Of a stretch of 64,000 bases of DNA, positions 1 through 64,000 are shown piece after piece. Origin of the DNA: Candidatus Latescibacterota bacterium (lineage in GTDB: Bacteria; Latescibacterota; UBA2968; UBA8231). Below the pieces are notes generated by a model. The model did not search any database, was not told the origin of the DNA, and saw only the letters and a program-made list of their open reading frames with translations. Position 1 is the first letter of the stretch, and the number at the start of each line of letters is the position of its first letter. The stretch lies in contig JAJEGS010000040.1 in the NCBI GenBank assembly GCA_022819745.1, positions 1 through 64,000 of the forward strand, given 5' to 3'. The translations under genes were made by a program, and so were the position numbers.

Positions 1-120
1 CTGAGATGGCTCAAACGGTGGATCGCCCACCAACGCCAACGCTTGCCCCCCTTCAATGCACAGTTGGCACCCACAGGAATCAGAACCGTTAGGAAAACCA
101 AAAAACCTAGCAAAAAGTAA
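1..120 (+). CDS. possible C-terminal end of a truncated CDS
   Basis: Frame 1 is open from the first base to a TAA at 118-120 and would encode 39 residues, starting LRWLKRW and ending in a lysine-rich tail (RKTKKPSKK). This looks like the basic cytoplasmic end of a protein that starts left of the window, but the stretch is too short to assign a family. Another frame encodes a short peptide starting MAQTVDRPP, so the call rests only on the open frame and the tail composition. It lies 82 bases ahead of the next gene. Confidence 0.3.
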   Translation: MRWLKRWIAHQRQRLPPFNAQLAPTGIRTVRKTKKPSKK

Positions 121-202
121 AAATGTAAGGGAATCAGACTCGGAACAATAGATTATGGAACGCCGTTTACCTGCGCAGTACTCGATGATTTCGGAGACGA
201 CC

Positions 203-2854
203 ATGAGGAAATCGGGTCTTTTGTCCACGGTGCTCTGTTTTGTAGCCCTTTTTCTTCCTATGGCTTTGAACGGGGCATGGGCCCAGTCGAAGGGTTACAG
301 TTTGGGTGCGGACCGGGTGGAGGTGCGGACCCAGGCGCATTGGCAGGCTTGGGAGTTCCCGAGCGATATGGTGACCATAACGCCGTCTGGCTCGGTGCAG
401 TCCAGATTCATACAAGTCCCGCACAACGCCGTATTGAATGCGGCCGACTTCAGCTATCCCATTGATGGCAGCTTGCAAGATCAGTACGCCAATTCGTTCA
501 AGGATGAAGACAACAATCTGCTGGCGCGCGGGGGTATCAAAAGGGCTGGTTCAAATCCGCAGCTAGCGGAGCGGGCCATTGACGCAGATCCGACTACAGC
601 TTGGGAGCCGAATTCGGCTGATCCCCTGCGGGACTGGGTGTTGGAGATTGATCTTGGCCGTCTAGTGTCGGCCACCAAGGTCGTTGTGCGCTTTGCCGAA
701 GAAGGGGATCCGTTTCTGCAATTCAGGGTACATTCGGCAGGAGGGCAAAACCCCTTTGGCACGGCTGACCGCAGCGGTGCCTTGGACTACACTATAGTGG
801 GCGGCACTACCCAACCCAATCGCGACCAGCGAGTGTTTGAGTTCGACCTCGCACCACTGAGCACCCATACAGAAGAGTGGACCGGCCGCATTGTGCAGTA
901 CCTGCGCGTCGTGGCCACGGCCACCAATGGCGAGCGGGCGCAACAGCTCTCTGCCGAGGAGTATCAGGCGTTGACAGCAGAGAACCAAGGCGCGGTGGAA
1001 TACGTCTGGAAAATCGCTGGCGAAGAGCGTCTAGTAACGGCCGAGCGCTACGATCAGTTGCCACTTGAGCAGCAGGGTGGGGTGCGCTATTACCGCCGCG
1101 AAAGGCCCCAACTCGCCGAAGTGGAGGTGTGGACTGTGGGCGAGAACATTGCCTTGGGGATCGTAGAGCGCGGCGGTAATTTACACGATGTCAATCCCAA
1201 TTCTTCGCCTGAACTTGCCGCTGACGGCAACGTGCGCACTGAGTGGCAGGGCATGGTTTACTTTCCCACCGGAGAGACCGCTGAGTGGGGCCTGTTGAAC
1301 GTGAATTTGGGCTCGCACTTTTTGGTCCATGCCGTGCGCATCATTACCCGCATCGGCGGAAGAAATCTGATTGGTTATACATTGCGCGGTTCGGACGGCT
1401 CGCTGGCACCCGATGGCAGTTTGATCTGGGAGGAATTGAGTGGTGAGACGCGGCAGTTAAACCAGAATACGCGGCTGTTCGAGGATCGCTTTGCGCCGCG
1501 CCCAATACGCTTTTTAGAATTCCGCAACCTAGATATTGCCCGTCGCACTAGGGCCCATGAAGGGCACCGGATACTGAGCACGGTGACAGAAATCCAAGTT
1601 TTCGCCAACGGATACCTACCGATCCTCGAGATGACTTCTGATCTCATTGATTTGGGGAGTTCCAAGACGCTGACGACCATCGACTGGGAAGCCGACACGC
1701 CCGCGGGCACGGCGGTAGAAGTCCGCACTCGCACGGGAAACGATCTGCGCGAAGTAAACCGCTATTTCAAAAAAGACGGCACGGAAGTAGCCAACAAAGA
1801 AGAATACGAGAAGCAGCCGGCCTTCTTCAGGGGGGAAATCCTTACCGAGTTCCTGCCGGGACCGGGCTGGAGCAACTGGAGTCAAGTCTATGTCAAACCG
1901 GGCGAGGTCATACGTTCCCCCAATCCCCGGCGCTATATGATGATTCAAGCGAGACTGCTCAGTGAAGACGCGGCAGTGGCCGCCAGCTTAGAGTCGATCC
2001 AGATCTATTTCACAGCACCGTTGGTGGATCGCATCGCTGGGGAAATAGAGCCCAAGCGGGATGTCCCCAGTGGCGAGCTCACGGATTTCGACCTCTTTAT
2101 CCGCCCCTCTTTTGCTGCTCGAGACCCGGGATTCGACCGCATCCGTCTCGTCGCACCTTCGCGAGCGAATATTGAACTGCGCCAAGTGAGTTTAGGAGAC
2201 GAAAGCGAATTTGTAGCCGGAAACGAGGAAAAATTTGCCGAGGTGGAAAAAGGCCGTTTTGAGAATGGGGCGGGGGAGCAACTGGACTTGACCAAGGTGG
2301 CGAGCGATACGCTGCAACTCGGCCTGCCAGGGGTACTGCGGCGAGGCAGTGCGGATATTGTGCGGGTCTCTTTTTCGTCGCGCGTCTTCTTGAGCGGTGC
2401 CACTTTTGCCGCCGAAGTTGGGCGCTCGACGCAAGCGGACAACTGGCAGCGGGTGGATCCAGCGGATCCGGTAGGGGATGAATTAGCCGCTGGTGAGGGG
2501 TTGACAGTATTGACGACTGCCCGCCGCGGGCAGATCGGGACAATCGAGGTAGATCCCGCCACTTTTACCCCAAATGGCGACGGCATTAACGACACGGCTG
2601 TCTTTTCGTTTGCCGTGCTCAAAGTCAATGTAGCTAGGCAAGTAGTGGTCTATTTATACGACCTAGCAGGTAGGGAAGTGAGGCGTCTTTCTGAGATGCG
2701 CAATATGGCGAATGGGCTGTATAGTCTTGCTTGGGACGGACGGGACGAAGGGGGAACGTTAGTGTCTCCGGGCCTTTACCTCGCCCGTATTGAGGTAGAT
2801 GACGACGCAGGGAATGACAACTCGGCTGTCCGCCTAGTTGGGGTGGCGTATTGA
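203..2854 (+). CDS. secreted discoidin-like protein with C-terminal FlgD Ig-like domain
   Basis: Exported protein of 883 residues. I start at the ATG at 203, not the upstream in-frame ATG at 155, because GGAG lies six bases ahead of it and the protein then begins with a clean signal peptide (MRKSGLLSTVLCFVALFLP, cleavage after GAWAQS). Residues about 110-250 look like an F5/8 type C (discoidin) fold, with a DADPTTAWEP motif and an EIDLGR strand. A second such unit lies around 320-460. The last 105 residues carry TFTPNGDGIND and LYDLAGREVRRL, typical of the FlgD_ig domain at the end of FCB-group secreted proteins. Two short YxxLxxExxG units (about residues 252-310) and the strings EVRTRTG and SPNPRRYM recur in the proteins at 33215, 38158 and 40223. 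Carbohydrate or surface binding is inferred; no enzyme motif is visible. Confidence 0.75.
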   Translation: MRKSGLLSTVLCFVALFLPMALNGAWAQSKGYSLGADRVEVRTQAHWQAWEFPSDMVTITPSGSVQSRFIQVPHNAVLNAADFSYPIDGSLQDQYANSFKDEDNNLLARGGIKRAGSNPQLAERAIDADPTTAWEPNSADPLRDWVLEIDLGRLVSATKVVVRFAEEGDPFLQFRVHSAGGQNPFGTADRSGALDYTIVGGTTQPNRDQRVFEFDLAPLSTHTEEWTGRIVQYLRVVATATNGERAQQLSAEEYQALTAENQGAVEYVWKIAGEERLVTAERYDQLPLEQQGGVRYYRRERPQLAEVEVWTVGENIALGIVERGGNLHDVNPNSSPELAADGNVRTEWQGMVYFPTGETAEWGLLNVNLGSHFLVHAVRIITRIGGRNLIGYTLRGSDGSLAPDGSLIWEELSGETRQLNQNTRLFEDRFAPRPIRFLEFRNLDIARRTRAHEGHRILSTVTEIQVFANGYLPILEMTSDLIDLGSSKTLTTIDWEADTPAGTAVEVRTRTGNDLREVNRYFKKDGTEVANKEEYEKQPAFFRGEILTEFLPGPGWSNWSQVYVKPGEVIRSPNPRRYMMIQARLLSEDAAVAASLESIQIYFTAPLVDRIAGEIEPKRDVPSGELTDFDLFIRPSFAARDPGFDRIRLVAPSRANIELRQVSLGDESEFVAGNEEKFAEVEKGRFENGAGEQLDLTKVASDTLQLGLPGVLRRGSADIVRVSFSSRVFLSGATFAAEVGRSTQADNWQRVDPADPVGDELAAGEGLTVLTTARRGQIGTIEVDPATFTPNGDGINDTAVFSFAVLKVNVARQVVVYLYDLAGREVRRLSEMRNMANGLYSLAWDGRDEGGTLVSPGLYLARIEVDDDAGNDNSAVRLVGVAY

Positions 2855-2908
2855 CTTTTGCGATGCGTCGGTGGTCGCATAACGGCCGTTGACACTCGCT
2901 GGGAGTGC

Positions 2909-2929
2909 GGGCGGGCCACAGGCCCGCCC
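2909..2929. repeat. GC-rich perfect hairpin between convergent genes
   Basis: GGGCGGGCC (2909-2917), loop ACA and GGCCCGCCC (2921-2929) form a perfect 9-bp stem. No T-run follows on either side, so it is not a typical intrinsic terminator. It may still end transcription from the flanking convergent genes, or belong to a dispersed intergenic hairpin family. Confidence 0.5.
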
Positions 2930-2987
2930 CTACCGACTATTTATCAAATTCAATTATTACGGCCACTTACCATTCTCTACTGCTTCG

Positions 2988-4715
2988 CTACTCGTACAGC
3001 TCCACTGCGGTTTCACCTCGGGCAAAGCGCTGTGCCGTCTGCACTGCCGACTGACTGCCCGTATTGCGTCGCACATCCGTAGCCCACCGGGCCAGCCCTA
3101 CCAGCAACTGTCCCCGCGCCGGATGGTCGGCGCAACGGTTCCACTCCTCGCTGACCGTACGCAAGCCGTGCAGCAAATGCCAGCCATTGTCGTCCTTGAG
3201 GATGGTTTGGCCCAATTCGCGCAGCAGACGGTCGCCGTCAAAGCCTCGGTGCAAGTACTCGCGGACCAAGCGGCCTACCTCGCGGATCTGGATGGTCTCA
3301 ATCGCCTCGATTACCTCGGCTAGGGCCTCGTCTTGGCCAGCGGACGCTTCTTCCGGGGTTGGGTGTGTTCTTAGGGGCCGGGGCGTGATATTGAGCCAGC
3401 GGTTTTCGAAGAATTGCCAAGCCGCGTGGTACAGGGCTCGGGCCGCGACCTGATCACCGGCGAAGCGCCGAGCCGTGCGCACGGACGCGGCTAAGAGCAT
3501 TTCGTGGTTCAAATCGAACCAACCGGGACTCATATTCACCGGCGTGCGGGCCATGCGGTCGGCCGCCAACAGCACCATGGTGGAGACCACCTGCTCGATA
3601 TCGGCTCCCGCTTTCAGCACCCGGGTCACTGCGCCAAAGGTCTCTTCTATGTCGCCGCTGACCAAGCCGGCGGCCAACAGATCCGAGTCGAAATCCCCCG
3701 AACCGGACGCGTACTGGGCGATCACCGGCTCCACCTCGGCGAACAAGTCTATGGCCTCCCGCCGGGCCTCTTGCGGGGCCGGTCGATTGCGGCCCAGCAT
3801 TTTGGCGGCTAGATTGCACACCAAGAGTTGGGAGCGGTCCCAGCCGAATTCCTCCAGTAACTCGGCTAAATAGCCCAAGTGGATCAGCGTTTCGGTCATG
3901 CCCAGCAGATAAGGCTCGACCGCGCACTCGTACAACAGCGGCACAATGCGGTCGTCGCAGTCGCCCAAATGCCGAGCGGTTACTAGGCATTTCTCAATGC
4001 CCTCCCAGGTCTTGTCGGCGCTGAAGATATGGACCCAGCGGGCCAGTTTGTCCCAGTTTATCGGCTGCGGCAGCGGGTGGATTTGGGGGCGGTCTCCGGC
4101 CCGTCCGGCGGCCCCAGAGGCCGCCATCATGAGGGGGATGAGGCGGTCGGCTGGCTCGTACAGGCGGGCCACCTTCACGCCGTTGACCAGCAGGGCCACG
4201 TCGCGGCCGCCATCGGGGCCTCGCTCGGTGGCGATAAAGCGGCCCATGTGTTCCATCAGCAGGTGCAGCGTCTCATCTTCGGAGACCCCTCGGGCCAGCA
4301 GGATGGCGATGGCTTTGGATAAAGTCCAATTGTCGCCGCTGAGCAGTCCTTCCTTCAGAAGCAGGAAGTGGGCGTCGCCTCGCTTGGAGTTGGCCCCAGC
4401 CACATCGATAAATACCTGACCGTCTCGTTCTTCCACCGGATAGGTGTCTAAATCGTCGCAGCCGCCGGTGAAACAGCCGCCGCCCCGCATGTCGTAGCTC
4501 CAGCCGTGCCAGTCGCAGGTGAGCACGCCATTGCGCACCCGACCCCGGGTGAGGGGGTACCCCATGTGCGGACATTGGTTGTCTGTGGCGTACAAGGTAC
4601 CTTGGTGGCGAAAGAGGGCCACGCTGCGGCCCTCAATCCGCACCGCCTTGGGCCGGCCTTCCTCCACTTCGTCGGCGCGGGCTACTGGTACGAAAGTACT
4701 CGTTTGTTCGGACAT
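2988..4715 (-). CDS. Rieske [2Fe-2S] protein with long helical C-terminal domain (copy 2)
   Basis: 575 residues. Residues 8-100 are a Rieske ferredoxin-type domain with both cluster motifs intact: C48-P-H50-MG and C67-DW-H70-G, so a [2Fe-2S] cluster bound by two Cys and two His is expected. The remaining 450 or so residues are alpha-helical and rich in His and acidic residues (IHLGY, HAAWQFF, NHEMLL). Their pattern is reminiscent of the questin-oxidase-like family (DUF4243), but I cannot confirm this. The architecture suggests an oxidase or oxygenase with a built-in electron-transfer domain; the substrate is unknown. The gene lies ten bases after its paralogue at 4726-6456 and has its own AAGGAGA ribosome site. 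The two proteins align along their whole length, so this is a tandem duplication. No signal peptide, hence cytoplasmic. Confidence 0.75.
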   Translation of the reverse strand: MSEQTSTFVPVARADEVEEGRPKAVRIEGRSVALFRHQGTLYATDNQCPHMGYPLTRGRVRNGVLTCDWHGWSYDMRGGGCFTGGCDDLDTYPVEERDGQVFIDVAGANSKRGDAHFLLLKEGLLSGDNWTLSKAIAILLARGVSEDETLHLLMEHMGRFIATERGPDGGRDVALLVNGVKVARLYEPADRLIPLMMAASGAAGRAGDRPQIHPLPQPINWDKLARWVHIFSADKTWEGIEKCLVTARHLGDCDDRIVPLLYECAVEPYLLGMTETLIHLGYLAELLEEFGWDRSQLLVCNLAAKMLGRNRPAPQEARREAIDLFAEVEPVIAQYASGSGDFDSDLLAAGLVSGDIEETFGAVTRVLKAGADIEQVVSTMVLLAADRMARTPVNMSPGWFDLNHEMLLAASVRTARRFAGDQVAARALYHAAWQFFENRWLNITPRPLRTHPTPEEASAGQDEALAEVIEAIETIQIREVGRLVREYLHRGFDGDRLLRELGQTILKDDNGWHLLHGLRTVSEEWNRCADHPARGQLLVGLARWATDVRRNTGSQSAVQTAQRFARGETAVELYE

Positions 4716-4725
4716 GGTTTTCTCC

Positions 4726-6456
4726 TTAGTCCTCGAAGATATCTACGGCGGTGTGGCCTTGGGCAAAGCGCAGAGCCGCGCGCGCGGCCGAGCCACTGTC
4801 TTTGTTGGTGCGCACATCTGTGGCAAAGCGGGCTAGCCCCACCAGAATCTGCAGCCGAGCTGGGTGATCGCTTGTGGCAAAACGCTCCCACTCTGCGAAA
4901 ACGGTCCCCAGCGTGGGGAGTAGCTGATGGGCTGTGTCGTCCCACAGGATGGCCCGACCCATAGCTTCTATCAGGGATTCTCCCGGGTGACCGGCTAGTC
5001 CATAGGCCAAGACGCGGGGGCCTACTTCTTGGACATTGAGCGTCTGGATGGCCTCCACAATGGACGCCGGATCTTCTGCGGTCGCCGAGGTAGTCAGAGG
5101 CTCGCTTAGGGGGCGGTAGGGAATGTTGAGCCAGCGGTCGTCGAAGAACTGCCACGCCGCGTGGACCAGCCCTCGGGCCGCGGCTGTGGGGCCTCCGTAG
5201 CGTTGCACTGTGCGCAGGGCCGCCGCCAAGTTGAATTCTCGGGTGAGACAGGGCCAGCCCGCCTCCACGTTCACTGGCACTCGGGCCATGCGGTCGGCCG
5301 CTAGCAATAGGCAGGTGTCGATGAGGCGGTCGATACTAACTCCGGCTTCTAGCTGCTGGGTCAAAGCTCCAAAAGCGGTTTCCAAATCGGCGCTTACTAG
5401 GGCCTTGACTAAGCTGTCTTCGTCGTAGGGAACCGCTAAGTCGCCGGCTTGGGCTTGAGCTAAGACCGGCTCCATATCGCCCATGAGGGCAATGGCGTCT
5501 CTGCGGAAGCGCTCGGGCTCGCCGCGACCTCGACCTACGAGCTTGGCCCCTAAGTTGAAAACCAACTCTCCGGCCTGATCCCAGCCGAATTCCTCCTGCA
5601 CCCGGGCCAAGTGGTCTAGCCAGATGATGTGGTCGGCAAAGCCGAGAAAATAGGGGGTTGTCGCACAGTCGAAGAGCAGGGGGAGAATGTTTTCTTGATA
5701 GCCCGCATGGCCAGCGGTGAACAGGCAGCGCTCAATGCGCCCGGCTTGGCCGTCGCGGGAAAAAGCGCGCACCCAACGCTCAATGGAGGCCCACTCCACT
5801 GGATCGGGCAGGGGGACCACATCCAAGCGCTCGGCTGCTTCCCCGGCCGCGGCTCCGGCTGCTGTGGCCAGGGCGATCAAGCGGTCTTCTCCCTCGTAGC
5901 GCCGCGCCACTTGGAGGCCGGACAGCAGGAGCACCACGTCTTGGCCTCCCTCGGCTTCGTGGGAACTGGCGATGTGGCGGCCTAGGTGGCGCACGACCAG
6001 CTCTACGATGTCGTCTTGGGGCACGTCGCCGCGCAACAGGAGGGCGATGGCCTTGGATTGGGTCCAACGGTCGCAACTCAGCAGGCCCTCCCACAAGAGG
6101 CTCAGGTGTTCCTCGCGCCGCCGGTAGCTCGGCTCGGGCACCTCGACCCAAATATCGGGGCCGCGCACCTCCACGGCAAAAGTCTGCAAATCGTCGCACT
6201 CGCGGTTGAAACAGCCGCCGCCCGCCAAGTCGAAGCTGCGGCCGTGCCAGTCGCAGGTGAGCACTCCGTGCCGCACCACGCCGCGGATCAGCGGATAGCC
6301 CATGTGGGGGCACTGGTTGTCGGTCGCGTAGATCTTGTCTCCCTCGTTGAACAAAGCAATGCTGCGCTCGCGGCCCAACCGCACTGCCCGGGCTTGGCCC
6401 GGCGGCACGGATTCGAGTGGTGCGGCGTTTACCCATTGCGTTTTCTGTGCGGACAT
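4726..6456 (-). CDS. Rieske [2Fe-2S] protein with long helical C-terminal domain (copy 1)
   Basis: 576 residues from the ATG at 6456. The open frame runs 43 codons further upstream, but that part is hydrophobic, crosses the promoter, and lacks a ribosome site, while GGAGG (6461-6465) sits five bases before the chosen ATG. The Rieske ligands are C49, H51, C68 and H71, in CPHMG and CDWHG. The C-terminal helical region matches the downstream copy (LLAADRMARVPVN, HAAWQFFDDRWLN, ARFATDVR). First gene of a two-gene operon driven by the promoter at 6512-6540. Function is inferred as a Rieske-linked oxidoreductase; the C-terminal domain may be questin-oxidase-like, with low certainty. Confidence 0.75.
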   Translation of the reverse strand: MSAQKTQWVNAAPLESVPPGQARAVRLGRERSIALFNEGDKIYATDNQCPHMGYPLIRGVVRHGVLTCDWHGRSFDLAGGGCFNRECDDLQTFAVEVRGPDIWVEVPEPSYRRREEHLSLLWEGLLSCDRWTQSKAIALLLRGDVPQDDIVELVVRHLGRHIASSHEAEGGQDVVLLLSGLQVARRYEGEDRLIALATAAGAAAGEAAERLDVVPLPDPVEWASIERWVRAFSRDGQAGRIERCLFTAGHAGYQENILPLLFDCATTPYFLGFADHIIWLDHLARVQEEFGWDQAGELVFNLGAKLVGRGRGEPERFRRDAIALMGDMEPVLAQAQAGDLAVPYDEDSLVKALVSADLETAFGALTQQLEAGVSIDRLIDTCLLLAADRMARVPVNVEAGWPCLTREFNLAAALRTVQRYGGPTAAARGLVHAAWQFFDDRWLNIPYRPLSEPLTTSATAEDPASIVEAIQTLNVQEVGPRVLAYGLAGHPGESLIEAMGRAILWDDTAHQLLPTLGTVFAEWERFATSDHPARLQILVGLARFATDVRTNKDSGSAARAALRFAQGHTAVDIFED

Positions 6457-6502
6457 GACACCTCCTGTATGGGGCAGATTGGGGATAGGCGTTGTTCTTT
6501 TC

Positions 6503-6540
6503 CTGAACAAAATAATACTGAACAAATGTTTAGTTGTCAA
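6503..6540 (-). promoter_or_regulatory. near-consensus sigma-70 promoter with overlapping palindromic operator
   Basis: Read on the minus strand, TTGACA (6540-6535) is followed by a 17-base spacer and TATTAT (6517-6512), giving a start about 50 bases ahead of the first Rieske gene. Between the two boxes lies CTGAACAAATGTTTAG (6518-6533), an imperfect 16-base palindrome (12 of 16 positions symmetrical). Its left half, CTGAACAAA, is repeated exactly 15 bases away at 6503-6511, so the -10 box is flanked by two copies. The layout resembles a TetR-type repressor site. No regulator gene is adjacent. Confidence 0.65.
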
Positions 6541-6552
6541 GAGGAAAAACAC

Positions 6553-6572
6553 AATCCGCAGATGAATGCAGA
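6553..6572. repeat. dispersed intergenic repeat, copy A
   Basis: AATCCGCAGATGAATGCAGA matches the intergenic sequence at 25041-25060 in 19 of 20 positions. Both copies lie outside genes, so this is probably a dispersed short repeat family of the genome. Confidence 0.45.
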
Positions 6573-6836
6573 ATAGTAGGAACAAGACGATCCACCGCTT
6601 GAATCGTTCAAATCATGCCGCACTGCTATATCTAGCCGTTGCGGCCACAATCCCTGTCCGCCCGCTCCGGCCTTGATACGGCAAAGATTCCCGGTTTAAT
6701 TGGAATGCCCTTATGAAAGCGAAAGCTGCTCGACTTTTAACAGAAAGCAGGACATGAGCGATCCGGCCCCGATTGTCCAAGACACCTTGGCCCAGAGCCA
6801 CGTTATCAGGCGCGGCCCAGACAATCACTGAACGCC

Positions 6837-7415
6837 TTGTCTAATTACTACGAACATGGGCCGCTGGTCCTGTTGCAGCGTCCGGTCGTTCTCATCGGCT
6901 TCTTAGGCGTTGACCAGCACGGCTTGGGCCGCGACTTGGCCGCCCTGAGTGGCCTGCCCCTTATCGAAGTGGATCGCTGGATCGAACACGAGGCCGGCCA
7001 GTCCTTGGTTTCCCTCGTGCAGACGCAGGGCATAGAGGCGCTGCGCCAATTAGAAGATCGTTTTCTCGCCCAAGCGCTGGCCACTCGTCCGCCCGGCATC
7101 GTCGTCTTGGGCGATGGGGCGCTGATCAAAGAAGTGAACCTGCAGCAGGTACTGGACAAAGCGACGTTGGTGTATCTCAAATTGTCGCTGGCTAGCACTT
7201 ATTGGAAGCTGCGCCACCAAATCGTAGGGCTGCATCCGCTGCTGCTGCAACCGCCCGAAAGCACGGCGGAACTCCGGCCGTTGTTGGCCGATCGCCAAGG
7301 CGGCTTTGACCAAGCTCATGTAACATTGGACATGGACGAGATGACGCCAGAGGCGGCGCTGCGCCATCTGTTGGATAAGCTGCCCCAATGGGGGACAGCG
7401 CGGCCTGTATCTTAG
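6837..7415 (+). CDS. shikimate-kinase-like protein with degenerate P-loop
   Basis: 192 residues beginning with TTG; the open frame contains no early ATG. The order of elements follows shikimate kinase (AroK): a beta strand plus loop (VVLIGFLG), LPLIEVDRWIEHEAG where AroK has its D-D/I-E-x-x-G segment, QLEDRFLAQAL for the FRxxE helix, and VVLGDGALI for the Gly-rich substrate loop. The nucleotide loop reads GFLGVDQHGLGRDLA and lacks the GK(S/T) lysine, and the canonical substrate arginines are not obvious. I therefore infer a homologue that has lost kinase activity or binds something else. No SD sequence is clear; a 25-codon ORF ends just upstream and could allow coupled translation. The gene is followed by the dioxygenase-HEAT gene after 76 bases. 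Confidence 0.55.
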   Translation: MSNYYEHGPLVLLQRPVVLIGFLGVDQHGLGRDLAALSGLPLIEVDRWIEHEAGQSLVSLVQTQGIEALRQLEDRFLAQALATRPPGIVVLGDGALIKEVNLQQVLDKATLVYLKLSLASTYWKLRHQIVGLHPLLLQPPESTAELRPLLADRQGGFDQAHVTLDMDEMTPEAALRHLLDKLPQWGTARPVS

Positions 7416-7491
7416 GTTTGCTCTACCCGGCCTCCGGCGATACTTTTTTGGCCGAACTCGTCCTTGCTCCCATCATCTCAGGAGACTTGTC

Positions 7492-8973
7492 ATGTTAGAC
7501 CCTCAGTACCTCCTCGGCGACGAGGAGATGCAACAGTTTATAGCCGAGGGCTATCTCACGCTCAAATCCTCGCTGCCCACCTCCCTCCACCAAGAGATTT
7601 ACCAGCGCACCGAAGAGGTTTTTGCCAAGGAGGGCAATCCCGGCAACAACGTCCTGCCCCGCATCCCGGCGTTGCAGCAGGTCTTTGACGATCCGGTCGT
7701 GCGCGGTGCCCTCACTTCAGTGGTGGGGGAGGATTACGTCATGCACGCCCATCGCCACTGCCACATCAATCCGGCCGGCAGCGAGGGCGGTGGCTGGCAC
7801 AAGGACAGCTACTGGGGCTATCACAAGGTGCGCTATCACCGCAATCGCTGGGTGATGATTTTCTACTACCCACAAGACGTCACCTTGGAAAACGGCCCTA
7901 CCGCAGTCATGCCCGGCACGCACTACTACAACGGTCGCGCAGACGACGAGCAGGACGAGCACCACTTGCCCGTCTGCGGCGAGGCCGGCACCTGTACCTT
8001 GGTGCATTTCGACTTGTGGCATCGGGCCATGCCCAACAGCACGGCGGCCAACCGCTACATGATGAAGTTCCAATTTACCCGCCTCAGTGAGCCGACCCGA
8101 CCGAGTTGGAACATCCAAGCTCCAGGGTGGCCGGCCAATGGCTCGGTACCCTCTAGCAAGCATCGAGTCGTGTGGTCGCGGATATGGGATTGGCACGCAG
8201 TAGCCCAAAGCCGTGCCAAGGCCAATGGGCAAATTGAACAATTAAGCGAGTCCCTTAATGGGACGTTGGAACAACGCTTGGCAGCAACCGACGCCCTCGG
8301 CAGGTTGGGAGAAAAGGCTGCGCCCGCACTGGACGCGCTGCTCGGTGCGCTAGGTGATGAAGCCGAGCCGGTGCGCCTCAACGCAGCGTATGCACTCGGT
8401 GCAGTGGGTGCGGCAGCAGTAGGCCCGTTGATTGCAGCTCTTGACGACGAGCGGGAACACGTGCGGGAGCACGCGGCGTATGCACTGGGTGCGGTGGGGG
8501 AGGAAGCTGTGAACGCGTTGATTGCCGCCCTCGACGATGAGCGCGCCCACGTGCGGGGTTTTGCCGCATACTCACTGGGAGACATGGGGGCAAGCGCTGG
8601 AACCGACGCCGTGGATGCCCTGTGCAAGCTAACTGACGATCCGGACGCATGGGTGCGGCGCAACGTGGCCGAGGCTCTCGGAACCATTGAGCTGAATCCA
8701 GAAGCCTCGGTGCCCGCGTTGGCTGCGCTGCTGGCGGACGAGGACGAGCAGGTGCGCTTCAATGCCGCGTACGCGCTGGCTCACTTCGGCCCGACGGCCG
8801 CGGCGGCTACAGACGCGTTGGCTGCGGCCCTCAGCGATGAGAATCGCTACGTCCAAGGGCACAGCACGGCCGCCCTGCAACAGATTGGCACGTCCGAGGC
8901 CCAAGACGTATTGCTGCACCATTTGACCGCGGCGCGCTGGTGCCCCATAACGACCAAGGAGACCACGTTCTGA
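7492..8973 (+). CDS. phytanoyl-CoA dioxygenase-type oxygenase fused to HEAT repeats
   Basis: 493 residues; ATG preceded by AGGAGA six bases away. Residues 1-210 form an Fe(II)/2-oxoglutarate-dependent dioxygenase of the PhyH family: the iron triad is H103, D105 (WHKDSY) and H177 (LWHRAMPN), with R188 (NRYMMKF) placed to hold 2-oxoglutarate. From about residue 245 to the end there are repeated PBS-lyase-type HEAT units of about 31 residues (AAYALGAVG, PLIAALDDE, VREHAAYAL). PhyH proteins are common in FCB and sponge-associated bacteria and hydroxylate small organic substrates; the substrate here is unknown. The HEAT tail probably serves protein contacts. Cytoplasmic, no signal peptide. The gene overlaps the following peptidase gene, suggesting an operon. 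Confidence 0.85.
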   Translation: MLDPQYLLGDEEMQQFIAEGYLTLKSSLPTSLHQEIYQRTEEVFAKEGNPGNNVLPRIPALQQVFDDPVVRGALTSVVGEDYVMHAHRHCHINPAGSEGGGWHKDSYWGYHKVRYHRNRWVMIFYYPQDVTLENGPTAVMPGTHYYNGRADDEQDEHHLPVCGEAGTCTLVHFDLWHRAMPNSTAANRYMMKFQFTRLSEPTRPSWNIQAPGWPANGSVPSSKHRVVWSRIWDWHAVAQSRAKANGQIEQLSESLNGTLEQRLAATDALGRLGEKAAPALDALLGALGDEAEPVRLNAAYALGAVGAAAVGPLIAALDDEREHVREHAAYALGAVGEEAVNALIAALDDERAHVRGFAAYSLGDMGASAGTDAVDALCKLTDDPDAWVRRNVAEALGTIELNPEASVPALAALLADEDEQVRFNAAYALAHFGPTAAAATDALAAALSDENRYVQGHSTAALQQIGTSEAQDVLLHHLTAARWCPITTKETTF

Positions 8974-10223
8974 GTAAATCACGCGTGAAGGCTAGGGTTC
9001 ACCAATACATCGGCGATCATCGAGAGCAGTTGCTCGGCAGCTTGCAGACGCTCGTGCGCGTGGATACCACCAATCCGCCGGGGCGGAACTACCGAGCGAT
9101 GACCGACGCACTCTTGGAGCGCTGCCAAGGCTTGGGTCTGCAAGCCAAAGTCCACCGCGTCCCAGACCAAGAGGTGCGCCGCGTACTCGGCTCGGACGAG
9201 TTCCCGCGCTACAACTTGATTGCTCGGTGGGACGTCGGGCGGCCGCAGACCGTGCATTTCAATGCCCACTACGACGTGGTGCCTTGTTCCGGGCAGTGGA
9301 GATTCGGCGACCCTTTTGAGCCGGGGCTGGCTGGCGATGCGCTCTACGGTCGCGGCTCCGGGGATATGAAAGGGGCGATCTCCGCGTTGCTGATGGCCGT
9401 GGAAGCGCTCAAGGAAACGGGTGCTGAGCCAGCTTTTAACATCGAGTGTTCGTTCACTGCCGACGAGGAGACCGGCGGCCAATTGGGCGCGGGATGGATT
9501 GTAAACAAAGGGCTGGTGAACGCCGATTTTGCGGTCGTCTGCGAGGGGGCGGCTGGGACGCAGGTCGGCTGCGGCCACAACGGCGTGCTGTGGTTAGAGG
9601 TCGAACTGACGGGCAAGGCCGCCCACGCTTCTAACCCAGAACAGGGGGCCAACGCCTTTGAAGCCATGTCGAGCGCAGTGCAGAAATTGCAAGCCTACAA
9701 AAAGAAACTGAATGCTCCCCAGCGCTGCTACGAGGATTTCGACGGTCGGTCGCGCAACCCCACGCTCAATATCGGCGGCACGTTCTCGGGTGGGGAAGGC
9801 GACAAGATCAACACCGTGCCCGCCTATGCCCGCTTTTCGCTGGACCGCCGCTTAGTGCCCGGCGAGCAACTCGCAACAGTCGAACGCGAGCTGCGCCGCG
9901 CTGTGGAGCGAGCCGCTGAGTCACCCTGTCGAATGGCAGTGCCTTTGCGGATTGAACCCTGCGTCGTCAATGCCGAGCACGCACTGCCACAGGCCTTTGC
10001 CCAGGCCGTGCAAGCCGTGCGCCGCCGCACCGCTAGTTACAGGCTCAGTTCTGGCTTTACAGACCTGCACTACTTTGCGGTTGACGGCGGCCTGCCCGGC
10101 ATTGGCTATGGTGTAAAGGGCGAGCGTGCGCACGGAGTGGATGAGCGCGTGCGGGTGCGCGACTTGGCGTTGACGGCGCGCACGTACGCCGAGTTTATGC
10201 TGCGCGGTTTGGAGGCCCATTGA
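8970..10223 (+). CDS. M20 family metallopeptidase/deacylase (ArgE/DapE type)
   Basis: 417 residues if started at the in-frame CTG at 8970. That codon sits seven bases after a strong AAGGAGA (8956-8962) and overlaps the TGA of the dioxygenase gene (CTGA). A GTG at 8940 would add ten residues but has no ribosome site. The M20 metal motifs are present: HYDVVP, GSGDMKGA, ADEETGG and a C-terminal AHGVDE histidine, plus the dimerisation-domain motif AAHASNPEQGANA. Such enzymes remove acyl groups from amino acids (acetylornithine, succinyl-diaminopimelate) or cut dipeptides; I cannot decide which. Predicted cytoplasmic, two zinc ions. It is coupled upstream to the PhyH-HEAT gene and downstream, by overlap, to a membrane protein. 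Confidence 0.8.
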   Translation: MSKSRVKARVHQYIGDHREQLLGSLQTLVRVDTTNPPGRNYRAMTDALLERCQGLGLQAKVHRVPDQEVRRVLGSDEFPRYNLIARWDVGRPQTVHFNAHYDVVPCSGQWRFGDPFEPGLAGDALYGRGSGDMKGAISALLMAVEALKETGAEPAFNIECSFTADEETGGQLGAGWIVNKGLVNADFAVVCEGAAGTQVGCGHNGVLWLEVELTGKAAHASNPEQGANAFEAMSSAVQKLQAYKKKLNAPQRCYEDFDGRSRNPTLNIGGTFSGGEGDKINTVPAYARFSLDRRLVPGEQLATVERELRRAVERAAESPCRMAVPLRIEPCVVNAEHALPQAFAQAVQAVRRRTASYRLSSGFTDLHYFAVDGGLPGIGYGVKGERAHGVDERVRVRDLALTARTYAEFMLRGLEAH

Positions 10224-10960
10224 GCGAAAACCTGCGACGCTTCTTGTGGACGGCGTACGACCGCTTAGGCAGTCTGGTGGGCTACAACTTGCTGTGGAGC
10301 GCGTTGAGCTTGCCTTGGATTGCAGGGGCGTACGCGCTTTTGCAGGTAGGGTTTGGGCTGGGCGGCGTGGGTCTGGTGGGGGCTGCCGTCCTAGCCGGTA
10401 CTCTGCTGTTGAGCGCACCGGCCACGGCCATGCTCTTCGCCGCTGGGGCCGCTTGGGCGCGGGGCAGGGATTTTGGTCTGCGGGACTTTTGGGCGGCTGG
10501 CCGCGCGTTTTTTTGGCGCGCTCTCGCGCTGGGGTTGCTAATGGTCGCCGCGGTCGCGCTGGTGCTGGCCAACGTGGTTTTTTACCAGCGAATCGGCGGC
10601 TGGCTGGGGGTGTTTTTGGGCGGGCTGATGGTCTGGTTCCTGCTGCTGGTGGGCATGGTTGCGGTGTATGTTTTTCCGGTGCTGGTCACTCAGGAGGGGT
10701 CGGTGTGGTCAACAGTGCGCTACAGTTTTCTCCTGTCGGTTGACAATGTAAAGCTCTCGCTGATTTTTTTGCTGACCGCAGGCTTGGCTTTGGGCCTTGG
10801 CGTCGCTTCTGGATTGGGGTTGTTCTGCGGCGGCACGGCGGCTTGGGCCTTGTGGATCAGCGTTGGCTTTCGCGCACTCCTGCCCAAGTACACGGGCCAG
10901 CCGCTGCCCAACGAAGCCCCGCGTCGGCTGCGCGAACTGATCCGCCCTTGGGAGGCTTGA
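10220..10960 (+). CDS. polytopic membrane protein, YesL/DUF624-like
   Basis: 246 residues, starting with TTG that overlaps the TGA of the peptidase gene (TTGA). About five or six hydrophobic segments are visible, with LLWSALSLPWI near the start, small-residue-rich helices in the middle (GLGGVGLVGAAVLAGTLLL) and a final one ending ALWISVGFRALLP. The pattern of two N-terminal helices, the ATAML motif after the second, and a charged C-terminus resembles the DUF624/YesL family, for which no function is established. The tight packing between the peptidase and the NAD(P)HX repair gene suggests one transcript. No catalytic motif is visible. Confidence 0.55.
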   Translation: MSENLRRFLWTAYDRLGSLVGYNLLWSALSLPWIAGAYALLQVGFGLGGVGLVGAAVLAGTLLLSAPATAMLFAAGAAWARGRDFGLRDFWAAGRAFFWRALALGLLMVAAVALVLANVVFYQRIGGWLGVFLGGLMVWFLLLVGMVAVYVFPVLVTQEGSVWSTVRYSFLLSVDNVKLSLIFLLTAGLALGLGVASGLGLFCGGTAAWALWISVGFRALLPKYTGQPLPNEAPRRLRELIRPWEA

Positions 10961-10962
10961 GC

Positions 10963-12525
10963 ATGGACTTGCCCAAACTGGTAACGGGCCGAGAAATGGC
11001 TGCAGTTGATCAGCGCACGATCGCAGAGGCGGGCATATCTAGCGCCGAACTCATAGAGCGAGCAGGTGCAGAGGTGATTGCGGCCATTGCGGCGCGCTGG
11101 GATGGCTTGGCTGGTTTGCAGGCCGTGGTCCTGTGCGGCAAAGGCAACAATGGCGGCGATGGGTTTGCCGTGGCTCGGCTCTTGCGCGCTGGTGGTGGCT
11201 CGGCGCGCGTCTTCCTCGCGGCAGACCGCGCGGACGTGCAAGGAGCTGCGGCCGAGCACTTGCGGCGTTGTGAACAGGAGGGCGAGGCCGTCGAAGTGCT
11301 CGGCGAGGACTTGGCTCTGCTCGACGCCGCTCTCGGCGACGCCGACTTGGTAATAGACGCGCTTTTGGGCACTGGATTGCGCGGGGCACCCCGTCCGGCT
11401 ATGGCGCGCGTCATCGAGCGCATTGCCCATTGCGAAAGGCCGGTAGTGGCCGTGGATATTCCCTCGGGGGTCGAGGCCGACACCGGGCAGGTACACGGCG
11501 CAGTCGTGCAAGCTGTGCTGACAGTGACCTTCGGCTTGGTCAAAGTCGGGCAGCTATTCTATCCCGGCCGGTCGCATTGCGGTGCGCTGCACTTGGCCAA
11601 TATCGGTTTCCCTGAGTCCATTTTGCGCGATGCGGCTGCTCAGGCTCTACTGCTTTCCGCTGAGGGGCTGGGGCCGCTCGTGCCGCGTCGTCGCGGCGAC
11701 GAGCACAAGGGGAGTTGCGGGACGGTGGCTGTGGTCGCGGGGTCGGTGGGCATGACTGGAGCGGCCGCGCTGACCGCGGATGCCGCGCTCAGAAGCGGTG
11801 CCGGTCGCGTCCATCTAGGGATACCTGCAAGTCTCAACGACATTCTCGAAGTCAAGCTCTCGGAGGTAATGACCCGGCCGTTGCCCGAAGTGCGCAAGCG
11901 GCGCTGTTTGTCGCTGCGGGCCTTGGGCGCGGTGTGCGCTATGTTGACGCGGGCCGATGTCTTAGCCTTAGGGCCGGGGTTGGGGCGCTATCGAGAGACC
12001 GAAGAACTGGTGAGGCGGCTGGTGTTGCAAACCGAATTGCCCCTCGTTTTGGATGCGGACGGACTTAGTGCATTCGCCGGTCAAGCCGAAGTGCTAAAGG
12101 GCCGCTCGGCACCGCTGGTTCTCACGCCCCACGTGGGCGAGTTCGCCCGCTTGAGTGGGTTGGACAAGCGGCAGATTACCGATGCGCCCATGGCCGTGGC
12201 CCGCGACTTTGCCGGCGAATTCGGCGCGACGCTCGTGTTGAAGGGAGCGCCGACTGTCGTGGCTTTGTCCGATGGGCGCGTGGCGGTCAACTCTACGGGC
12301 AATCCGGGCATGGCCACGGCCGGATCGGGCGACGTGCTGACCGGGATCATTGCCGGGCTGATGGCCCAAGGGCTAGGTGCGGAGGCAGCGGCCTGTCTCG
12401 GGGTCTATGTCCACGGCCGGGCCGGAGATCGGGCAGTCGAGCGACTGGGGGAATGGGGGATGCGGGCGGGCGATATAGCCGACGAAATCGCCTTGGCCAT
12501 GGTGGACGCGGCGCGGTCTGCTTGA
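10963..12525 (+). CDS. nnr: bifunctional NAD(P)H-hydrate epimerase / ADP-dependent dehydratase
   Basis: 520 residues from the ATG at 10963, with GGAGG seven bases upstream; the open frame reaches back to 10843 but overlaps the membrane gene. The N-terminal half is the YjeF_N epimerase (CGKGNNGGDGFAVARLL, DALLGTGLRG, AVDIPSGVEADTG). The C-terminal half is the ribokinase-fold dehydratase (KGSCGTVAVVAGS, LTPHVGEFARL, KGAPTVVAL and NPGMATAGSGDVLTG, the last carrying the catalytic Asp). Together they repair damaged NADHX and NADPHX. Length and domain order match E. coli YjeF/Nnr. Housekeeping, cytoplasmic; it ends just before a promoter-like sequence for the next gene. Confidence 0.92.
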   Translation: MDLPKLVTGREMAAVDQRTIAEAGISSAELIERAGAEVIAAIAARWDGLAGLQAVVLCGKGNNGGDGFAVARLLRAGGGSARVFLAADRADVQGAAAEHLRRCEQEGEAVEVLGEDLALLDAALGDADLVIDALLGTGLRGAPRPAMARVIERIAHCERPVVAVDIPSGVEADTGQVHGAVVQAVLTVTFGLVKVGQLFYPGRSHCGALHLANIGFPESILRDAAAQALLLSAEGLGPLVPRRRGDEHKGSCGTVAVVAGSVGMTGAAALTADAALRSGAGRVHLGIPASLNDILEVKLSEVMTRPLPEVRKRRCLSLRALGAVCAMLTRADVLALGPGLGRYRETEELVRRLVLQTELPLVLDADGLSAFAGQAEVLKGRSAPLVLTPHVGEFARLSGLDKRQITDAPMAVARDFAGEFGATLVLKGAPTVVALSDGRVAVNSTGNPGMATAGSGDVLTGIIAGLMAQGLGAEAAACLGVYVHGRAGDRAVERLGEWGMRAGDIADEIALAMVDAARSA

Positions 12526-12548
12526 CATGTTTGAAGTGATGCTTTAAT
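12522..12548 (+). promoter_or_regulatory. candidate promoter for the small membrane-anchored protein
   Basis: TTGACA (12522-12527), overlapping the stop of nnr, and TTTAAT (12543-12548) are separated by 15 bases, which is short. A 17-base spacer would give TAATCT, a poorer box. The perfect -35 supports a promoter but the spacing weakens it. Confidence 0.4.
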
Positions 12549-12632
12549 CTGGAAATGGAAGTGGAAACGGAGTGCCGGTGCGGGCGCTTCTTGGCTTTTC
12601 ATTTAATCTACAAGAGTTACAAGGCTTGCGTT

Positions 12633-13127
12633 ATGGCTGACGTCAAAGACGCCATTGAAGAAATGATCGAAGAGTCCTACTTGCTAGGGCTTTCGGAAGA
12701 AGAGATTCTCGCGGACTTCAGCCGCTTTATCGATACCTGCTATACCATTATTCAGGACAACGTAAAAAGCCGCGAGGACCTCAGCCGCTTGGCCGAGAAT
12801 TTGGCGCGGGAGAAGACCAGTACTCGCAGCGCCGACCAGTCCACTGATCTGGGCAAGGTCACGGCTAAGGACGCCCAGCGGGCTTGCGCGGAAAAAGCGG
12901 CGCGCCGCAAGCGCATGGTCTTAAAGGCCATTGCCGACTACGACCCCTACCTGGTCCGCCTCATCAACGAGCAGCGCTTTCAGGTAGATCTCCAGGAAGA
13001 AGTGGCGCGCCCCAAGTTCAAGGTCCATCGGGACCGCGATTGGGACCGCTACGGCCAGCTTTTGCTCCAAGCCGGCTGCATCACTGTGGTCGCGCTCCTC
13101 ATGGTTCTCATCTATCTAAGGTTTTAG
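12633..13127 (+). CDS. hypothetical protein with C-terminal membrane anchor
   Basis: 164 residues from the ATG at 12633 (MADVKDAIEEM); the frame is open from 12555 but those codons look non-coding. Three parts can be seen: an acidic helical N-terminus (about 1-55, EEMIEESYLLGLSEEEIL), a basic middle with possible coiled coil (AEKAARRKRMVLKAI), and one hydrophobic segment at the very end (LLLQAGCITVVALLMVLIYLRF region), after which the protein stops. This is a tail-anchored topology with the bulk in the cytoplasm. I recognise no family. It stands alone between nnr and carB, with its own candidate promoter. Confidence 0.6.
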   Translation: MADVKDAIEEMIEESYLLGLSEEEILADFSRFIDTCYTIIQDNVKSREDLSRLAENLAREKTSTRSADQSTDLGKVTAKDAQRACAEKAARRKRMVLKAIADYDPYLVRLINEQRFQVDLQEEVARPKFKVHRDRDWDRYGQLLLQAGCITVVALLMVLIYLRF

Positions 13128-13345
13128 GACAGTACGAGTTGATCGAGACGTGCAGTCCAAGCCCCTTCATCGAGTCGTTCGCACGAGGTCCGCAGCAAGG
13201 TTGGTTCGGATGGGGATCAGGCCGATGCGCACTCTCCGGAGTGGGACGCGCATTCGGGCCGCTCGCAGTCCCCTGCGGTAACCACGCGCCAACCCGCCCC
13301 GTCGTGCCGTCGTTCGTCCACTCCTTTCACATTCGCTAAAACTCC

Positions 13346-16300
13346 ATGCCCAAACGCACAGATATTGAAAAAATAATGCTCATCGGCTCTGGCCCCATCG
13401 TCATTGGCCAAGCCTGCGAGTTTGATTATTCGGGAACGCAAGCCTGTAAGGCGCTGGCCGAAGAAGGCTACGAAATCGTTTTGGTCAACAGCAATCCGGC
13501 GACGATTATGACCGATCCAGAGGTGGCTCACCGGACCTATATCGAGCCGATTACACCGGAGATTTGCGCACGGATCATCGCCGAGGAAAAGCCGCAGGCC
13601 CTCCTACCGACGCTCGGCGGCCAAACCGCGCTCAACACGGCGGTGGCCTTGGCCGAAAGCGGAGCTCTCGCCGAGCACGATGTCGAGATGATTGGCGCTC
13701 CACTCGACGCCATCAAGATGGCCGAAGATCGCGAACTCTTCAAAGCCGCCATGGATCGGGCCGGGTTGGACATGCCTCGCGGGGCCTTTGTCCACAGCTT
13801 TGAAGAGGCCCAAAAACACCAAGCCGAATTGGGCTTCCCGACGATTATCCGCCCCGCTTTTACGCTGGGAGGCTCTGGCGGCGGCGTGGCGTACAACGCC
13901 GAGGAATTCGAGCGGATCGTGAGTCACGGCCTCGACCTGAGTCCAATCGACGAGGTGTTGATCGAGGAATCGGTGCTCGGGTGGAAGGAATTCGAGCTGG
14001 AGGTCATGCGCGATCACCGCGACAACGTGGTCATCATCTGCTCGATTGAAAACTTCGACCCCATGGGCATTCACACCGGCGACAGCATCACGGTTGCGCC
14101 AGCGCAGACCTTGTCCGACAAGGAATATCAGCACATGCGCGACGCGGCCATCCGCATCATGCGCGAGATCGGCGTCGATACCGGCGGGTCCAATATCCAG
14201 TTCGCGGTCAATCCCACCGACGGCCGCATGGTAGTAATCGAGATGAATCCCCGGGTCTCGCGCTCTTCGGCGCTGGCTTCTAAAGCAACGGGCTTTCCCA
14301 TTGCCAAGATCGCCGCCAAACTGGCCGTGGGCTACAGTCTGGACGAAATCCGCAACGACATCACCCGCGAGACTCCAGCGTCCTTTGAGCCGACCATCGA
14401 CTACGTGGTGACCAAAATTCCGCGCTTTACCTTTGAGAAATTCCCCAGCACGCCGGACGCACTCGACACCCAGATGCGCTCGGTGGGAGAGACCATGGCC
14501 ATTGGTCGGACCTTTAAGGAGTCGCTGCAAAAGGGTCTGCGCTCGCTGGAGGTTGGTCGCGCGGGTTTTGGGGCCGACGGCAAGGATTTCAGCGCGGCCA
14601 AGGTGGCCGACGAGGAACTGCGCGAGAAATTGCTGCGTCCCAACTCTCAGCGCATGTTCTATCTCAAGCTGGCCATTGCCAAAGGCTACACCCACGACGA
14701 ACTCTATGGTCTGACGGGCATTGATCCGTGGTTTCTCGACCAGCTCTACCAGCTTTTTGAACTCGAACAACAGCTCATGCAGGAAGATGTGCTCGCCGAT
14801 GTCACCTTGTTGCGCCGCGCCAAGGAGTGGGGATTTAGCGATCGCCAGCTAGCGCATCTCAATGGCGGCGACGAGGTCAGCGTCCGTCGGCGTCGCCTCG
14901 AATTGGACGTTCGCCCGGTGTACAAAACAGTCGATACCTGCGCCGCTGAGTTCGAGGCCCACACGCCGTACCACTACTCGACGTACGACCGCGAGGACGA
15001 AGTGCAGCGCTCGACGCGCAAGAAGATCGCCATCCTCGGCGGCGGGCCGAACCGCATCGGCCAAGGAATTGAATTCGATTACTGCTGCGTCCACGCGTGT
15101 TTTGCGCTGCGCGAAATCGGCTATGAGACCATCATGGTCAACTCCAATCCCGAGACGGTCAGCACAGATTACGACACGGCCAACAAGCTCTACTTTGAGC
15201 CACTGACGATCGAAGACGTGCTGCACATTGTCGAGCGCGAAGCTCCAGACGGCGTCATCGTGCAGTTCGGCGGGCAGACCCCGCTGAACTTGGCCGTCGA
15301 ACTAGAGCGCGAGGGCGTGCCCATCATCGGCACCTCGCCCAGCAGTATTGACTTGGCCGAGGATCGCGAGCGCTTTGGTCAACTGTTGAACGAACTGGGC
15401 ATCCGCCAGCCGGAGAATGGCATGGCCGCCAGTTGTGACGAAGCGTGCGCGATTGCCGCGCAGATTGGCTTCCCGGTCTTGGTGCGGCCTTCTTATGTGC
15501 TTGGTGGGCGGGCTATGGTCGTTGCCTACGATGTCGAGGGCCTTGAAACCTATATCAACGAAGCCATTGAGGTCGCGCCCGAGCGGCCCGTGCTCATCGA
15601 TCGCTACTTGCAAGGCGCGGAGGAATTCGACGTGGATGCCGTGGCCGACGGGACGGATGTGGTCGTTGGCGGGATCATGCAGCACATCGAACACGCTGGC
15701 GTGCATTCGGGCGACAGTGCCTGCGCCTTGCCGCCCTACGACACGCCGGCTAGGCATATTGAGGCCATGCGCGAGTACACTCACGCATTGGCGCGCTCGC
15801 TCGGCGTGGTTGGCTTGATGAACGTGCAATACGCCGTCTATCAAGACGAGGTCTATGCGATTGAGGTAAATCCTCGGGCTTCGCGCACTGTGCCTTTTGT
15901 CAGCAAGGCCATTGGCCGTCCGCTGGCCAAGATCGCCGCGCTGGCCATGGTGGGGGTGAGCTTGCGCGAGCAGGGTTTTACCGAGGAGATCGTGCCCACG
16001 CACATATCCGTTAAGGAAGCCGTGCTGCCCTTTATAAAATTCCCCGGGGCCGATAGCCTGCTGGGGCCGGAGATGAAGTCCACGGGCGAGGTTATGGGCA
16101 TTGGCCGCGACTTTGGCACGGCCTTCCTCAAGGCACAGATGGGGGCGGGTTCGCTGCTGCCGTCGCGCGGCCGGGTCTTTATCAGCGTGGCCGACTGCGA
16201 TAAAGAGGATGTCTTGCCGGTGGCGCGTCGGCTGCGCGCGGCCGGATTTGAGCTGGTGGCCACGCAGGGCACGCGAGATTTCCTCGGCAAGCACGGCATC

Positions 16301-16564
16301 GCCGCGGAGCGGGTACACAAAATTCACGAGGGTAGCCCGCACATCGAAGACGCGATTCGCAGCCGCCAGATCGATCTGATCATCAACACCCCGCTCGACG
16401 AACCTTCTTACTACGATGACTTTGCGGTGCGTCGAGCTGCGGTCGTAACCGGCGTGCCCTATACGACGACGATGGCCGGTGCTCGGGCTGCGGCTGCGGG
16501 CATCGAAGCGCTGCAACGCGCCGAATTAGGCGTGCAATCCCTGCAGGATTACCATCGGAGCTAG
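13346..16564 (+). CDS. carB: carbamoyl-phosphate synthase large subunit
   Basis: 1072 residues, almost the same length as E. coli CarB (1073). It joins two ATP-grasp halves and makes carbamoyl phosphate from bicarbonate, ammonia from the small subunit, and two ATP, feeding pyrimidine and arginine synthesis. Signatures seen: [20 protein letters not shown] at the start, [31 protein letters not shown] in the first half; [19 protein letters not shown] and [16 protein letters not shown] in the second; and a C-terminal MGS-like regulatory domain ([14 protein letters not shown]). The start is the only good ATG, without a clear SD. The small subunit gene carA is not nearby. The 218 bases ahead contain no recognisable gene. 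pyrK and pyrD lie 2.6 kb downstream on the same strand. Confidence 0.96.
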
Positions 16565-16574
16565 GAGACGGCTC

Positions 16575-19193
16575 GTGCGGACTGCGCCCTCGGTGCTGTT
16601 GCTGACTGGTTGTCTGGCGATTTCGGCCTGCGTCTATTTCAATACGTTTTACAACGCCAAAAAATCCTTCCGCGAGGCCGAGAAAGAGCGGCGCAAACAC
16701 GAAGAAACTTACGCCGACTGGGCCTTTGACCAGGCTGGCCCCGAATTGCAGCGGCAGCGCTCGCCGCAGGCCGACCAACTCTACGACAAAGCGGTGCGCA
16801 AGGCGTCCAAGGTGCTCGACGAATACAAGGAGAGCGACTTGGTTGACGACGCCATGTTCCTGATCGGCCGGGCGTATTACTGGCGCGGCGAGTACCTCAA
16901 TGCCCAAGAGTCGTTTCGCGACTTGGAGACCTTTTTCCCGTCTAGTCCGTACTTTGATCAAGCCCGTTACTGGCGCGCCCGCTGTCTAGAGGAGCAGCGG
17001 ATTGACGACCAAGCGCAGTCGCTTTACCGAGTACTTCTTGACGAAGCCGAGGAAAAGATCGCCGTCCAAGCGGGCCTGCACTTGGCCGAGATGGCGCACG
17101 ACCGCGAGGACTACGTCGTGGCGATGCGGGAATATCGGGCGACGCTGGAGGCTTTTCCCAAGAGCGAGGTGCGCGCTCAGTTGTGGTTGCGTTTGGGCGA
17201 GGCGCTGATGGCTTTGGAGGATCCGGCCCGCTTGGATGAGGCGCTAGCGGTTTTTGACGAAGTGCTAAAGGCCGATCCCAGTGAGGATCAAAAATACCGC
17301 GCTCGGCTCAACAGCGGCCGCACCCTCTACGCCATGGGTGCGGAGGACGAAGCCCTAGCCACATACGTCAGCTTGCTCGACGAGGGCGGCTTTCGCCGCT
17401 TTGAGGGGCGCACCCGGCTTCTAATCGGCGAGTGGTATCAGGGCCGCCGCTTGCTCGACGAGGCGTTGTCCGAGTACGAGCGGGTGCGCAACGATTTTCC
17501 CCAGACGCCCTCGGCGGCCATGGCCTTGTATCGCATCGGCTTGCTGCATCTGCAGGAGTACGGGGATACCGAGCTAGGGCGCGAGTACCTTGAAGAGAGT
17601 AGCCGCGAGAGCCCAGGAGCGCAGGGCGTGCTTTTGGCGCAAGAGATGCTGGGGCACATGCGCCGGCTGGAGCAGATCCAGCGCCAGATCCACCGCGCCG
17701 ATTCGCTCTACGCCGACTCGCTGGGGGCAGTGCAGGGGCCACTGTTGTGGCAGGCAGCAGAGGTTCCGGCCGACACGGTGGTAGTGGCGCGGAGTTTGGA
17801 TGTGCTGGATGATCTGTTCAGCGCGTGTGAGCTCTATCGCGACGACATCGGCCAGGCCGATTCGGCCCGCGCGTATTACGAGGAGGTAATCCGCCGCTTC
17901 CCAAACAGTGACCAATTGCCCCGCGCCGTGTACAGCCTCTCATGGATCGAGCTGCAAATGCGCGACGACGAAGAGACCGCTAGGCCTCATTTGCTGCGAT
18001 TGATCGAGGAGTTTCCCACCTCGGCGCACGCCAATGAGGCCCGCCGCTTGCTGGGGCAAAAGCTCGAGGCGACAGCCGAAGAGCTAGCGGCTCGCGAGTT
18101 TGCGCGGATCGAAACATTGCGCCTAGCACAGCCGGAAGCTACCGAGGCGTACCTCCCCTTGCTGGATAGTTTGAGCCATGCCTTCGCGGGTACGCCGAGT
18201 GGAGGTCAAGCGGCGTTTTTGGCGGCCAATACCTACGAGAATGTCGTTGGGGATACGGTCGCGACCGAGCAGCGCTATCAATTGTTGCGCGAAGAGTTCG
18301 CCGAGACGCGGTTTGGCAAGCTGGCCCAGCAGCGGCGGGAAATGCGCGAGGAAAAGCTCATCGACAAGCTGGAGCGCAGCTTGAAGGCGGTCGGTGGCCA
18401 GTTCGGCCCGGGGGAGCGGATTGAATTGCTCGCCTTGGAGCCGGACACGCTTGACTCTGTGTCTCTGGCGCGTAAATACATCGGCTTTGCCGAGCGCGCG
18501 CAGCGGCGCGGGGACGTTGCACTAGCCCGCGATTTTTACGAGCAGAGCATCAACCAGCAGGTCGCCAACCCGCGTGCCCTGTATCAACTTGGCAACATCA
18601 ACTGGGAGGAAGGCTATTTCAACGACGCCATTGAGTTCTACCGCCAAGCCCTATCCTTTGACAAGAGGAATCTCAACCTCTATTACCGGCTCTGGCGCGC
18701 CTTTACCGAGCAGAGCGTAGAGGACTCGGCCAACTACTACCTGCGGGAGGTCGCACGGCGCGATCGCAACAGCGCACAGATTCGCTTTTTGTTGGAGAAG
18801 TACCCGGATTTTCAGGGGGGACAGGACCGCGAGGACTTGGATATAGAAGCGATGATCGAACTCGACTTGTCGATTCCTCCCGATGAGCTAGGGTGGAAGG
18901 AGGGCGACCTAGCGCTGAGCGATTGGCCGCTGGTGCGGCAGGTGGTACGGCCAGTCTATCCGGCGGCTGAGGATTCGGTCGAGGTGTTGCTCGATGTGCT
19001 AATCGACCGCGAGGGACGGCCCGAGCAAGTGGAGGTCTTTCGCGGGGAACCTCCTTTTGTCGATAGCGCGGTGGATGCGGCGTATGGCTATAGCTTCTAT
19101 CCCGCGGTGCGTCGCAACGGCGAGGAGATCAAGTCGTGGGTCGAGTTGACTGTGCCGTTTGGCTTGCCGCAAGAAGAGGGAGAAGAGCCGTGA
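16575..19193 (+). CDS. TPR lipoprotein with C-terminal TonB-C-like domain
   Basis: 872 residues, GTG start six bases after AGGAGA and ten bases after carB. A lipoprotein signal ends in LAISAC with C19 as the lipidated residue. Most of the protein is tetratricopeptide-like helical hairpins (FLIGRAYYWRGEYLNAQESF, LHLAEMAHDRED, ALYQLGNINWEEGYFNDAIE), resembling BamD/YbgF-type periplasmic TPR proteins. The last 90 residues (WPLVRQVVRPVYP, LLDVLIDREGRPEQVEV, AVRRNGEEIKSWVELTVPF) match the TonB C-terminal fold, but there is no TonB-type transmembrane anchor. It probably works at the periplasmic face of a membrane as a scaffold. It is co-oriented with, and overlaps, pyrK by four bases, though its job is unlikely to be in pyrimidine synthesis. 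Confidence 0.75.
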   Translation: MRTAPSVLLLTGCLAISACVYFNTFYNAKKSFREAEKERRKHEETYADWAFDQAGPELQRQRSPQADQLYDKAVRKASKVLDEYKESDLVDDAMFLIGRAYYWRGEYLNAQESFRDLETFFPSSPYFDQARYWRARCLEEQRIDDQAQSLYRVLLDEAEEKIAVQAGLHLAEMAHDREDYVVAMREYRATLEAFPKSEVRAQLWLRLGEALMALEDPARLDEALAVFDEVLKADPSEDQKYRARLNSGRTLYAMGAEDEALATYVSLLDEGGFRRFEGRTRLLIGEWYQGRRLLDEALSEYERVRNDFPQTPSAAMALYRIGLLHLQEYGDTELGREYLEESSRESPGAQGVLLAQEMLGHMRRLEQIQRQIHRADSLYADSLGAVQGPLLWQAAEVPADTVVVARSLDVLDDLFSACELYRDDIGQADSARAYYEEVIRRFPNSDQLPRAVYSLSWIELQMRDDEETARPHLLRLIEEFPTSAHANEARRLLGQKLEATAEELAAREFARIETLRLAQPEATEAYLPLLDSLSHAFAGTPSGGQAAFLAANTYENVVGDTVATEQRYQLLREEFAETRFGKLAQQRREMREEKLIDKLERSLKAVGGQFGPGERIELLALEPDTLDSVSLARKYIGFAERAQRRGDVALARDFYEQSINQQVANPRALYQLGNINWEEGYFNDAIEFYRQALSFDKRNLNLYYRLWRAFTEQSVEDSANYYLREVARRDRNSAQIRFLLEKYPDFQGGQDREDLDIEAMIELDLSIPPDELGWKEGDLALSDWPLVRQVVRPVYPAAEDSVEVLLDVLIDREGRPEQVEVFRGEPPFVDSAVDAAYGYSFYPAVRRNGEEIKSWVELTVPFGLPQEEGEEP

Positions 19194-20002
19194 TTGACGA
19201 GCAAGCGCGTCTGTTGAGCAACCGCGAAGTTGCTGCGGATTTCTATTTGGCGCGTCTTAACGCACCCCACATTGCCGTGCGGATCGAGCCGGGTCAGTTC
19301 GTCAACATTCAGGTCGGCGCGGGAATTGCTCCCTTGTTGCGCATTCCGTTGAGCGTGAGTGGCGTCGAGCGCGAGGCTGGTATTATCGAGGTATTATACG
19401 AAGAAGTAGGGCCTAAGACCCGGGCGCTGAGCCAGTTTGGGCCGGATGAAGTTCTGCCGACTCTCGGCCCGTTGGGTAAGGGGTTCGCGTCGCCGTCCGA
19501 GGGTACGCGCGTCGTACTAGTCGGAGGTGGTATTGGCGTACCGCCGCTGCTGTACTGGGGATTGAAGTTGAGGCAGAGGTCGTACCAGACTGCGCTATTG
19601 GTCGGCGCACGGACGGCGGACAAGCACCTGCCCAGCGAGCTGCTCGCGCCGGCTGCGGACGCAGTGCACCTCACCACTGACGACGGCAGCCTCGGGCACG
19701 CGGGCTTAGTCACCGATCTGTTGCAGACCGAGCTAGTTGAAAAAGGGTCGTGCGCGGTCTATTGCTGCGGCCCGCACGCGATGATGCAGGCCGTGGCCGC
19801 TATGTGCCTAGAGGCCCAAGTTCCGTGTCAGGTTTCCCTCGAAGAGTACATGGCTTGCGGCATTGGCATCTGCGTGGGTTGCGCTGTCGAGTTGGCGACG
19901 GCAAAAGGCGACACGGACTACGGTCGCTACGCCCGCGTCTGCGTGGATGGGCCGGCGTTCGACGCGCGGCAGATAAAATGGGGCAGCACATGGCCGACCT
20001 GA
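19190..20002 (+). CDS. pyrK: dihydroorotate dehydrogenase electron-transfer subunit
   Basis: 270 residues from the GTG at 19190, which overlaps the stop of the TPR gene (GTGA). It carries FAD and a [2Fe-2S] cluster and passes electrons from PyrD to NAD+. The FAD/NAD fold is visible (RIPLSVSGV, GPLGKGF, LVGGGIGVPPLLYWG, VYCCGPHAMM). Near the C-terminus the cluster cysteines occur in MACGIGICVGC and, 20 or so residues later, in RVCVDGP. The spacing fits PyrK. It overlaps the start of pyrD by 13 bases, as expected for subunits of one complex (type 1B enzyme). Confidence 0.93.
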   Translation: MIDEQARLLSNREVAADFYLARLNAPHIAVRIEPGQFVNIQVGAGIAPLLRIPLSVSGVEREAGIIEVLYEEVGPKTRALSQFGPDEVLPTLGPLGKGFASPSEGTRVVLVGGGIGVPPLLYWGLKLRQRSYQTALLVGARTADKHLPSELLAPAADAVHLTTDDGSLGHAGLVTDLLQTELVEKGSCAVYCCGPHAMMQAVAAMCLEAQVPCQVSLEEYMACGIGICVGCAVELATAKGDTDYGRYARVCVDGPAFDARQIKWGSTWPT

Positions 20003-20898
20003 GCATAGACTTTGCCGGTGTGCGGCTGCGCAATCCGGTGCTGCTGGCCTCGGGCACCTGCAACTACGGTCAGGAGCTTTTGCCGCTGACCGATTTTGCG
20101 CGCTTGGGTGGACTGGTCACCAAGACCATTACTCCGCAGCCTCGGGGCGGCAACCCTCCCCAGCGCATCGTCGAGACACTGGCCGGAATGCTCAATTCCA
20201 TTGGTTTGCAAAACCCCGGGCTGGAGGCTTTTGTCGAGAAGCAATGGCCTTTGTTGGCCGGTTTGGATGCGCAGGTCGTGGTAAATATCGCCGGATTCTC
20301 AGTCGAGGAGTTCGGGCAGATGGCGGCGAGCCTTGAAACGTTGCAAGGCATTGCCGCGCTCGAAGTCAATATATCCTGCCCCAATGTCGAGGCCGGAGGC
20401 GATAATTTCGCCACTCGGCCCCAGACCGCGGCCGCAGCCATTGCCGCGGTTCGCAGCCGCACTCAACGGCCAGTCATCGCCAAGCTGACGCCTAATGTAA
20501 CGGATATTGCAGAAATTGCCCGCGCCGTAGTGGATGCGGGTGCGGATGCAGTCTCGCTGATCAATACGCTCGTTGGCATGGCCATTGACGTGGAGCGGCG
20601 GCGGCCCGTTTTGGGCGGTGTTACCGGAGGCTTATCCGGCCCGGCGATTAAACCCGTGGCCCTCGCCATGGTGTGGAAGGTGGCTCAAGCTGTTGCTGTG
20701 CCCGTTATGGGCATTGGCGGCATTGCCACTGCGAGCGATGCTCTAGAGTTTATGGTCGCCGGTGCTTCCGCCGTCCAAGTCGGCACGGCCAGTTTCGCCA
20801 ACCCCAACGCTGGCGTCGAAATCGTCGAGGACCTCCACGCCTATTGCGACGAGCACGGCATTGACCGCATCGCTTCGTTGGTGGGTAGCTTGCGTTGA
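19990..20898 (+). CDS. pyrD: dihydroorotate dehydrogenase, catalytic subunit (class 1B)
   Basis: 302 residues from the ATG at 19990 (MADLSIDFAG); an in-frame ATG at 19978 would add four residues and cannot be excluded. The open frame extends much further upstream inside pyrK but without conservation. FMN-binding TIM barrel that oxidises dihydroorotate to orotate: NPVLLASGTCNYG, KTITPQPRGGNPPQR, NSIGLQNPG, EVNISCPNVEAGG (the Cys of this loop is the catalytic base in class 1 enzymes), AKLTPNVTD, GGLSGPAIKPVAL, MGIGGIATASDALEFM and GASAVQVGTA. Partnered with pyrK, which overlaps it, in the NAD-dependent type 1B complex. Confidence 0.95.
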   Translation: MADLSIDFAGVRLRNPVLLASGTCNYGQELLPLTDFARLGGLVTKTITPQPRGGNPPQRIVETLAGMLNSIGLQNPGLEAFVEKQWPLLAGLDAQVVVNIAGFSVEEFGQMAASLETLQGIAALEVNISCPNVEAGGDNFATRPQTAAAAIAAVRSRTQRPVIAKLTPNVTDIAEIARAVVDAGADAVSLINTLVGMAIDVERRRPVLGGVTGGLSGPAIKPVALAMVWKVAQAVAVPVMGIGGIATASDALEFMVAGASAVQVGTASFANPNAGVEIVEDLHAYCDEHGIDRIASLVGSLR

Positions 20899-20930
20899 TG
20901 GACTGTTGGATTATGTCTCGCCAGCGGGAA

Positions 20931-21485
20931 TTATCCGCGTCTAAATTGTCCCGCCAAGTTGAGAGAGAAGCCCGCCAATGTCGGCGAAGCCAAGGTTTGT
21001 CCCTCCCCGTAAGTGCCCACAGTCTCAAAGCGGTGTTCGCCCAATAATAGCACCATCGCGGTTTTTGCATTGGGGTCCACGAGCCAGTATTCCTTCACGC
21101 CGTGCCGGGCATACAGATCGAGCTTGAGCGTTCTATCGCGCTCGGCCGTGGATGGCGACAGGACTTCGACAATTAGGTCGGGTGCGCCTTGAATGTTCTC
21201 GCGGGTGACGATGTGCGCTCGTTCATAGGAGACGAACAGCAGGTCTGGCTGCACCACATCCGTGTCTGAAAGTACCACATCGGTGGGGGAAATGTACACC
21301 TCACCCAAGTTGCGCTCATCCGAGAATATCCTCATTGCAAGGTGGAGATTACCCAAGACGTACTGATGAGCCGTAAGCGGCGCTGGCTCCATAACCAACA
21401 ACTCCCCGTCCAACAGCTCGTAGCGTTCGTCGTCGGGCGTCTTCAGATAGCTCTCGTATGTAAGTTTGGTTTTTGTGCTGGTCAT
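20931..21485 (-). CDS. Uma2 family (DUF820) putative restriction endonuclease-like protein
   Basis: 184 residues; ATG preceded by GGAGG about ten bases upstream. PD-(D/E)xK nuclease fold of the Uma2/DUF820 type: VQPDLLFV with D81, DLIVEVLSPST with E107, and K121 in KLDLYARHGV, followed by KEYWLVDP. All expected catalytic residues are present. Uma2 proteins are numerous in cyanobacteria and FCB lineages, and their role is not settled; an association with mobile DNA has been suggested. It stands alone, convergent with pyrD, and the next minus-strand gene, pcm, ends 74 bases upstream. Confidence 0.85.
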   Translation of the reverse strand: MTSTKTKLTYESYLKTPDDERYELLDGELLVMEPAPLTAHQYVLGNLHLAMRIFSDERNLGEVYISPTDVVLSDTDVVQPDLLFVSYERAHIVTRENIQGAPDLIVEVLSPSTAERDRTLKLDLYARHGVKEYWLVDPNAKTAMVLLLGEHRFETVGTYGEGQTLASPTLAGFSLNLAGQFRRG

Positions 21486-21559
21486 AGTTGCATTCCTCCA
21501 TTGAGTTCTGATTTATCTATACCGCGAATGTCGTGCAATGGCAACCCCTCCGTGGCCTG

Positions 21560-22180
21560 CTACTGCATCGGCACGAAGCGCACGGGTAGGAGTTTGCGCC
21601 GGTTGAGGCCGGTCGCGCTGCGCCCTACCAAGACCAAGTGTTGGCGTTGGGTGCCTAGCGGGAGAATGAGGCGGCCGTTAGGTGCTAGTTGTTCGGTCAG
21701 GGCTGGTGGGATAGTAGCGGGTGCGGCCGAGCATACGATGGCGTCAAAAGGGGCGGCCTCGGCCCAGCCCATGCGGCCGTCGCCGACGCGGAGGGCGACG
21801 TGGCTATAGCCGGTGTCGGCGAGCACGCGACGGGCTCGTGCGGCGAGTTCGGAAAAGAATTCAATGCTATAGACTTGGCCGGCCAGTTCGGCGAGTAGGG
21901 CGGTCTGGTACCCAGAGCCGGTGCCAATTTCCAAGACTCGTTCCTCGCCCCGTAGGCCGAGAGTCGAGAGCATGTAGGCCACTACATACGGCTGCGAGAT
22001 GGTTTGGTCCGCGCCGATGGCCAGCGGATGATCGGCATACGCGTGGGCGCGCAGGGCCTCTGGGACGTAGCAATGCCTTGGGACGCGGTCAAACGCCGCG
22101 AGTACGCGCGGATCGCGAATGCCGCGCTGGCTGAGTTGCTCGCGCACCATGGCGCGGCGTTGGTCGGCGTAGGAAGTCAT
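21560..22180 (-). CDS. pcm: protein-L-isoaspartate O-methyltransferase
   Basis: 206 residues, the usual length. Methylates isoaspartyl residues in damaged proteins, using S-adenosylmethionine. Motifs: RDPRVLAAFDRVPRHCYVP, GADQTISQPYVVAYML (the substrate-binding motif), VLEIGTGSGYQTALLAEL (the AdoMet motif I), VYSIEF and the post-motif YSHVALRVGDGRMGW. Cytoplasmic. Its ATG overlaps the stop of the upstream GT9 gene (ATGA), so both are translated from one message. Confidence 0.93.
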   Translation of the reverse strand: MTSYADQRRAMVREQLSQRGIRDPRVLAAFDRVPRHCYVPEALRAHAYADHPLAIGADQTISQPYVVAYMLSTLGLRGEERVLEIGTGSGYQTALLAELAGQVYSIEFFSELAARARRVLADTGYSHVALRVGDGRMGWAEAAPFDAIVCSAAPATIPPALTEQLAPNGRLILPLGTQRQHLVLVGRSATGLNRRKLLPVRFVPMQ

Positions 22181-23073
22181 TGTGGGCTCTGGAGAAGGGC
22201 TATGGCAGCGTCTATTGCGGTCTCAGTGGGGATTGCAGCGATGTCGGCGGCTGGTGCTTGGAGGACTTGGCTGCGCTTGCCGCGCGGTGCCCACAGCCGG
22301 GGATCGGTGGGGCCAAACAGCGTCAGGGTCGGGGTGCCGACGGCCGCGGCTATGTGTCCAGGGCCAGAGTCGTTTCCGATGAAGAGTGTGGCTTTGGCTA
22401 GCAGGCCGGCGAGGGAGCGCAGGTCTGGGGGGTGGAGTGCAGGCAGGTTGCCGATTGCGAGTTGGCGTTCGCGTTCGACTGGACCGCACAGGAGCGCGGT
22501 ATGCCAGCCTTCTTTTTGTAGCGCACTGGCGAGGGTATGGAAATTTGCCGGGGGCCAGCACTTGGCTGGCGAGCCGCTGCCTAGGTGGATGACGACTTCG
22601 GGCGGGGCGGCGAGCGCATCTACATAGCCGTAGTCGTTGGGCTGTAGCTCAATGTGTGGGGTGCGGTCGCAGACGGGTAGGCCCCATTGCCGCAAGGGGC
22701 TTAGCAAGTGATCGACGATGTGCCCGCGGAAATTAGCTGGGGGCCGTGGGTCACACAGCAGCACGGGACCGGTTACGGCTCGGCGCAGTTGCGGGCCGAA
22801 GTGTTGTTGGGCATCCACTGTATAGGCTAGCACGCGCTCTGTCGCGGCGAAGAGCTGGCGCGTGGCTGGGGGAAGTGGCCCATCGCGGTGTAGGGGAATC
22901 AGACGCGGGTCTTCGCTGTCGAGGACAGAGGCCATTGGGCCGAGCGCAAGGGTCGCCGGGCGGCCGATGAGGCGCAAATCGGCGGGAAAGGCCCGGCGCA
23001 CAGCATCGATGGCGGGTAGGGTGAGGACGAAATCGCCGATCGCCCCACCGCGAAATATGGTTATCGCGCTCAA
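22177..23073 (-). CDS. glycosyltransferase family 9 (heptosyltransferase-like)
   Basis: 298 residues with a TTG start at 23073; GGAG lies nine bases upstream. The GT9/ADP-heptose:LPS heptosyltransferase fold is seen in FRGGAIGDFVLTLPAIDAV at the start, VIHLGSGSPAKCWPPANF in the centre (nucleotide-sugar loop), and LFIGNDSGPGHIAAAVGTPT near the end, the family signature. It is a cytoplasmic or membrane-associated enzyme adding sugars during lipopolysaccharide core synthesis; the exact donor is unknown. First gene of a two-gene unit with pcm, divergent from rplC. Confidence 0.87.
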   Translation of the reverse strand: MSAITIFRGGAIGDFVLTLPAIDAVRRAFPADLRLIGRPATLALGPMASVLDSEDPRLIPLHRDGPLPPATRQLFAATERVLAYTVDAQQHFGPQLRRAVTGPVLLCDPRPPANFRGHIVDHLLSPLRQWGLPVCDRTPHIELQPNDYGYVDALAAPPEVVIHLGSGSPAKCWPPANFHTLASALQKEGWHTALLCGPVERERQLAIGNLPALHPPDLRSLAGLLAKATLFIGNDSGPGHIAAAVGTPTLTLFGPTDPRLWAPRGKRSQVLQAPAADIAAIPTETAIDAAIALLQSPQ

Positions 23074-23119
23074 TTTTGCCGCTCCACTGCGGGCGTCTCT
23101 TGCCCACTATGACATTTTT

Positions 23120-23134
23120 GCGTAATTTTTACGC
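23120..23134. promoter_or_regulatory. short perfect hairpin upstream of rplC
   Basis: GCGTAA-TTT-TTACGC forms a 6-bp hairpin 38 bases ahead of rplC, in the AT-rich gap between divergent genes. It includes a TTGCG element that could be part of a -35 box, but no convincing -10 box follows. It could be an operator or leader structure. Confidence 0.3.
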
Positions 23135-23172
23135 TTCTGTTTGCTAGACAACTATTTGAAGGAGTTGGCCTT

Positions 23173-23790
23173 ATGGGGGCCTTGATTGGCAAAAAATTGG
23201 GAATGACGCAGGTGTACAACGACCGCGAGGATCTCACGCCGGTGACGATCGTCGCGGCTGGGCCCTGCCCGGTGGTACAAGTGCGGACCGAAGAGGACAA
23301 TGGATACTCGGCTTTGCAACTCGCATTCGACGAAGTGCCAGAGCGCAAGCTGACCAAGCCGCAAAAGGGCCATCTGGACAAGGCCGGTGTGAGCGGACAT
23401 CGCATCCTGCGCGAATTTCGCGGCGAAGAGGGCGAGTTCGAGGTCGGCCAAGTCTTGGACGTGAGCCAATTTGAGGTTGGCCACCGGGTCAAAGTGACGG
23501 GTAAATCCAAGGGCAAGGGGTTTGCCGGGGTGGTCAAGCGGCACGGTTTCCGCGGCAAGAACGCGAGCCACGGCACGCCCGATACCATACGCCACGGCGG
23601 CTCCATCGGCCAGGGCACGACGCCGGGTAAGGTCTGGAAGGGCAAGAAAATGTCCGGCCAGATGGGCAACAAGCGAGTCTCCACTAAGGGATTGACTGTC
23701 GAGCGGATCGACGCGGATCGCAACTTGCTTTTCATCAAGGGGGCGGTGCCGGGGGGGGTCAACGGCTACGTCCTGATCCAGACTATCTGA
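23173..23790 (+). CDS. rplC: 50S ribosomal protein L3
   Basis: 205 residues; ATG with AAGGAG upstream. Typical bacterial L3: starts GALIGKKLGMTQVYN, with PVTIVAAGPCPVVQ, KGKGFAGVVKRHGF, SHGTPDTIRHGGSIGQGTTPG, and GQMGNKRVSTKGL. L3 binds 23S rRNA near the peptidyl-transferase centre and is an early assembly protein. It normally lies in the S10 operon between rpsJ and rplD; here it is alone, flanked by divergent GT9/pcm and convergent HIT genes, and followed by a strong terminator. No truncation is visible and all key regions look intact. Confidence 0.97.
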   Translation: MGALIGKKLGMTQVYNDREDLTPVTIVAAGPCPVVQVRTEEDNGYSALQLAFDEVPERKLTKPQKGHLDKAGVSGHRILREFRGEEGEFEVGQVLDVSQFEVGHRVKVTGKSKGKGFAGVVKRHGFRGKNASHGTPDTIRHGGSIGQGTTPGKVWKGKKMSGQMGNKRVSTKGLTVERIDADRNLLFIKGAVPGGVNGYVLIQTI

Positions 23791-23815
23791 AACCCCCTGA
23801 CTTAAGATTACTTGC

Positions 23816-23850
23816 GAGGCGGTGCCCGGTGTGGCATCGCCTCTTTTTTT
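23816..23850 (+). terminator. intrinsic terminator of rplC
   Basis: GAGGCGGTGCC (23816-23826) pairs with GGCATCGCCTC (23833-23843), an 11-bp stem with one G-U pair and a six-base loop, followed by seven Ts (23844-23850). The last T bases overlap the stop codon of the convergent HIT gene. Confidence 0.9.
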
Positions 23851-24196
23851 ATCCAGGAGGCCACTGCATGGGGCGGCCGCCGAGCAGGTGGACGTGGAGA
23901 TGGGCGACCGTTTGCCCCCCGTCGGCACCGGCGTTGATGACCAAGCGGTAGCCCGCTGCGGCTAGGCCCTGCTCTTCGGCGATCTGGCTGGCCTTGAGTA
24001 GCAAGTGGCCGAGTAGGGGGCCGTGTTCGGGGGCGGCGTGTTGCACACCGGCGACGACTTCCTTGGGTATGACGAGGATGTGCGTCGGAGCTTGGGGTTG
24101 GATGTCGCGGAAAGCCAGACAGTCGGAGTCCTCATAGACGATGTCGGCGGGAATTTCGCGGCGGATGATTTTGCTGAAAATAGTCTCTTCGCTCAT
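23849..24196 (-). CDS. HIT family (histidine triad) hydrolase
   Basis: 115 residues from the ATG at 24196 (MSEETIFSKI); the frame extends five codons upstream. HINT-type nucleotide hydrolase that cleaves AMP from lysine or other amines: IFSKIIRREIPADIVYED at the start, DIQPQAPTHILVIPK in the middle, YRLVINAG and the catalytic triad H99-L-H101-V-H103. Length is typical of HINT proteins. Cytoplasmic. Its stop codon lies within the T-run of the rplC terminator, so the two genes converge with no spacer. Confidence 0.93.
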   Translation of the reverse strand: MSEETIFSKIIRREIPADIVYEDSDCLAFRDIQPQAPTHILVIPKEVVAGVQHAAPEHGPLLGHLLLKASQIAEEQGLAAAGYRLVINAGADGGQTVAHLHVHLLGGRPMQWPPG

Positions 24197-24276
24197 CGGC
24201 CTTTCTCGCATGGCTTAGGGATTTGGTTGCGGCGGATTATAGGTGCGGCGGCTGGAGGCGTCAAGCGGACGTAGCT

Positions 24277-24996
24277 ATGGATTTGAGCATCGTCATACCC
24301 GCGTACAACGAAGAGAAGCGGATTCTCATTGCCTTGGAGCAGACGCTCGCGTTGCTGCAACAGCGGTCGTGGTCCTGTGAATTGCTAGTCGTGGATGACG
24401 GTAGCACCGACCGCACGGTCGCCTGCATCGCAGAGTACGCCCGTGAGCATCCGCAAGTCCGCTGCGTGCAAAATGACCGCAACCGAGGCAAGGGCTATTC
24501 TGTGCAGCACGGCGTGGCAGAGGCTCAGGGTCGCTATATCGGCTTTATGGACGGCGACTATAAGACCGACATCACCGCGCTCGATCAGGTGATGCCCCTA
24601 TTGGAAGCAGGGTGGGACGGGGTGATCGGCGACCGGACGCTCAGCGCGACGGAGTTCGTCGTCGCGCGCCGACGCTATCGGCAGTGGGGGACCGAGGCGT
24701 TTGGCTGGCTCTTGCGCGCGTTGATGGGCTTGGGCGAGTTCGGCGATACCCAGTGTGGATTTAAGTTTTTTCGGGCCGAGGTAGTGCGCGACCTTTGTGC
24801 GCGGCAGCAGATTGCCGGGTTTATGTTCGATGTGGAGTTGCTGCTGCTGGCGCGTCAATCGGGCTACCGCATTGCGAAGATCCCCGTGAAGTGGCGTTTT
24901 GACCCAGATAGCCGCTTTAATCCGGTGACCGGGACATTTGCCAATCTTGTGGATTTGGCGCGGATCCGTTGGGTGCATCGCCGCCGGTCTTCCTAG
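24277..24996 (+). CDS. glycosyltransferase family 2, dolichyl/polyprenyl-phosphate sugar type
   Basis: 239 residues from the ATG at 24277; the open frame begins 54 bases upstream but lacks family similarity there. GT-A fold: SIVIPAYNEEKRI, ELLVVDDGSTD (first DxD region), NRGKGYSVQHGV, and GFMDGDYKTDI with the DGD metal motif, then TQCGFKFFRAEV, seen in Alg5/DPG-synthase-like enzymes. It probably transfers a hexose from a nucleotide sugar to a polyprenyl phosphate at the inner face of the membrane. That product could feed the GT-C enzymes elsewhere in this window, but no direct link is seen. Confidence 0.85.
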   Translation: MDLSIVIPAYNEEKRILIALEQTLALLQQRSWSCELLVVDDGSTDRTVACIAEYAREHPQVRCVQNDRNRGKGYSVQHGVAEAQGRYIGFMDGDYKTDITALDQVMPLLEAGWDGVIGDRTLSATEFVVARRRYRQWGTEAFGWLLRALMGLGEFGDTQCGFKFFRAEVVRDLCARQQIAGFMFDVELLLLARQSGYRIAKIPVKWRFDPDSRFNPVTGTFANLVDLARIRWVHRRRSS

Positions 24997-25040
24997 AAGC
25001 AGTCTCAGATCCCCGATCGGCTGTCGATTGACGGACAACG

Positions 25041-25060
25041 AATCCGCAGATGAACGCAGA
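25041..25060. repeat. dispersed intergenic repeat, copy B
   Basis: AATCCGCAGATGAACGCAGA matches the sequence at 6553-6572 with one difference. It continues with a degenerate run of GCAGATGG/CACAGATGG units to about 25075, so the copy looks like several decayed CAGATG-type units in series. Confidence 0.45.
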
Positions 25061-25114
25061 TGGCCACAGATGGGAGATGATGTTGAGCGGAGTGCTAGGA
25101 CGGCTTCTTAGCTG

Positions 25115-27409
25115 TCAATCCCTGTCGTCAATCTCGCGGATCAAAGCAGCTAAGCGCCCTAGGCATACGGTGAGAAAAATCTCTTGGGCAACGGGTGACT
25201 CTTGTCGCACCGGGCTATTGATGAAGCGGCCGATAGCGATGAGAATCACGTAAACCGAGAGTACGTCATAGGCTTGGTCCCTAGTGGCAGAGAGTCCGTC
25301 GCGCACGGTGCGCACCACCTGCCGCATGGCCTCGACTAGCGCCTCGGCCTTTTCCTCTTCATAAGCGACGACCACCTCCCGGCACAGGGCCTTTAATTGC
25401 GCGCGGTCTTCGGTGTCGATACAGTGGGCCGCGCCCAAGGTGTCCGTTGCCCGGCGCAGCAGGCGGGTGATGGCGGCGACGCGGTCGGTATCTTCGCGCG
25501 AGAGCAAGCGGTAGAACTGGTCGCCAGCGCCGAGTGCGCGGCAGACTCCGTTGAGTAGCTGTAATCGCACGGCCGGGGAGGGGAAGTCGGTCAGACGGCT
25601 TAGCGCGGGTCGGACGATGCGGCGGTCTTGGCGCTCGCTGAGGACGTCGACCAGTGTCGGGAAGGTCAGGGGGTCGAAATCGCTGCCAAATTGCCAGAAT
25701 AGTAGCTCGTGGACTTCGTCCCCCCGGATGCTGGCTAGGCCGCGAATGGCGCTGATGCGCACCCGGGGATCGGCGTCGTCCAGCGCCTCGACTAGCGGAT
25801 CGATGCTCGTGGAGGATCCGAGGCGGCCTAGGGCCTCGGCCGCCTCGCTGCGGATGTCCGAGGCTCCGTCGAGCAACTCGCGCACCAAGGGTTCGGTGGC
25901 GCTTTCCGACCGGCTCTCGCCCAAGGCGCGGGCGGCGGCGCGGCGCACCCGGGGGCTGGCGTCGGCTAGCGCTTGGACTAATTGCTCGATGGCGAGAGGG
26001 TTGCCCGACCGGCCCAGGGCCTCGGCGGCTCGCGCCCTAGTTCCCTCGGCTGTGGCTAGGCTGAAGATGGTGGCGTTGTAGGCGTAGCTGAGGACATTGC
26101 CGCGCAGCATCCGCGAGAGCAGGCTGCGCGAAGTCGCGCTCCGCGCGTCCTTGACAGTGCGGAGGATGAACAAGGGCGCTAGCCGGACCAAGGCGCTGAG
26201 GGCAAAGATGACTTGCAAATCGCCCATGGGCACGCCGAATACGGCAAAGCGCAAGCCTTCTAGTTGGGCTACGAGCAGTCCGCCCAACAGGGGGCCGAGG
26301 GCACCCATTAAGTTGACCGTCACCGACCAAGTCGCTAGGTACATCGTGCGTTTTTCTCCTTGGGGCAGCAGACCGTAGAGCAGGGGATTGATGCCCACTC
26401 CGATTCCGGAGAATAGAATTCCGCTGAGGACCAAGGCCACAGGTACTAAGTGGTAAGCCCCTGGCTGATTAAAGGTCCAAATAAGAGGCAAGAACGCGGC
26501 CGGTGTCATCAGAATTTGCAGGACGGGTCTGGCACCGAAGCGGTCAATGAGGCCAGCCCAGAGCCGGTAGCCAGCAATGCTGGTCAGCATGAACAGGGCG
26601 TTAAAAATCGAGACCTCGGTATAGGAAATCTGTAGGCGGTCGAGCATGAAGACGCTGTAGAGCGGCCCAGCTAGCCCGATGCCAAAGGTCCACAGGCCAA
26701 AAAAGAGCGCGGCGCGGCGGAAGTTGGCGTCGTGGAAGGGCTGTACAAGGTCGCGCAAGCGCGTGCTTTGTTCGTCGCTGGCGGTCGTTTGTTGGGGAAA
26801 GGGGGCGCGGAAGAGGTTTAAGTAGCCCAAGAATCCAAAGAGCGTCCCGGCAGCAAAGACCCAGACAAAGCCGCCTCCGTCGGGGAAAAGGTCGAGGAAT
26901 TGGCCGATCGCAAAACCGGCGATCATGGCCACTATGGTGCTGACGATGGTCTGGCGGCTGGCAAAGCGCGCGCGGATATTCTCCGGCACAGCGTTGGCGA
27001 TCCAAGTGCTGTAAAAGGGCGAAATCGCATAGCCGCTGAACATGCTGAGGCAGACCATGGCCACCAAGGCCGGAAGACGATACTGCTCTGGGACGAAGAG
27101 GGGGATGATCAGTGGCAGCCCGCGGAAGACGATTTCCACGTAACCACCGAAGACGACAAAGCGCTTCTTGTCGCGGACACGGGCGCTCAATAGAGGGGCG
27201 AGCAACTGCGTCAGGGCCAAGAAATACGCGGCGGAAGTGAAGAGGGCGATAAAGGCACCGTCGGCCCCTAAGTACAGCGCGAAGCCAGTAAAGGCCGCCG
27301 TTCCCAACCCGCAGGCTTGTCCCCAAGCGCCCCACAAGCCGCTGGCGACGACGAAGGACCGGAGGGCGCGATGCACTTGGCCGCGCGAGAGAGAAGGTGC
27401 ATTTTCCAT
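25115..27409 (-). CDS. MFS-type transporter fused to HEAT repeats
   Basis: 764 residues from the ATG at 27409; upstream codons of the open frame look non-coding. Residues 1-430 contain about 12 hydrophobic helices with a major-facilitator layout (a DKKRF-type loop between helices 2 and 3, GLIDRFGARPVL after helix 8, SGILFSGIGVGINPLLYGLLP). About residues 450-575 are PBS-lyase-type HEAT repeats (RARAAEALGRSG, AIEQLVQALADASPRVR, RSEAAEALGRLG), continued by a helical tail with a further hydrophobic stretch near the end. The substrate is unknown; the cytoplasmic HEAT domain suggests regulation or docking. Single gene, divergent from the isomerase-like gene. Confidence 0.8.
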   Translation of the reverse strand: MENAPSLSRGQVHRALRSFVVASGLWGAWGQACGLGTAAFTGFALYLGADGAFIALFTSAAYFLALTQLLAPLLSARVRDKKRFVVFGGYVEIVFRGLPLIIPLFVPEQYRLPALVAMVCLSMFSGYAISPFYSTWIANAVPENIRARFASRQTIVSTIVAMIAGFAIGQFLDLFPDGGGFVWVFAAGTLFGFLGYLNLFRAPFPQQTTASDEQSTRLRDLVQPFHDANFRRAALFFGLWTFGIGLAGPLYSVFMLDRLQISYTEVSIFNALFMLTSIAGYRLWAGLIDRFGARPVLQILMTPAAFLPLIWTFNQPGAYHLVPVALVLSGILFSGIGVGINPLLYGLLPQGEKRTMYLATWSVTVNLMGALGPLLGGLLVAQLEGLRFAVFGVPMGDLQVIFALSALVRLAPLFILRTVKDARSATSRSLLSRMLRGNVLSYAYNATIFSLATAEGTRARAAEALGRSGNPLAIEQLVQALADASPRVRRAAARALGESRSESATEPLVRELLDGASDIRSEAAEALGRLGSSTSIDPLVEALDDADPRVRISAIRGLASIRGDEVHELLFWQFGSDFDPLTFPTLVDVLSERQDRRIVRPALSRLTDFPSPAVRLQLLNGVCRALGAGDQFYRLLSREDTDRVAAITRLLRRATDTLGAAHCIDTEDRAQLKALCREVVVAYEEEKAEALVEAMRQVVRTVRDGLSATRDQAYDVLSVYVILIAIGRFINSPVRQESPVAQEIFLTVCLGRLAALIREIDDRD

Positions 27410-27495
27410 AGAGAAAAATATCGTTGCGATGTCAGTAAAGGGCAACGAACTTTGCCCAGAGGATTTTATTGAAACCACAACCAAGGAGTCGGATT

Positions 27496-28302
27496 ATGGC
27501 ACTCAAGATGGGATACGCGACCCTGCGCTGGCGGCAGCCGGATTTGGCAAAGGCCCTGCCCGAGCTCAAAAAGGCCGGCTGGGACGGTTGGGAGGGGCGG
27601 TTACCGCTCGACTGGCTGGGGCCGCCGAAGCGGCTGAAGCAAGTGTGCGAGGACGCGGACATGCCGCTGTGCGTATTTACGGCTAGTGGCTCACCTGAAG
27701 ACCGCGACTGGGAGCACACCGAGCGCAACAAGCGGCGAATGGATTTCGCCGCGGAGATGGGCGTGGATTGCTTCATGTTTATGAGCGGTCGCAAGCCGGA
27801 AGGACGACCGACGGAACGCGCTGATATCGAGCGGGCGGCCGAGGGGGCCGAGCAGTGGGCCGAGTACGCGGCCCAGTACGGGCTGGAGCTAAGCTACCAC
27901 ATCCACACCAACTTGCTGGTGGATTCGGCCGAGGACTGGCGGCTGTACATGAGTTTGCTGGACAAGACCCGGCTGTGCATTGATGTCTCGCACGCCGAGT
28001 TGTGGGACTACGATCCAGTGCAGTCGCTGACGGATTTTTGGCACCAGCTCAACTACGTCCATCTACAGGACTATGCGTCTTGTACTGTGCGCGAGCCGGG
28101 GCGCTACAATCCCGAGTGGGTTTCAGTCGGCGAGGGCGAGTGCCTCGACTTTGCCGGGGTGCTCAACACGCTCGCCGAGCGGGGTTTTGACCGCTGGGTG
28201 ACCAGTTGTCCGGGCGAGCCAGCCTACGAGGGCGAGGACCCAGTCAGCGAGGCGCAGCGGAGTGCGGGGATGCGCCAGTATTTGCGCGGGTTGGGGTACT
28301 AG
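27496..28302 (+). CDS. sugar phosphate isomerase/epimerase-like TIM barrel
   Basis: 268 residues from the ATG at 27496, seven bases after AAGGAG. It belongs to the xylose isomerase/AP-endonuclease-2 TIM-barrel superfamily: KMGYATLRW opening strand, KKAGWDGWE, then metal-site residues in ELSYHIHTNLL, LCIDVSHAEL and YVHLQDYA. These proteins isomerise or epimerise sugars and inositol derivatives (IolE, IolI, hydroxypyruvate isomerase); the substrate cannot be told. No signal peptide. It shares a four-base tail-to-tail overlap with the long minus-strand array that starts at 28299. Confidence 0.75.
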   Translation: MALKMGYATLRWRQPDLAKALPELKKAGWDGWEGRLPLDWLGPPKRLKQVCEDADMPLCVFTASGSPEDRDWEHTERNKRRMDFAAEMGVDCFMFMSGRKPEGRPTERADIERAAEGAEQWAEYAAQYGLELSYHIHTNLLVDSAEDWRLYMSLLDKTRLCIDVSHAELWDYDPVQSLTDFWHQLNYVHLQDYASCTVREPGRYNPEWVSVGEGECLDFAGVLNTLAERGFDRWVTSCPGEPAYEGEDPVSEAQRSAGMRQYLRGLGY

Positions 28303-30548
28303 GGCGCTTTGAACATGTGCCGCATTTGCTCGGCTAGCTCTTTGGTTTTTTCCATCGTCTGTTGTTGCATGTGGTGTTGCCGCTTTAGGCGCTGGTAGTG
28401 CGCGTACTCGGCATCGGCGCGTTCGCGCTGACCCATTTTGAGCAGGAGATGGGATAGGGACCGACGGGCTTGTAGATCGCGGGGGTGGTGTTGCAAGATG
28501 CGCTCAAAGCGCTGGAGGGCTTGGCGATACTGACCCTGGTTGGCCTCTAAGGTCCCCATGCTGCGCAAGGCGTGCACATTGTCGGGGTCGAGTGCCAGCG
28601 CCGCGAGTAAATGACCTTTGGCTGTTTTCTCATCCCCCCGCTTTAACAGCAGATCGGCTAAATGGCACAACCCGGCGAGATGATCGGGTTGCTGGGCTAG
28701 TAGCTGCTGATAGGCTTGTTCGGCGCGCTCGGGCTGGTCCTGGTTTTCGTATAGCTGGCCTAGCAGATAGTGAGCCGACGGGGAGCCTAGTTCGAGCGCT
28801 TGGAGATAGGCAGCTTCGGCTTGCTCTAGCCGGCCGGCTGCGGCTTCGGTCCGCCCGAGACGGAGGTACAGGTGGGCTTGATCGGGTTGCCGCGCTAGGA
28901 GCTTTTGGTACTCGACCGCCGATTCTTGGAACTGGCCCCGCAGTCGGAGGAAATCGGCGAACTGGAGGCGGACATCGTCTTGGTCGGGATAGTGGTCGAG
29001 GAATTGCCGCCATGTGTGGGCGGCATCGTCGTAGCGCTGGGTCGCTCCGTACATATGGGCGAGGCCCAGCAGGGCACGGCGGTGGGACGGGGCTAGTTCA
29101 ACGGCGCGGCGGTAGTGCTGCAAGGCGTTGGTCTTCATGCCTTTGTTCTCATAGATAGCCGCCAGCGAGTAGTGGTGGAAGGCGGCCACGTGCGGACTGG
29201 TCGTCGCGCTTCCGGCGTTGGAGACCAATAGCAGTACGGCGAGGGCACCTGACGACAGGTACAAAGGTCTATGGCGCAAACCAGCCAAGGTGCAAGCACC
29301 GTAGGCGGCCAGCAGCAAGAGACAGGGCACGGCTGGTAAGCGATAGCGGCCCGTGACGAAAAACAACACCACTGACAGCATATAAACCCCTGCAAAGAGC
29401 AAGACGAGATAGGTCGCCGGAGTGCGGCGTTCTGGTTTCAGCAGGACATAGGCCACCCCGAGCAGGGCGAGGGCCGAGACCAAGCCAAAGGGAAACGCGA
29501 GGCCGTATTTCCACAGCAAAAGGCGCAGCAGCGGCGAGTACTCAGCGGCAAAGTACGGATCGGTATTGCGAGGGATCTCGGCCCCGTGCCAAAACAGATA
29601 GCTCTTGTGCAAGAGCAGGGCCAAATAGTCGCCCGGCTCGGTGCGTATATATTCCCAAGCTTTGCCCAAAAGGTAATTTGAGCCAACTCCCGGCTGAGTG
29701 ATGCCGGCCTCGCGTTGCGGCAAGTCAATTACGTCGCTCCATCCCGCTCCGGGCCGCGCCGCTACGGTGCGGTCGTAGTCCGGGTTGTTGCCGAGGTAGA
29801 AGTTGACCCCCGCGTTGAAGGAGATGAGTACCCACTCGCCGCCGACGATGCGGTTGCGCAGCGTCACTGGGCCTACCAGCATCAGCAGGCCGACGGCAAA
29901 AATCGCCACGTGGAGGGCGCGGCGACGGGTTGCCGCAGCGGGCCACCAGCGGTACATCCACCAAGCCGCTACCGGCGCAAAGAGCAACACGTTCGGCACG
30001 GCCAAGGTACCCAGTCCTAGGACGAGACCGGCAATAAGCGCGGGAAGTGTGCCGCCTTGACGCTGGCCCCACAACAAGACCAACAGCAGGACCGCGTCGA
30101 AAAGCACGGCCCAAGTCGTGGGCAAAAGTTCGCCCTCAAAATAGAGGAAGGGGCCGTACAGCGCCGCGCCTAGGGCCGCTATCCAACCCACCGTCGGCGA
30201 GAAGACCTCGCGCCCCAGCTTGAAGACGAGCAGGCAAGTGAGCGTGCCGGCTAGGGCTTGGAGCAGACGCGGGAGGTAGTAGTTTTCACCAAAAAAAGAA
30301 AAGAGAACGGCTAGGAAATACGGGTAAAAAGGAGCCTGCCAGAACGGCATCGGACGCCCAGCCCAAGTGCCGGTTGCCAGTTCGCGGGCGTATTCGGTGT
30401 AGCTTCTGGCATCGACAATGGGCGTGTCGAAAAAAGGACTGTCGGCGGCTTGGAATAGGTAGCCTAAGCGCAGGCCTAGGGCCAAGACAGCTAAGGCGAC
30501 CAGCTTGAGCCAGTGCAGCGCAAGCGCCTTACTTGCCCAGGCCAGCAT
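28299..30548 (-). CDS. GT-C glycosyltransferase (PMT/ArnT-like) with C-terminal TPR array
   Basis: 749 residues. The N-terminal 440 residues are polytopic with a first-loop D-A motif (DTPIVDARSYTEYAREL) where GT-C enzymes hold their catalytic acid, and GRYRLPAVP near the last helix, as in PMT-like proteins. From about residue 450, at least six TPR units follow (ALQHYRRAVELAPSHRRAL, AEQAYQQLLAQQPDHLAGL, ALQRFERILQHHP). Such enzymes use lipid-linked sugars on the outer face of the inner membrane, with the TPR part exposed to the periplasm to hold the acceptor. Its ATG overlaps the end of the OMP gene by 20 bases, so it closes the six-gene operon beginning at 42385. A role in glycosylating the secreted proteins made there is inferred. 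Confidence 0.75.
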   Translation of the reverse strand: MLAWASKALALHWLKLVALAVLALGLRLGYLFQAADSPFFDTPIVDARSYTEYARELATGTWAGRPMPFWQAPFYPYFLAVLFSFFGENYYLPRLLQALAGTLTCLLVFKLGREVFSPTVGWIAALGAALYGPFLYFEGELLPTTWAVLFDAVLLLVLLWGQRQGGTLPALIAGLVLGLGTLAVPNVLLFAPVAAWWMYRWWPAAATRRRALHVAIFAVGLLMLVGPVTLRNRIVGGEWVLISFNAGVNFYLGNNPDYDRTVAARPGAGWSDVIDLPQREAGITQPGVGSNYLLGKAWEYIRTEPGDYLALLLHKSYLFWHGAEIPRNTDPYFAAEYSPLLRLLLWKYGLAFPFGLVSALALLGVAYVLLKPERRTPATYLVLLFAGVYMLSVVLFFVTGRYRLPAVPCLLLLAAYGACTLAGLRHRPLYLSSGALAVLLLVSNAGSATTSPHVAAFHHYSLAAIYENKGMKTNALQHYRRAVELAPSHRRALLGLAHMYGATQRYDDAAHTWRQFLDHYPDQDDVRLQFADFLRLRGQFQESAVEYQKLLARQPDQAHLYLRLGRTEAAAGRLEQAEAAYLQALELGSPSAHYLLGQLYENQDQPERAEQAYQQLLAQQPDHLAGLCHLADLLLKRGDEKTAKGHLLAALALDPDNVHALRSMGTLEANQGQYRQALQRFERILQHHPRDLQARRSLSHLLLKMGQRERADAEYAHYQRLKRQHHMQQQTMEKTKELAEQMRHMFKAP

Positions 30549-33189
30549 ATAGAGTGATAAAGCCCTGGGTCAGGATTTCCGATTCGCGTTCGATGCTTTT
30601 GAAATCGCGCCAATCAGCTTTGAGACCCACTTGGGCAGATACCTCGTAGCCCAAGTAGGAGCTCACATTGGATAGCTGCAAGGCTCCGGCGATCCCGGTG
30701 AAATCGTTGTTGTCGCGCTTCATATCGTTGGCGAAAGAGTACTCAATTCCGGTTTGAATACGGGTGTTGCTGAGAATGGGAAACCCCAAGAGGAATCCCA
30801 CTATCTCGGTCAGCACTGTCTCCTCGTCGGCGGTGAACAGCCCCACGGTCTGGCGACGGTATTCGCTTTTCCAGCGCGGCTCGAGTTGGACGGTGCCCAG
30901 ATCGTAGCGGTAGCTGAGTTTGTTGATGACGCCAAAAAAGGAGTCCGTCTCGCGCAGGGCCGCGTCGTCGCGCTGGTGAAAAAGCTCCAAGTTGAGATAG
31001 TTATACGCCTCCAAGCCCCCTCGGTTGTAGTTGTGTCCGATCCAAGTGGTGTTGATCCAAGTGTCTTGGGCTAAAAGTGGATCTACTACCTTTTGTAGCT
31101 GACCGTCGCGCTGCGTGTTTTCGGGGAACCACTGGAGCAGGTCGTCCGGGATATTGTCTTGGGCCAGCTTGAGCATCTGCATGAAGCGGAAGCGCCCTTG
31201 CTGGGGATTGTCCCGGTCTAGGCTGAACAGAGCGTAGGAAGTGTGATTGCGCTTGTCGGCTGAGATCAGTTCCTCGCGCAGGTGCCCGACGGTCAAGCGG
31301 ACGTCCGGAGTCAGCCGGTATCCCATGTAGACGTTGAAGCCTCGGTGGTCTTTCTGATAGGGGTAGTCTGGGGATTCGTCGTTTTCAAAGCGGTCAACCC
31401 ACAGGTTGTTGTTCATGTCGATCCCGTAGAGGAAGTCGGGTCGGTCCACGCGGTGTCTGAGAAAGGCTTCGTCGTAGTCGGGAATGCCATTGGAGATGGT
31501 TAGGTTGTCGTTTTGGTTGAAGTCCGAGATGAAGTCGTAGTTCTCGTCCCAGCCGGGGAAGACCCGGCGATCGCCGGCTTGCGAGTCGGCGCGCACTAGG
31601 TCGGGTGCGCGGTCTTGGTCGTCGTTGTCCTCTACCAATTCGACCACGTGGAAGCGCTCGTTTTCGTAGTCGATATTGCCGGCCGAGCCGGTGACAAAGG
31701 TGCGGGTGTTGTAGAGCGGGTCCATGCTGTACGCTTCGCCAAAAAAGAACCAAGGATGAGCCACCTTGGACAGGTTGACCATCCAAGCTGGCTCGACTTG
31801 CTCGCCGGCCACGCCCGCCGATGTGGTGTGGCTGGTCCGCGTCACGCTGGGGTATTTGCGGTAGGCCACGCTCAGATCGTACTCGCCGTAGAAGTTGAAG
31901 CCGGCCACATCCCGCAGCTCTATGGTGGCCCCGATAATTTGAGTAGCCGTGGGCAGGCCGTACTCGAATTTGAGGATGCGCAGATTGGTGTTGTCCTGCA
32001 CATTGCCCTCGGCTTGCGCCACTAGCAGCAGCACGGGTTCGTCGCTGCGGTTGGTTTGGTTATTGGACGTCATCCACACCTGATAGTCGTTGCCAATAGT
32101 CATTTCGAACTCGACTTTGGCGATTTCTTCTTTGGGCCCCGAGGCCCGGTTGACGAAGGCGGGCGTGTCAAAGTCGTAGAGCAGGCGGATTTCTTCGGAC
32201 CCATCGGCCGAGATGAAGCCCTCTTGGACGAATCCCCCTTGGACGGCGGGTTCAAAGCGGATTTCCCGGCCGCGGTCAACAGTGCCGTCGTTGTAGGTAA
32301 TGATGATGTCCGAACCCACTGGGAAGAAGGCGGCTCCACCGCTGCCGTCTTCGGGCGAATCGTCGCGCAGGACTAGTTCGATAAAGGAAACGGTTTGGTT
32401 TTGGTCAACTGTCAAGGCCCCGGCAATGGGGTTGCCCTTAAAGCCGTCGCGCAGGGTATTGGACTGATGGGTGTTGACGAAGTGAACACCCATTTCGGTG
32501 AAGTCGCCGATCTGCGCGGTGGCCCGACCGCCCATTAGCGTGGTGAGGTTGGTGGTGAGGACTTCGGTGTTGTCGGTCGAGGCCCCGCCGGGCGAACTAA
32601 GGCGCGAGTAGATGACGGTACCTTGGTACTTGTCGGTCGCGATGTCGAACTGGACTCCGTCCCAAAAGGGTTTGGAAAAGCTCATGGGGGTGAGCGTGGT
32701 GCGCAGGCGATTCGACACCGTCAGGGCGTAGTGATACTGCCCCTTGCTGTCCGAGGCAATAGCCACGCCCGAAAACCAGTTATTAAAACGAGTGGCCTTG
32801 ACCAGCGAACTGCCAAATTGCCGCGGCTGAGTCTGCGAATTGCTAAAGATGAGCCAGCCACGGGTGATGGCGTTGCCAAATAGGTCGTAGTAATAGTCTC
32901 CTTCTAGCCGGATATCGACGTAGCGCTGGTACAGGTTGCGGGCGTAGTTGCTGTACTCCCACTGGCGCCAGCGGTACTCGTTGTAGAGCTCCTGCGGCAC
33001 GTACCACTTTTTAATGGTCGGATCCAGTGCGTCGAATAGGACGCCCGGGCCATAAGGAGCATAGCTGGTCTCGCCGCTCCCTCGGGGAACGCCCAGCCGC
33101 GTGCCATAGTCGGGTTGGCTGTAGGCCGGGTTTAGCACACAACTCAAGACCACCAAGACAGACGCAGTATTTAGCCTTCTCGCTTCCAT
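30529..33189 (-). CDS. large secreted beta-rich protein, probably outer-membrane barrel
   Basis: 886 residues with a signal peptide (VLVVLSCVLNPAYSQ). After it, a conserved start (VPQELYNEYRWRQWEYSNYA) and an alternating polar/hydrophobic strand pattern to the end; the terminal strand reads GFITLYAGLGK. Aromatic-rich strands and the C-terminal region point to an outer-membrane beta-barrel, but no known barrel family is recognised. Around residues 520-600 are acid-rich loops of calcium-binding type: DENYDFISDFNQND and DMNNNLWVDRFE, which follows the EF-hand spacing. The paralogue at 61329-63980 aligns along nearly its full length. Located between the FlgD-tailed protein (25-base gap) and the GT-C/TPR protein (overlap). 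Confidence 0.65.
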   Translation of the reverse strand: MEARRLNTASVLVVLSCVLNPAYSQPDYGTRLGVPRGSGETSYAPYGPGVLFDALDPTIKKWYVPQELYNEYRWRQWEYSNYARNLYQRYVDIRLEGDYYYDLFGNAITRGWLIFSNSQTQPRQFGSSLVKATRFNNWFSGVAIASDSKGQYHYALTVSNRLRTTLTPMSFSKPFWDGVQFDIATDKYQGTVIYSRLSSPGGASTDNTEVLTTNLTTLMGGRATAQIGDFTEMGVHFVNTHQSNTLRDGFKGNPIAGALTVDQNQTVSFIELVLRDDSPEDGSGGAAFFPVGSDIIITYNDGTVDRGREIRFEPAVQGGFVQEGFISADGSEEIRLLYDFDTPAFVNRASGPKEEIAKVEFEMTIGNDYQVWMTSNNQTNRSDEPVLLLVAQAEGNVQDNTNLRILKFEYGLPTATQIIGATIELRDVAGFNFYGEYDLSVAYRKYPSVTRTSHTTSAGVAGEQVEPAWMVNLSKVAHPWFFFGEAYSMDPLYNTRTFVTGSAGNIDYENERFHVVELVEDNDDQDRAPDLVRADSQAGDRRVFPGWDENYDFISDFNQNDNLTISNGIPDYDEAFLRHRVDRPDFLYGIDMNNNLWVDRFENDESPDYPYQKDHRGFNVYMGYRLTPDVRLTVGHLREELISADKRNHTSYALFSLDRDNPQQGRFRFMQMLKLAQDNIPDDLLQWFPENTQRDGQLQKVVDPLLAQDTWINTTWIGHNYNRGGLEAYNYLNLELFHQRDDAALRETDSFFGVINKLSYRYDLGTVQLEPRWKSEYRRQTVGLFTADEETVLTEIVGFLLGFPILSNTRIQTGIEYSFANDMKRDNNDFTGIAGALQLSNVSSYLGYEVSAQVGLKADWRDFKSIERESEILTQGFITLYAGLGK

Positions 33190-33214
33190 AAATTTTCCCT
33201 TTGGCTGGTGTACA

Positions 33215-36200
33215 CTAATAGACTACGGCCACGATGCGAACCAAGGCCGTGTCAGTGGCCCGGTCCGAATCGGCACCGAAATCAATCCGGCATATATAGA
33301 GTCCTGGCGGCACGGTGCGGTCAGCCGCATCGCGGCCATTCCAGCGAATTTGCTGGGGGCCTCCTGACACTTGGGTGCTGTTTTCCCATATCAGGCGCCC
33401 GTCCAGTGAGTAGAGGCGCAGACTTGCTTGGCGTGCTTGGGTCGCTTGGAAGATGGAAAATGCAACGGTTAGTTCGTCGTTGACCCCGTCGCCATTGGGC
33501 GTAAATGGGTTGGGAGCCAAGCGCAGGTCGCCGAGGACTTGCCCTCCTACGGGGATGCTCAGCGTTAGTTGGCGGCTATCTGTTAGCGCAGTGGCGTCGC
33601 CTGGTTCTACTTGCTGCCACAAGTTGCCGTCGGTGCCAGCGGCGGCGCGGCGGACAAAAGGCTTAAAGGTGGTTCCGTTGCGAAAGATGGCGGCGGCAAA
33701 GCGCAAGTGGATCAGGGGGCCTTGCCCCAAGATGGCACCGCGTTCGGCTCTTGGCAGCGCGCGGTAGGATGCGCTCGTCAGGGAATCGCCCAAGGCGTCA
33801 AAGGGCGATTGGGCCCCGCCGCCGCGCAGTTTGCGGAAATAGCGAATCGGCCCTTGTTCGGTTGGGGGCAAGTCATCGTACTCAGCACGGCCAGAGATCG
33901 CTTCTAAGCCGTCAGCGGTCTGCCGCAAGAAGAGGATAGCTCCGCGCTCGGCCTCGTTGAGCAGGCCGTAGGCCGCCTCGGTGATCAGGTCGCCGTCCTC
34001 GCCAACCATGACTTCGGCTCCTTGAGGGGTGATGCGATGGTAGGTCTGAACCGCCTGCTCTGCCGGTAGGGTTTGGTGTAGTTGGGGCAGCAGGACCCAG
34101 ATGGAGTCGGCGTGGTTGCGCCGCACTTGGGCGATGGCTCCAGCAGCGTCGGTCAGGTGGCCGTCGGCCGCTAGGGTAAACGTCTGCGGGGGATTTCCTT
34201 GACTTAGTTCTTCTTCGGTCCCCGTGCTTAGGCTCAACAGGTGCAGCGCGAGCCCGGGCGGAGCTTGCAGGAGGATTTCGTCAAAGCCTGGGGTGCGGTC
34301 GGCTGCCGGTTCGTCTATGAATACCGGACGCAGATACAGGTCGAATGTGTCTAACTGGCCGACCTCGGCCTGCGTAGGCCATACTTCGGCAGTGAGGGCG
34401 CGGGCTACGGGCGGGGCCAGTTCTACTTCGATCGAGCTGATGGAGGCGGCTTGCAGGCGATCTTGGCTGGTAAAGCGCACCTGCACCTGCATGTAATTGC
34501 GCAGCCCGGGGGAACGGACCCGGTCGCCCGGCTGTAGGTACTGCTGGCTCCAGGGACTCCAGCCGCTGCCGAGGGCAAAGGTGGTGTCGATAGGCCCTTT
34601 CCAACTGCTGATTAGCTTGTCCCATTCTTCTTTGGTTTTCTCGTTGCCATTGACGTCGAAATGGCGAATTTGCTGCACCAGCAGATCGCCGGTGCGCGTG
34701 CGCACTTCCGCCGTCGTGCCGGGTGGGTGGGTGCCGGGAGGCGGATCCCAGTAGATGGCACCGAAGTTGCGCGGTCCCGGCAGGCGGATGATATCGGACA
34801 CCAGTGAAGCTTGGCTGACAAACCCCTCAGTGTAGAGCAGGACTTCGGTCAGGTCGTAGAAAAAGCCCGAAGTCCGCGCGATGCCCGGCAGGCGCAGGTT
34901 GAGGAAGCGGATATCTAGGGCTGGGTCAAAGCGGTCGGCGGCGCGATTGAATCCCCCTTCCATGCGGTCGGGTAGGCTGACCTGTCGCCACCGAAGTCGG
35001 CCATTGGGATCGCGGCTGCCGTCGGCCACCTCGGTGATGTAGCCGGGAATAAAGGGAACGGCCAAGCGCATGGCATCGAGCCAGACGCGGGCACCAATAT
35101 CGACGGTGAGAATGCCAGCGGTGGGATTGGTGCTAAACCACGCTGGCATGCGGAATGTGGTGTTCCAGTCGCCGTCAAAGCCCCCAGCCGGGACTTCCGG
35201 TCCGGTAAAGCTAACGCTGCCGCCCCCGTCAATTAACTTGGGCGATAGGTTGTCGCCCCAGCCCCAGACTTCGACTTCGGCCAGCCGGGGCCGCTCGCGA
35301 ATATAGTACTCTTTGCGGCCCTGCTGTTCTTGGGGGAGGCTCTCGTAAATGGCCTGCTCCACCGGCTCCTCAAAGCCGACGTCGTCGCGGATGTAGTAGA
35401 GTATATCGCCTCGTTCGTCGGCCGGCAGGGCATCCCACGCGGCCTGATCGATTTGGTGTGCCCGCCCCAGCTTGCTGTCGCCGATGAGAATGCGCACGGT
35501 CTGAGCCATGCGGCCGGTCCACTCGGTGCGGCCGTCGTCGTCTTCGGCAAAGCCGGGCGTGTCCTCAGAAGAAAACGCCATGGTCCGCTGATCCGTATTG
35601 GGAGCCCGGGTTTGGCCGACCACCTTGAACTGGAGCACGCGGCTTTGGGCTTGGATGAGCTTCTGCTGGGGAGCTAGCATGACGCGGAACTGGCGGAAGG
35701 GATCGCCCAAGGTCTCATCGACAAAGTGCAGCACTACCTTCTCGACCACGAGCGTGCGGCCCAAGTCGATCTCGATCCACCACTTGTCTGGAGTGGCCGC
35801 TAAGTCTGGTTCCCAAAAAGTGTCGCGGTCGCCATCGACAATATGGGGGGCTAGGGCTTCGTTGGAACCTACCCGGCTGACGCCGACGCGCTGGACATAG
35901 TCGTACACTGGGAAGGCGATTTTGTCCTTAGCTCCAAATTCGCGCGTTGATTCTACCTCCGTGCGTTCGTTGCGCAGGCTCAGGGTCACGGTTTTGCCGT
36001 CGCCGCTGAGGGTGGTATCGACGATGGTTAGGAGTCGGCCGTCAAGGGGGAGCTGACTGTCGTTGCCGGGGAAGCGTTTGAAGTCTCGATCGAGAAATTT
36101 GATCAATTGCTCAGACTTGCTGAAGGTAAAGCTGCCGTCCGCTTCCAGCGCCGGGGTGCGTTGGAGATTCATAATCGCCCGATCCGCCTTGCGGATGCCC

Positions 36201-36475
36201 GGTTGGTCCACGGGTTTGGCAAATACCGCGCGGTCTTCGGCGATGATGTCGTACACGTGGCGAAAGAAATGGGGTTTGACCGTCCCGTCTGGATGTACAT
36301 CGACCACGTGAGAAGGCCCGGTCCAGTGTCGCCAGTAGGAAGCCTGATCGACGATGATGCGATCTCCCTGCAGACGATGGCCTAGGGGCGCTTGGGCACT
36401 GACTTGCTGGAGGGCCAAGCAACCAAAAGCTAAGGCCCAAATCTGGTTCCAACGGCTGTAGTGTTTGCGGTTCAT
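33215..36475 (-). CDS. large secreted discoidin/FlgD-domain protein
   Basis: 1086 residues from the ATG at 36475, with GGAGAG just upstream; the TTG four codons earlier is less likely. The signal peptide ends LALQQVSAQA. Discoidin-like units occur near residues 200-330 (IVDGDRDTFWEPD, IEIDLGRTLVVEKVVLHF) and 420-560 (FDGDWNTTFRMP). The last 100 residues are FlgD-like (APNPFTPNGDGVND, RLYSLDGRLIW, PPGLYICRI). At least five short units of the form YxxLPxxExG are spread along it, for example YESLPQEQQGRKEYY and YRALPRAERGAIL. The shared string TAEVRTRTG links it to its three relatives. Exported; surface binding or adhesion is inferred. Third FlgD-tailed gene in the operon and separated by the PPIase gene from the others. 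Confidence 0.75.
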   Translation of the reverse strand: MNRKHYSRWNQIWALAFGCLALQQVSAQAPLGHRLQGDRIIVDQASYWRHWTGPSHVVDVHPDGTVKPHFFRHVYDIIAEDRAVFAKPVDQPGIRKADRAIMNLQRTPALEADGSFTFSKSEQLIKFLDRDFKRFPGNDSQLPLDGRLLTIVDTTLSGDGKTVTLSLRNERTEVESTREFGAKDKIAFPVYDYVQRVGVSRVGSNEALAPHIVDGDRDTFWEPDLAATPDKWWIEIDLGRTLVVEKVVLHFVDETLGDPFRQFRVMLAPQQKLIQAQSRVLQFKVVGQTRAPNTDQRTMAFSSEDTPGFAEDDDGRTEWTGRMAQTVRILIGDSKLGRAHQIDQAAWDALPADERGDILYYIRDDVGFEEPVEQAIYESLPQEQQGRKEYYIRERPRLAEVEVWGWGDNLSPKLIDGGGSVSFTGPEVPAGGFDGDWNTTFRMPAWFSTNPTAGILTVDIGARVWLDAMRLAVPFIPGYITEVADGSRDPNGRLRWRQVSLPDRMEGGFNRAADRFDPALDIRFLNLRLPGIARTSGFFYDLTEVLLYTEGFVSQASLVSDIIRLPGPRNFGAIYWDPPPGTHPPGTTAEVRTRTGDLLVQQIRHFDVNGNEKTKEEWDKLISSWKGPIDTTFALGSGWSPWSQQYLQPGDRVRSPGLRNYMQVQVRFTSQDRLQAASISSIEVELAPPVARALTAEVWPTQAEVGQLDTFDLYLRPVFIDEPAADRTPGFDEILLQAPPGLALHLLSLSTGTEEELSQGNPPQTFTLAADGHLTDAAGAIAQVRRNHADSIWVLLPQLHQTLPAEQAVQTYHRITPQGAEVMVGEDGDLITEAAYGLLNEAERGAILFLRQTADGLEAISGRAEYDDLPPTEQGPIRYFRKLRGGGAQSPFDALGDSLTSASYRALPRAERGAILGQGPLIHLRFAAAIFRNGTTFKPFVRRAAAGTDGNLWQQVEPGDATALTDSRQLTLSIPVGGQVLGDLRLAPNPFTPNGDGVNDELTVAFSIFQATQARQASLRLYSLDGRLIWENSTQVSGGPQQIRWNGRDAADRTVPPGLYICRIDFGADSDRATDTALVRIVAVVY

Positions 36476-36500
36476 GAGGCTCTCCAAGTTGTGCGACCGT

Positions 36501-38156
36501 TCAGAACGCGGTGAGAAAATCGTCGGGTAGGGCCGCAGCTAATTGCTTTTGGTTCACTTGGATCTGATCGGCGTATTGCTGGCGCAGGGTTTCTATATAG
36601 GCTTGAAACCGCTCCCGCTCCTCGGCCCGGCGCAGTATGTCGCCAATTTGCCGGCGGACTTGGGCAAAAGGCATGCGTTCCCCCGGCTGGCGACGGACGA
36701 TCTCGAATACGGAGAAGCCGTCGTGGACTTGTACCGGCCCGACCAACTCGTCTGGCTGCGCGGCTAGGATATGGGGTACCAAGTCCGAAGTTTTCTCCAT
36801 GGGCAAGACGCCGCTCCGCGCCCGCGCCCCTCGGCGTTTGCTGCGTTCTTGGGCTAGGGCGGCGATGTCGGCCCCTGCTTCGATTTGCCGCCGTATGGCT
36901 AGGGCTTCTTCCTCGGTCTCCACTAGCACTTCGGCCACGTCGATCTGGTCCCGGCGCTGGAAGCGCTGGGTCTGCTCGTCGTAGTAGCGGCGCACGGCCT
37001 CTGGGGCGATGGTGATGGATGCCACTACTTTTTGCTGGCGCAGTTGGCTGAGGACGACCTCTTCGCGCAGTTGCTGCCGCACTGCTTCGAGGGCTTCGCG
37101 GTCAATCAGCGCCTCGTGGCGGGCCGCGGCCGCAAAGATGTAGGGCTGGCGCAGAAAGCGCTCGGCAAGTTGGACCAAGGCGGCGCTGTCGGCTGCGGCG
37201 TTGATGTTGCGGTTTTTGAATTGGTCGAGTAGCTCTCCTAGGGGCACTTGGCCGCCCGCAAACTTGAACAAAGGCGTCCGTTCTTCCTCTGGCGTTAGTT
37301 CCAAGGTCGCCAACGGCTGGCCTTTTTCTAGCAGGAGGCGCAGTCCCGGCTCGTGGAGGTCCCAGTCGTATTTGTCGGCCAATTGCTCGGCCCGGGCCAC
37401 CCGCGTTTCGCCGAGCCTTTCCTCTTGGAGTTCTTGGAGGATCTCGTCCCGAAAGTCGAAATAGGATACTGGTCGTTCCTCGGTAAAGCGCACGACGCAA
37501 AAGCCGGCGGAGTGGGGGAGCACGGGCGATAAGGCCCCCAAGGGCAAATCGCGGAACAGCGAATCGGGGAGGCCCATGCGGCGGATGGATTCCACCCGGA
37601 GCCAGCCTAGTTCGCCCCCGTTGACTGCGTCGGGTGTAATGGAGTAGCGGGCGGCCACTTCGCCAAATGGAGTGCCGGTGGCCAACTCGGCCACGGCTTG
37701 TTCTAGTTCCGGCCGCGCCTTAGTCATAATGCCCCAAGTCATCCGCTCGAATGTGCGGTGGAGGCCCCTGCGCTCGAATCGCTGTTTGATCTCATCCTCT
37801 TCAACGAGGGGCGGTTGCACGGGTTTGCGTTTGAGATAGAGGGCGACCAAATGCCGACGGATTCTGCGCTCTAGTTGGCGCTGGACTGCGGCCGCGGTAT
37901 CCAAACCGAGGGCTTGGGCTTCCAGCCACATGAGGTGGTAGTCGATGAGGGGTTGGAGGTACTCGCGCCGCGCCGCCGGGCCTTCTTGGCGGCTCCGCTG
38001 GCTTTCGTTTAGCCCTAGGACGTAGGATCGGAGATCCTCGGCGGTGATGGACCGCGTGCCGATCTGAACCACGGTGGAGGATTCCTGCTCACCACAGCCC
38101 CACGAGAAGGCTCCGATCAGGGCGCAAGTTATTGTCGCGATGCGTACTCTGTTCAT
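36501..38156 (-). CDS. parvulin-type peptidyl-prolyl isomerase lipoprotein (SurA/PrsA-like)
   Basis: 551 residues. Lipoprotein signal with C21 (IGAFSWGC). A SurA_N-like helical part comes first (ITAEDLRSYVLGLNESQR, YLQPLIDYHLMWLEA). Two parvulin-like domains follow: one near 130-225 (ITPDAVNGGELGWLRVESI, LPLGALSPVLPHSAGFCVVRF) and another near 390-490 (VLPMEKTSDLVPHI, QPDELVGPVQVHDGFSVFEIV). It should act in the periplasm to fold outer-membrane or secreted proteins. Its ATG is one base after the stop of the preceding discoidin gene, so it is translationally coupled to it, and it lies in the middle of genes for its likely clients. Confidence 0.88.
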   Translation of the reverse strand: MNRVRIATITCALIGAFSWGCGEQESSTVVQIGTRSITAEDLRSYVLGLNESQRSRQEGPAARREYLQPLIDYHLMWLEAQALGLDTAAAVQRQLERRIRRHLVALYLKRKPVQPPLVEEDEIKQRFERRGLHRTFERMTWGIMTKARPELEQAVAELATGTPFGEVAARYSITPDAVNGGELGWLRVESIRRMGLPDSLFRDLPLGALSPVLPHSAGFCVVRFTEERPVSYFDFRDEILQELQEERLGETRVARAEQLADKYDWDLHEPGLRLLLEKGQPLATLELTPEEERTPLFKFAGGQVPLGELLDQFKNRNINAAADSAALVQLAERFLRQPYIFAAAARHEALIDREALEAVRQQLREEVVLSQLRQQKVVASITIAPEAVRRYYDEQTQRFQRRDQIDVAEVLVETEEEALAIRRQIEAGADIAALAQERSKRRGARARSGVLPMEKTSDLVPHILAAQPDELVGPVQVHDGFSVFEIVRRQPGERMPFAQVRRQIGDILRRAEERERFQAYIETLRQQYADQIQVNQKQLAAALPDDFLTAF

Positions 38157-38157
38157 G

Positions 38158-40212
38158 TTAGTAGGCTACGTATAGAGGGTGTGCCCGCAGGTCGTCGCCC
38201 TGGTCCCCAGCCACGGTTATGCCCAACAAGTACACGCCTGGGGGGACGAGTTGACCACCCGCGGCTCGCCCGTCCCAACTAAGGGCGTAGCGACCGTTGC
38301 TGAGCGCCGTCTGCTGTAGGGTGTGTACCAGCCGACCCGACAGGTCGTACAGGCGCACCGCGACGGCACCGGCTTTGGTCAGTGCCAAGATGTTATAGGC
38401 GATAGCGACTTGGTCGTTGATCCCATCGCCGTTGGGCGTAAAGGGGTTGGGCGTCAGTTCGAGGGCATCAATCAGCCGTTCGCTGCGGATTATCGAGGGA
38501 CTGAGCACTGTGGTGCCGGAGCGGGTGGCTTGGTCCTCGTCCCCCAAGGTGGTGCTATTGCCCGAGGTGGAGTTTTGAAACGAACCGGGTTCGCTCGACA
38601 GCGAGGCCTGCCCGCGAAATTCGGTGCTGAAGGCCAACACGGACGCGCGAAACCTGATTTTCAGCAGACTGTCATCGGCTTGGATAGGCGGAAAGCGCAC
38701 GCTGAAGTGGTCCTCTGCAATGGCGTTGATGGCAAGCCCCGAACCGCCAGCCGTATCGCCTTGCGCAAAGGCGTGGGAGGCGACTAGCTCGCCTTGGGCA
38801 TCGAGAATTTCTACCTGTTCCACCTGTTCCACTCGGATGGGGGTAGTTATCGCAAAAGTATCGAATCCCAGCAGGTCCGGCGAATCCATGTGCATCCGCA
38901 CGGCATAGGTAAAGGACGTAGAGGTTGAAGCCTCTACTTGGCGAGGGAAAATCTCGGCGACGAATTCGTCGGCCAGCGGTGGAGTCAAATACGAAAGGGA
39001 GATGTGCTCAAGGCGGCGCGCCGATTGGATATCATTGCTCTGCGCGCTGACGCGGAATTGGAGGAAGTGCCGCGGCGAAGGGGAGATGATCGGAGTGCCT
39101 TGGGGGGACGTGCCCTCGTCGAGCGGATAAGGAGGGCTCCAAGGGCTCCAATTTTCCAAATCGTCCTTGATCGAGCCTTTGGACCACGTGACGCCGTTAT
39201 CATCTACTAATGGGAGCCGTTCGTACTCGTCTAGGCGCATGGGCTCAGTGGGATCGGCAATGGAGAAGGGAATCTCTGGGTCGGTGCGCTTGTCGGTGCG
39301 CTGGCGGTGAAAAATAAAAGGCGTGTCGTCATTGCCGCTGCGCGTGGAAATCAGCAGAGTGGACTGGGCCGAGTCCCCCACGGCTTTTTCCACCCAGCGA
39401 ATGTGCCCCCAAGCGGCAAGGCCCGTGGCAAAAATATCCGAGAAGTACGTAGCCGTCGGCAAAAAGCCAGTGCCGTAGATTTCGATCTCGTCTATTTCAA
39501 AGGGGATGGGCGTGGCCGAGCGCAGGCGGAAGGAGCGAATATAGCGGGGCGGGTCGAATTCGATGTCAACGACGGGTTTAGTGTTTTGGGCTTCCTCCAC
39601 TATGGGTGCTCCCCACACTGGAAAACCATCGGCCGTGAGATTGAGGCCGTCGTTGACGAACAGCTCAAACGCGCGCAAAAAGTCGTTCTGAAAGGCGGCT
39701 GTGGGCGCGGGATGGACCGTATTGCGCGGGTAGAAACGAAAGCGATTGACGCCGAAGCGGGCCCCTAAGTCGCCGATGATGAGGGTGCCGCGCACGTCGC
39801 CACTTTTGCGCTCAAAGGCTTGGGTCTCACCGCCGGCTAGGTCGCTGAGGATTTCGGCGAGGGCCTCGGTTAGATCCTCGCGGGTGAAGTCGGTGGTGAA
39901 GCGCAGCACCGTGGGGGCCGCTATGGTGCCGCCGCGTTCGAGGGTACCCGAAGCGATGTTTTCACCCTCTTGCAGTTGGCGGGGTGCTAAGACTCGCTGG
40001 GAGAAATCGATGAGTTCGCCTGGAGCGTTGCCTATTAGCACGGCGTTGGGATTGACCAAGCTGCGGTACTCTGGGTCTAGCGTACTGACAGCAGCACCGG
40101 TGCCATCCCAGTCGATGGGGGCATCTAAGCCCACACTGAGCGTATCTAGGGCCTCGACCGGGGCCATGAGGACGAGGGCTGCTAGGCTGTGAGCAAGTAG
40201 GCTTCTCAACAC
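38158..40212 (-). CDS. secreted discoidin-like protein with FlgD Ig-like tail
   Basis: 684 residues from the GTG at 40212. I prefer this start because AGGAG (40220-40224) is seven bases upstream and the protein then opens with a signal peptide (MLRSLLAHSLAALVLMAP, cleavage after VEA). The frame is open back to 40263 but overlaps the previous gene. A beta-rich region with discoidin-like strands (RYIRSFRLRS, EIEIYGTGFLP) is followed by LISTRSGND (the counterpart of the RTRTG string), a WSPWSPPYPL segment, SPSPRHFLQFRV, and a FlgD_ig end (LTPNPFTPNGDGIND, RLYDLSGRLVHTL, PPGVYLLGI). Ten bases separate it from the upstream discoidin gene, one base from the PPIase. Confidence 0.75.
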   Translation of the reverse strand: MLRSLLAHSLAALVLMAPVEALDTLSVGLDAPIDWDGTGAAVSTLDPEYRSLVNPNAVLIGNAPGELIDFSQRVLAPRQLQEGENIASGTLERGGTIAAPTVLRFTTDFTREDLTEALAEILSDLAGGETQAFERKSGDVRGTLIIGDLGARFGVNRFRFYPRNTVHPAPTAAFQNDFLRAFELFVNDGLNLTADGFPVWGAPIVEEAQNTKPVVDIEFDPPRYIRSFRLRSATPIPFEIDEIEIYGTGFLPTATYFSDIFATGLAAWGHIRWVEKAVGDSAQSTLLISTRSGNDDTPFIFHRQRTDKRTDPEIPFSIADPTEPMRLDEYERLPLVDDNGVTWSKGSIKDDLENWSPWSPPYPLDEGTSPQGTPIISPSPRHFLQFRVSAQSNDIQSARRLEHISLSYLTPPLADEFVAEIFPRQVEASTSTSFTYAVRMHMDSPDLLGFDTFAITTPIRVEQVEQVEILDAQGELVASHAFAQGDTAGGSGLAINAIAEDHFSVRFPPIQADDSLLKIRFRASVLAFSTEFRGQASLSSEPGSFQNSTSGNSTTLGDEDQATRSGTTVLSPSIIRSERLIDALELTPNPFTPNGDGINDQVAIAYNILALTKAGAVAVRLYDLSGRLVHTLQQTALSNGRYALSWDGRAAGGQLVPPGVYLLGITVAGDQGDDLRAHPLYVAY

Positions 40213-40222
40213 ACTCAGGCTC

Positions 40223-42385
40223 CTAGTAGGCGACCGAAATGGTACCGACTTGTTCTTCTGCACCTTCGTCGGTATCTAGCCGAATGCGGTAGATATAGAC
40301 GCCTGGGGACACCAGACGGCCGTCGGAGCGGCGGCCGTCCCAAGAATACTCTACTATTCCGGTTTTGATCTGCGTGGTAGCCAAGGTCTGCACCTCGTGG
40401 CCCGATAGGTCGTACAGAGCCACTTGCAGGGGCCGGCGCGCGACCACTTCGCGCACGTCAAAGGAAAGTTGCATGGTGTCGTTGACGCGGTCGTTGTTGG
40501 GGGTAAAAGGGTTGGGATGCACTCGCACATCCGTCAACAGCCGACCCCCTACGCGGGTGCGCACGGCCAGCACATCGCCACCGTAGCGGAAGGTAGCGTT
40601 GCCCGGCTGGACTTGCTGCTTGATGCGGTCGGGATCGTCGCTGTTGTACACCCAGCCGGCAAATTCAGTGCCGAAGCGCAGGACCGGCACTTGGAAGGCA
40701 ACCTCCACTTGCTTGAAGCGGTCGGTTTCTGGGCTTGACAGCTTGCGATCTAGCGACACGATGATGCGGTCGGTTAGCACTTGGGGCGGAAAGGTCTCCA
40801 GATCGACCTCTACTCCGCCGATTTTGACGTGATAGACGGTGTCAACTTGGGTGTGGGTGCCGATTTCGAGCCGGTCGAAGCCCGTGTCGCCGGTCTGGAA
40901 ATCCGGACTCACTACGTAGGTGAAGCGCTGGGAACGGGCGTCGTCGACTTCAATCGGCCAGATCTCGCCCAGTAGGGCGGAAGCCGATAGGGAGTGGGCT
41001 AGCTGAAACTGGAGCTCGTCGATACGCGGAGCTTCGGTTTCAGTGGCAAACAAGGTGATCTGCAACTGCATGTAGCGCCGTGGAGAGGGCGACTGTAAGA
41101 CCGTGCCGTCGGCCCAAGCTGACGCTTCCTGCGCGTGGTCGCGCAAGCCGTCCTCAAAGTCGTAGGGAGGCGACCAAAAGCTCCAGTGTTCGCGGTCGTA
41201 CAGCGGGTGTTCGCGCTCGCGGACGGGCAGGCTGAAGTGCTCGTCAAAGCTAATTTCCTCGGCTTCGCCGGTAATGGCGTTGGGTTCCCAGTAGATATGG
41301 GGGTTGTGGTCGGTGCCCGTGCGGGTGCGGATTTCGACTTGGGTGCCGGGGGGGCGCTGGCCACTCCAGCGAATTTTGCCCCAGTTGATGGGTTGGCCAA
41401 AGTCGAGGATGTCGGTTAGATAGCGCGCTTTGCGCACAAAGCCTTGTCCGTAGATTTCCACCTCGGCGATTTCCCAGTCGCGCACCGGGTCCAAGGCGCG
41501 GATGGCGACCCAGCGGATGTGCCGCAGGGGAAAGTGAAAATCGACCACCACATCGAGGTTTTCGCGCACGCTGCGCAGAATGCTATAGGCCGAATCGTTG
41601 CTCACCCGATAGCCGCCAAGGCCGGCCGAGGAGATGATTTTGTGCCAGCGCAATCCTTTGGGGACCGCGAAGACATCGTCGGCGATGGGGGCGCTGTTGT
41701 CAGCGACGCCAATTTCGTACCACTCGAGAAAGTTGGCGGCAAAGCTCTCCTCGCCAAATGTGTCGGGATCGGGTTTGGGATCGGCCATGGCGGCGATGAT
41801 ATGAGCGTCTTCGGTCTTGCTGAGCCGAGGATAGAAGCGGATGCGGTTGATGGGCATTTCAGCGCCGAAATTGGTAATGGTATTGTTGCGGAAGCCGCGT
41901 CCCACTCCCGGGGGTGCCCCCACGCGCTGGACGAAAATGCGGAACATGGCCGAGGTGCGGTCGCCGTCGTAGGCCCGCAGGGTGCTGGGCAGAGTCATGC
42001 CCATGAAACCCGAACTCTCGCCCTGGGTGACGCGGATATTGCCGCCTAGATCGTGAAAGGGTACTTGACTCTGGCCATTTTGGTCCCAACTGACGATGTG
42101 GGTCAGGTTCAAGTTGGGGTCAACCCAAGACGGAATCATGGCTCCATCGGCGTAGTTGATCAGGGTATCGGCACCAATCCACTGGGGGGACGTGCCCACT
42201 GACTCGGTTCGCAAGACTTGGCCGTCGGTGCCGTACACGGTGTAGAAGCCGCCTTCTTCGCTTTCCAAAGCAAGGGGGATGGTCCAGGGGTTGCCATCCT
42301 CTCCACCCAGCGCGAACTCGGCCCGATCGCCCAGTGCCGGACCCGCCAGCGCAACGACCAGCCATAACACCCCGAGTTTTCTCAT
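40223..42385 (-). CDS. secreted discoidin-like protein with FlgD Ig-like tail
   Basis: 720 residues from the ATG at about 42385 (MRKLGVLWLVVALAGPALG), a good signal peptide; the frame begins 13 codons earlier but there without a ribosome site. It resembles the protein at 38158: RFYPR motif, DFHFPLRHIRWVAIRALDP, AEVEIYGQGFVRKARYLTDI, QVEIRTRTGTD, WSFWSPPYDFEDG, SPSPRRYMQLQITLF, and the FlgD_ig end (VHPNPFTPNNDRVND, ALYDLSGHEVQTL, VSPGVYIYRIRL). First gene of the six-gene run that reads through to 28299. A hairpin terminator for the upstream CBM9 gene lies 38 bases before it, so this run needs its own promoter or read-through. Confidence 0.75.
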   Translation of the reverse strand: MRKLGVLWLVVALAGPALGDRAEFALGGEDGNPWTIPLALESEEGGFYTVYGTDGQVLRTESVGTSPQWIGADTLINYADGAMIPSWVDPNLNLTHIVSWDQNGQSQVPFHDLGGNIRVTQGESSGFMGMTLPSTLRAYDGDRTSAMFRIFVQRVGAPPGVGRGFRNNTITNFGAEMPINRIRFYPRLSKTEDAHIIAAMADPKPDPDTFGEESFAANFLEWYEIGVADNSAPIADDVFAVPKGLRWHKIISSAGLGGYRVSNDSAYSILRSVRENLDVVVDFHFPLRHIRWVAIRALDPVRDWEIAEVEIYGQGFVRKARYLTDILDFGQPINWGKIRWSGQRPPGTQVEIRTRTGTDHNPHIYWEPNAITGEAEEISFDEHFSLPVREREHPLYDREHWSFWSPPYDFEDGLRDHAQEASAWADGTVLQSPSPRRYMQLQITLFATETEAPRIDELQFQLAHSLSASALLGEIWPIEVDDARSQRFTYVVSPDFQTGDTGFDRLEIGTHTQVDTVYHVKIGGVEVDLETFPPQVLTDRIIVSLDRKLSSPETDRFKQVEVAFQVPVLRFGTEFAGWVYNSDDPDRIKQQVQPGNATFRYGGDVLAVRTRVGGRLLTDVRVHPNPFTPNNDRVNDTMQLSFDVREVVARRPLQVALYDLSGHEVQTLATTQIKTGIVEYSWDGRRSDGRLVSPGVYIYRIRLDTDEGAEEQVGTISVAY

Positions 42386-42422
42386 GCAGTTCCCTTTGGA
42401 TGTACGCCTTTGATTAAGAACC

Positions 42423-42459
42423 AAAAAAAGCCCGTGTTCCAGCGTGGAACACGGGCTTT
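42423..42459 (-). terminator. intrinsic terminator of the CBM9-like gene
   Basis: On the minus strand, AAAGCCCGTGTTCC (42459-42446) and GGAACACGGGCTTT (42440-42427) form a perfect 14-bp stem with a five-base loop, followed by a run of Ts (complement of the A-run at 42423-42429). It sits 50 bases after the stop at 42509. Confidence 0.9.
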
Positions 42460-42508
42460 CGGGAGTTGCCCTCTAGCTGGATTGAGGTGATTCCAGCGGA
42501 GATGTGAC

Positions 42509-43435
42509 CTACTTAAAGTGGGACTTGATGCGGCCCCAGCTATCGTCCTCGACCGAGGTAGAGGCGACAAAGGCCGGATCTGGTTCGGCTAGGAACCAAT
42601 CGTTGACGGACGAGCAGCAATTGTCAAGGGTGCTCCAGTAACCGCAGCATCCGGGGGTGCGATAGTTGTTGAAATCGCCGTCGTTGTCGATCTGGACGAT
42701 GGAAATGTGGATGATCTGACCTTCTTCCAGATCCCATACCTCCACATCGTCGGGCTGGTAGCCGCCCTCTAGGCCTACGGGGTACGAGCCGATGGGCGTG
42801 AGACCCATTTCGTAGTAATAGGTGCTCTCGCCGAATTCGTCGCCATCCCAAGTGTAGTTGAATTCGAGCCAATCAGTGCCGGGCCATATCCACTCGGTGC
42901 CGGTCAAATCACCTGGCCGCAACCAGAACCAGTCGCCGAGGGTCGGATGGACGGGCACCGCGAAGTTGTAGCGGGAATTGATGCCGATGTTCTCGTCGTT
43001 GATGTCGACGTAGCCGCCGTCATCGGCATAGGCGTCGTGGTTGTAGGTAAACGACACCTCCCACGAATCGTCCTCGCTCCAGTGGCTGGTGCGATCCATG
43101 TTGTGCTCGTCGTCAAAGGTCTGGGTGGCCATGTAGATCCTGTTGTCCGTCTCGTTCCAGCCGACCCGATGCAACATGCTGAAATCGGTGACGTCCCAGT
43201 CGGCGTTGGTCCAGCCTTCGGGGACTAGGCCGCGGGCGTCGTTGAAGACCGAGTTGTCGATGCCATAGGAAGCTGGCACCCCGTCCCAGTCGCCGTGATT
43301 GCCGTCAATGGTCGGGGTTGCCCCGTCGGGAAACTGGACGACAAACCAAACCGTGCCGGCGTCCCAGTGCGCTTGGCCCGTATTGGGCAGGGCCACTAGG
43401 GCGAAAACTGCAAAGAGAATAGCAAAGCGCTTCAT
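42509..43435 (-). CDS. secreted CBM9-like carbohydrate-binding protein
   Basis: 308 residues, exported (MKRFAILFAVFALVALPNTGQA). The mature start matches family 9 carbohydrate-binding modules (TIDGNHGDWDGVPASYG), followed by a beta-rich region with many Trp, Asp and Tyr residues (DNRIYMATQTFDD, DSWEVSFTYNHDAY, YYYEMGLTPIGSYP). Two cysteine clusters (PGCCGYW and DNCCSSVNDW) near residue 265 suggest disulfides. Full SD (GGAGG), a promoter at 43502-43530 and its own terminator mark a single-gene, well-expressed unit. No catalytic domain is present, so it is probably a sugar-binding or cell-surface protein. Its neighbours are FlgD-tailed proteins and a DUF6785 membrane protein. Confidence 0.8.
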   Translation of the reverse strand: MKRFAILFAVFALVALPNTGQAHWDAGTVWFVVQFPDGATPTIDGNHGDWDGVPASYGIDNSVFNDARGLVPEGWTNADWDVTDFSMLHRVGWNETDNRIYMATQTFDDEHNMDRTSHWSEDDSWEVSFTYNHDAYADDGGYVDINDENIGINSRYNFAVPVHPTLGDWFWLRPGDLTGTEWIWPGTDWLEFNYTWDGDEFGESTYYYEMGLTPIGSYPVGLEGGYQPDDVEVWDLEEGQIIHISIVQIDNDGDFNNYRTPGCCGYWSTLDNCCSSVNDWFLAEPDPAFVASTSVEDDSWGRIKSHFK

Positions 43436-43501
43436 GAACCAACCTCCTTTGGATGAGTTCGATGAACTAGAAAAGTGTCTCGTGTCTGCAAATTCTTATA
43501 T

Positions 43502-43530
43502 AGGATATAGTGAATACGCCGGAAGCTCAA
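43502..43530 (-). promoter_or_regulatory. sigma-70-type promoter of the CBM9-like gene
   Basis: On the minus strand, TTGAGC (43530-43525), 17 bases and TATCCT (43507-43502); start of transcription about 60 bases ahead of the ATG at 43435. AT-rich surroundings and the downstream GGAGG ribosome site (43443-43447) support it. Confidence 0.55.
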
Positions 43531-43552
43531 GTAAAAAGTGAGCGGGGTTTCG

Positions 43553-45493
43553 TTAGTAGTAGAGGGGGATGCGGTTGCCCACCATGCCGGTAAATCCGTC
43601 GATGACCAGCCAAATGCCACCGATAACGATGTGGCCCAAGGCAAGGCCCAAGAAAAACGGTAGGGTCTGGCGGTACAAACTTACCCCTCCGTACTTGAGC
43701 ACCAAGCTCTTAAAAAGCCAAGCCAAAAAAAGCGTGAACCAAATTCCGTCCATCACCCGGCCGTGGCTGACCAAGAAGCCGAGGGGATGGAACGGCCACC
43801 ACAAAAACTGATGCCGGGCCACAAGCAGCAGCCCCATAATCAGCCCTCCCCCGGTCATCCACAAGTAGCCACTTAGACTGGGGCCAGTGGGATTGGTGAT
43901 CTTTTCGAGGGCAAAGCGGGAGGGCTCTTCGGAGTAGTGTTGGGAAATGAGCAGGTTCATCGAGCCGTAGCGGTAGGCGAGGTAAATGGTGAACCACGCC
44001 GACAGGACTAAGGCGATGACCATGGCCAAGCCCACGGCCCACGTCAGGCGGCGCTGGCCGCTTTTCAACTCACTGCTGAGGCGCAGGCCGTGGGCCAAGG
44101 GGGCCATCATAAAGACCAATAGGTCGCCGCACCACACCATGGTGTAGCCGGTGGCGATCATGCCCTTTACGCCCAAAGCGGGCACGCCGACGCTGGACAC
44201 GGCAAAGCCCGCTGGGATCATATTGGCCTTAAAGATCGGCAGCCCAGTCTCGGAAATCACCCGGGCTAGGCCGATGAAGATGACCAAGCCAGCAAAGAGG
44301 AAAACTGGGACAATCCAAGCGGGAATGCCGGTCTGCCATAGCCATAGCCATAGGCCGGCAATGCCACAGGCTGCGCCACAGACGGCGGCCCGATAGGACA
44401 TGATCTCGTCGCCGTCTTCCACTGGGGCGTCCCGACGCCAAGCCTTTTGCAGGACCCGTTTGAAATGGGGTCGGCCTACCCACAGCCCCGAAAGGACCAA
44501 GACGATGAGGGCCCCCATCATCTGGTGTCCCATGCCCGGTTCGGTCCACCAGCCCAATTCAGCTTGGGTGTCTTGCAAGCCGTAGTAAAACAGCAGTCCC
44601 TCCTGTAGCTGGTGTAGCAAATAGAAAAACCACAAGCTGAAGCCGATCTGAGTATTGATGAAATAACCAAAACCCAGCATGAGAAAATTGAGCCCAAAGG
44701 TCAGGAAAATACTCTGGCGAAACACGTCGACGGAGGATCTGAGGACGACTTGGGGGAACCAGGGAAAGTAGTTGTGCAGAGCAAAAAAACTCATGAAGAC
44801 CACTGGGATGGCAAAGCCAATCCACATGGCCCAACTGCGGAAAAAGGGCTTTAACAGCCGGCCTTGCGGATCGTCGGCCATCATGGCCAGCGGCACCTGC
44901 ATGAGCGGGTAGATCAGGCGTTCGTGCTCGACCCACTGGCGGCGCAAGATGACGCTGAGGCAGGTCACGGCTAGATACAGGGAGCAGTAGAGGAGCAGCC
45001 AAGCTCCCAAAGGAGGCAGCCAATGCGCCCACGGGATACCACTGCCGCGGCTGGCTCCTTCGTAGAATGCTTTAACCGCTTCGGGGTTGGCTACCAAGAT
45101 CCAGTTGGGTAGCCACGGGTGAATTTGGGCGACCCAATCGTTTTCCGGGGTAGCGTAGTAGAAGGTGCCCGTAATCATGGGCATGAGCAGGCCGTTGACG
45201 CCTTTGGTGGGAATGGCCGCAGCCACCATCATCATGGTGAAGATGGTAATCAGCTCGCCCCGCTGGAGGGCCCAACCGCGTCGGCACCAGCCCAAGACCA
45301 GATGCAGGGTCAGCAGTAGGACAAAAAACAGGAAAAACGCAATCGGGGTGGCCGAAGTCAGGGCCAGCGAAGTGCCTTGGATTAGCTGGCGTCCGTAGGG
45401 TGCGCCAATGGCAATGACGGCGCACAGGACGCAGCCGATGAAGATGCCGCGCCCGGTTACGTGGGCAGCAAGGGGCGGTTGCGGACGCGACAT
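43553..45493 (-). CDS. polytopic membrane protein, DUF6785/DUF6784 (OPT-like) family, paralogue 1
   Basis: 646 residues with about 14 hydrophobic helices. Conserved blocks shared with the three other copies: RGELITIFTMMMVAAAIPTKG, FYYATPENDW, WLPNWI, RRQWVEHERLIYPLMQVPLAM, LFVARVISETGLPI-like helix (GLARVISETGLPIF), FLWWPFHPLGFLV, and LKYGGVSLYRQTLPFFLGLALG. The family is weakly related to oligopeptide transporters of the OPT type and of unknown substrate. Inner membrane. It is separated by 88 bases from the upstream GT-C gene; downstream comes the CBM9-like gene. Transport of a sugar- or peptide-derived compound is inferred from neighbourhood only. Confidence 0.8.
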   Translation of the reverse strand: MSRPQPPLAAHVTGRGIFIGCVLCAVIAIGAPYGRQLIQGTSLALTSATPIAFFLFFVLLLTLHLVLGWCRRGWALQRGELITIFTMMMVAAAIPTKGVNGLLMPMITGTFYYATPENDWVAQIHPWLPNWILVANPEAVKAFYEGASRGSGIPWAHWLPPLGAWLLLYCSLYLAVTCLSVILRRQWVEHERLIYPLMQVPLAMMADDPQGRLLKPFFRSWAMWIGFAIPVVFMSFFALHNYFPWFPQVVLRSSVDVFRQSIFLTFGLNFLMLGFGYFINTQIGFSLWFFYLLHQLQEGLLFYYGLQDTQAELGWWTEPGMGHQMMGALIVLVLSGLWVGRPHFKRVLQKAWRRDAPVEDGDEIMSYRAAVCGAACGIAGLWLWLWQTGIPAWIVPVFLFAGLVIFIGLARVISETGLPIFKANMIPAGFAVSSVGVPALGVKGMIATGYTMVWCGDLLVFMMAPLAHGLRLSSELKSGQRRLTWAVGLAMVIALVLSAWFTIYLAYRYGSMNLLISQHYSEEPSRFALEKITNPTGPSLSGYLWMTGGGLIMGLLLVARHQFLWWPFHPLGFLVSHGRVMDGIWFTLFLAWLFKSLVLKYGGVSLYRQTLPFFLGLALGHIVIGGIWLVIDGFTGMVGNRIPLYY

Positions 45494-45582
45494 AGGCTGG
45501 TTGGCATAGAGTAGAGGATGCTGGACGATTCACTGCGAATAGGCTACTAAGTTCTCCGCTAGATGCCAAATGCCGAGCGTGT

Positions 45583-47124
45583 TTACGGCTGGCGGAACTC
45601 TGGTTTTAGCTCGTAAAAGTTGAGATACTGCCCGGGGACAAGCTGGACCGAACGGGGCTGGTAGCGTTCGAAAATCAACTCGGTGGCGAACATATCCTGT
45701 TCCCGCGCCCAGATGTGGGGATTGTCGTAGGGAATAAAGGGCCGCTTGCGGGGATCGCGGGGCTGCTCGGTTACATCGACATTGCCCAGCAGGAGATACG
45801 TGGGTCGGCGGCGGAGGACGTACTGACCGTCGTGCTTTTCGTGGCCAGCCCAGCCCTGGCCTAGGCCCGACAGGTTGCGCCGGGCGATGTGTCGGTCGGT
45901 CAGGCCCAGCATATCGCGCACTTCAAGCTCGGAGTAATATGCCACCGCGCCGATGGGCACGACGGCGATGCTAGCCCCGGCTGGCGCACTGGCGGCAAAC
46001 CACTGGCCCACTTGGGTCCAGCGGGGAATTTCCACCTGTTGTTGAAATTGATATGCGCTGTAGTGCGACTTGAGGCGCGGCGGCGACCAGTGCGTATAAG
46101 CCCAAGTACAGCCCAGGACTACCGCCAAGGCCACCCCGCTTTTGCGGGCTACCAAAAGCGAGGGCTGCGCCAAGTCGGAGACACAGGCTGCGGCCAAGGC
46201 CGCAAACAGGGGCAGTGGGACCAGCGCAAAGCGATACATGGGGAGGCCGTCCCCGCCCAGCCACGCGACGGCCAGCCAAAAGAGCAACCAGCCGACGGCC
46301 ACCAAGCGCATCCCGGCCGTGCGGCGCAACAGGGCGAAAAGCGCCAGCCCAACCAGCAGGAGCAGGCCCTCGTGATCGGCGGCGTAGTCGCGCAGATAGT
46401 CCAGCCCGCGCTGTATTTGGACCCAACCTCCCCCGGTTTTGGCGTAGTATGTATTGGGTAGCCAGTCTCCGTAGTACCAGCGGCGGAACCCCAAGAGAAG
46501 GGCGTACGGGCCACCGCCAACAAGGAGCCACGGCAGCCACGCGCGACCTTCGCCCCGCTTGGCCCGCACGAGTTGGTAGCAGCCTAAAACGAGTAATACT
46601 AGCAGACCCTCTGGTCGGGCTAGGGTAGCGACGGCAGTCAAACTAGCCGAAGCCCAGTAGCTCCCGGCCAAGGCGGTGGCAAAAGCAGCGGCAATCAGAC
46701 CGACAAAGAGCGCAGTCTCCATACCCGAGGCGGCCCAACAGGCAAAAGAGCCGTTAAAGGCCAGCAAGGCTGGAGCGATCAGGGCAGTCAGCGGGGTTGC
46801 CCCGCACTGGCGAGCTAACCAATAGGTGATTGGGAGTGTCAGAATCGAACAGAGCAAGCCGAGGGCGCGGGCGGCTTCTAACAGATCAAAACCGCAGACT
46901 CCAAACCCGGCCAAAAGCAGGGTCCACAGTGGGCTGGTAAAGCCCTCGACTCGTTCTCCTAGATTGAAAACCAGCCCGTGTCCAGCGAGTAGGTTGGTCG
47001 CGTAGCGCAGGCTGATAAAGGCGTCGTCGGAGACAAAATTGTAGCGCAGAACGTGGAGGACGTGTAGTGCGATCAGCGCGACCAAAGCCCCGGCAATGAG
47101 GCGGTTGATAGGGGGCTGGACCAC
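45583..47124 (-). CDS. GT-C glycosyltransferase, AftB-like
   Basis: 513 residues, GTG start. About ten membrane helices. The first periplasmic loop reads SDDAFISLRYATNLLAGHG and LVFNLGERVEGFTSPLW, which is the signature of the AftB-type arabinofuranosyltransferases and their bacterial relatives (GT89-like); the Asp pair is the likely catalytic acid/metal site. The C-terminal soluble portion (VRDMLGLTDRHIARR, DPRKRPFIPYDNPHIW) is typical of this group too. It would transfer a sugar from a polyprenyl-linked donor on the outer side of the inner membrane. Three bases separate it from the Tat-signal small subunit, so it is in the same operon as the GMC oxidoreductase. Confidence 0.75.
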   Translation of the reverse strand: MVQPPINRLIAGALVALIALHVLHVLRYNFVSDDAFISLRYATNLLAGHGLVFNLGERVEGFTSPLWTLLLAGFGVCGFDLLEAARALGLLCSILTLPITYWLARQCGATPLTALIAPALLAFNGSFACWAASGMETALFVGLIAAAFATALAGSYWASASLTAVATLARPEGLLVLLVLGCYQLVRAKRGEGRAWLPWLLVGGGPYALLLGFRRWYYGDWLPNTYYAKTGGGWVQIQRGLDYLRDYAADHEGLLLLVGLALFALLRRTAGMRLVAVGWLLFWLAVAWLGGDGLPMYRFALVPLPLFAALAAACVSDLAQPSLLVARKSGVALAVVLGCTWAYTHWSPPRLKSHYSAYQFQQQVEIPRWTQVGQWFAASAPAGASIAVVPIGAVAYYSELEVRDMLGLTDRHIARRNLSGLGQGWAGHEKHDGQYVLRRRPTYLLLGNVDVTEQPRDPRKRPFIPYDNPHIWAREQDMFATELIFERYQPRSVQLVPGQYLNFYELKPEFRQP

Positions 47125-47127
47125 GGC

Positions 47128-47523
47128 TTACTCCCAGTGGGCAAAAGGGTTGGCGCAGGGGAGGTCGTAGGGGTCGTAGTAGGCGCGGTAGCCGACGGTC
47201 TTCGCCTCGTTGGCTCCATGCCAAAAGAAATCGCTCGACAGCAAAAACTGCTGGCCGAGCCACGTCTCGGCCTGGGCATCGCCGGCACTGGCCCGGCGCA
47301 AAAGCGCGTGCTGGTCTCGCGCCAGTAGGTCTTGCGCGAAGCGGGCCAAGCCGTCCTCGTCTATCCGCAGATAGGGCAGCAGGCGGCGCACGGTTGCCGC
47401 GGTTTGCTCGACCCAAGGGTTGTCGAACTGGTGCGGGCGGTAAAGCCACCGTCCTAGGCCGATGCCCAGCGACAGGGCGGCTACTGCTCCCAAGAAGGTG
47501 CGGCGCTTGTTCCAGATCGCCAT
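47128..47523 (-). CDS. small Tat-signal subunit of a GMC-type dehydrogenase
   Basis: 131 residues from the ATG at 47523. The N-terminus NKRRTFLGAVAALSLGIGLG is a twin-arginine export signal. The rest resembles the gluconate 2-dehydrogenase subunit 3 group: an alpha-helical domain (VRRLLPYLRIDEDGLARFAQ, DLLARDQHALLRRA) followed by SSDFFWHGANEAKTVGYRAYYDPYDLPCANPF. The companion in such complexes is a GMC flavoprotein, and here that gene ends five bases upstream. The small subunit probably carries the flavoprotein across the membrane or holds it there. Confidence 0.7.
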   Translation of the reverse strand: MAIWNKRRTFLGAVAALSLGIGLGRWLYRPHQFDNPWVEQTAATVRRLLPYLRIDEDGLARFAQDLLARDQHALLRRASAGDAQAETWLGQQFLLSSDFFWHGANEAKTVGYRAYYDPYDLPCANPFAHWE

Positions 47524-47528
47524 AGTCC

Positions 47529-48953
47529 CTATGTCAGCAGGTGATGGGCCGCCCACAGGGACAGGGCCGACAGGGTGAGGGTCGGGTTGACCGGCGAACT
47601 GGTTGGGAAGGCTCCGCCGCCCAGGACCAGCAAGTTGCGAACTTGATGGTGGACCAGACCGCGATCGACAATGCTGCGACGCGGATCAGTACCCATCGGT
47701 GTGGTGCCCAAGATGTGGTTCTCGGTGGGGGAAGGACGGGGGTCGAGGTCGATTTTTTCTACTGGCAGAGGGCGCAAAAGTTCGGGCAAGGTCTCTGAGA
47801 GCGCGTCAATGCCGCGCTGGGCGTACTCCGAGTGGTTCCGGTATATAGTTTCAGGCTGGGCTGGGTCGCTAGAAGCAATGCGGACGTGGTTGTGCGGTGC
47901 GGGCAAATCCTCAAAGAGGAATTTGAGTACTAACCGCTGCCGCCACTTGCCCCGTTCCAAGCGCAAAGTGGGCACGTTCCACGATTCAATCAGACAGCCG
48001 GCTCGCTGTATTCGATGGGGGCCGTCGTACAACATGTACCCGTGACCGGTGATGCTGGTGCTGCCTTGGAAGTTATCGACTCCATCGAGATCTATGGTCG
48101 CGGTGACGGCGACTTGCTCGTGGAGGAATTTGCCCAAGAGCGGGTGAGACAAGCCCGAGCGCAGCAGAATGTGCGGATTGAACAAGGCATTGGCCCCCAA
48201 GACCACCAACTGGCCCTGCGCTTGGACTTCGGCACCGTCTTTTATGTAGCGGACGCCTCGGGCCGTACGGCCGGTGGTTTCCACGCTCTGGACGGCGGCC
48301 TCTAGCACCAACGTAACGCGGGGGTCGGCGTAGAGATGGCCCATTTCGTTGAGGACCGTAAACTTGGCGTCTATGGGGCACAAGTGGCACACGCCGCTGG
48401 CGCAACAGGCGGGTCGTTGGGCCGTGGCCAAGCGCGCCCGGGCCGTAGGCTGGTGAAAAAAGAGTTCTGGATAGGCTTTTTTAAGTAGCTGGTCGGGTTG
48501 GGAAAAGCGATGAGGTGGCTGGGGATAGGGCTGGCTGCGGGGCTGGGGTGCTCCATCGGCCGGCCCGGAGACGGCCATGAGTGCTTCGGCATGGCAGTAG
48601 AATTCCTCCAACTCGTCGTAGCTGAGGGGCCAGTCCGTACCCACTCCATAGGTGGATTGCAAGGCAAAGTCACTGGGCATCATGCGCGGCGTCACCGCCC
48701 ACCAGCAGTTGGAGCCTCCGCCCATAGCTGGCGTGTAGAACCACTGTTTGCGGCGATGGCGGTTGACAAAGGTGGCTTGGGGAGGTGTGCTGGCCGGTTG
48801 GCGGTGGCGCAGTTGCCAAGCATGGGTGTCGTGGCGGCCTCGCTCCAAGACCAAGATCCGGGCATCGGCCCGGCATCGGTCCAGATAGGCCGAGAGAAAG
48901 AACGAAGAGGCAAAGCCAGTGCCCACGACAATGAGATCGTAGTCTTGGTCCAT
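47529..48953 (-). CDS. GMC family FAD-dependent oxidoreductase
   Basis: 474 residues. FAD-binding start LIVVGTGFASSFFLSAYLD, GGGSNCWWAVTPRM and the GMC end domain (SIVDRGLVHHQVRNLLVLGGGAFP, SPVNPTLTLSALSLWAAHH) identify a glucose-methanol-choline oxidoreductase of the sugar dehydrogenase type. A cysteine group, PACCASGVCHLCP, in the middle resembles the cysteine-rich loop of gluconate and fructose dehydrogenase large subunits. It has no signal of its own, so the Tat-signal partner encoded next probably exports it. Substrate is likely a sugar or polyol; electrons would go to the quinone pool or a cytochrome, which is not seen here. Confidence 0.85.
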   Translation of the reverse strand: MDQDYDLIVVGTGFASSFFLSAYLDRCRADARILVLERGRHDTHAWQLRHRQPASTPPQATFVNRHRRKQWFYTPAMGGGSNCWWAVTPRMMPSDFALQSTYGVGTDWPLSYDELEEFYCHAEALMAVSGPADGAPQPRSQPYPQPPHRFSQPDQLLKKAYPELFFHQPTARARLATAQRPACCASGVCHLCPIDAKFTVLNEMGHLYADPRVTLVLEAAVQSVETTGRTARGVRYIKDGAEVQAQGQLVVLGANALFNPHILLRSGLSHPLLGKFLHEQVAVTATIDLDGVDNFQGSTSITGHGYMLYDGPHRIQRAGCLIESWNVPTLRLERGKWRQRLVLKFLFEDLPAPHNHVRIASSDPAQPETIYRNHSEYAQRGIDALSETLPELLRPLPVEKIDLDPRPSPTENHILGTTPMGTDPRRSIVDRGLVHHQVRNLLVLGGGAFPTSSPVNPTLTLSALSLWAAHHLLT

Positions 48954-48962
48954 GCGCTGGTC

Positions 48963-50315
48963 CTAGTGGAAGCAGGGCTGCCGACCGCTGAGGGCGACTG
49001 GGCGGAAATAGAGCAGTTTGCGCAGCGGCCACGGGATCGGCTGCCGCAGTTGTGCGCTTGGGGAGGCGCTGGGGCTGGCGTGCCGCTCATAGGTAAGCGA
49101 GGTGTTGGGGTGCTGCTGGAGCACGGCGCGCACTTCAAAGAAGGGCAACATTAGTTTGCGCTGTGCCAGACTGGCCAAGAAGCCGGACGAAGAGTCCTTT
49201 ATTTCTATTAGGTCTCGCTGGAAAACAAACAGTTGCACCTCAGCCGGTACCAGCAAGTGATTGCTCTGTCCCCCCTCGGTGCGCAGGTTGGAATACATGG
49301 CAAACGCCGTCTCAGTCTTGAGCCCCAAGTAGGGACTACACCCGTTGAGGCCGGTCAGCAGAGGCACTAGGAGCACGGGCCAGGGCCGGAACGAGAATGC
49401 GGGTCGCATCGGAGGCGCTTTGGGCAGGAGGACGAAAAGGAGGATCAGGCCAGCGCTGTACAGTCCCCACAAGGGCAGCACCAACTCGACCGGTGCGGTA
49501 ACTAGATTGTTTAACACGACCAAAAGTCCCAACCCCACAACTACTGCGCCAATAGCGAGGAAACTCTTGCCGGAAAAAGGCATGCCCTCCCACCGCGCTG
49601 ACTCAAAAAGACGCCGGGTTGGCCAGCCCGCATCGAGGCGCAGGGGAGCAAACAAAAACAGCAAGGCAAAAATCATGGAGGAGAAATTGTAAAATTCGCT
49701 TATGGGATTGAAGCCGACCGCCGCGTGGAAGAGGAGACCGAGCAAAATACCGGCGTTGCGGCTAGGGGCCCAGCACAGCAGGAGCGGAATGGCCGCTTCG
49801 ACGGCTAGGGTGAGGTAGATGGGGACCGCTCCTGCCAAGGCGAAGGGAAGAGATTGGAGTTGGGCCGCGTAGAAGTGGACCGCGCAACTCGTCTGGGGAT
49901 CGAGGAAGTCGGCGTTGAGTTTGTGAAAGACGGCGAAGAAGTAGAGGATGATCAGTTCGAGCCGCACGATGGGGACAAAGGTTCGGTATAAGGCTCCCGG
50001 CTCCACGGCGAATGTGCGCCCGGCCCACGCCAGCCGGGCGTAGGCTTGCAGGAGCGTCAGGTTCACCAGTCCGGTGAAGAGCCAGTGGTTGGAGATAAAA
50101 GGAGCTGTCGTCCAGCTTTCGCACATCTGTAGGACGGCCAGCAATACGAGGCGGTGCGGTTCGGACGGTCGGTGAAGCAGAAAAAGTGCGGCGGCAGCGA
50201 GTAGGGTACTGAGCAACGGAGCAGGCCATGGGTCTTTGGCAACGAGGTGAAAAAGCGTTGCCAAACCCCAGAGGACGCAGAAGGTCGAGTACGTCTTTTG
50301 CTCGCTGGTCGGCAT
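48963..50315 (-). CDS. HTTM-like membrane protein (vitamin K gamma-carboxylase-like fold)
   Basis: 450 residues from the ATG at 50315. About ten membrane helices with the features of the HTTM family: YFFAVFHKLNADFLDPQT, GLLFHAAVGFNPI and LNGCSPYLGLKTETAFAMYS. The C-terminal 80 residues are soluble and include RTEGGQSNHLLVP. The family is related to gamma-glutamyl carboxylase, but the role in most bacteria is unknown. Nine bases separate it from the GMC gene, which places both in one operon. It could handle the electron-transfer or membrane side of that enzyme, but that is inferred. Confidence 0.7.
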   Translation of the reverse strand: MPTSEQKTYSTFCVLWGLATLFHLVAKDPWPAPLLSTLLAAAALFLLHRPSEPHRLVLLAVLQMCESWTTAPFISNHWLFTGLVNLTLLQAYARLAWAGRTFAVEPGALYRTFVPIVRLELIILYFFAVFHKLNADFLDPQTSCAVHFYAAQLQSLPFALAGAVPIYLTLAVEAAIPLLLCWAPSRNAGILLGLLFHAAVGFNPISEFYNFSSMIFALLFLFAPLRLDAGWPTRRLFESARWEGMPFSGKSFLAIGAVVVGLGLLVVLNNLVTAPVELVLPLWGLYSAGLILLFVLLPKAPPMRPAFSFRPWPVLLVPLLTGLNGCSPYLGLKTETAFAMYSNLRTEGGQSNHLLVPAEVQLFVFQRDLIEIKDSSSGFLASLAQRKLMLPFFEVRAVLQQHPNTSLTYERHASPSASPSAQLRQPIPWPLRKLLYFRPVALSGRQPCFH

Positions 50316-50347
50316 AGCGGCACTAAGATAGATAATCCGACCGGCGC

Positions 50348-52324
50348 TCAATAGAGAGGAATGCGATTGCCCACGGTACCAGTCACGCTGTCGATGAGCA
50401 GCCAGACGCCGCCGCTACTAATGTGGCCTAGGGCCATGCCGAGAAAGAAGGGCTGCATTCTGTGGTACGCGGCGGCCCCACCAAAACGCAGCAGGCACTT
50501 TTTGCTCAGCCAAGCTAAGAATACCGCAAACCAGATCCGTTCCATCACGTAGCCGAAGCCGACGACAAAGCCGAGGGGGTGCAGAGGCCACCACAGCAGA
50601 TAGCGCCGGGCCGCCAGCAAGCCCGCCATAATCGCGCCGCCGCCGCTAGTCCACAGCCAGCCAGCTAGGCTAGGCTCGGTGGGGTCGAGCAGGTGCCGGA
50701 CCGCCAAGCGCGAAGGCTCGGTGGCGTAGTGCGTCGAAAGGTACAGGTTGATGGCACCGTGGCGGTAGGCCAAGTGCAGGGTGTACCACATGGACAGCAC
50801 CCAAGTGAGGAGCATGGCGGCGGCCAAAGCCCAAAAGAGGCGGCGCTGGCCGCTTTTTAACTCGCTGATCAAGCGCAGGCTATTGGCCAAGGGAGCTAGC
50901 ATAAAGACCAGCAAGTCGCCACACCACACCATGGTATAGCCCAAAGCTACCGTCCCGTGGGGCCCCAGCGCCGAAGACCCCACGCCAGACAAGGTAAAAC
51001 CTGCGGGGATCATGGTCGGCTTAACAATCGGCAGGCCGGTTTCGGCGATGATGCGGGACAAGGCGATGAAAATGGTTAGACCGACCGCTAAGACGAGTAG
51101 GGCGATCCAAGCGGGGAGGCCGGTTTGCCACAGCCAGCACCACAAGCTCGCCGCGCCGACCACGGTGCCGACTACCGCGGCTCGGAAGGACATGATCTCG
51201 CTTTGGTCATCCACTGCATCGGTTCCATCCCAAGCGCGCTGCAGGACGGCTTTGAGATGGTGCCGAGCGTTCCACAAGATCGCACATAGCAAGACCACAA
51301 TGGCTCCCATCATAAGGTGCCCTCTGATTGGAACGCTCCAGTGGCCCAAATCGGCTTGGCTGTGAATGCCCATAACGCCGAAGGCCGCGTCTTGGAAATA
51401 GGCAATTAGATAGAACAACCACAGGCTGAGACTGATGTTGAGATTGATGAAATAAGCCAAGCCTAGCATGAGAAAATTGATGTTTAACTGGAGACTGCGG
51501 CCGCCTTCAATGGGCTGCACCGCCGTAGAGAGTCCCGGAACCGCCATTTGAGGAAAGTAGTGATGCAAGGCCCCCAAACTGGTGAGCAAGAAGGGAATAG
51601 CAAAACCTAACCACATGACCCAGTTCCTGAAAAATGGTTTGAGCAGACGGTCTTCGGCCCCCTCGTCAATCATGGCCAGCGGCACTTGGGCAAGGGGGTA
51701 GGCCAAGCGCTCGTAATCGACCCATTGGCGGCGCAGAATCGCGCTGATGCAGAGGAGCGTCAGGTACAAAGCCATGTAGAAGGCGAACCACGCCGCCAGC
51801 GGCGGCAGCCAGTGTGCCCAGGGGATGGTTGTACCGCCTTCGTAGAAGTCGATGACGGCTTGGGCATCGTCGACCAAGATCCACCGAGGCAGCAAAGGGT
51901 GGACTTGCGCGGCCCATTGATTTTCGGGCGAGGCGTAGTACAAGAAGCCCGTGATGATGGGCAGTATCATACTGACCACGCCTTTGGTGGGTATGGCTGC
52001 GGCCGCGGTCATCATCGCGAAAATGGTGATCAGTTCGCCGCGGGTAAAAGCCCACTCGCGGCGGCAACGGCCCAAGAGCAGGTGCAGGGTCAACAGCAGG
52101 ACGAAGAGCAGAAAAAAGGCCACTGGAGTGGCGGATGTCAGGGCGAGGGCAGTCCCTTTGACGATGTGCCGGGCGTAGGGAGCACCCACGGCGATGATCG
52201 CACAGAACAAGGAACCCACTAGCACGCCTCGCCAAGTAACGGCTGTCCGGAGATTGTGGTGGACCGTGGGGGCACTGCGCCGCGCTAGATAGTCCTGATA
52301 GTCCGGTGGTACCTTTGATTGCAA
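50348..52324 (-). CDS. polytopic membrane protein, DUF6785/DUF6784 family, paralogue 2
   Basis: 658 residues with a TTG start; the N-terminus VPPDYQDYLARR matches IPPIFQDHLEAR of the copy at 55986, which supports it. Same signature blocks as the other copies: RGELITIFAMMTAAAAIPTKG, LYYASPENQW, LLPRWI, RRQWVDYERLAYPLAQVPLAM, SRIIAETGLPIV, LLWWPLHPLGFVV, LRFGGAAAYHRMQPFFLGMALG. Closest to paralogue 1 (RRLFWALAAAM and RRLTWAVGLAM regions align without gaps), so these two arose by a local duplication separated by the GMC/HTTM/GT insert. Function unknown; inner-membrane transport is the best guess. Confidence 0.8.
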   Translation of the reverse strand: MQSKVPPDYQDYLARRSAPTVHHNLRTAVTWRGVLVGSLFCAIIAVGAPYARHIVKGTALALTSATPVAFFLLFVLLLTLHLLLGRCRREWAFTRGELITIFAMMTAAAAIPTKGVVSMILPIITGFLYYASPENQWAAQVHPLLPRWILVDDAQAVIDFYEGGTTIPWAHWLPPLAAWFAFYMALYLTLLCISAILRRQWVDYERLAYPLAQVPLAMIDEGAEDRLLKPFFRNWVMWLGFAIPFLLTSLGALHHYFPQMAVPGLSTAVQPIEGGRSLQLNINFLMLGLAYFINLNISLSLWLFYLIAYFQDAAFGVMGIHSQADLGHWSVPIRGHLMMGAIVVLLCAILWNARHHLKAVLQRAWDGTDAVDDQSEIMSFRAAVVGTVVGAASLWCWLWQTGLPAWIALLVLAVGLTIFIALSRIIAETGLPIVKPTMIPAGFTLSGVGSSALGPHGTVALGYTMVWCGDLLVFMLAPLANSLRLISELKSGQRRLFWALAAAMLLTWVLSMWYTLHLAYRHGAINLYLSTHYATEPSRLAVRHLLDPTEPSLAGWLWTSGGGAIMAGLLAARRYLLWWPLHPLGFVVGFGYVMERIWFAVFLAWLSKKCLLRFGGAAAYHRMQPFFLGMALGHISSGGVWLLIDSVTGTVGNRIPLY

Positions 52325-52354
52325 GCGATTAGCTCCAGCCAGACGGCTAAATGA

Positions 52355-54169
52355 TCAAGGTTTTGAGATAGAGTCGGCCCTCACTGCCTGCAGGGCTTCG
52401 GCGAGATTGGCGCGGGCTTGGCGGTAGGTGGGTTTGAGTTGTAGTGCTCGTCGGTAGTGTTCGATGGCCGCTGCGAACTGACCCCGAAGGGCTAAGAGCC
52501 GCCCCAAATTGTTGTGCGCCTCGGCAAAGTCGGGTTTGAGTTGTAGTGCTCGTCGGTAGTGTTCGATGGCCTCCGCGTCTTGTCGTTGGATCGCCAAGGC
52601 CGCACCCAGATTGCTGTGGGCCAGGGCGAGGTCGGGAGCCAGTCGGAGCGCTTGTTGGTAGTGTTCGATGGCCTCGGCGACCGCGTTTTGGCCGAGGAGG
52701 GCGTTGCCCAGTTTGAGGTGGGTTTCGACGCGAGCCGGCTCGGCCTTTAAGGCGCGGCGGTAGTGGCGCAGTGCGGCGGTGGACTCGCCCCGGACTTGGT
52801 GGGCGTCGGCGAGGTTGAGGTGAATTTGGGCACTGCTGGATTTTAGCAATAGAGCTTGCCGGTAGTGGCCGATGGCTTGGTTGAGTTGACCGCGCTCTTT
52901 GAGGATATTGGCCAGATTGTTGTGGGCGATCCAAGCGCCAGCATTTTTTTTGAGAGTATCGCGCCACAAGGTCTCCAGATCGGCATAGACCCGCCCTTGC
53001 CGCCAAGTGAGCAGACCGCAGACGGCCAAGACCAACGCCAGGGCGACTGGTCCGGTCGCCGGCTGGCCTAGCCGCGTCCACACGCGGTGCCCACCAGTGG
53101 CGACCAGCGCCAAAAGCCCCAGACTGGCCAAGTATTGGAAGTGGTCGGCGACAAAGGAGTAGAGCATGGGGTAGAAGTTGAAAAAGCCCAGGGCCGGCGT
53201 TAGGGTGCCGACAAAAAACAGCACCCCGGTCAGAGGCCCCCGTCCCAAGCGCTCCCGAAAAGCCCACAGCAGGGCCACCACGCCCAAGGCTCCGGCCGGA
53301 TAGAGATATTGCCAGACCGCGGTCGCATCGATTGCCCAGCGGGGATAGATAAATGTAAGGTTGAGCGGCACGAGGAGTTTCGCCGCGTAAAACCACAGCG
53401 CCCGCCCGGCGATCAGGCCGCGCTCTACCAGCGACAAGTCCCACTCTGGCCCCCAAGCGCCGACGCTGTGCTTTTCCATCCACACCGTCACCCCGCTCAT
53501 GGCAACCCCTAGGGCGAAAAAAGGCGCGAGAGCTACTGCTGTGCGTCGCATTGACGTTTGGCCCTTCCACCACAGCACCAGCAACAGGGCGGCCGGCAGG
53601 GTGCAGGTAACGGTCTTGCTGAGCAAGGCCGCGGCAAAAAGGAGCAAAGCGGCCCAGTACAAGCGAGGACTGCGCGCTTCTTCGTAGCGCAGATAGGCCC
53701 ATGCCGCACTCAGATAGAACGCGCCGGACAATGTGTTTTTGCGCTCGGTAATCCACGCCACCGACTCGACGTGTACCGGGTGCAGGGCGAATAGGGCGGC
53801 AGCAGCCCACGCGCCGGGTACTTTTAGGCGGATTAGCAGCCGCCAGACCAAAACGGCACTTAGGGCGTGCAGGATTACATTGACCACGTGGTAGCCGGTC
53901 GGATTCAAGCCCCACAGACGGTATTCGAGCCAATAGGTCGTATGGACCAGCGGGTAGTATTGGCGCGTAGCTCCCGGCTGGAACCAGATCTGCCCAAGCC
54001 CCGCTAGCGAGCGCAGGGTTAGGTTATCCTGCACGTAGTCGTCGTCGTCCCAGATAAAACCGCCGCTCATCGCCGGTATATAGGCCCCGACGGTCAGCCC
54101 CACCAGCAGGAGAGCCGACACGAGCCAAGTGCGGCGGTCTGGTTGGGAGGAAACTGCGGATGGGCACAT
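52355..54169 (-). CDS. TMTC-like GT-C protein O-mannosyltransferase-like enzyme with TPR array
   Basis: 604 residues. The N-terminal 370 residues hold about ten helices with the TMTC/PMT signatures: GGFIWDDDDYVQDN (acidic first-loop motif), YHVVNVILHALSAVLVW, LFALHPVHVESVAWITERKN, and MLYSFVADHFQYLASLG. The C-terminal part has six TPR units of 34 residues (AIGHYRQALLLK, AIEHYQQALRLAP, AIEHYRRALQLKP twice). Eukaryotic TMTC proteins mannosylate cadherins; the bacterial homologues are unstudied. First gene of the long minus-strand array; 30 bases before the next DUF6785 gene. Divergent from the FGE-like lipoprotein gene. Two nearly identical TPR units are the result of a recent internal duplication. 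Confidence 0.8.
   Translation of the reverse strand: MCPSAVSSQPDRRTWLVSALLLVGLTVGAYIPAMSGGFIWDDDDYVQDNLTLRSLAGLGQIWFQPGATRQYYPLVHTTYWLEYRLWGLNPTGYHVVNVILHALSAVLVWRLLIRLKVPGAWAAAALFALHPVHVESVAWITERKNTLSGAFYLSAAWAYLRYEEARSPRLYWAALLLFAAALLSKTVTCTLPAALLLVLWWKGQTSMRRTAVALAPFFALGVAMSGVTVWMEKHSVGAWGPEWDLSLVERGLIAGRALWFYAAKLLVPLNLTFIYPRWAIDATAVWQYLYPAGALGVVALLWAFRERLGRGPLTGVLFFVGTLTPALGFFNFYPMLYSFVADHFQYLASLGLLALVATGGHRVWTRLGQPATGPVALALVLAVCGLLTWRQGRVYADLETLWRDTLKKNAGAWIAHNNLANILKERGQLNQAIGHYRQALLLKSSSAQIHLNLADAHQVRGESTAALRHYRRALKAEPARVETHLKLGNALLGQNAVAEAIEHYQQALRLAPDLALAHSNLGAALAIQRQDAEAIEHYRRALQLKPDFAEAHNNLGRLLALRGQFAAAIEHYRRALQLKPTYRQARANLAEALQAVRADSISKP
52430..52571. repeat. 40-base identical direct repeats within the TPR coding region
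   Basis: The 40 bases at 52430-52469 are repeated exactly at 52532-52571, 102 bases apart, which is one TPR unit (34 codons). They encode most of the EHYRRALQLKP helix. Synonymous sites have not drifted, so the unit duplicated recently or is kept alike by gene conversion. Confidence 0.85.
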
Positions 54170-54228
54170 GGGAGAATTGGGTGTTGGGCGTATTGCGGCG
54201 GGCAGACCTTGTGCCTTACAATATAACC

Positions 54229-55380
54229 ATGCACACCTGCTTGAAAATAGGCTCCGGCCTGCTGCTGGCCGCCCTCTTAGGGCTGCTGGCTTGTGGAGAT
54301 CGCCGCACGGCTCCCACAGGAGCTGAGGAGACCGGCGCAGTCGTGCTGCTGACCGCTAAAGTGGATGCTGAAGTGGCCGCTAGGCTCGCCCAGGTCGAGG
54401 TGACGGTCACTGCGTCTGATATGCCAGCCATGCGTCGGACATTGGCCGTGAATGAGGATCGCATCGTCGGTACCGTCTCCGAGATTCCGGCCGGTGCTGC
54501 TAGACTATTTACGGTGACTGGCTACGATGCGACCGGAGCTTTGGTGGTCAGCGGATCGGCCAAGCTGGACCTATCCCCAGGGCAGTCCGTTCCCCTCGGT
54601 CTTACCCTCGCTATTAAGGCGTCGCCTTCCTACTCGCAACCCCCGATTACCGTAGAGTTGGCCCCGGGCGTGCCGCTGGATATGGTGTGGATCGAGCCGG
54701 GTGTCTTCACCATGGGTTCGCCGCTGGACGAGCCGGGTCGCAACGACGACGAAGGTCCTCAGTTCGAGGTTCGCCTGACTCGGGGTTTCTACCTAAGCCA
54801 GTGCGAAATCACCCAGAGCCAGTGGACGGCTGTGACTGGGGAGCGGCCGTGGAGCCGCCACGCCGATGAAGTGGAAGAGGGACCCGACCGCCCGGCTGTG
54901 TACATCTCTTGGGAAGATGCGCAAGAATTCATAATTGTCCTCAATGCCACAGCCGGTGGCCAAGTGTACCGGCTGCCTACCGAAGCCGAGTGGGAATACG
55001 CTGGGCGGGCGGGCACGGAGACGCCGTGGTCTTTTGGAAATGTCGAAAAGGACTTGGACCTCCACGCTTGGTGGACGGATAATATTTCTCTCACCGGGCG
55101 GATGGCCGCTCAGCCAGTGGGGTTAAAAACGCCCAACCCTTGGGGGCTATACGACATGCACGGCAATGTGTGGGAGTGGGTAGGCGACTGGCTGGGTGCG
55201 TACCCGGAGGGGCCGCTGACCGATCCCCAAGGGCCGACCGAGGGCACGGCGCGGGTGTTTCGCGGCGGCAGCTTTAAAGACGCGGCTGCGCTTTCTCGCT
55301 CGGCGCAGCGCTGCTGGAACGCGCCCGATCAGCGTTTTAGCCACATTGGGGTTCGGCTAGTGCGGGACTCGGACTCATGA
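54229..55380 (+). CDS. lipoprotein with formylglycine-generating-enzyme-like (SUMF1) domain
   Basis: 383 residues from the ATG at 54229; lipobox LGLLAC with C22. About residues 30-140 are an Ig-like beta region, and 145-383 are an FGE-sulfatase fold: MVWIEPGVFTMGSPLDEPG, GFYLSQCEITQSQWTAVTGE, YRLPTEAEWEYAGRAG, WGLYDMHGNVWEWVGDW and VFRGGSFKDAAALSRSAQR. In true formylglycine enzymes the block after RGGS carries two catalytic cysteines; here that place reads KDAAAL, so this copy is unlikely to be catalytic. Such proteins commonly bind ligands or peptides at the cell surface. It overlaps the MazG-like gene by four bases (ATGA) and is divergent from the TMTC-like gene. Confidence 0.82.
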   Translation: MHTCLKIGSGLLLAALLGLLACGDRRTAPTGAEETGAVVLLTAKVDAEVAARLAQVEVTVTASDMPAMRRTLAVNEDRIVGTVSEIPAGAARLFTVTGYDATGALVVSGSAKLDLSPGQSVPLGLTLAIKASPSYSQPPITVELAPGVPLDMVWIEPGVFTMGSPLDEPGRNDDEGPQFEVRLTRGFYLSQCEITQSQWTAVTGERPWSRHADEVEEGPDRPAVYISWEDAQEFIIVLNATAGGQVYRLPTEAEWEYAGRAGTETPWSFGNVEKDLDLHAWWTDNISLTGRMAAQPVGLKTPNPWGLYDMHGNVWEWVGDWLGAYPEGPLTDPQGPTEGTARVFRGGSFKDAAALSRSAQRCWNAPDQRFSHIGVRLVRDSDS

Positions 55381-55766
55381 GCGAAGCCACGCTGGCCCAA
55401 CTCACCGCCGAAATTCGCCGCTTCGTGGAGGAGCGAGACTGGTCGCAATTCCACACCCCCAAGGACTTGGCCATTGGTCTTTCGACTGAAGCGGCCGAAG
55501 TCTTGGAGCACTTCCGCTTCCGCTCCGACCAAGAGATCGCCACCCGCTTAGAGGACGAAACCTTCCGCCGAGCCATCGGCCACGAATTGGCCGACGCGCT
55601 GTATTTTGTCCTGCTTATGTGCGACCGCTTCGGCTTAGACGCCGCGCAAATGCTGGAGGAGAAATTGGCCATTTCAGCTCAGCGCTATCCAGTGGAAAAG
55701 GCCCGAGGCAAAAATCTCAAATACACCGCCTACCAAGTTCCCTCAGCAAGCGATCACACCCCATAG
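55377..55766 (+). CDS. MazG-like nucleoside triphosphate pyrophosphohydrolase (RS21-C6 type)
   Basis: 129 residues. The all-alpha NTP-PPase fold: RRFVEERDWSQFHTPKDLAIGLSTEAAEVLEHF (Glu-Ala-Ala-Glu metal motif EAAE), and GHELADALYFVLLMCDRFGLD with the ExxD metal pair. Family members hydrolyse damaged dCTP and related nucleotides (dCTPase/XTP3TPA type). Length is typical. The stop of the FGE-like gene overlaps its start, so the two are coupled; a functional link is not obvious. Next to its 3' side lies the MITE-like element. Confidence 0.9.
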   Translation: MSEATLAQLTAEIRRFVEERDWSQFHTPKDLAIGLSTEAAEVLEHFRFRSDQEIATRLEDETFRRAIGHELADALYFVLLMCDRFGLDAAQMLEEKLAISAQRYPVEKARGKNLKYTAYQVPSASDHTP

Positions 55767-55828
55767 AGAAGAAGGAAAAGCTGTTTTAATTCCTCTCTGG
55801 AGCCGGATCGCAACTTGAATATGAAAAT

Positions 55829-55983
55829 TAAGTACACGACAGTAGAGGTGGTTTGAGATGCTTCGCTTCGCTCAGCATGACAAGTGGGGACGCTGTTTCA
55901 CCGTGTCATGCTGAGCGAAGCGAAGCGGAGTCGAAGCATCCCATATCTCGATGGCCATATGTAACGTTACTGTCGTGTACTTA
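55829..55983. mobile_element. MITE-like element, 155 bp with 16-bp terminal inverted repeats
   Basis: TAAGTACACGACAGTA (55829-55844) and its exact reverse complement (55968-55983) bound a 155-base segment that has no ORF. The ends begin and finish with TA, the target of IS630/Tc1-type transposases. An internal hairpin lies between: 55857-55882 is complementary to 55904-55940, where the right arm has an 11-base insertion. The internal core TCATGCTGAGCGAAGCGAAG is a widespread intergenic repeat type. No transposase is in the window, so it would move in trans. The right end lies two bases before the ATG of the DUF6785 gene. Confidence 0.75.
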
Positions 55984-55985
55984 GT

Positions 55986-58010
55986 ATGAAAAAAGGGATC
56001 CCTCCAATATTCCAGGACCACTTAGAGGCGCGGCACGGCTTGGCTCAGCCCGACGAGAAGACACCGGGTATCACCTTGCGGGCCGTGTCAATTGGTGCTC
56101 TTTTGTCGCTGTTCATCGGCGCGGCCGTGCCTTATACCAATATGATCATCAAGGGCACGGTTATGGCTCACAACTTCAGCACACCGGCCGCCCTTTTTGT
56201 CTTCTTCGTATTCGTTTTCCTAATAAACACAGCCTTGGCCCTGCTCGGCCCTAGAGTTGCCCTGAGCCGTTCCGAGTTGGCGGTGGTTTACATCATGGCG
56301 ATGCTAGCCACCTCCGTGCCCACAATCGGTTTCACCGAAAATCTGCTGCCTATCATCGCAGGACTCTACTACTACGCCACCCCCGAAAATAAGTGGCAAG
56401 AGTTGATTCATCCGCATGTGCCTAAGTGGATCGTCCCGCAAGATGCAGAGGCCATCACTTATTTCTACGAGGGCTTACCGCAAGGCATGGCCTTACCTTG
56501 GGACGCTTGGGTCGAGCCGCTCTTCTACTGGTGCCTATTCATCTGCTCATTCTACTGGGTGTCTATATGTATGATGACCATCCTGCGCAAACAATGGGTC
56601 GAGTACGAAAAGCTGCCCTATCCCCTAGTCCAAGTTCCGCTAGAGATGATCCAGGATGAAGAGCGAGAAGTGCGTGGTCCTAACGAGAAGCGCTCGCTCA
56701 TTAAACCTTACTTTAGAAACCGGGTCATGTGGGTCGGGTTTGCCGTACCGTTCCTCATAGGTACGGCGAATGCGCTCAGCGGTTATTTCCCTTTTTTGCC
56801 ACACATCGACACCCATTCCGAGATGCGTCTGTTCAGAGGCAGCACCTACTTGCGTCTTGATTTGAACCTAGGCCTGATCGGTTTTGCCTATCTGCTCAGC
56901 CGCGATGTGGCGCTGGGATTCTGGTTCTTCTTTCTGCTATCGACGGTGCAGCGGGGAGTCTTCAATGTCTTGGGGATACAAAGTACGGAGACCCTGAGCC
57001 GGTTTGCCAATTCGGTCGGCCCCTATCTGGCGCACCAAGCGATGGGTGCCATGATCGTGCTAGTCCTGTCCAGCGCGTGGCTGGCACGCCGGCATCTGCA
57101 CGCCGTCTATCGCAAGGCATTCCACCACGACCCGTCCATCGACGATAGCGACGAAATTATCTCCTATCGCACTGCGGTTTGGGGTCTGATCGCGGGTCTG
57201 GGGGTGATGGGGACCTGGTTGTGGCAGTCCGGGTTACCGTTGTGGGTTGTCCCAGTCTTTTTGTTCGGCATGACCGCGATCTTTATCGCCATCACCAGAG
57301 CGGTAGCGGAAGGCGGGATTTCCGTGATTCGCACGCCCTTAACCCCGGCCGATTTTGTGATTTCTGGCGTGGGCACCAGCGCGCTAAGGGCCTCTGGCTT
57401 GACAGGACTGGCCTTCACCTATGTGTGGAGCGCCAATATACGCATCTTTTTCATGCCCTGTTTTGCCAATGCGCTGAAACTAGCCGAAGAGATTCGCGGT
57501 AGCAAGAGGGGTCTGCTATGGGCGGTTTTCCTCGCCATAGCCGTCACTCTGATCAGCTCGGTGTGGTCCGTCATGACCCTGTCCTATAAGTACGGCGGAA
57601 TCAATCTGCACCAGTTCTGGTTCGTGGGAGTGCCGCGCAATGCATTCAATTTTATCGCCCCTAAATTTGCCGATCCGGTCCCAGCTAGCATATCTGGTTG
57701 GGGCTTCACGGCTTTGGGCGCAGTACTCATGGGCTTGTTGACTTATATCCGCTATCACTTTGTGTGGTGGCCGATCCATCCGTTGGGCTTTGCCACTGGT
57801 ACGTTCAACATTATGAACTGGGTGTGGTTCAGTATTTTCATCGCTTGGGGGTTGAAGAGCGCTATACTCAAGTACGGCGGTTCCGCAGGGTACTTGAAGA
57901 CGCGGCCGTTTTTCCTTGGTCTAATTTTGGGCCAAGTTGCAGTGGCCGGTTTGTGGCTGATCATCGACGCCTGCACTGGAAAGACCGGAAATGTATTAGG
58001 GTATTTTTGA
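55986..58010 (+). CDS. polytopic membrane protein, DUF6785/DUF6784 family, paralogue 3
   Basis: 674 residues, 12-14 helices. Family blocks: RSELAVVYIMAMLATSVPT, LYYYATPENKW, HVPKWI, RKQWVEYEKLPYPLVQVPLEMI, TRAVAEGGISVI, FVWWPIHPLGFAT and LKYGGSAGYLKTRPFFLGLILG. It has about 12 extra residues (QDEEREVRGPNEKRS) after the LEMI block. The ATG at 55986 has no SD, because the upstream bases belong to the MITE-like element; its natural ribosome site may have been displaced, or it may initiate weakly. The following gene, paralogue 4, starts 14 bases after its stop, so the two are one operon. Confidence 0.8.
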   Translation: MKKGIPPIFQDHLEARHGLAQPDEKTPGITLRAVSIGALLSLFIGAAVPYTNMIIKGTVMAHNFSTPAALFVFFVFVFLINTALALLGPRVALSRSELAVVYIMAMLATSVPTIGFTENLLPIIAGLYYYATPENKWQELIHPHVPKWIVPQDAEAITYFYEGLPQGMALPWDAWVEPLFYWCLFICSFYWVSICMMTILRKQWVEYEKLPYPLVQVPLEMIQDEEREVRGPNEKRSLIKPYFRNRVMWVGFAVPFLIGTANALSGYFPFLPHIDTHSEMRLFRGSTYLRLDLNLGLIGFAYLLSRDVALGFWFFFLLSTVQRGVFNVLGIQSTETLSRFANSVGPYLAHQAMGAMIVLVLSSAWLARRHLHAVYRKAFHHDPSIDDSDEIISYRTAVWGLIAGLGVMGTWLWQSGLPLWVVPVFLFGMTAIFIAITRAVAEGGISVIRTPLTPADFVISGVGTSALRASGLTGLAFTYVWSANIRIFFMPCFANALKLAEEIRGSKRGLLWAVFLAIAVTLISSVWSVMTLSYKYGGINLHQFWFVGVPRNAFNFIAPKFADPVPASISGWGFTALGAVLMGLLTYIRYHFVWWPIHPLGFATGTFNIMNWVWFSIFIAWGLKSAILKYGGSAGYLKTRPFFLGLILGQVAVAGLWLIIDACTGKTGNVLGYF

Positions 58011-58023
58011 GAAGGCAGGGAAG

Positions 58024-59979
58024 GTGCCTAACAGCAATTCATTAGATGGCTCCAAGCCTCCTCGGATCACCTGGCGTGCCCTGATTCTGGGGGGGCTGAC
58101 CATTGTCGCTGTATTCTACTACCTCATCCTCGAAGTCGGACAAGCATCGGGATCGGGCAGCTATGTCCGCTCGCAGTTCCCCATGGTGGCCTTTATGCCC
58201 TTCGTGCTGTGGCTTTTTCTTAACGTCGCCTGCGGACACTTGTGGCCCCGGCTGGCCCTAAACCGAGGGGAACTGCTGACTATTTTTACCATGCTCTGGG
58301 TGGTGGGTGCCCTGCCGCAGTGGGGCTGGAGCGACTACTGGATCGCCATCATCGGAGCGCCCTTTTACTTGGCCACACCCGAAAATCAGTGGTCGGACCT
58401 GCTCTTTCCCTATTTGCCTTGGCGCGTTTTTCCCGACTCCTCTCCTCAGGTGCTAGATACCTTCTGGATGGGTCTGCCGCAGGGGGGGGCGGTGCCGTGG
58501 GATGGTTGGACCGGGGCGATTATTCAGTGGCTGGGGGCCTCGCTGGGCATGGTGGTATTCGGCTTTTGCTTGGTGGTGCTATTCCAGCGCCAGTGGATGG
58601 AAGCCGAAAAGCTCTCGTTCCCGCTGGCGCAGATGCCCCTTGATCTGACGCAGGGCTTCGACGGGCCGCGACGGGTGCCCGACCTGTTTCGCTCGGGTCT
58701 GTTCTGGATCGGTTGCGGGGTTGTCTTGCTGCCCTTGCTCTACAATATCGGCGCATACTTCACGCCGGGCTTGCCGCTGTTTGAACTCTATACCAAGCGC
58801 TTCCATCTCGAATTGCCCCGCCCTTTCCCGGGCCTGACCATCCGGGTGCTGCCCTTGGTTATGGCTTTGACCTATCTATGCCCGCTGGATATTCTAGGCA
58901 GCCTAGTCGTCTTCGCCCTGCTGGCTACTGTCAAAATAGGGGCGATGGATCGGGTGGGGCTGGTCGTAGGGGGGGAGGGACAGCCTTTGACACCGCAGGC
59001 GATCCTCTCGCTGGAAAGCTTGGGGGCCATCATTTTTGTGGCCTGCTGGTCTGTGTACTTGGCCCGCCGGCACTTGCGAGAAGTGTGGCGACAGGTGCGC
59101 ACTGGGGAGGGGGATCGGCGGCAAGTCGGGATCTACCGCTTGGCCTTGGTAGGTCTGATTCTGTCGGCCTGCTACGTCATCGCTTGGGCTTGTAGTCTAG
59201 GGATGAGTTTGCCTCTGGCCATTGGTGCCTTTGTCCTGATGGTGGCGACCTTTTTCGTCACCATTAAGCTCATTGCGGCGACGGGCTTCCCGTACCTCAT
59301 GCCCAGTTGGCCCAATGCCAAGGGGAGTTCCTTCATCGTCGATTTGGTGGGCTCGGCACGCCTGTCGCCGCAGGACTTGGTCGCCTTCAAGATGTTCTCC
59401 GGCCATGCCTTTTTCGGCAATATTCGCCTGCCGGCTTGGCCTGCTATCCCGCACCATCTGCGCATTTTCTCGCTGCGGGACCAGCCTTGGCTGGTGACCG
59501 CTACCGTGCTAGTCGCCTTTACAACGGGTTTTCTAACCGCGGTATGGGCCAGCCTTGAGATGGCCTATGACAAAGGTGGGGCCGTTTTTCTGATGGGTGC
59601 GACCGGCCTCTTAGACGAAACCGTGCATCTGCTGCAAAATCCCAGAGTTGGGGATCCGGGGAAGTGGGGCGTCTGGGGCTGGGGTTTGTGCCAGGCGGGC
59701 GGCATAGCGCTGTTGCGGGCTCGCTTTCACTGGTTCGCACTCCATCCCATTGGGCTAGCTTTTCAGCACACCTCGGGCACCTCCATCTATTGGTTCAGCT
59801 TGTTTTTGGTCTGGATAGCTAAACTGCTACTACTGCGCTACGGCGGCGTCAGAGCGTACCGCAAGGGCAAGCCTTTTTTCTACGGCTTGGGCGTGGGCTA
59901 TGTAATCGGCGTCGTGCTCTCGGGAGTAGTGGATGTGATCTGGTTTCCCGCGCAGGGCCACAATGTGCATGACTGGTAA
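58024..59979 (+). CDS. polytopic membrane protein, DUF6785/DUF6784 family, paralogue 4 (divergent)
   Basis: 651 residues, GTG start. Most divergent of the four: RGELLTIFTMLWVVGALPQWG, FYLATPENQW, YLPWRVF, QRQWMEAEKLSFPLAQMPLDL, IKLIAATGFPYLM, HWFALHPIGLAFQ and LRYGGVRAYRKGKPFFYGLGVG. The shared spacing of these blocks shows common descent. Paralogues 3 and 4 are adjacent and probably act together as two different subunits of one transporter; that is inferred. Its end is eight bases from the convergent amidohydrolase. Confidence 0.78.
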   Translation: MPNSNSLDGSKPPRITWRALILGGLTIVAVFYYLILEVGQASGSGSYVRSQFPMVAFMPFVLWLFLNVACGHLWPRLALNRGELLTIFTMLWVVGALPQWGWSDYWIAIIGAPFYLATPENQWSDLLFPYLPWRVFPDSSPQVLDTFWMGLPQGGAVPWDGWTGAIIQWLGASLGMVVFGFCLVVLFQRQWMEAEKLSFPLAQMPLDLTQGFDGPRRVPDLFRSGLFWIGCGVVLLPLLYNIGAYFTPGLPLFELYTKRFHLELPRPFPGLTIRVLPLVMALTYLCPLDILGSLVVFALLATVKIGAMDRVGLVVGGEGQPLTPQAILSLESLGAIIFVACWSVYLARRHLREVWRQVRTGEGDRRQVGIYRLALVGLILSACYVIAWACSLGMSLPLAIGAFVLMVATFFVTIKLIAATGFPYLMPSWPNAKGSSFIVDLVGSARLSPQDLVAFKMFSGHAFFGNIRLPAWPAIPHHLRIFSLRDQPWLVTATVLVAFTTGFLTAVWASLEMAYDKGGAVFLMGATGLLDETVHLLQNPRVGDPGKWGVWGWGLCQAGGIALLRARFHWFALHPIGLAFQHTSGTSIYWFSLFLVWIAKLLLLRYGGVRAYRKGKPFFYGLGVGYVIGVVLSGVVDVIWFPAQGHNVHDW

Positions 59980-59987
59980 TATTTATC

Positions 59988-61277
59988 TCAGGTATTGACT
60001 CCGTAGATCATCGCCGGGTTGTCGCGAAAGGCCGCTTGGGCCACATCGAGCGCTGTCGATTCGGACAGCAAGCCCTCTTCCAGCATGGCCCCCAGCGCAT
60101 AGGCGAAATTCTGGCGCGCCATCTGCAAGTGTCCATAGACCGTTTCGACATGCTGTAGGTCATCTCCAAAGGCGATAATTTTGTTGTAGGGCACCATCTG
60201 GAGCCATTCTCTCAGGTCTAGCCGAGACCCGAAGGGGGAGATGATGTGAATCCAAGACATGTTCAGATAGGCATTGGCAAAGGTCTTGCCCAACACGGCT
60301 CCCTCGCGCAGATAGGGGAAACCGGCGTGGGAGAAATCAAAGCGGACTTGGGGGAAGGCCTGCAGCAAGGGGATGAGCGGCACCGGACTACACCCTTCCA
60401 TGCCTCCATTGTTGCCCGCTCTCATGCCTAGGTGGAACTGGACGGTCAGGTCGGCTTCTGCGGCGGCCTGACAGCACTCGAAGACTAGATAGTCCTCCAG
60501 CAGAGCACCTTCTGCCGAATCCAGCCCCGCGTAGTCGTTCTGCAACAGACGGTCGAAAATAGCGGCAGCTTGGCCGGCGTCCCGCTCTTTGAAGTCCATG
60601 CGGCGGTGGTAGGATTGCGACATCTTGACCCCGGCCACCTGGGCCTCCTTCCAGTCTCGGCACACCTGGCGAATTACTTCGACGTGCTGGCGCAGATCGC
60701 CGATGGATACATCGTAGTCGCGCTCTATAGCGTGGATTTGCTCAGCCGTGCGGAGCATGCTGAAGCGGTTGAGGCGGGGTAGGGGCAGGAATAAGGTTCG
60801 GTCCACCTCTATCAGATCTTCCATATTGACCACTGACATTGCGATATTGGCCTGCTGCTGTAGCACCGTTTTGTAGAAGCCCGATTTGCTATGTGCTTGG
60901 ATGGCTTCGGAGAGCGGTCCAACCGTGGCGGCTGTCAGGTCGTCGAAGCCGAGCAGATCGCGGAAGCCGGTCAAGATGCACTGGGAATATCCAGTCAGGC
61001 GGATTCGGTTCCAGTACGGCTCGAATAGATCCCACCGCCGGTCTAGTGGGCGTCGAGCGTCGAAAAGAGCTTCTCTATTCTCGGGAGAGAGCCCGGCCAC
61101 CACCAAGTCGGCGGCCGGATAGGCGTGATTGAAAAAGTCGAGGGCATCTATCTTCTGCGCTAGACGCTCGGCTTCCGGCCCCATGTGGGAATGGGAGTTG
61201 ATACACGGTATTTTTTTGATTTCTGCAAAGAGAGACTCCACCAGTCCCAGATTTGGCGCAGAGACGGTACTTCGCAT
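59988..61277 (-). CDS. amidohydrolase family protein (uronate isomerase-like)
   Basis: 429 residues. Metal-dependent TIM-barrel hydrolase of the amidohydrolase superfamily. The opening INSHSHMGPEA gives the HxH metal pair; KMSQSYHRRMDF, LTVQFHLGMRAGNNGG, VRFDFSHAGFPYLREGAVL and IIAFGDDLQHVETVYG supply the further His and Asp ligands. The layout is closest to glucuronate/uronate isomerase-type amidohydrolases (PF04909), which act on sugar acids. Cytoplasmic. It follows the large secreted protein at 61329 after 51 bases on the same strand and converges with the DUF6785 pair, so a shared pathway of uptake and breakdown of a uronate-type compound is plausible but inferred. Confidence 0.75.
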   Translation of the reverse strand: MRSTVSAPNLGLVESLFAEIKKIPCINSHSHMGPEAERLAQKIDALDFFNHAYPAADLVVAGLSPENREALFDARRPLDRRWDLFEPYWNRIRLTGYSQCILTGFRDLLGFDDLTAATVGPLSEAIQAHSKSGFYKTVLQQQANIAMSVVNMEDLIEVDRTLFLPLPRLNRFSMLRTAEQIHAIERDYDVSIGDLRQHVEVIRQVCRDWKEAQVAGVKMSQSYHRRMDFKERDAGQAAAIFDRLLQNDYAGLDSAEGALLEDYLVFECCQAAAEADLTVQFHLGMRAGNNGGMEGCSPVPLIPLLQAFPQVRFDFSHAGFPYLREGAVLGKTFANAYLNMSWIHIISPFGSRLDLREWLQMVPYNKIIAFGDDLQHVETVYGHLQMARQNFAYALGAMLEEGLLSESTALDVAQAAFRDNPAMIYGVNT

Positions 61278-61328
61278 AAGAGGTGCTTCCTTTTTTATGG
61301 AATCGGGAGTAGAATTTGCCGCTCAGCG

Positions 61329-63980
61329 TCAATCTTTCAGACTGGCGTATATTGTCATGAACACGGTACTATCCATCTGCGATCGGTCATCTTTTTCGAC
61401 GCGCTCGCGACTGATTCTGCGGATACTGTAGCCGAGTTGAGCCGTGAGCACATAGCCTAGGTACTGCCCTCTGTTCGAAAGCTGCATGGCCAAGACCGTG
61501 CTGTTGAAATCCTCGGTGAATTCGCCGGCTGCTAAAGCGTCCTCATCAATCACCGAATCTCTGAAGAAGAGTTGTTCTATACCCGTCTCTATGGTCGTTC
61601 GCCGCAGAACGGGAAATTCGAAGGTCAGGAAGAACAAACCAGTCCATTGATCTCGCACAGGGCGCACCCCTCCCATAGAATAGGGAGTATTGTCCTTGAG
61701 CAATTCGCTCTTGATCTTCGGTCGCACCGTCAGGGTTTTGTACTGGTACAGATAGTCGGCCTTGTTGATAATCCCAAGAAAACGCGTATCGTCCTTAAAA
61801 TCTATATTGTTACCTTTCTCCCGCTGCCTCACGGTCTCGTACTTGAATTTATTGGAAAAATTGACTCCGATATTGGTCCGGCGGTCAAGGCCTAGCCAAA
61901 AAGTATTGATCCAAGTGTCTTGGGCGAAGAGGGGATCGTCTATTGCTTGGTGCGCTCCGGGCAGTCCTGGAGCTTGTACCCATTGAAAGAGATCGTCCTG
62001 GATATCGTCTGCCGCCTTTTTGATCATGTCGAAGATGCCCACTCGTCCGATCCGGGCGTACTCCTTTTCAAAGCTTACTAGGGCGTACGTGGTCAGGTTT
62101 TGGCGATCGTCCGAAAGGAGTTGTTCGCGAGCCTGCCCGACGGTGAGTTGCAGATGCGGAGTTGCCTGATTGCGCAGGTACAGGTTGTAGCCCTTGCGAT
62201 CTCTTTTGTAGGGATAATCGGGCAGGTTGTCGTTTTCGAACTGGTCGATCCAGCCGTTGTTGTTGAGATCGATCCCGAAGAGGTATTCAGGGCGGTCTGA
62301 ACCGTAGCGCAGGAAGGGTTCCTCGTAGTCCGGGAAGCGGTTCTCACTGAAAATGTTGCTATTTTGGTTGAAATCGGAGATGAAATCGTTGTTCTGGTCC
62401 CAGCCGGGGAACACTGCCTCGTCGGCGAAACCTTCGGCGGATCTTCCGGTTCTAGCGACGCGGAATTCCTCGCCAGTCCTAGGATCTTGGTAGCGCCGCT
62501 TCTGGTCGGGCTTCTTGTCCTGATCGTCGTTGTCGTCGACGAAGTCGTAGATGCTCCTAGTCCCGTCTTCGTAATCTACTCGGCCGCTACCGTCTGATAT
62601 GAAGGGACTAGTATTGTAGGCCGCGTCCATGTAGAAACCCTCGGCAAAGAGGGACCAAGAGAAGACCTTTTTGGACAGATTCATCATCCAGGCTTTAGCG
62701 TTTTCGGCACCGACGAGTCCCGAGTACGCCTCGTGCGTTTTCACCCGGCGATTGGGGTATTTTCTATACTGGTGGTTCACATCGAACTCGGTGTAAAAGT
62801 CAAATCCTAGGAAATCCTGGGCCTCGATCGTGAAGCCCAATAGCTGGTTAGCCGTGGGCAAGCCGTAGTTGAAAACCACTTCGCGCTTATTCGATCCGTC
62901 CTGAATATTGCCTTCGGCTTGGGCCATCAGCAGAAAGACCGGCTGTCCTTCAAAGTTGGTCTGCTGATCGGAGGTGATTTCGATCCGATAGTCGTTGACT
63001 AGGACCAGTCTGAAGCGAAGATCTCGGATGTTGTTGATGGCATCCTTGTCGTCGAGAATCACCGCTAGGTCGTTCAAGTCGTAACGCAGCGTGATATGTT
63101 CCGTACCGTTGGCCGTGCGCACGCCTTCGATAATGGTGCCTCCCTGCCTATGGGGAGTGAAGCCGATCTCATTGCCGACTAGCACGGTGTCTCTGTCACC
63201 GATAGTTGTCACTATTTCTACATTATCCGCTAGTAGGACACTCCCTCCGACATCATCGGCCGGTGAGTCGTCGCTCAGCCGGATGACAATAGTAGTGATC
63301 TGGTTTTGTAACTGTAGCGAGGTTAATTCCCCTTTGAAGGGATTGCCCTCAAAGCTTTGCACGGTCCCCCGACCGTTGTGGGAATTGACGAAGACCCCTC
63401 CCAGGGTAATGGCGTCACCTAGCCGGATCCTGGTCCGGCCCCCTATCAGGTTGGTGTAGTTGTTGAAAGCGGCCGGATTCGGATCGGTGATGAAGCCCGG
63501 TGCGCTGATGCGGGAAAAGATACCAGTTAGCTCGACCGCGTCCGACATGAGATCAACTTGGGCACCGTTGTACACGGATTTGCGAAAGGTCATTGGCGTC
63601 AGGGTCGTGAACAGTTCGTCGCCAACGGAAATAGAAAAATAATATTGACCTTTCTGGTCGGAGGCTACAATCAATGAGTTAAAGAAACCAGAATATGCTC
63701 CTCTTTTCAGCAGTCGGCTGCCTTCGGAGATTCTCGGGTGATCCTCGGTCCAGTCGTAAACCAACCATCCTCTAGTCAGAAAATTTCCGTACACGTCGTA
63801 GAAATAGTCACCCCAGAGGCTTGGCTCTACATATCTCTGGTAGGGATTGCCAGCGTAGTTCGTGTACTGCCAAGTCTGCCACTGGTACTCCTGATACAGC
63901 TCTTGGGGCAGATACCGTTTCTGCACCGATGGCTCTACGTTGCCCAGCAGGGTCTTGGGACCCTCAGAGCGATACACCAC
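61329..63980 (-). pseudogene. large secreted beta-rich protein, paralogue lacking its N-terminus
   Basis: 883 codons visible; reads MVYRSEGPKTLLGN from a GTG at 63980. It aligns with the protein at 30529-33189 over nearly the whole length (LPQELYQEYQW against VPQELYNEYRW; DLNNNGWIDQFE against DMNNNLWVDRFE; end TVFMTIYASLKD against GFITLYAGLGK). The paralogue has about 45 further residues including a signal peptide. Here a TAA lies two codons upstream of the GTG, so the signal peptide must be in another frame, giving a frameshift, or missing. Only 20 bases remain to the window edge, so a sequencing error cannot be excluded. Same EF-hand-like loops as its relative. Downstream is the amidohydrolase. 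Confidence 0.6.
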
Positions 63981-64000
63981 TAATTAATCTGGATGGCGGT

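What the first reader, a model, noticed from the sequence alone, without database searches (positions are those of the whole stretch)
28299..42385. Six-gene operon of FlgD-tailed discoidin proteins, parvulin lipoprotein, secreted barrel-like protein and GT-C/TPR enzyme
Seen: six minus-strand genes with gaps of 10, 1, 25 and 25 bases and one 20-base overlap. Three encode large exported discoidin/FlgD_ig proteins, one a periplasmic SurA/PrsA-like foldase, one a large exported beta-rich protein with calcium-type loops, one a GT-C enzyme with TPRs. Known: FlgD_ig-type tails end many secreted proteins of FCB bacteria, parvulins fold outer-membrane proteins, GT-C/TPR proteins glycosylate exported substrates. 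Inferred: a self-contained surface machine (chaperone, barrel, glycosyltransferase, cargo) outside the known type 9 system, none of whose core genes are here.
Basis: partly seen in the sequence, partly recalled or inferred. Interest (0 to 1): 0.87.

Follow-up and report, generated by a model that had tools for sequence, protein, structure and literature searches.

The report
Many-copy sugar-binding surface gene module
A set of neighbouring genes in an uncultured bacterium seems to build a cell-surface complex of an outer-membrane barrel and exported sugar-binding-type proteins, and its relatives appear to carry dozens of duplicated versions of the same set.

Summary
The six-gene minus-strand operon is real; stated gaps and the 20-base overlap check out. 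It is one copy of a multi-copy module of Latescibacterota. Its 30529 product (OMP) belongs to an unnamed family: 10 genes (two cut by window edges) in an evenly spaced 1.2-Mb sample of one complete relative, extrapolating to about 52 per genome, and about 131 for the homologous FlgD-tailed proteins (D). Of 49 OMP loci of 20 kb or more, 49 carry D, 47 the parvulin, 37 a CBM9-like gene (window 42509-43435), 27 the GT-C/TPR gene. The OMP model resembles outer-membrane barrels; the D2 model has a CBM32 domain and a PorU-like tail. SprA is in 60 of 64 Latescibacterota genomes, PorU in 6 of 6 tested, so "outside type 9" is not supported. D (E<=1e-10) is in 35 of 39 genomes with OMP and 0 of 25 without. 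Also: a hairpin with T-run between the CBM9-like gene and D (15 of 17 groups), and a C-terminal tag, TAVExxSWGRIK, also on proteins of other families. Best reading: duplicated surface capture modules, D exported by T9SS and held by OMP. D-OMP contact and uptake are inferred; glycan enzymes are not prominent nearby.

The parts
42509..43435 (-). x7: CBM9-like secreted protein, first gene of the module, ending in the tag TSVEDDSWGRIKSHF
   Evidence: family profile finds one PDB sequence up to E 10, CBM9 1i82, E 0.0013; PF06452 CBM9_1 in 7 of 26 members, best 2.6e-5, not in P0007 itself; tag in 52 of 70 cluster members by a strict pattern
42426..42460 (-). hairpin with T-run between x7 and the six-gene operon
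   Evidence: 16-pair stem; such hairpins in 38 of 43 x7-to-D junctions, 15 of 17 groups, against 15 of 151 other gaps, 13 of 101 groups
40223..42385 (-). D1: exported protein with CHU_C/FlgD_ig tail
   Evidence: homologous to D2 (28.6% over 595 aa)
38158..40212 (-). D2: exported protein, CBM32/discoidin domain plus PorU-like tail
36501..38156 (-). PPI: double-parvulin, probable lipoprotein foldase
   Evidence: Rotamase_2 63.8 bits at 385-501, Rotamase_3 34.5 bits at 147-227; lipobox-like SWGC near the N-terminus, by eye
33215..36475 (-). D3: large exported F5/8-type-C protein with CHU_C tail, directly 5' of OMP
30529..33189 (-). OMP: outer-membrane-barrel-like protein with two EF-hand-like loops
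   Evidence: AF2 pLDDT 72.8; matches to outer-membrane barrels; loops; no Pfam or NCBIfam family up to E 0.1
28299..30548 (-). GT-C (PMT_2) membrane enzyme with TPRs
43553..45493 (-). DUF6785/DUF6784 membrane protein, recurrent neighbour
   Evidence: 402.5 bits; in 5 of 8 sampled windows with OMP, 7 of 52 without, Fisher p 0.006
61329..63980 (-). second OMP paralogue, its surroundings cut by the window edge
   Evidence: same cluster, a row of A1
155..2854 (+). further D protein
   Evidence: cluster 0; FlgD_ig 31.7 bits over cut-off, CHU_C and F5/8 type C just below cut-off

Best explanation
A surface capture module, kept in many duplicated copies. x7 is made first and, because a terminator-like hairpin follows it, probably in excess; it is a secreted CBM9-like binder. 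The parvulin lipoprotein and, where present, the GT-C/TPR enzyme fold and glycosylate the D proteins in the periplasm. D proteins cross the outer membrane through the host's ordinary T9SS by their CHU_C/FlgD-type tails and are held at the surface on the co-encoded calcium-binding barrel (OMP), presenting CBM32-type domains that catch glycans or other ligands, which the barrel may then take in. Shown: the operon, module recurrence, copy estimate, domains, T9SS genes in relatives, joint presence of D and OMP, hairpin. Inferred: excess of x7, calcium binding, secretion route, D-OMP contact, glycosylation, ligand, uptake.
For: Recurrence: D immediately 5' of OMP in 90 of 131 OMP genes (redundant set); D in 49 and PPI in 47 of 49 loci. 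Evenly spaced 60 x 20 kb sample of G005: 10 OMP and 25 D in 1.2 Mb; D in 7 of 8 windows with OMP and 6 of 52 without, PPI 4 of 8 and 0 of 52 (Fisher p 3e-5 and 1e-4). Phylogenetic profile: OMP in 39 of 64 genomes; D at E<=1e-10 in 35 of those 39 and 0 of the other 25. Barrel-like model; CBM32 domain and T9SS-type tail. SprA and PorU. In 4 of 6 fetched loci of the deep-branching family f7 a tailed D-like gene precedes OMP, with a PorV-family gene between (scanned in one, L212), a TPR gene after, and ExbB (L212) and ExbD (L220) further on. Hairpins.
Against: No glycoside hydrolase or polysaccharide lyase among the 25 most frequent Pfam families of 118 non-core neighbours (127 families matched, 25 shown), so no clear catabolic partner. 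OMP has no Plug or TonB-receptor hit, and six relatives each hold 20-28 Plug matches already. All six module genes tested co-diverge with OMP (PPI r 0.71, x7 0.74, D 0.66, others 0.61-0.84), so co-divergence does not single out D-OMP contact. D tails are no more alike within a locus than between loci (mean 0.398 v 0.392). The OMP model is moderate, its conserved Asp/Asn-rich part is below pLDDT 50 in places, and barrel closure was not tested. GT-C is in only 27 of 49 loci and not clearly enriched in the sample (3 of 8 v 5 of 52, p 0.06). In f7, all 4 genomes have OMP but none has D at E<=1e-10; the D-like gene beside OMP scores only 39-61 bits, and 2 of the 6 f7 loci (L215, L221) show no D. 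One of 8 sampled OMP windows (L150, OMP at its edge) also shows none.
Confidence: 0.42

Rival explanations
1. An adhesin-display pair like type B CTD / PorP-SprF of Bacteroidota: OMP is a dedicated anchor or shuttle for the D adhesins and moves no ligand.
For: CHU_C tails; D directly 5' of OMP in 90 of 131; in F. johnsoniae 9 of 12 type B substrates lie next to a sprF-like gene (PMC12618676, passages) and SprF was found bound to SprB (PMC9143113, abstract); PorV-family gene beside D and OMP in f7 locus L212; glycan enzymes not prominent nearby.
Against: OMP has no PorP/SprF NCBIfam hit and is 886 aa; tails do not track OMP beyond the D core (partial r 0.13); two or more D in 47 of 49 loci.
Confidence: 0.33
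2. OMP is itself an export channel for D and x7, used instead of SprA.
Against: Many unrelated barrels score as well or better; D tails are T9SS-type, and SprA and PorU are in the relatives' genomes.
Confidence: 0.1
3. A structural surface layer: x7 or D is the bulk subunit and OMP its membrane foot, as with SlpA/SDBC-type S-layers.
For: Foldseek's four best hits include two SDBC entries and SlpA; a hairpin after x7 suggests excess x7.
Against: About 50 diverged copies per genome fit poorly with one lattice; those hits have 9% identity and TM 0.19-0.26 by query length and are not among the 50 best rows.
Confidence: 0.1

Closest known systems
Type B CTD substrates with PorP/SprF-like shuttle-anchors (Bacteroidota T9SS)
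   Same: T9SS-tailed surface proteins encoded next to an outer-membrane barrel, several pairs per genome, core T9SS genes elsewhere in the genome
   Different: OMP is unrelated by NCBIfam profile and 886 aa; several D per locus; own parvulin, often GT-C/TPR and CBM9-like genes; about 52 OMP (extrapolated) against 12 type B substrates in F. johnsoniae (PMC12618676, abstract)
SusC/SusD polysaccharide-utilisation loci
   Same: multi-copy outer-membrane barrel beside glycan-binding-type proteins
   Different: no Plug/TonB-receptor match in OMP, no SusD match in D, D carry T9SS tails; glycan enzymes not prominent nearby
GT-C/TPR proteins (TMTC-like; name recalled, not tested)
   Same: PMT_2 membrane part followed by TPRs
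   Different: no activity tested; present in 27 of 49 loci only
CBM9 and CBM32 modules
   Same: x7 family profile finds PDB 1i82; D2 residues 100-265 match CBM32 structures
   Different: here they belong to stand-alone secreted proteins of an operon; no sugar binding tested

Membership tests
T9SS cargo (D proteins) | conserved C-terminal sorting domain | tested here: met
T9SS cargo (D proteins) | SprA and PorU encoded by the organism | tested here: inconclusive
   met in relatives: PorU in 6 of 6, SprA_N in 60 of 64; the window's own assembly is not held
T9SS cargo (D proteins) | secretion depends on the T9SS | not testable with these tools
   needs an experiment
Type B CTD / PorP-SprF pair | barrel belongs to the PorP/SprF family (TIGR03519) | tested here: not met
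   no NCBIfam hit for P0002
Type B CTD / PorP-SprF pair | barrel gene adjacent to a tailed surface protein | tested here: met
   D immediately 5' of OMP in 90 of 131
SusCD system | TonB-dependent barrel with Plug domain | tested here: not met
   no Pfam family for P0002 up to E 0.1
SusCD system | SusD-family surface lipoprotein | tested here: not met
   D proteins match F5/8 type C, FlgD_ig, CHU_C; no SusD family
SusCD system | glycan-degrading enzymes in the locus | tested here: inconclusive
   none among the 25 most frequent Pfam families of 118 neighbours; 102 further families not shown
Outer-membrane beta-barrel (OMP) | closed transmembrane barrel | tested here: inconclusive
   13 long strands at 615-884 and more at 141-244 and 404-489; matches to barrels; closure not measured
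SprA translocon (OMP) | match to SprA_N / TIGR04189 | tested here: not met
   P0002 matches no Pfam or NCBIfam family

The most novel reading that the evidence does not exclude
A previously undescribed class of outer-membrane machine: a calcium-binding barrel family that receives T9SS-exported CBM32-type proteins and abundant CBM9-like proteins bearing a new short C-terminal sorting tag (TAVExxSWGRIKxxF), derived from a proton-driven ancestral locus (D, PorV-family, OMPs, TPR, ExbB, ExbD, as pieced together from f7 loci L212 and L220) and expanded to about 50 parallel modules as the lineage's main interface with its surroundings.
Probability: 0.28. Interest if true: 0.86.

Novelty: new variant of a known kind. 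Interest (0 to 1): 0.7.

Why it matters
If the sample of one genome holds, OMP and D genes alone take roughly 7% of it (my arithmetic from the counts and typical gene lengths), which I recall as a scale like that of SusCD in Bacteroidota; yet the OMP family matches no Pfam or NCBIfam model, and the listed homologues that bear a name are 'hypothetical protein'. It offers a way to ask how Latescibacterota touch their surroundings, adds a new family of barrel partners to the T9SS theme outside Bacteroidota, and points to a short C-terminal tag that can be tested directly.

Tried and rejected
Read as 'outside T9SS': rejected. D-OMP co-divergence as evidence of contact (r 0.67): dropped, since all six module genes tested co-diverge with OMP. 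Tail-OMP recognition: tails are not locus-specific. The PPI control failed (n 0) and was redone. Polysaccharide-utilisation locus: no glycan enzyme among the most frequent neighbour families (118 proteins of 230, after removing near-duplicates and those over 900 aa or over the residue limit). A control set of 123 genes was chosen but its Pfam scan was not run. DUF6785 as a known transporter: no convincing PDB relative by sequence. OMP by sequence in the PDB: none up to E 1. Usher-like 24-strand topology: suggestive only, many barrels score as well. One search ended in an error after printing its counts; the last listing (D or PPI in windows without OMP) was not printed. The hairpin test windows (gaps up to 640) and control gaps (60-640) were not matched for length. 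The 49 loci, 131 OMP genes and 43 junctions include orthologues from close genomes, and some loci were fetched twice (L100-L117 overlap L035, L036, L045, L062, L066, L087, L096). The genome search scored at most 23 OMP candidates per genome and 14, and its matches can be pieces, so copy numbers rest on the sample.

Literature: search listings; abstracts of PMC9143113 and PMC12618676, passages of the latter; passages of PMC4454575 ('SusC' and 'Por secretion' 0 times; 'T9SS' not asked) and PMC12993501 ('secretion' and 'T9SS' 0 times).
Full report
WHAT IS THERE. The six genes lie as described: GT-C/TPR (28299-30548), OMP (30529-33189), D3 (33215-36475), PPI (36501-38156), D2 (38158-40212), D1 (40223-42385), all minus strand, with gaps of 25, 25, 1 and 10 bases and a 20-base overlap once the internal starts are used. 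D1 and D2 align at 28.6% over 595 residues; D3 aligns with each at about 35% over only 149-158 residues, but at 35.6% over 624 with the D at 155-2854, which itself aligns with D1 and D2 (28% over 492 and 638), so I treat all as one family. Upstream lies x7 (42509-43435), ending in TSVEDDSWGRIKSHF, then a 16-pair hairpin with a T-run (42460-42426) before D1. The window also holds a second OMP (61329-63980), another D (155-2854) and four genes of the DUF6785 cluster (only one was scanned with Pfam).

WHOSE GENOME. The window's assembly is not held; the nearest held genome shares 28% of sampled 31-mers. The best named matches are Latescibacterota MAGs (94-99% for full-length OMP). I did not check the Bryobacterales record (L069).

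A MULTI-COPY MODULE. P0002 found relatives in 24 of 40 genomes, all 24 of family f1, with 5-32 matches each (matches can be pieces, at most 23 candidates per genome were scored). A sample laid out evenly along the 6.27-Mb single-contig genome G005 (60 x 20 kb) held 10 OMP (two cut by window edges), 25 D cores, 44 D-type tails, 4 PPI, 6 x7, 10 GT-C, 8 UnbV/FG-GAP and 15 DUF6785, i.e. about 52 OMP and 131 D per genome by extrapolation. In windows with OMP (8) against without (52): D 7 v 6, PPI 4 v 0, x7 4 v 2, DUF6785 5 v 7, UnbV 3 v 4, GT-C 3 v 5; one-sided Fisher p 3e-5, 1e-4, 0.002, 0.006, 0.04 and 0.06. In the 49 OMP-centred loci of 20 kb or more, D is in 49, PPI 47, x7 37, GT-C 27, UnbV 24, DUF6785 18; two or more D in 47, two or more OMP in 25. 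Of 131 OMP genes, the 5' neighbour is D in 90, OMP in 20, PPI in 5, x7 in 2, something else, another strand or the locus edge in 14; the 3' neighbour is GT-C 34, PPI 30, OMP 20, x7 12, others 35; median gaps 12.5 and 6 bases (redundant set). Distances between OMPs correlate with those of D, PPI, x7, GT-C, UnbV and DUF6785 of the same locus (r 0.66, 0.71, 0.74, 0.61, 0.62, 0.84; n 41, 30, 31, 27, 13, 13; each above all 300 permutations): modules seem to have diverged as units.

PHYLOGENETIC PROFILE. In 64 Latescibacterota genomes OMP is in 39 (25 of 25 in f1; 0 of 22 in f2-f4; 14 of 15 in f5-f9; 0 of 2 in f10). D at E<=1e-10 is in 35, all of them among the 39; the 4 exceptions are the deep family f7. 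Of 6 f7 loci fetched, 4 (L212, L213, L214, L220) have, two genes before the first OMP, a gene with a D-type tail and a weak D-core match (39-61 bits); 2 (L215, L221) show no D. SprA_N is in 60 of 64 whether or not OMP is present.

T9SS LINK. CHU_C is over cut-off in all three D proteins. Six of six genomes tested have a full-length PorU match over cut-off (579-634 bits) and 35-148 CHU_C matches (at most 150 scored); the SprA of G005 scores 607 bits against a cut-off of 200. In f7 locus L212 the order is D - PorV-family barrel (64.8 bits, below the cut-off of 90) - OMP - OMP - long TPR protein - DUF5683 - small lipoprotein-like protein - ExbB (100 bits); in L220, with one OMP seen, ExbD (116 bits) and DUF4159 follow. 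L213 and L214 have like-sized genes in the same order as far as their contigs go.

TWO FURTHER REGULARITIES. (1) Between x7 and D a hairpin with T-run stands in 38 of 43 junctions, against 15 of 151 other same-strand gaps; grouped at 70% identity, in 15 of 17 groups against 13 of 101, with differing stem sequences. Where x7 is followed by another gene the result is mixed (OMP 2 of 2, UnbV 2 of 2, other 2 of 7, GT-C 0 of 2, PPI 0 of 1). I read it as partial termination that leaves x7 in excess; expression was not measured. (2) The x7 tail TAVExxSWGRIKAxF is nearly invariant (W, I and K in 26 of 26 rows) while the proteins share only 22-38% identity with P0007. A DNA pattern for (mostly [ST])WG[RKHQNS]IK gives 40 sites in G005 and 28 in G008 (pattern read backwards: 0 and 0), and 0, 1, 0, 0 in G027, G030, G048 and G056 (backwards 1, 2, 2, 0). 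Of 34 sites read in 30 loci (some overlap, so a few sites count twice), 31 stop within 15 codons, one after 24, and two run on (L226, L239). Ten of the 32 that stop have no x7 match; these are 8 distinct sites, 2 of them too short to test, so at least 6 proteins outside x7 carry the tag (L232, L242, two in L243, L247, L253). Some in L166 look like TolB-type propellers by eye (recalled, not scanned). G048 (f7) has OMP but no tag, so the tag is not universal with OMP.

READING. The least-assuming account is a duplicated surface module whose D proteins use the general T9SS and stay with a co-encoded barrel. Whether it captures and imports ligands, or displays adhesins like type B CTD/SprF pairs (PMC9143113 abstract; PMC12618676 abstract and passages), is not settled; I lean slightly to capture because x7 and D2 have carbohydrate-binding folds, the modules are many and diverged, and the deep-branching locus includes ExbB and ExbD. 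Against capture: no glycan enzymes stand out among neighbours, OMP lacks a Plug match, and six relatives have 20-28 Plug matches of their own.

PRINT. Listings for Latescibacterota with outer membrane, polysaccharide utilisation, T9SS, SusC/SusD/discoidin/FlgD and sponge terms (each lists only its best rows) and for the tag and DUF6785 (0 papers) showed me no description of this module; only the PMC open-licence library was searched.

Noticed in passing
window 42509-43435; L232, L242, L243, L247, L253: A short C-terminal tag (TAVExxSWGRIKxxF) on x7 and on at least six proteins without an x7 match; looks like an undescribed sorting or anchoring signal.
   Followed up: partly
window 43553-45493, 50348-52324, 55986-58010, 58024-59979: Four genes of the DUF6785 cluster in one window; about 78 per genome by extrapolation.
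   Followed up: partly
window 52355-54169: Another PMT_2 plus TPR protein (604 aa), not in the main operon.
   Followed up: no
window 7492-8973 and 25115-27484: Phytanoyl-CoA dioxygenase with HEAT repeats; MFS transporter with HEAT repeats.
   Followed up: no
window 16575-19193: TPR protein with a weak TonB_C-like C-terminus (23.4 bits, cut-off 24.6).
   Followed up: no
L212, L213, L214, L220: Deep-branching Latescibacterota carry D-like - PorV-like - one or two OMP - TPR in one run of genes, with ExbB (L212) and ExbD (L220) further on; a possible ancestral, energised form.
   Followed up: partly
many OMP loci, e.g. L105, L112: UnbV/ASPIC FG-GAP cluster proteins beside the module in 24 of 49 loci; role unknown.
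   Followed up: no
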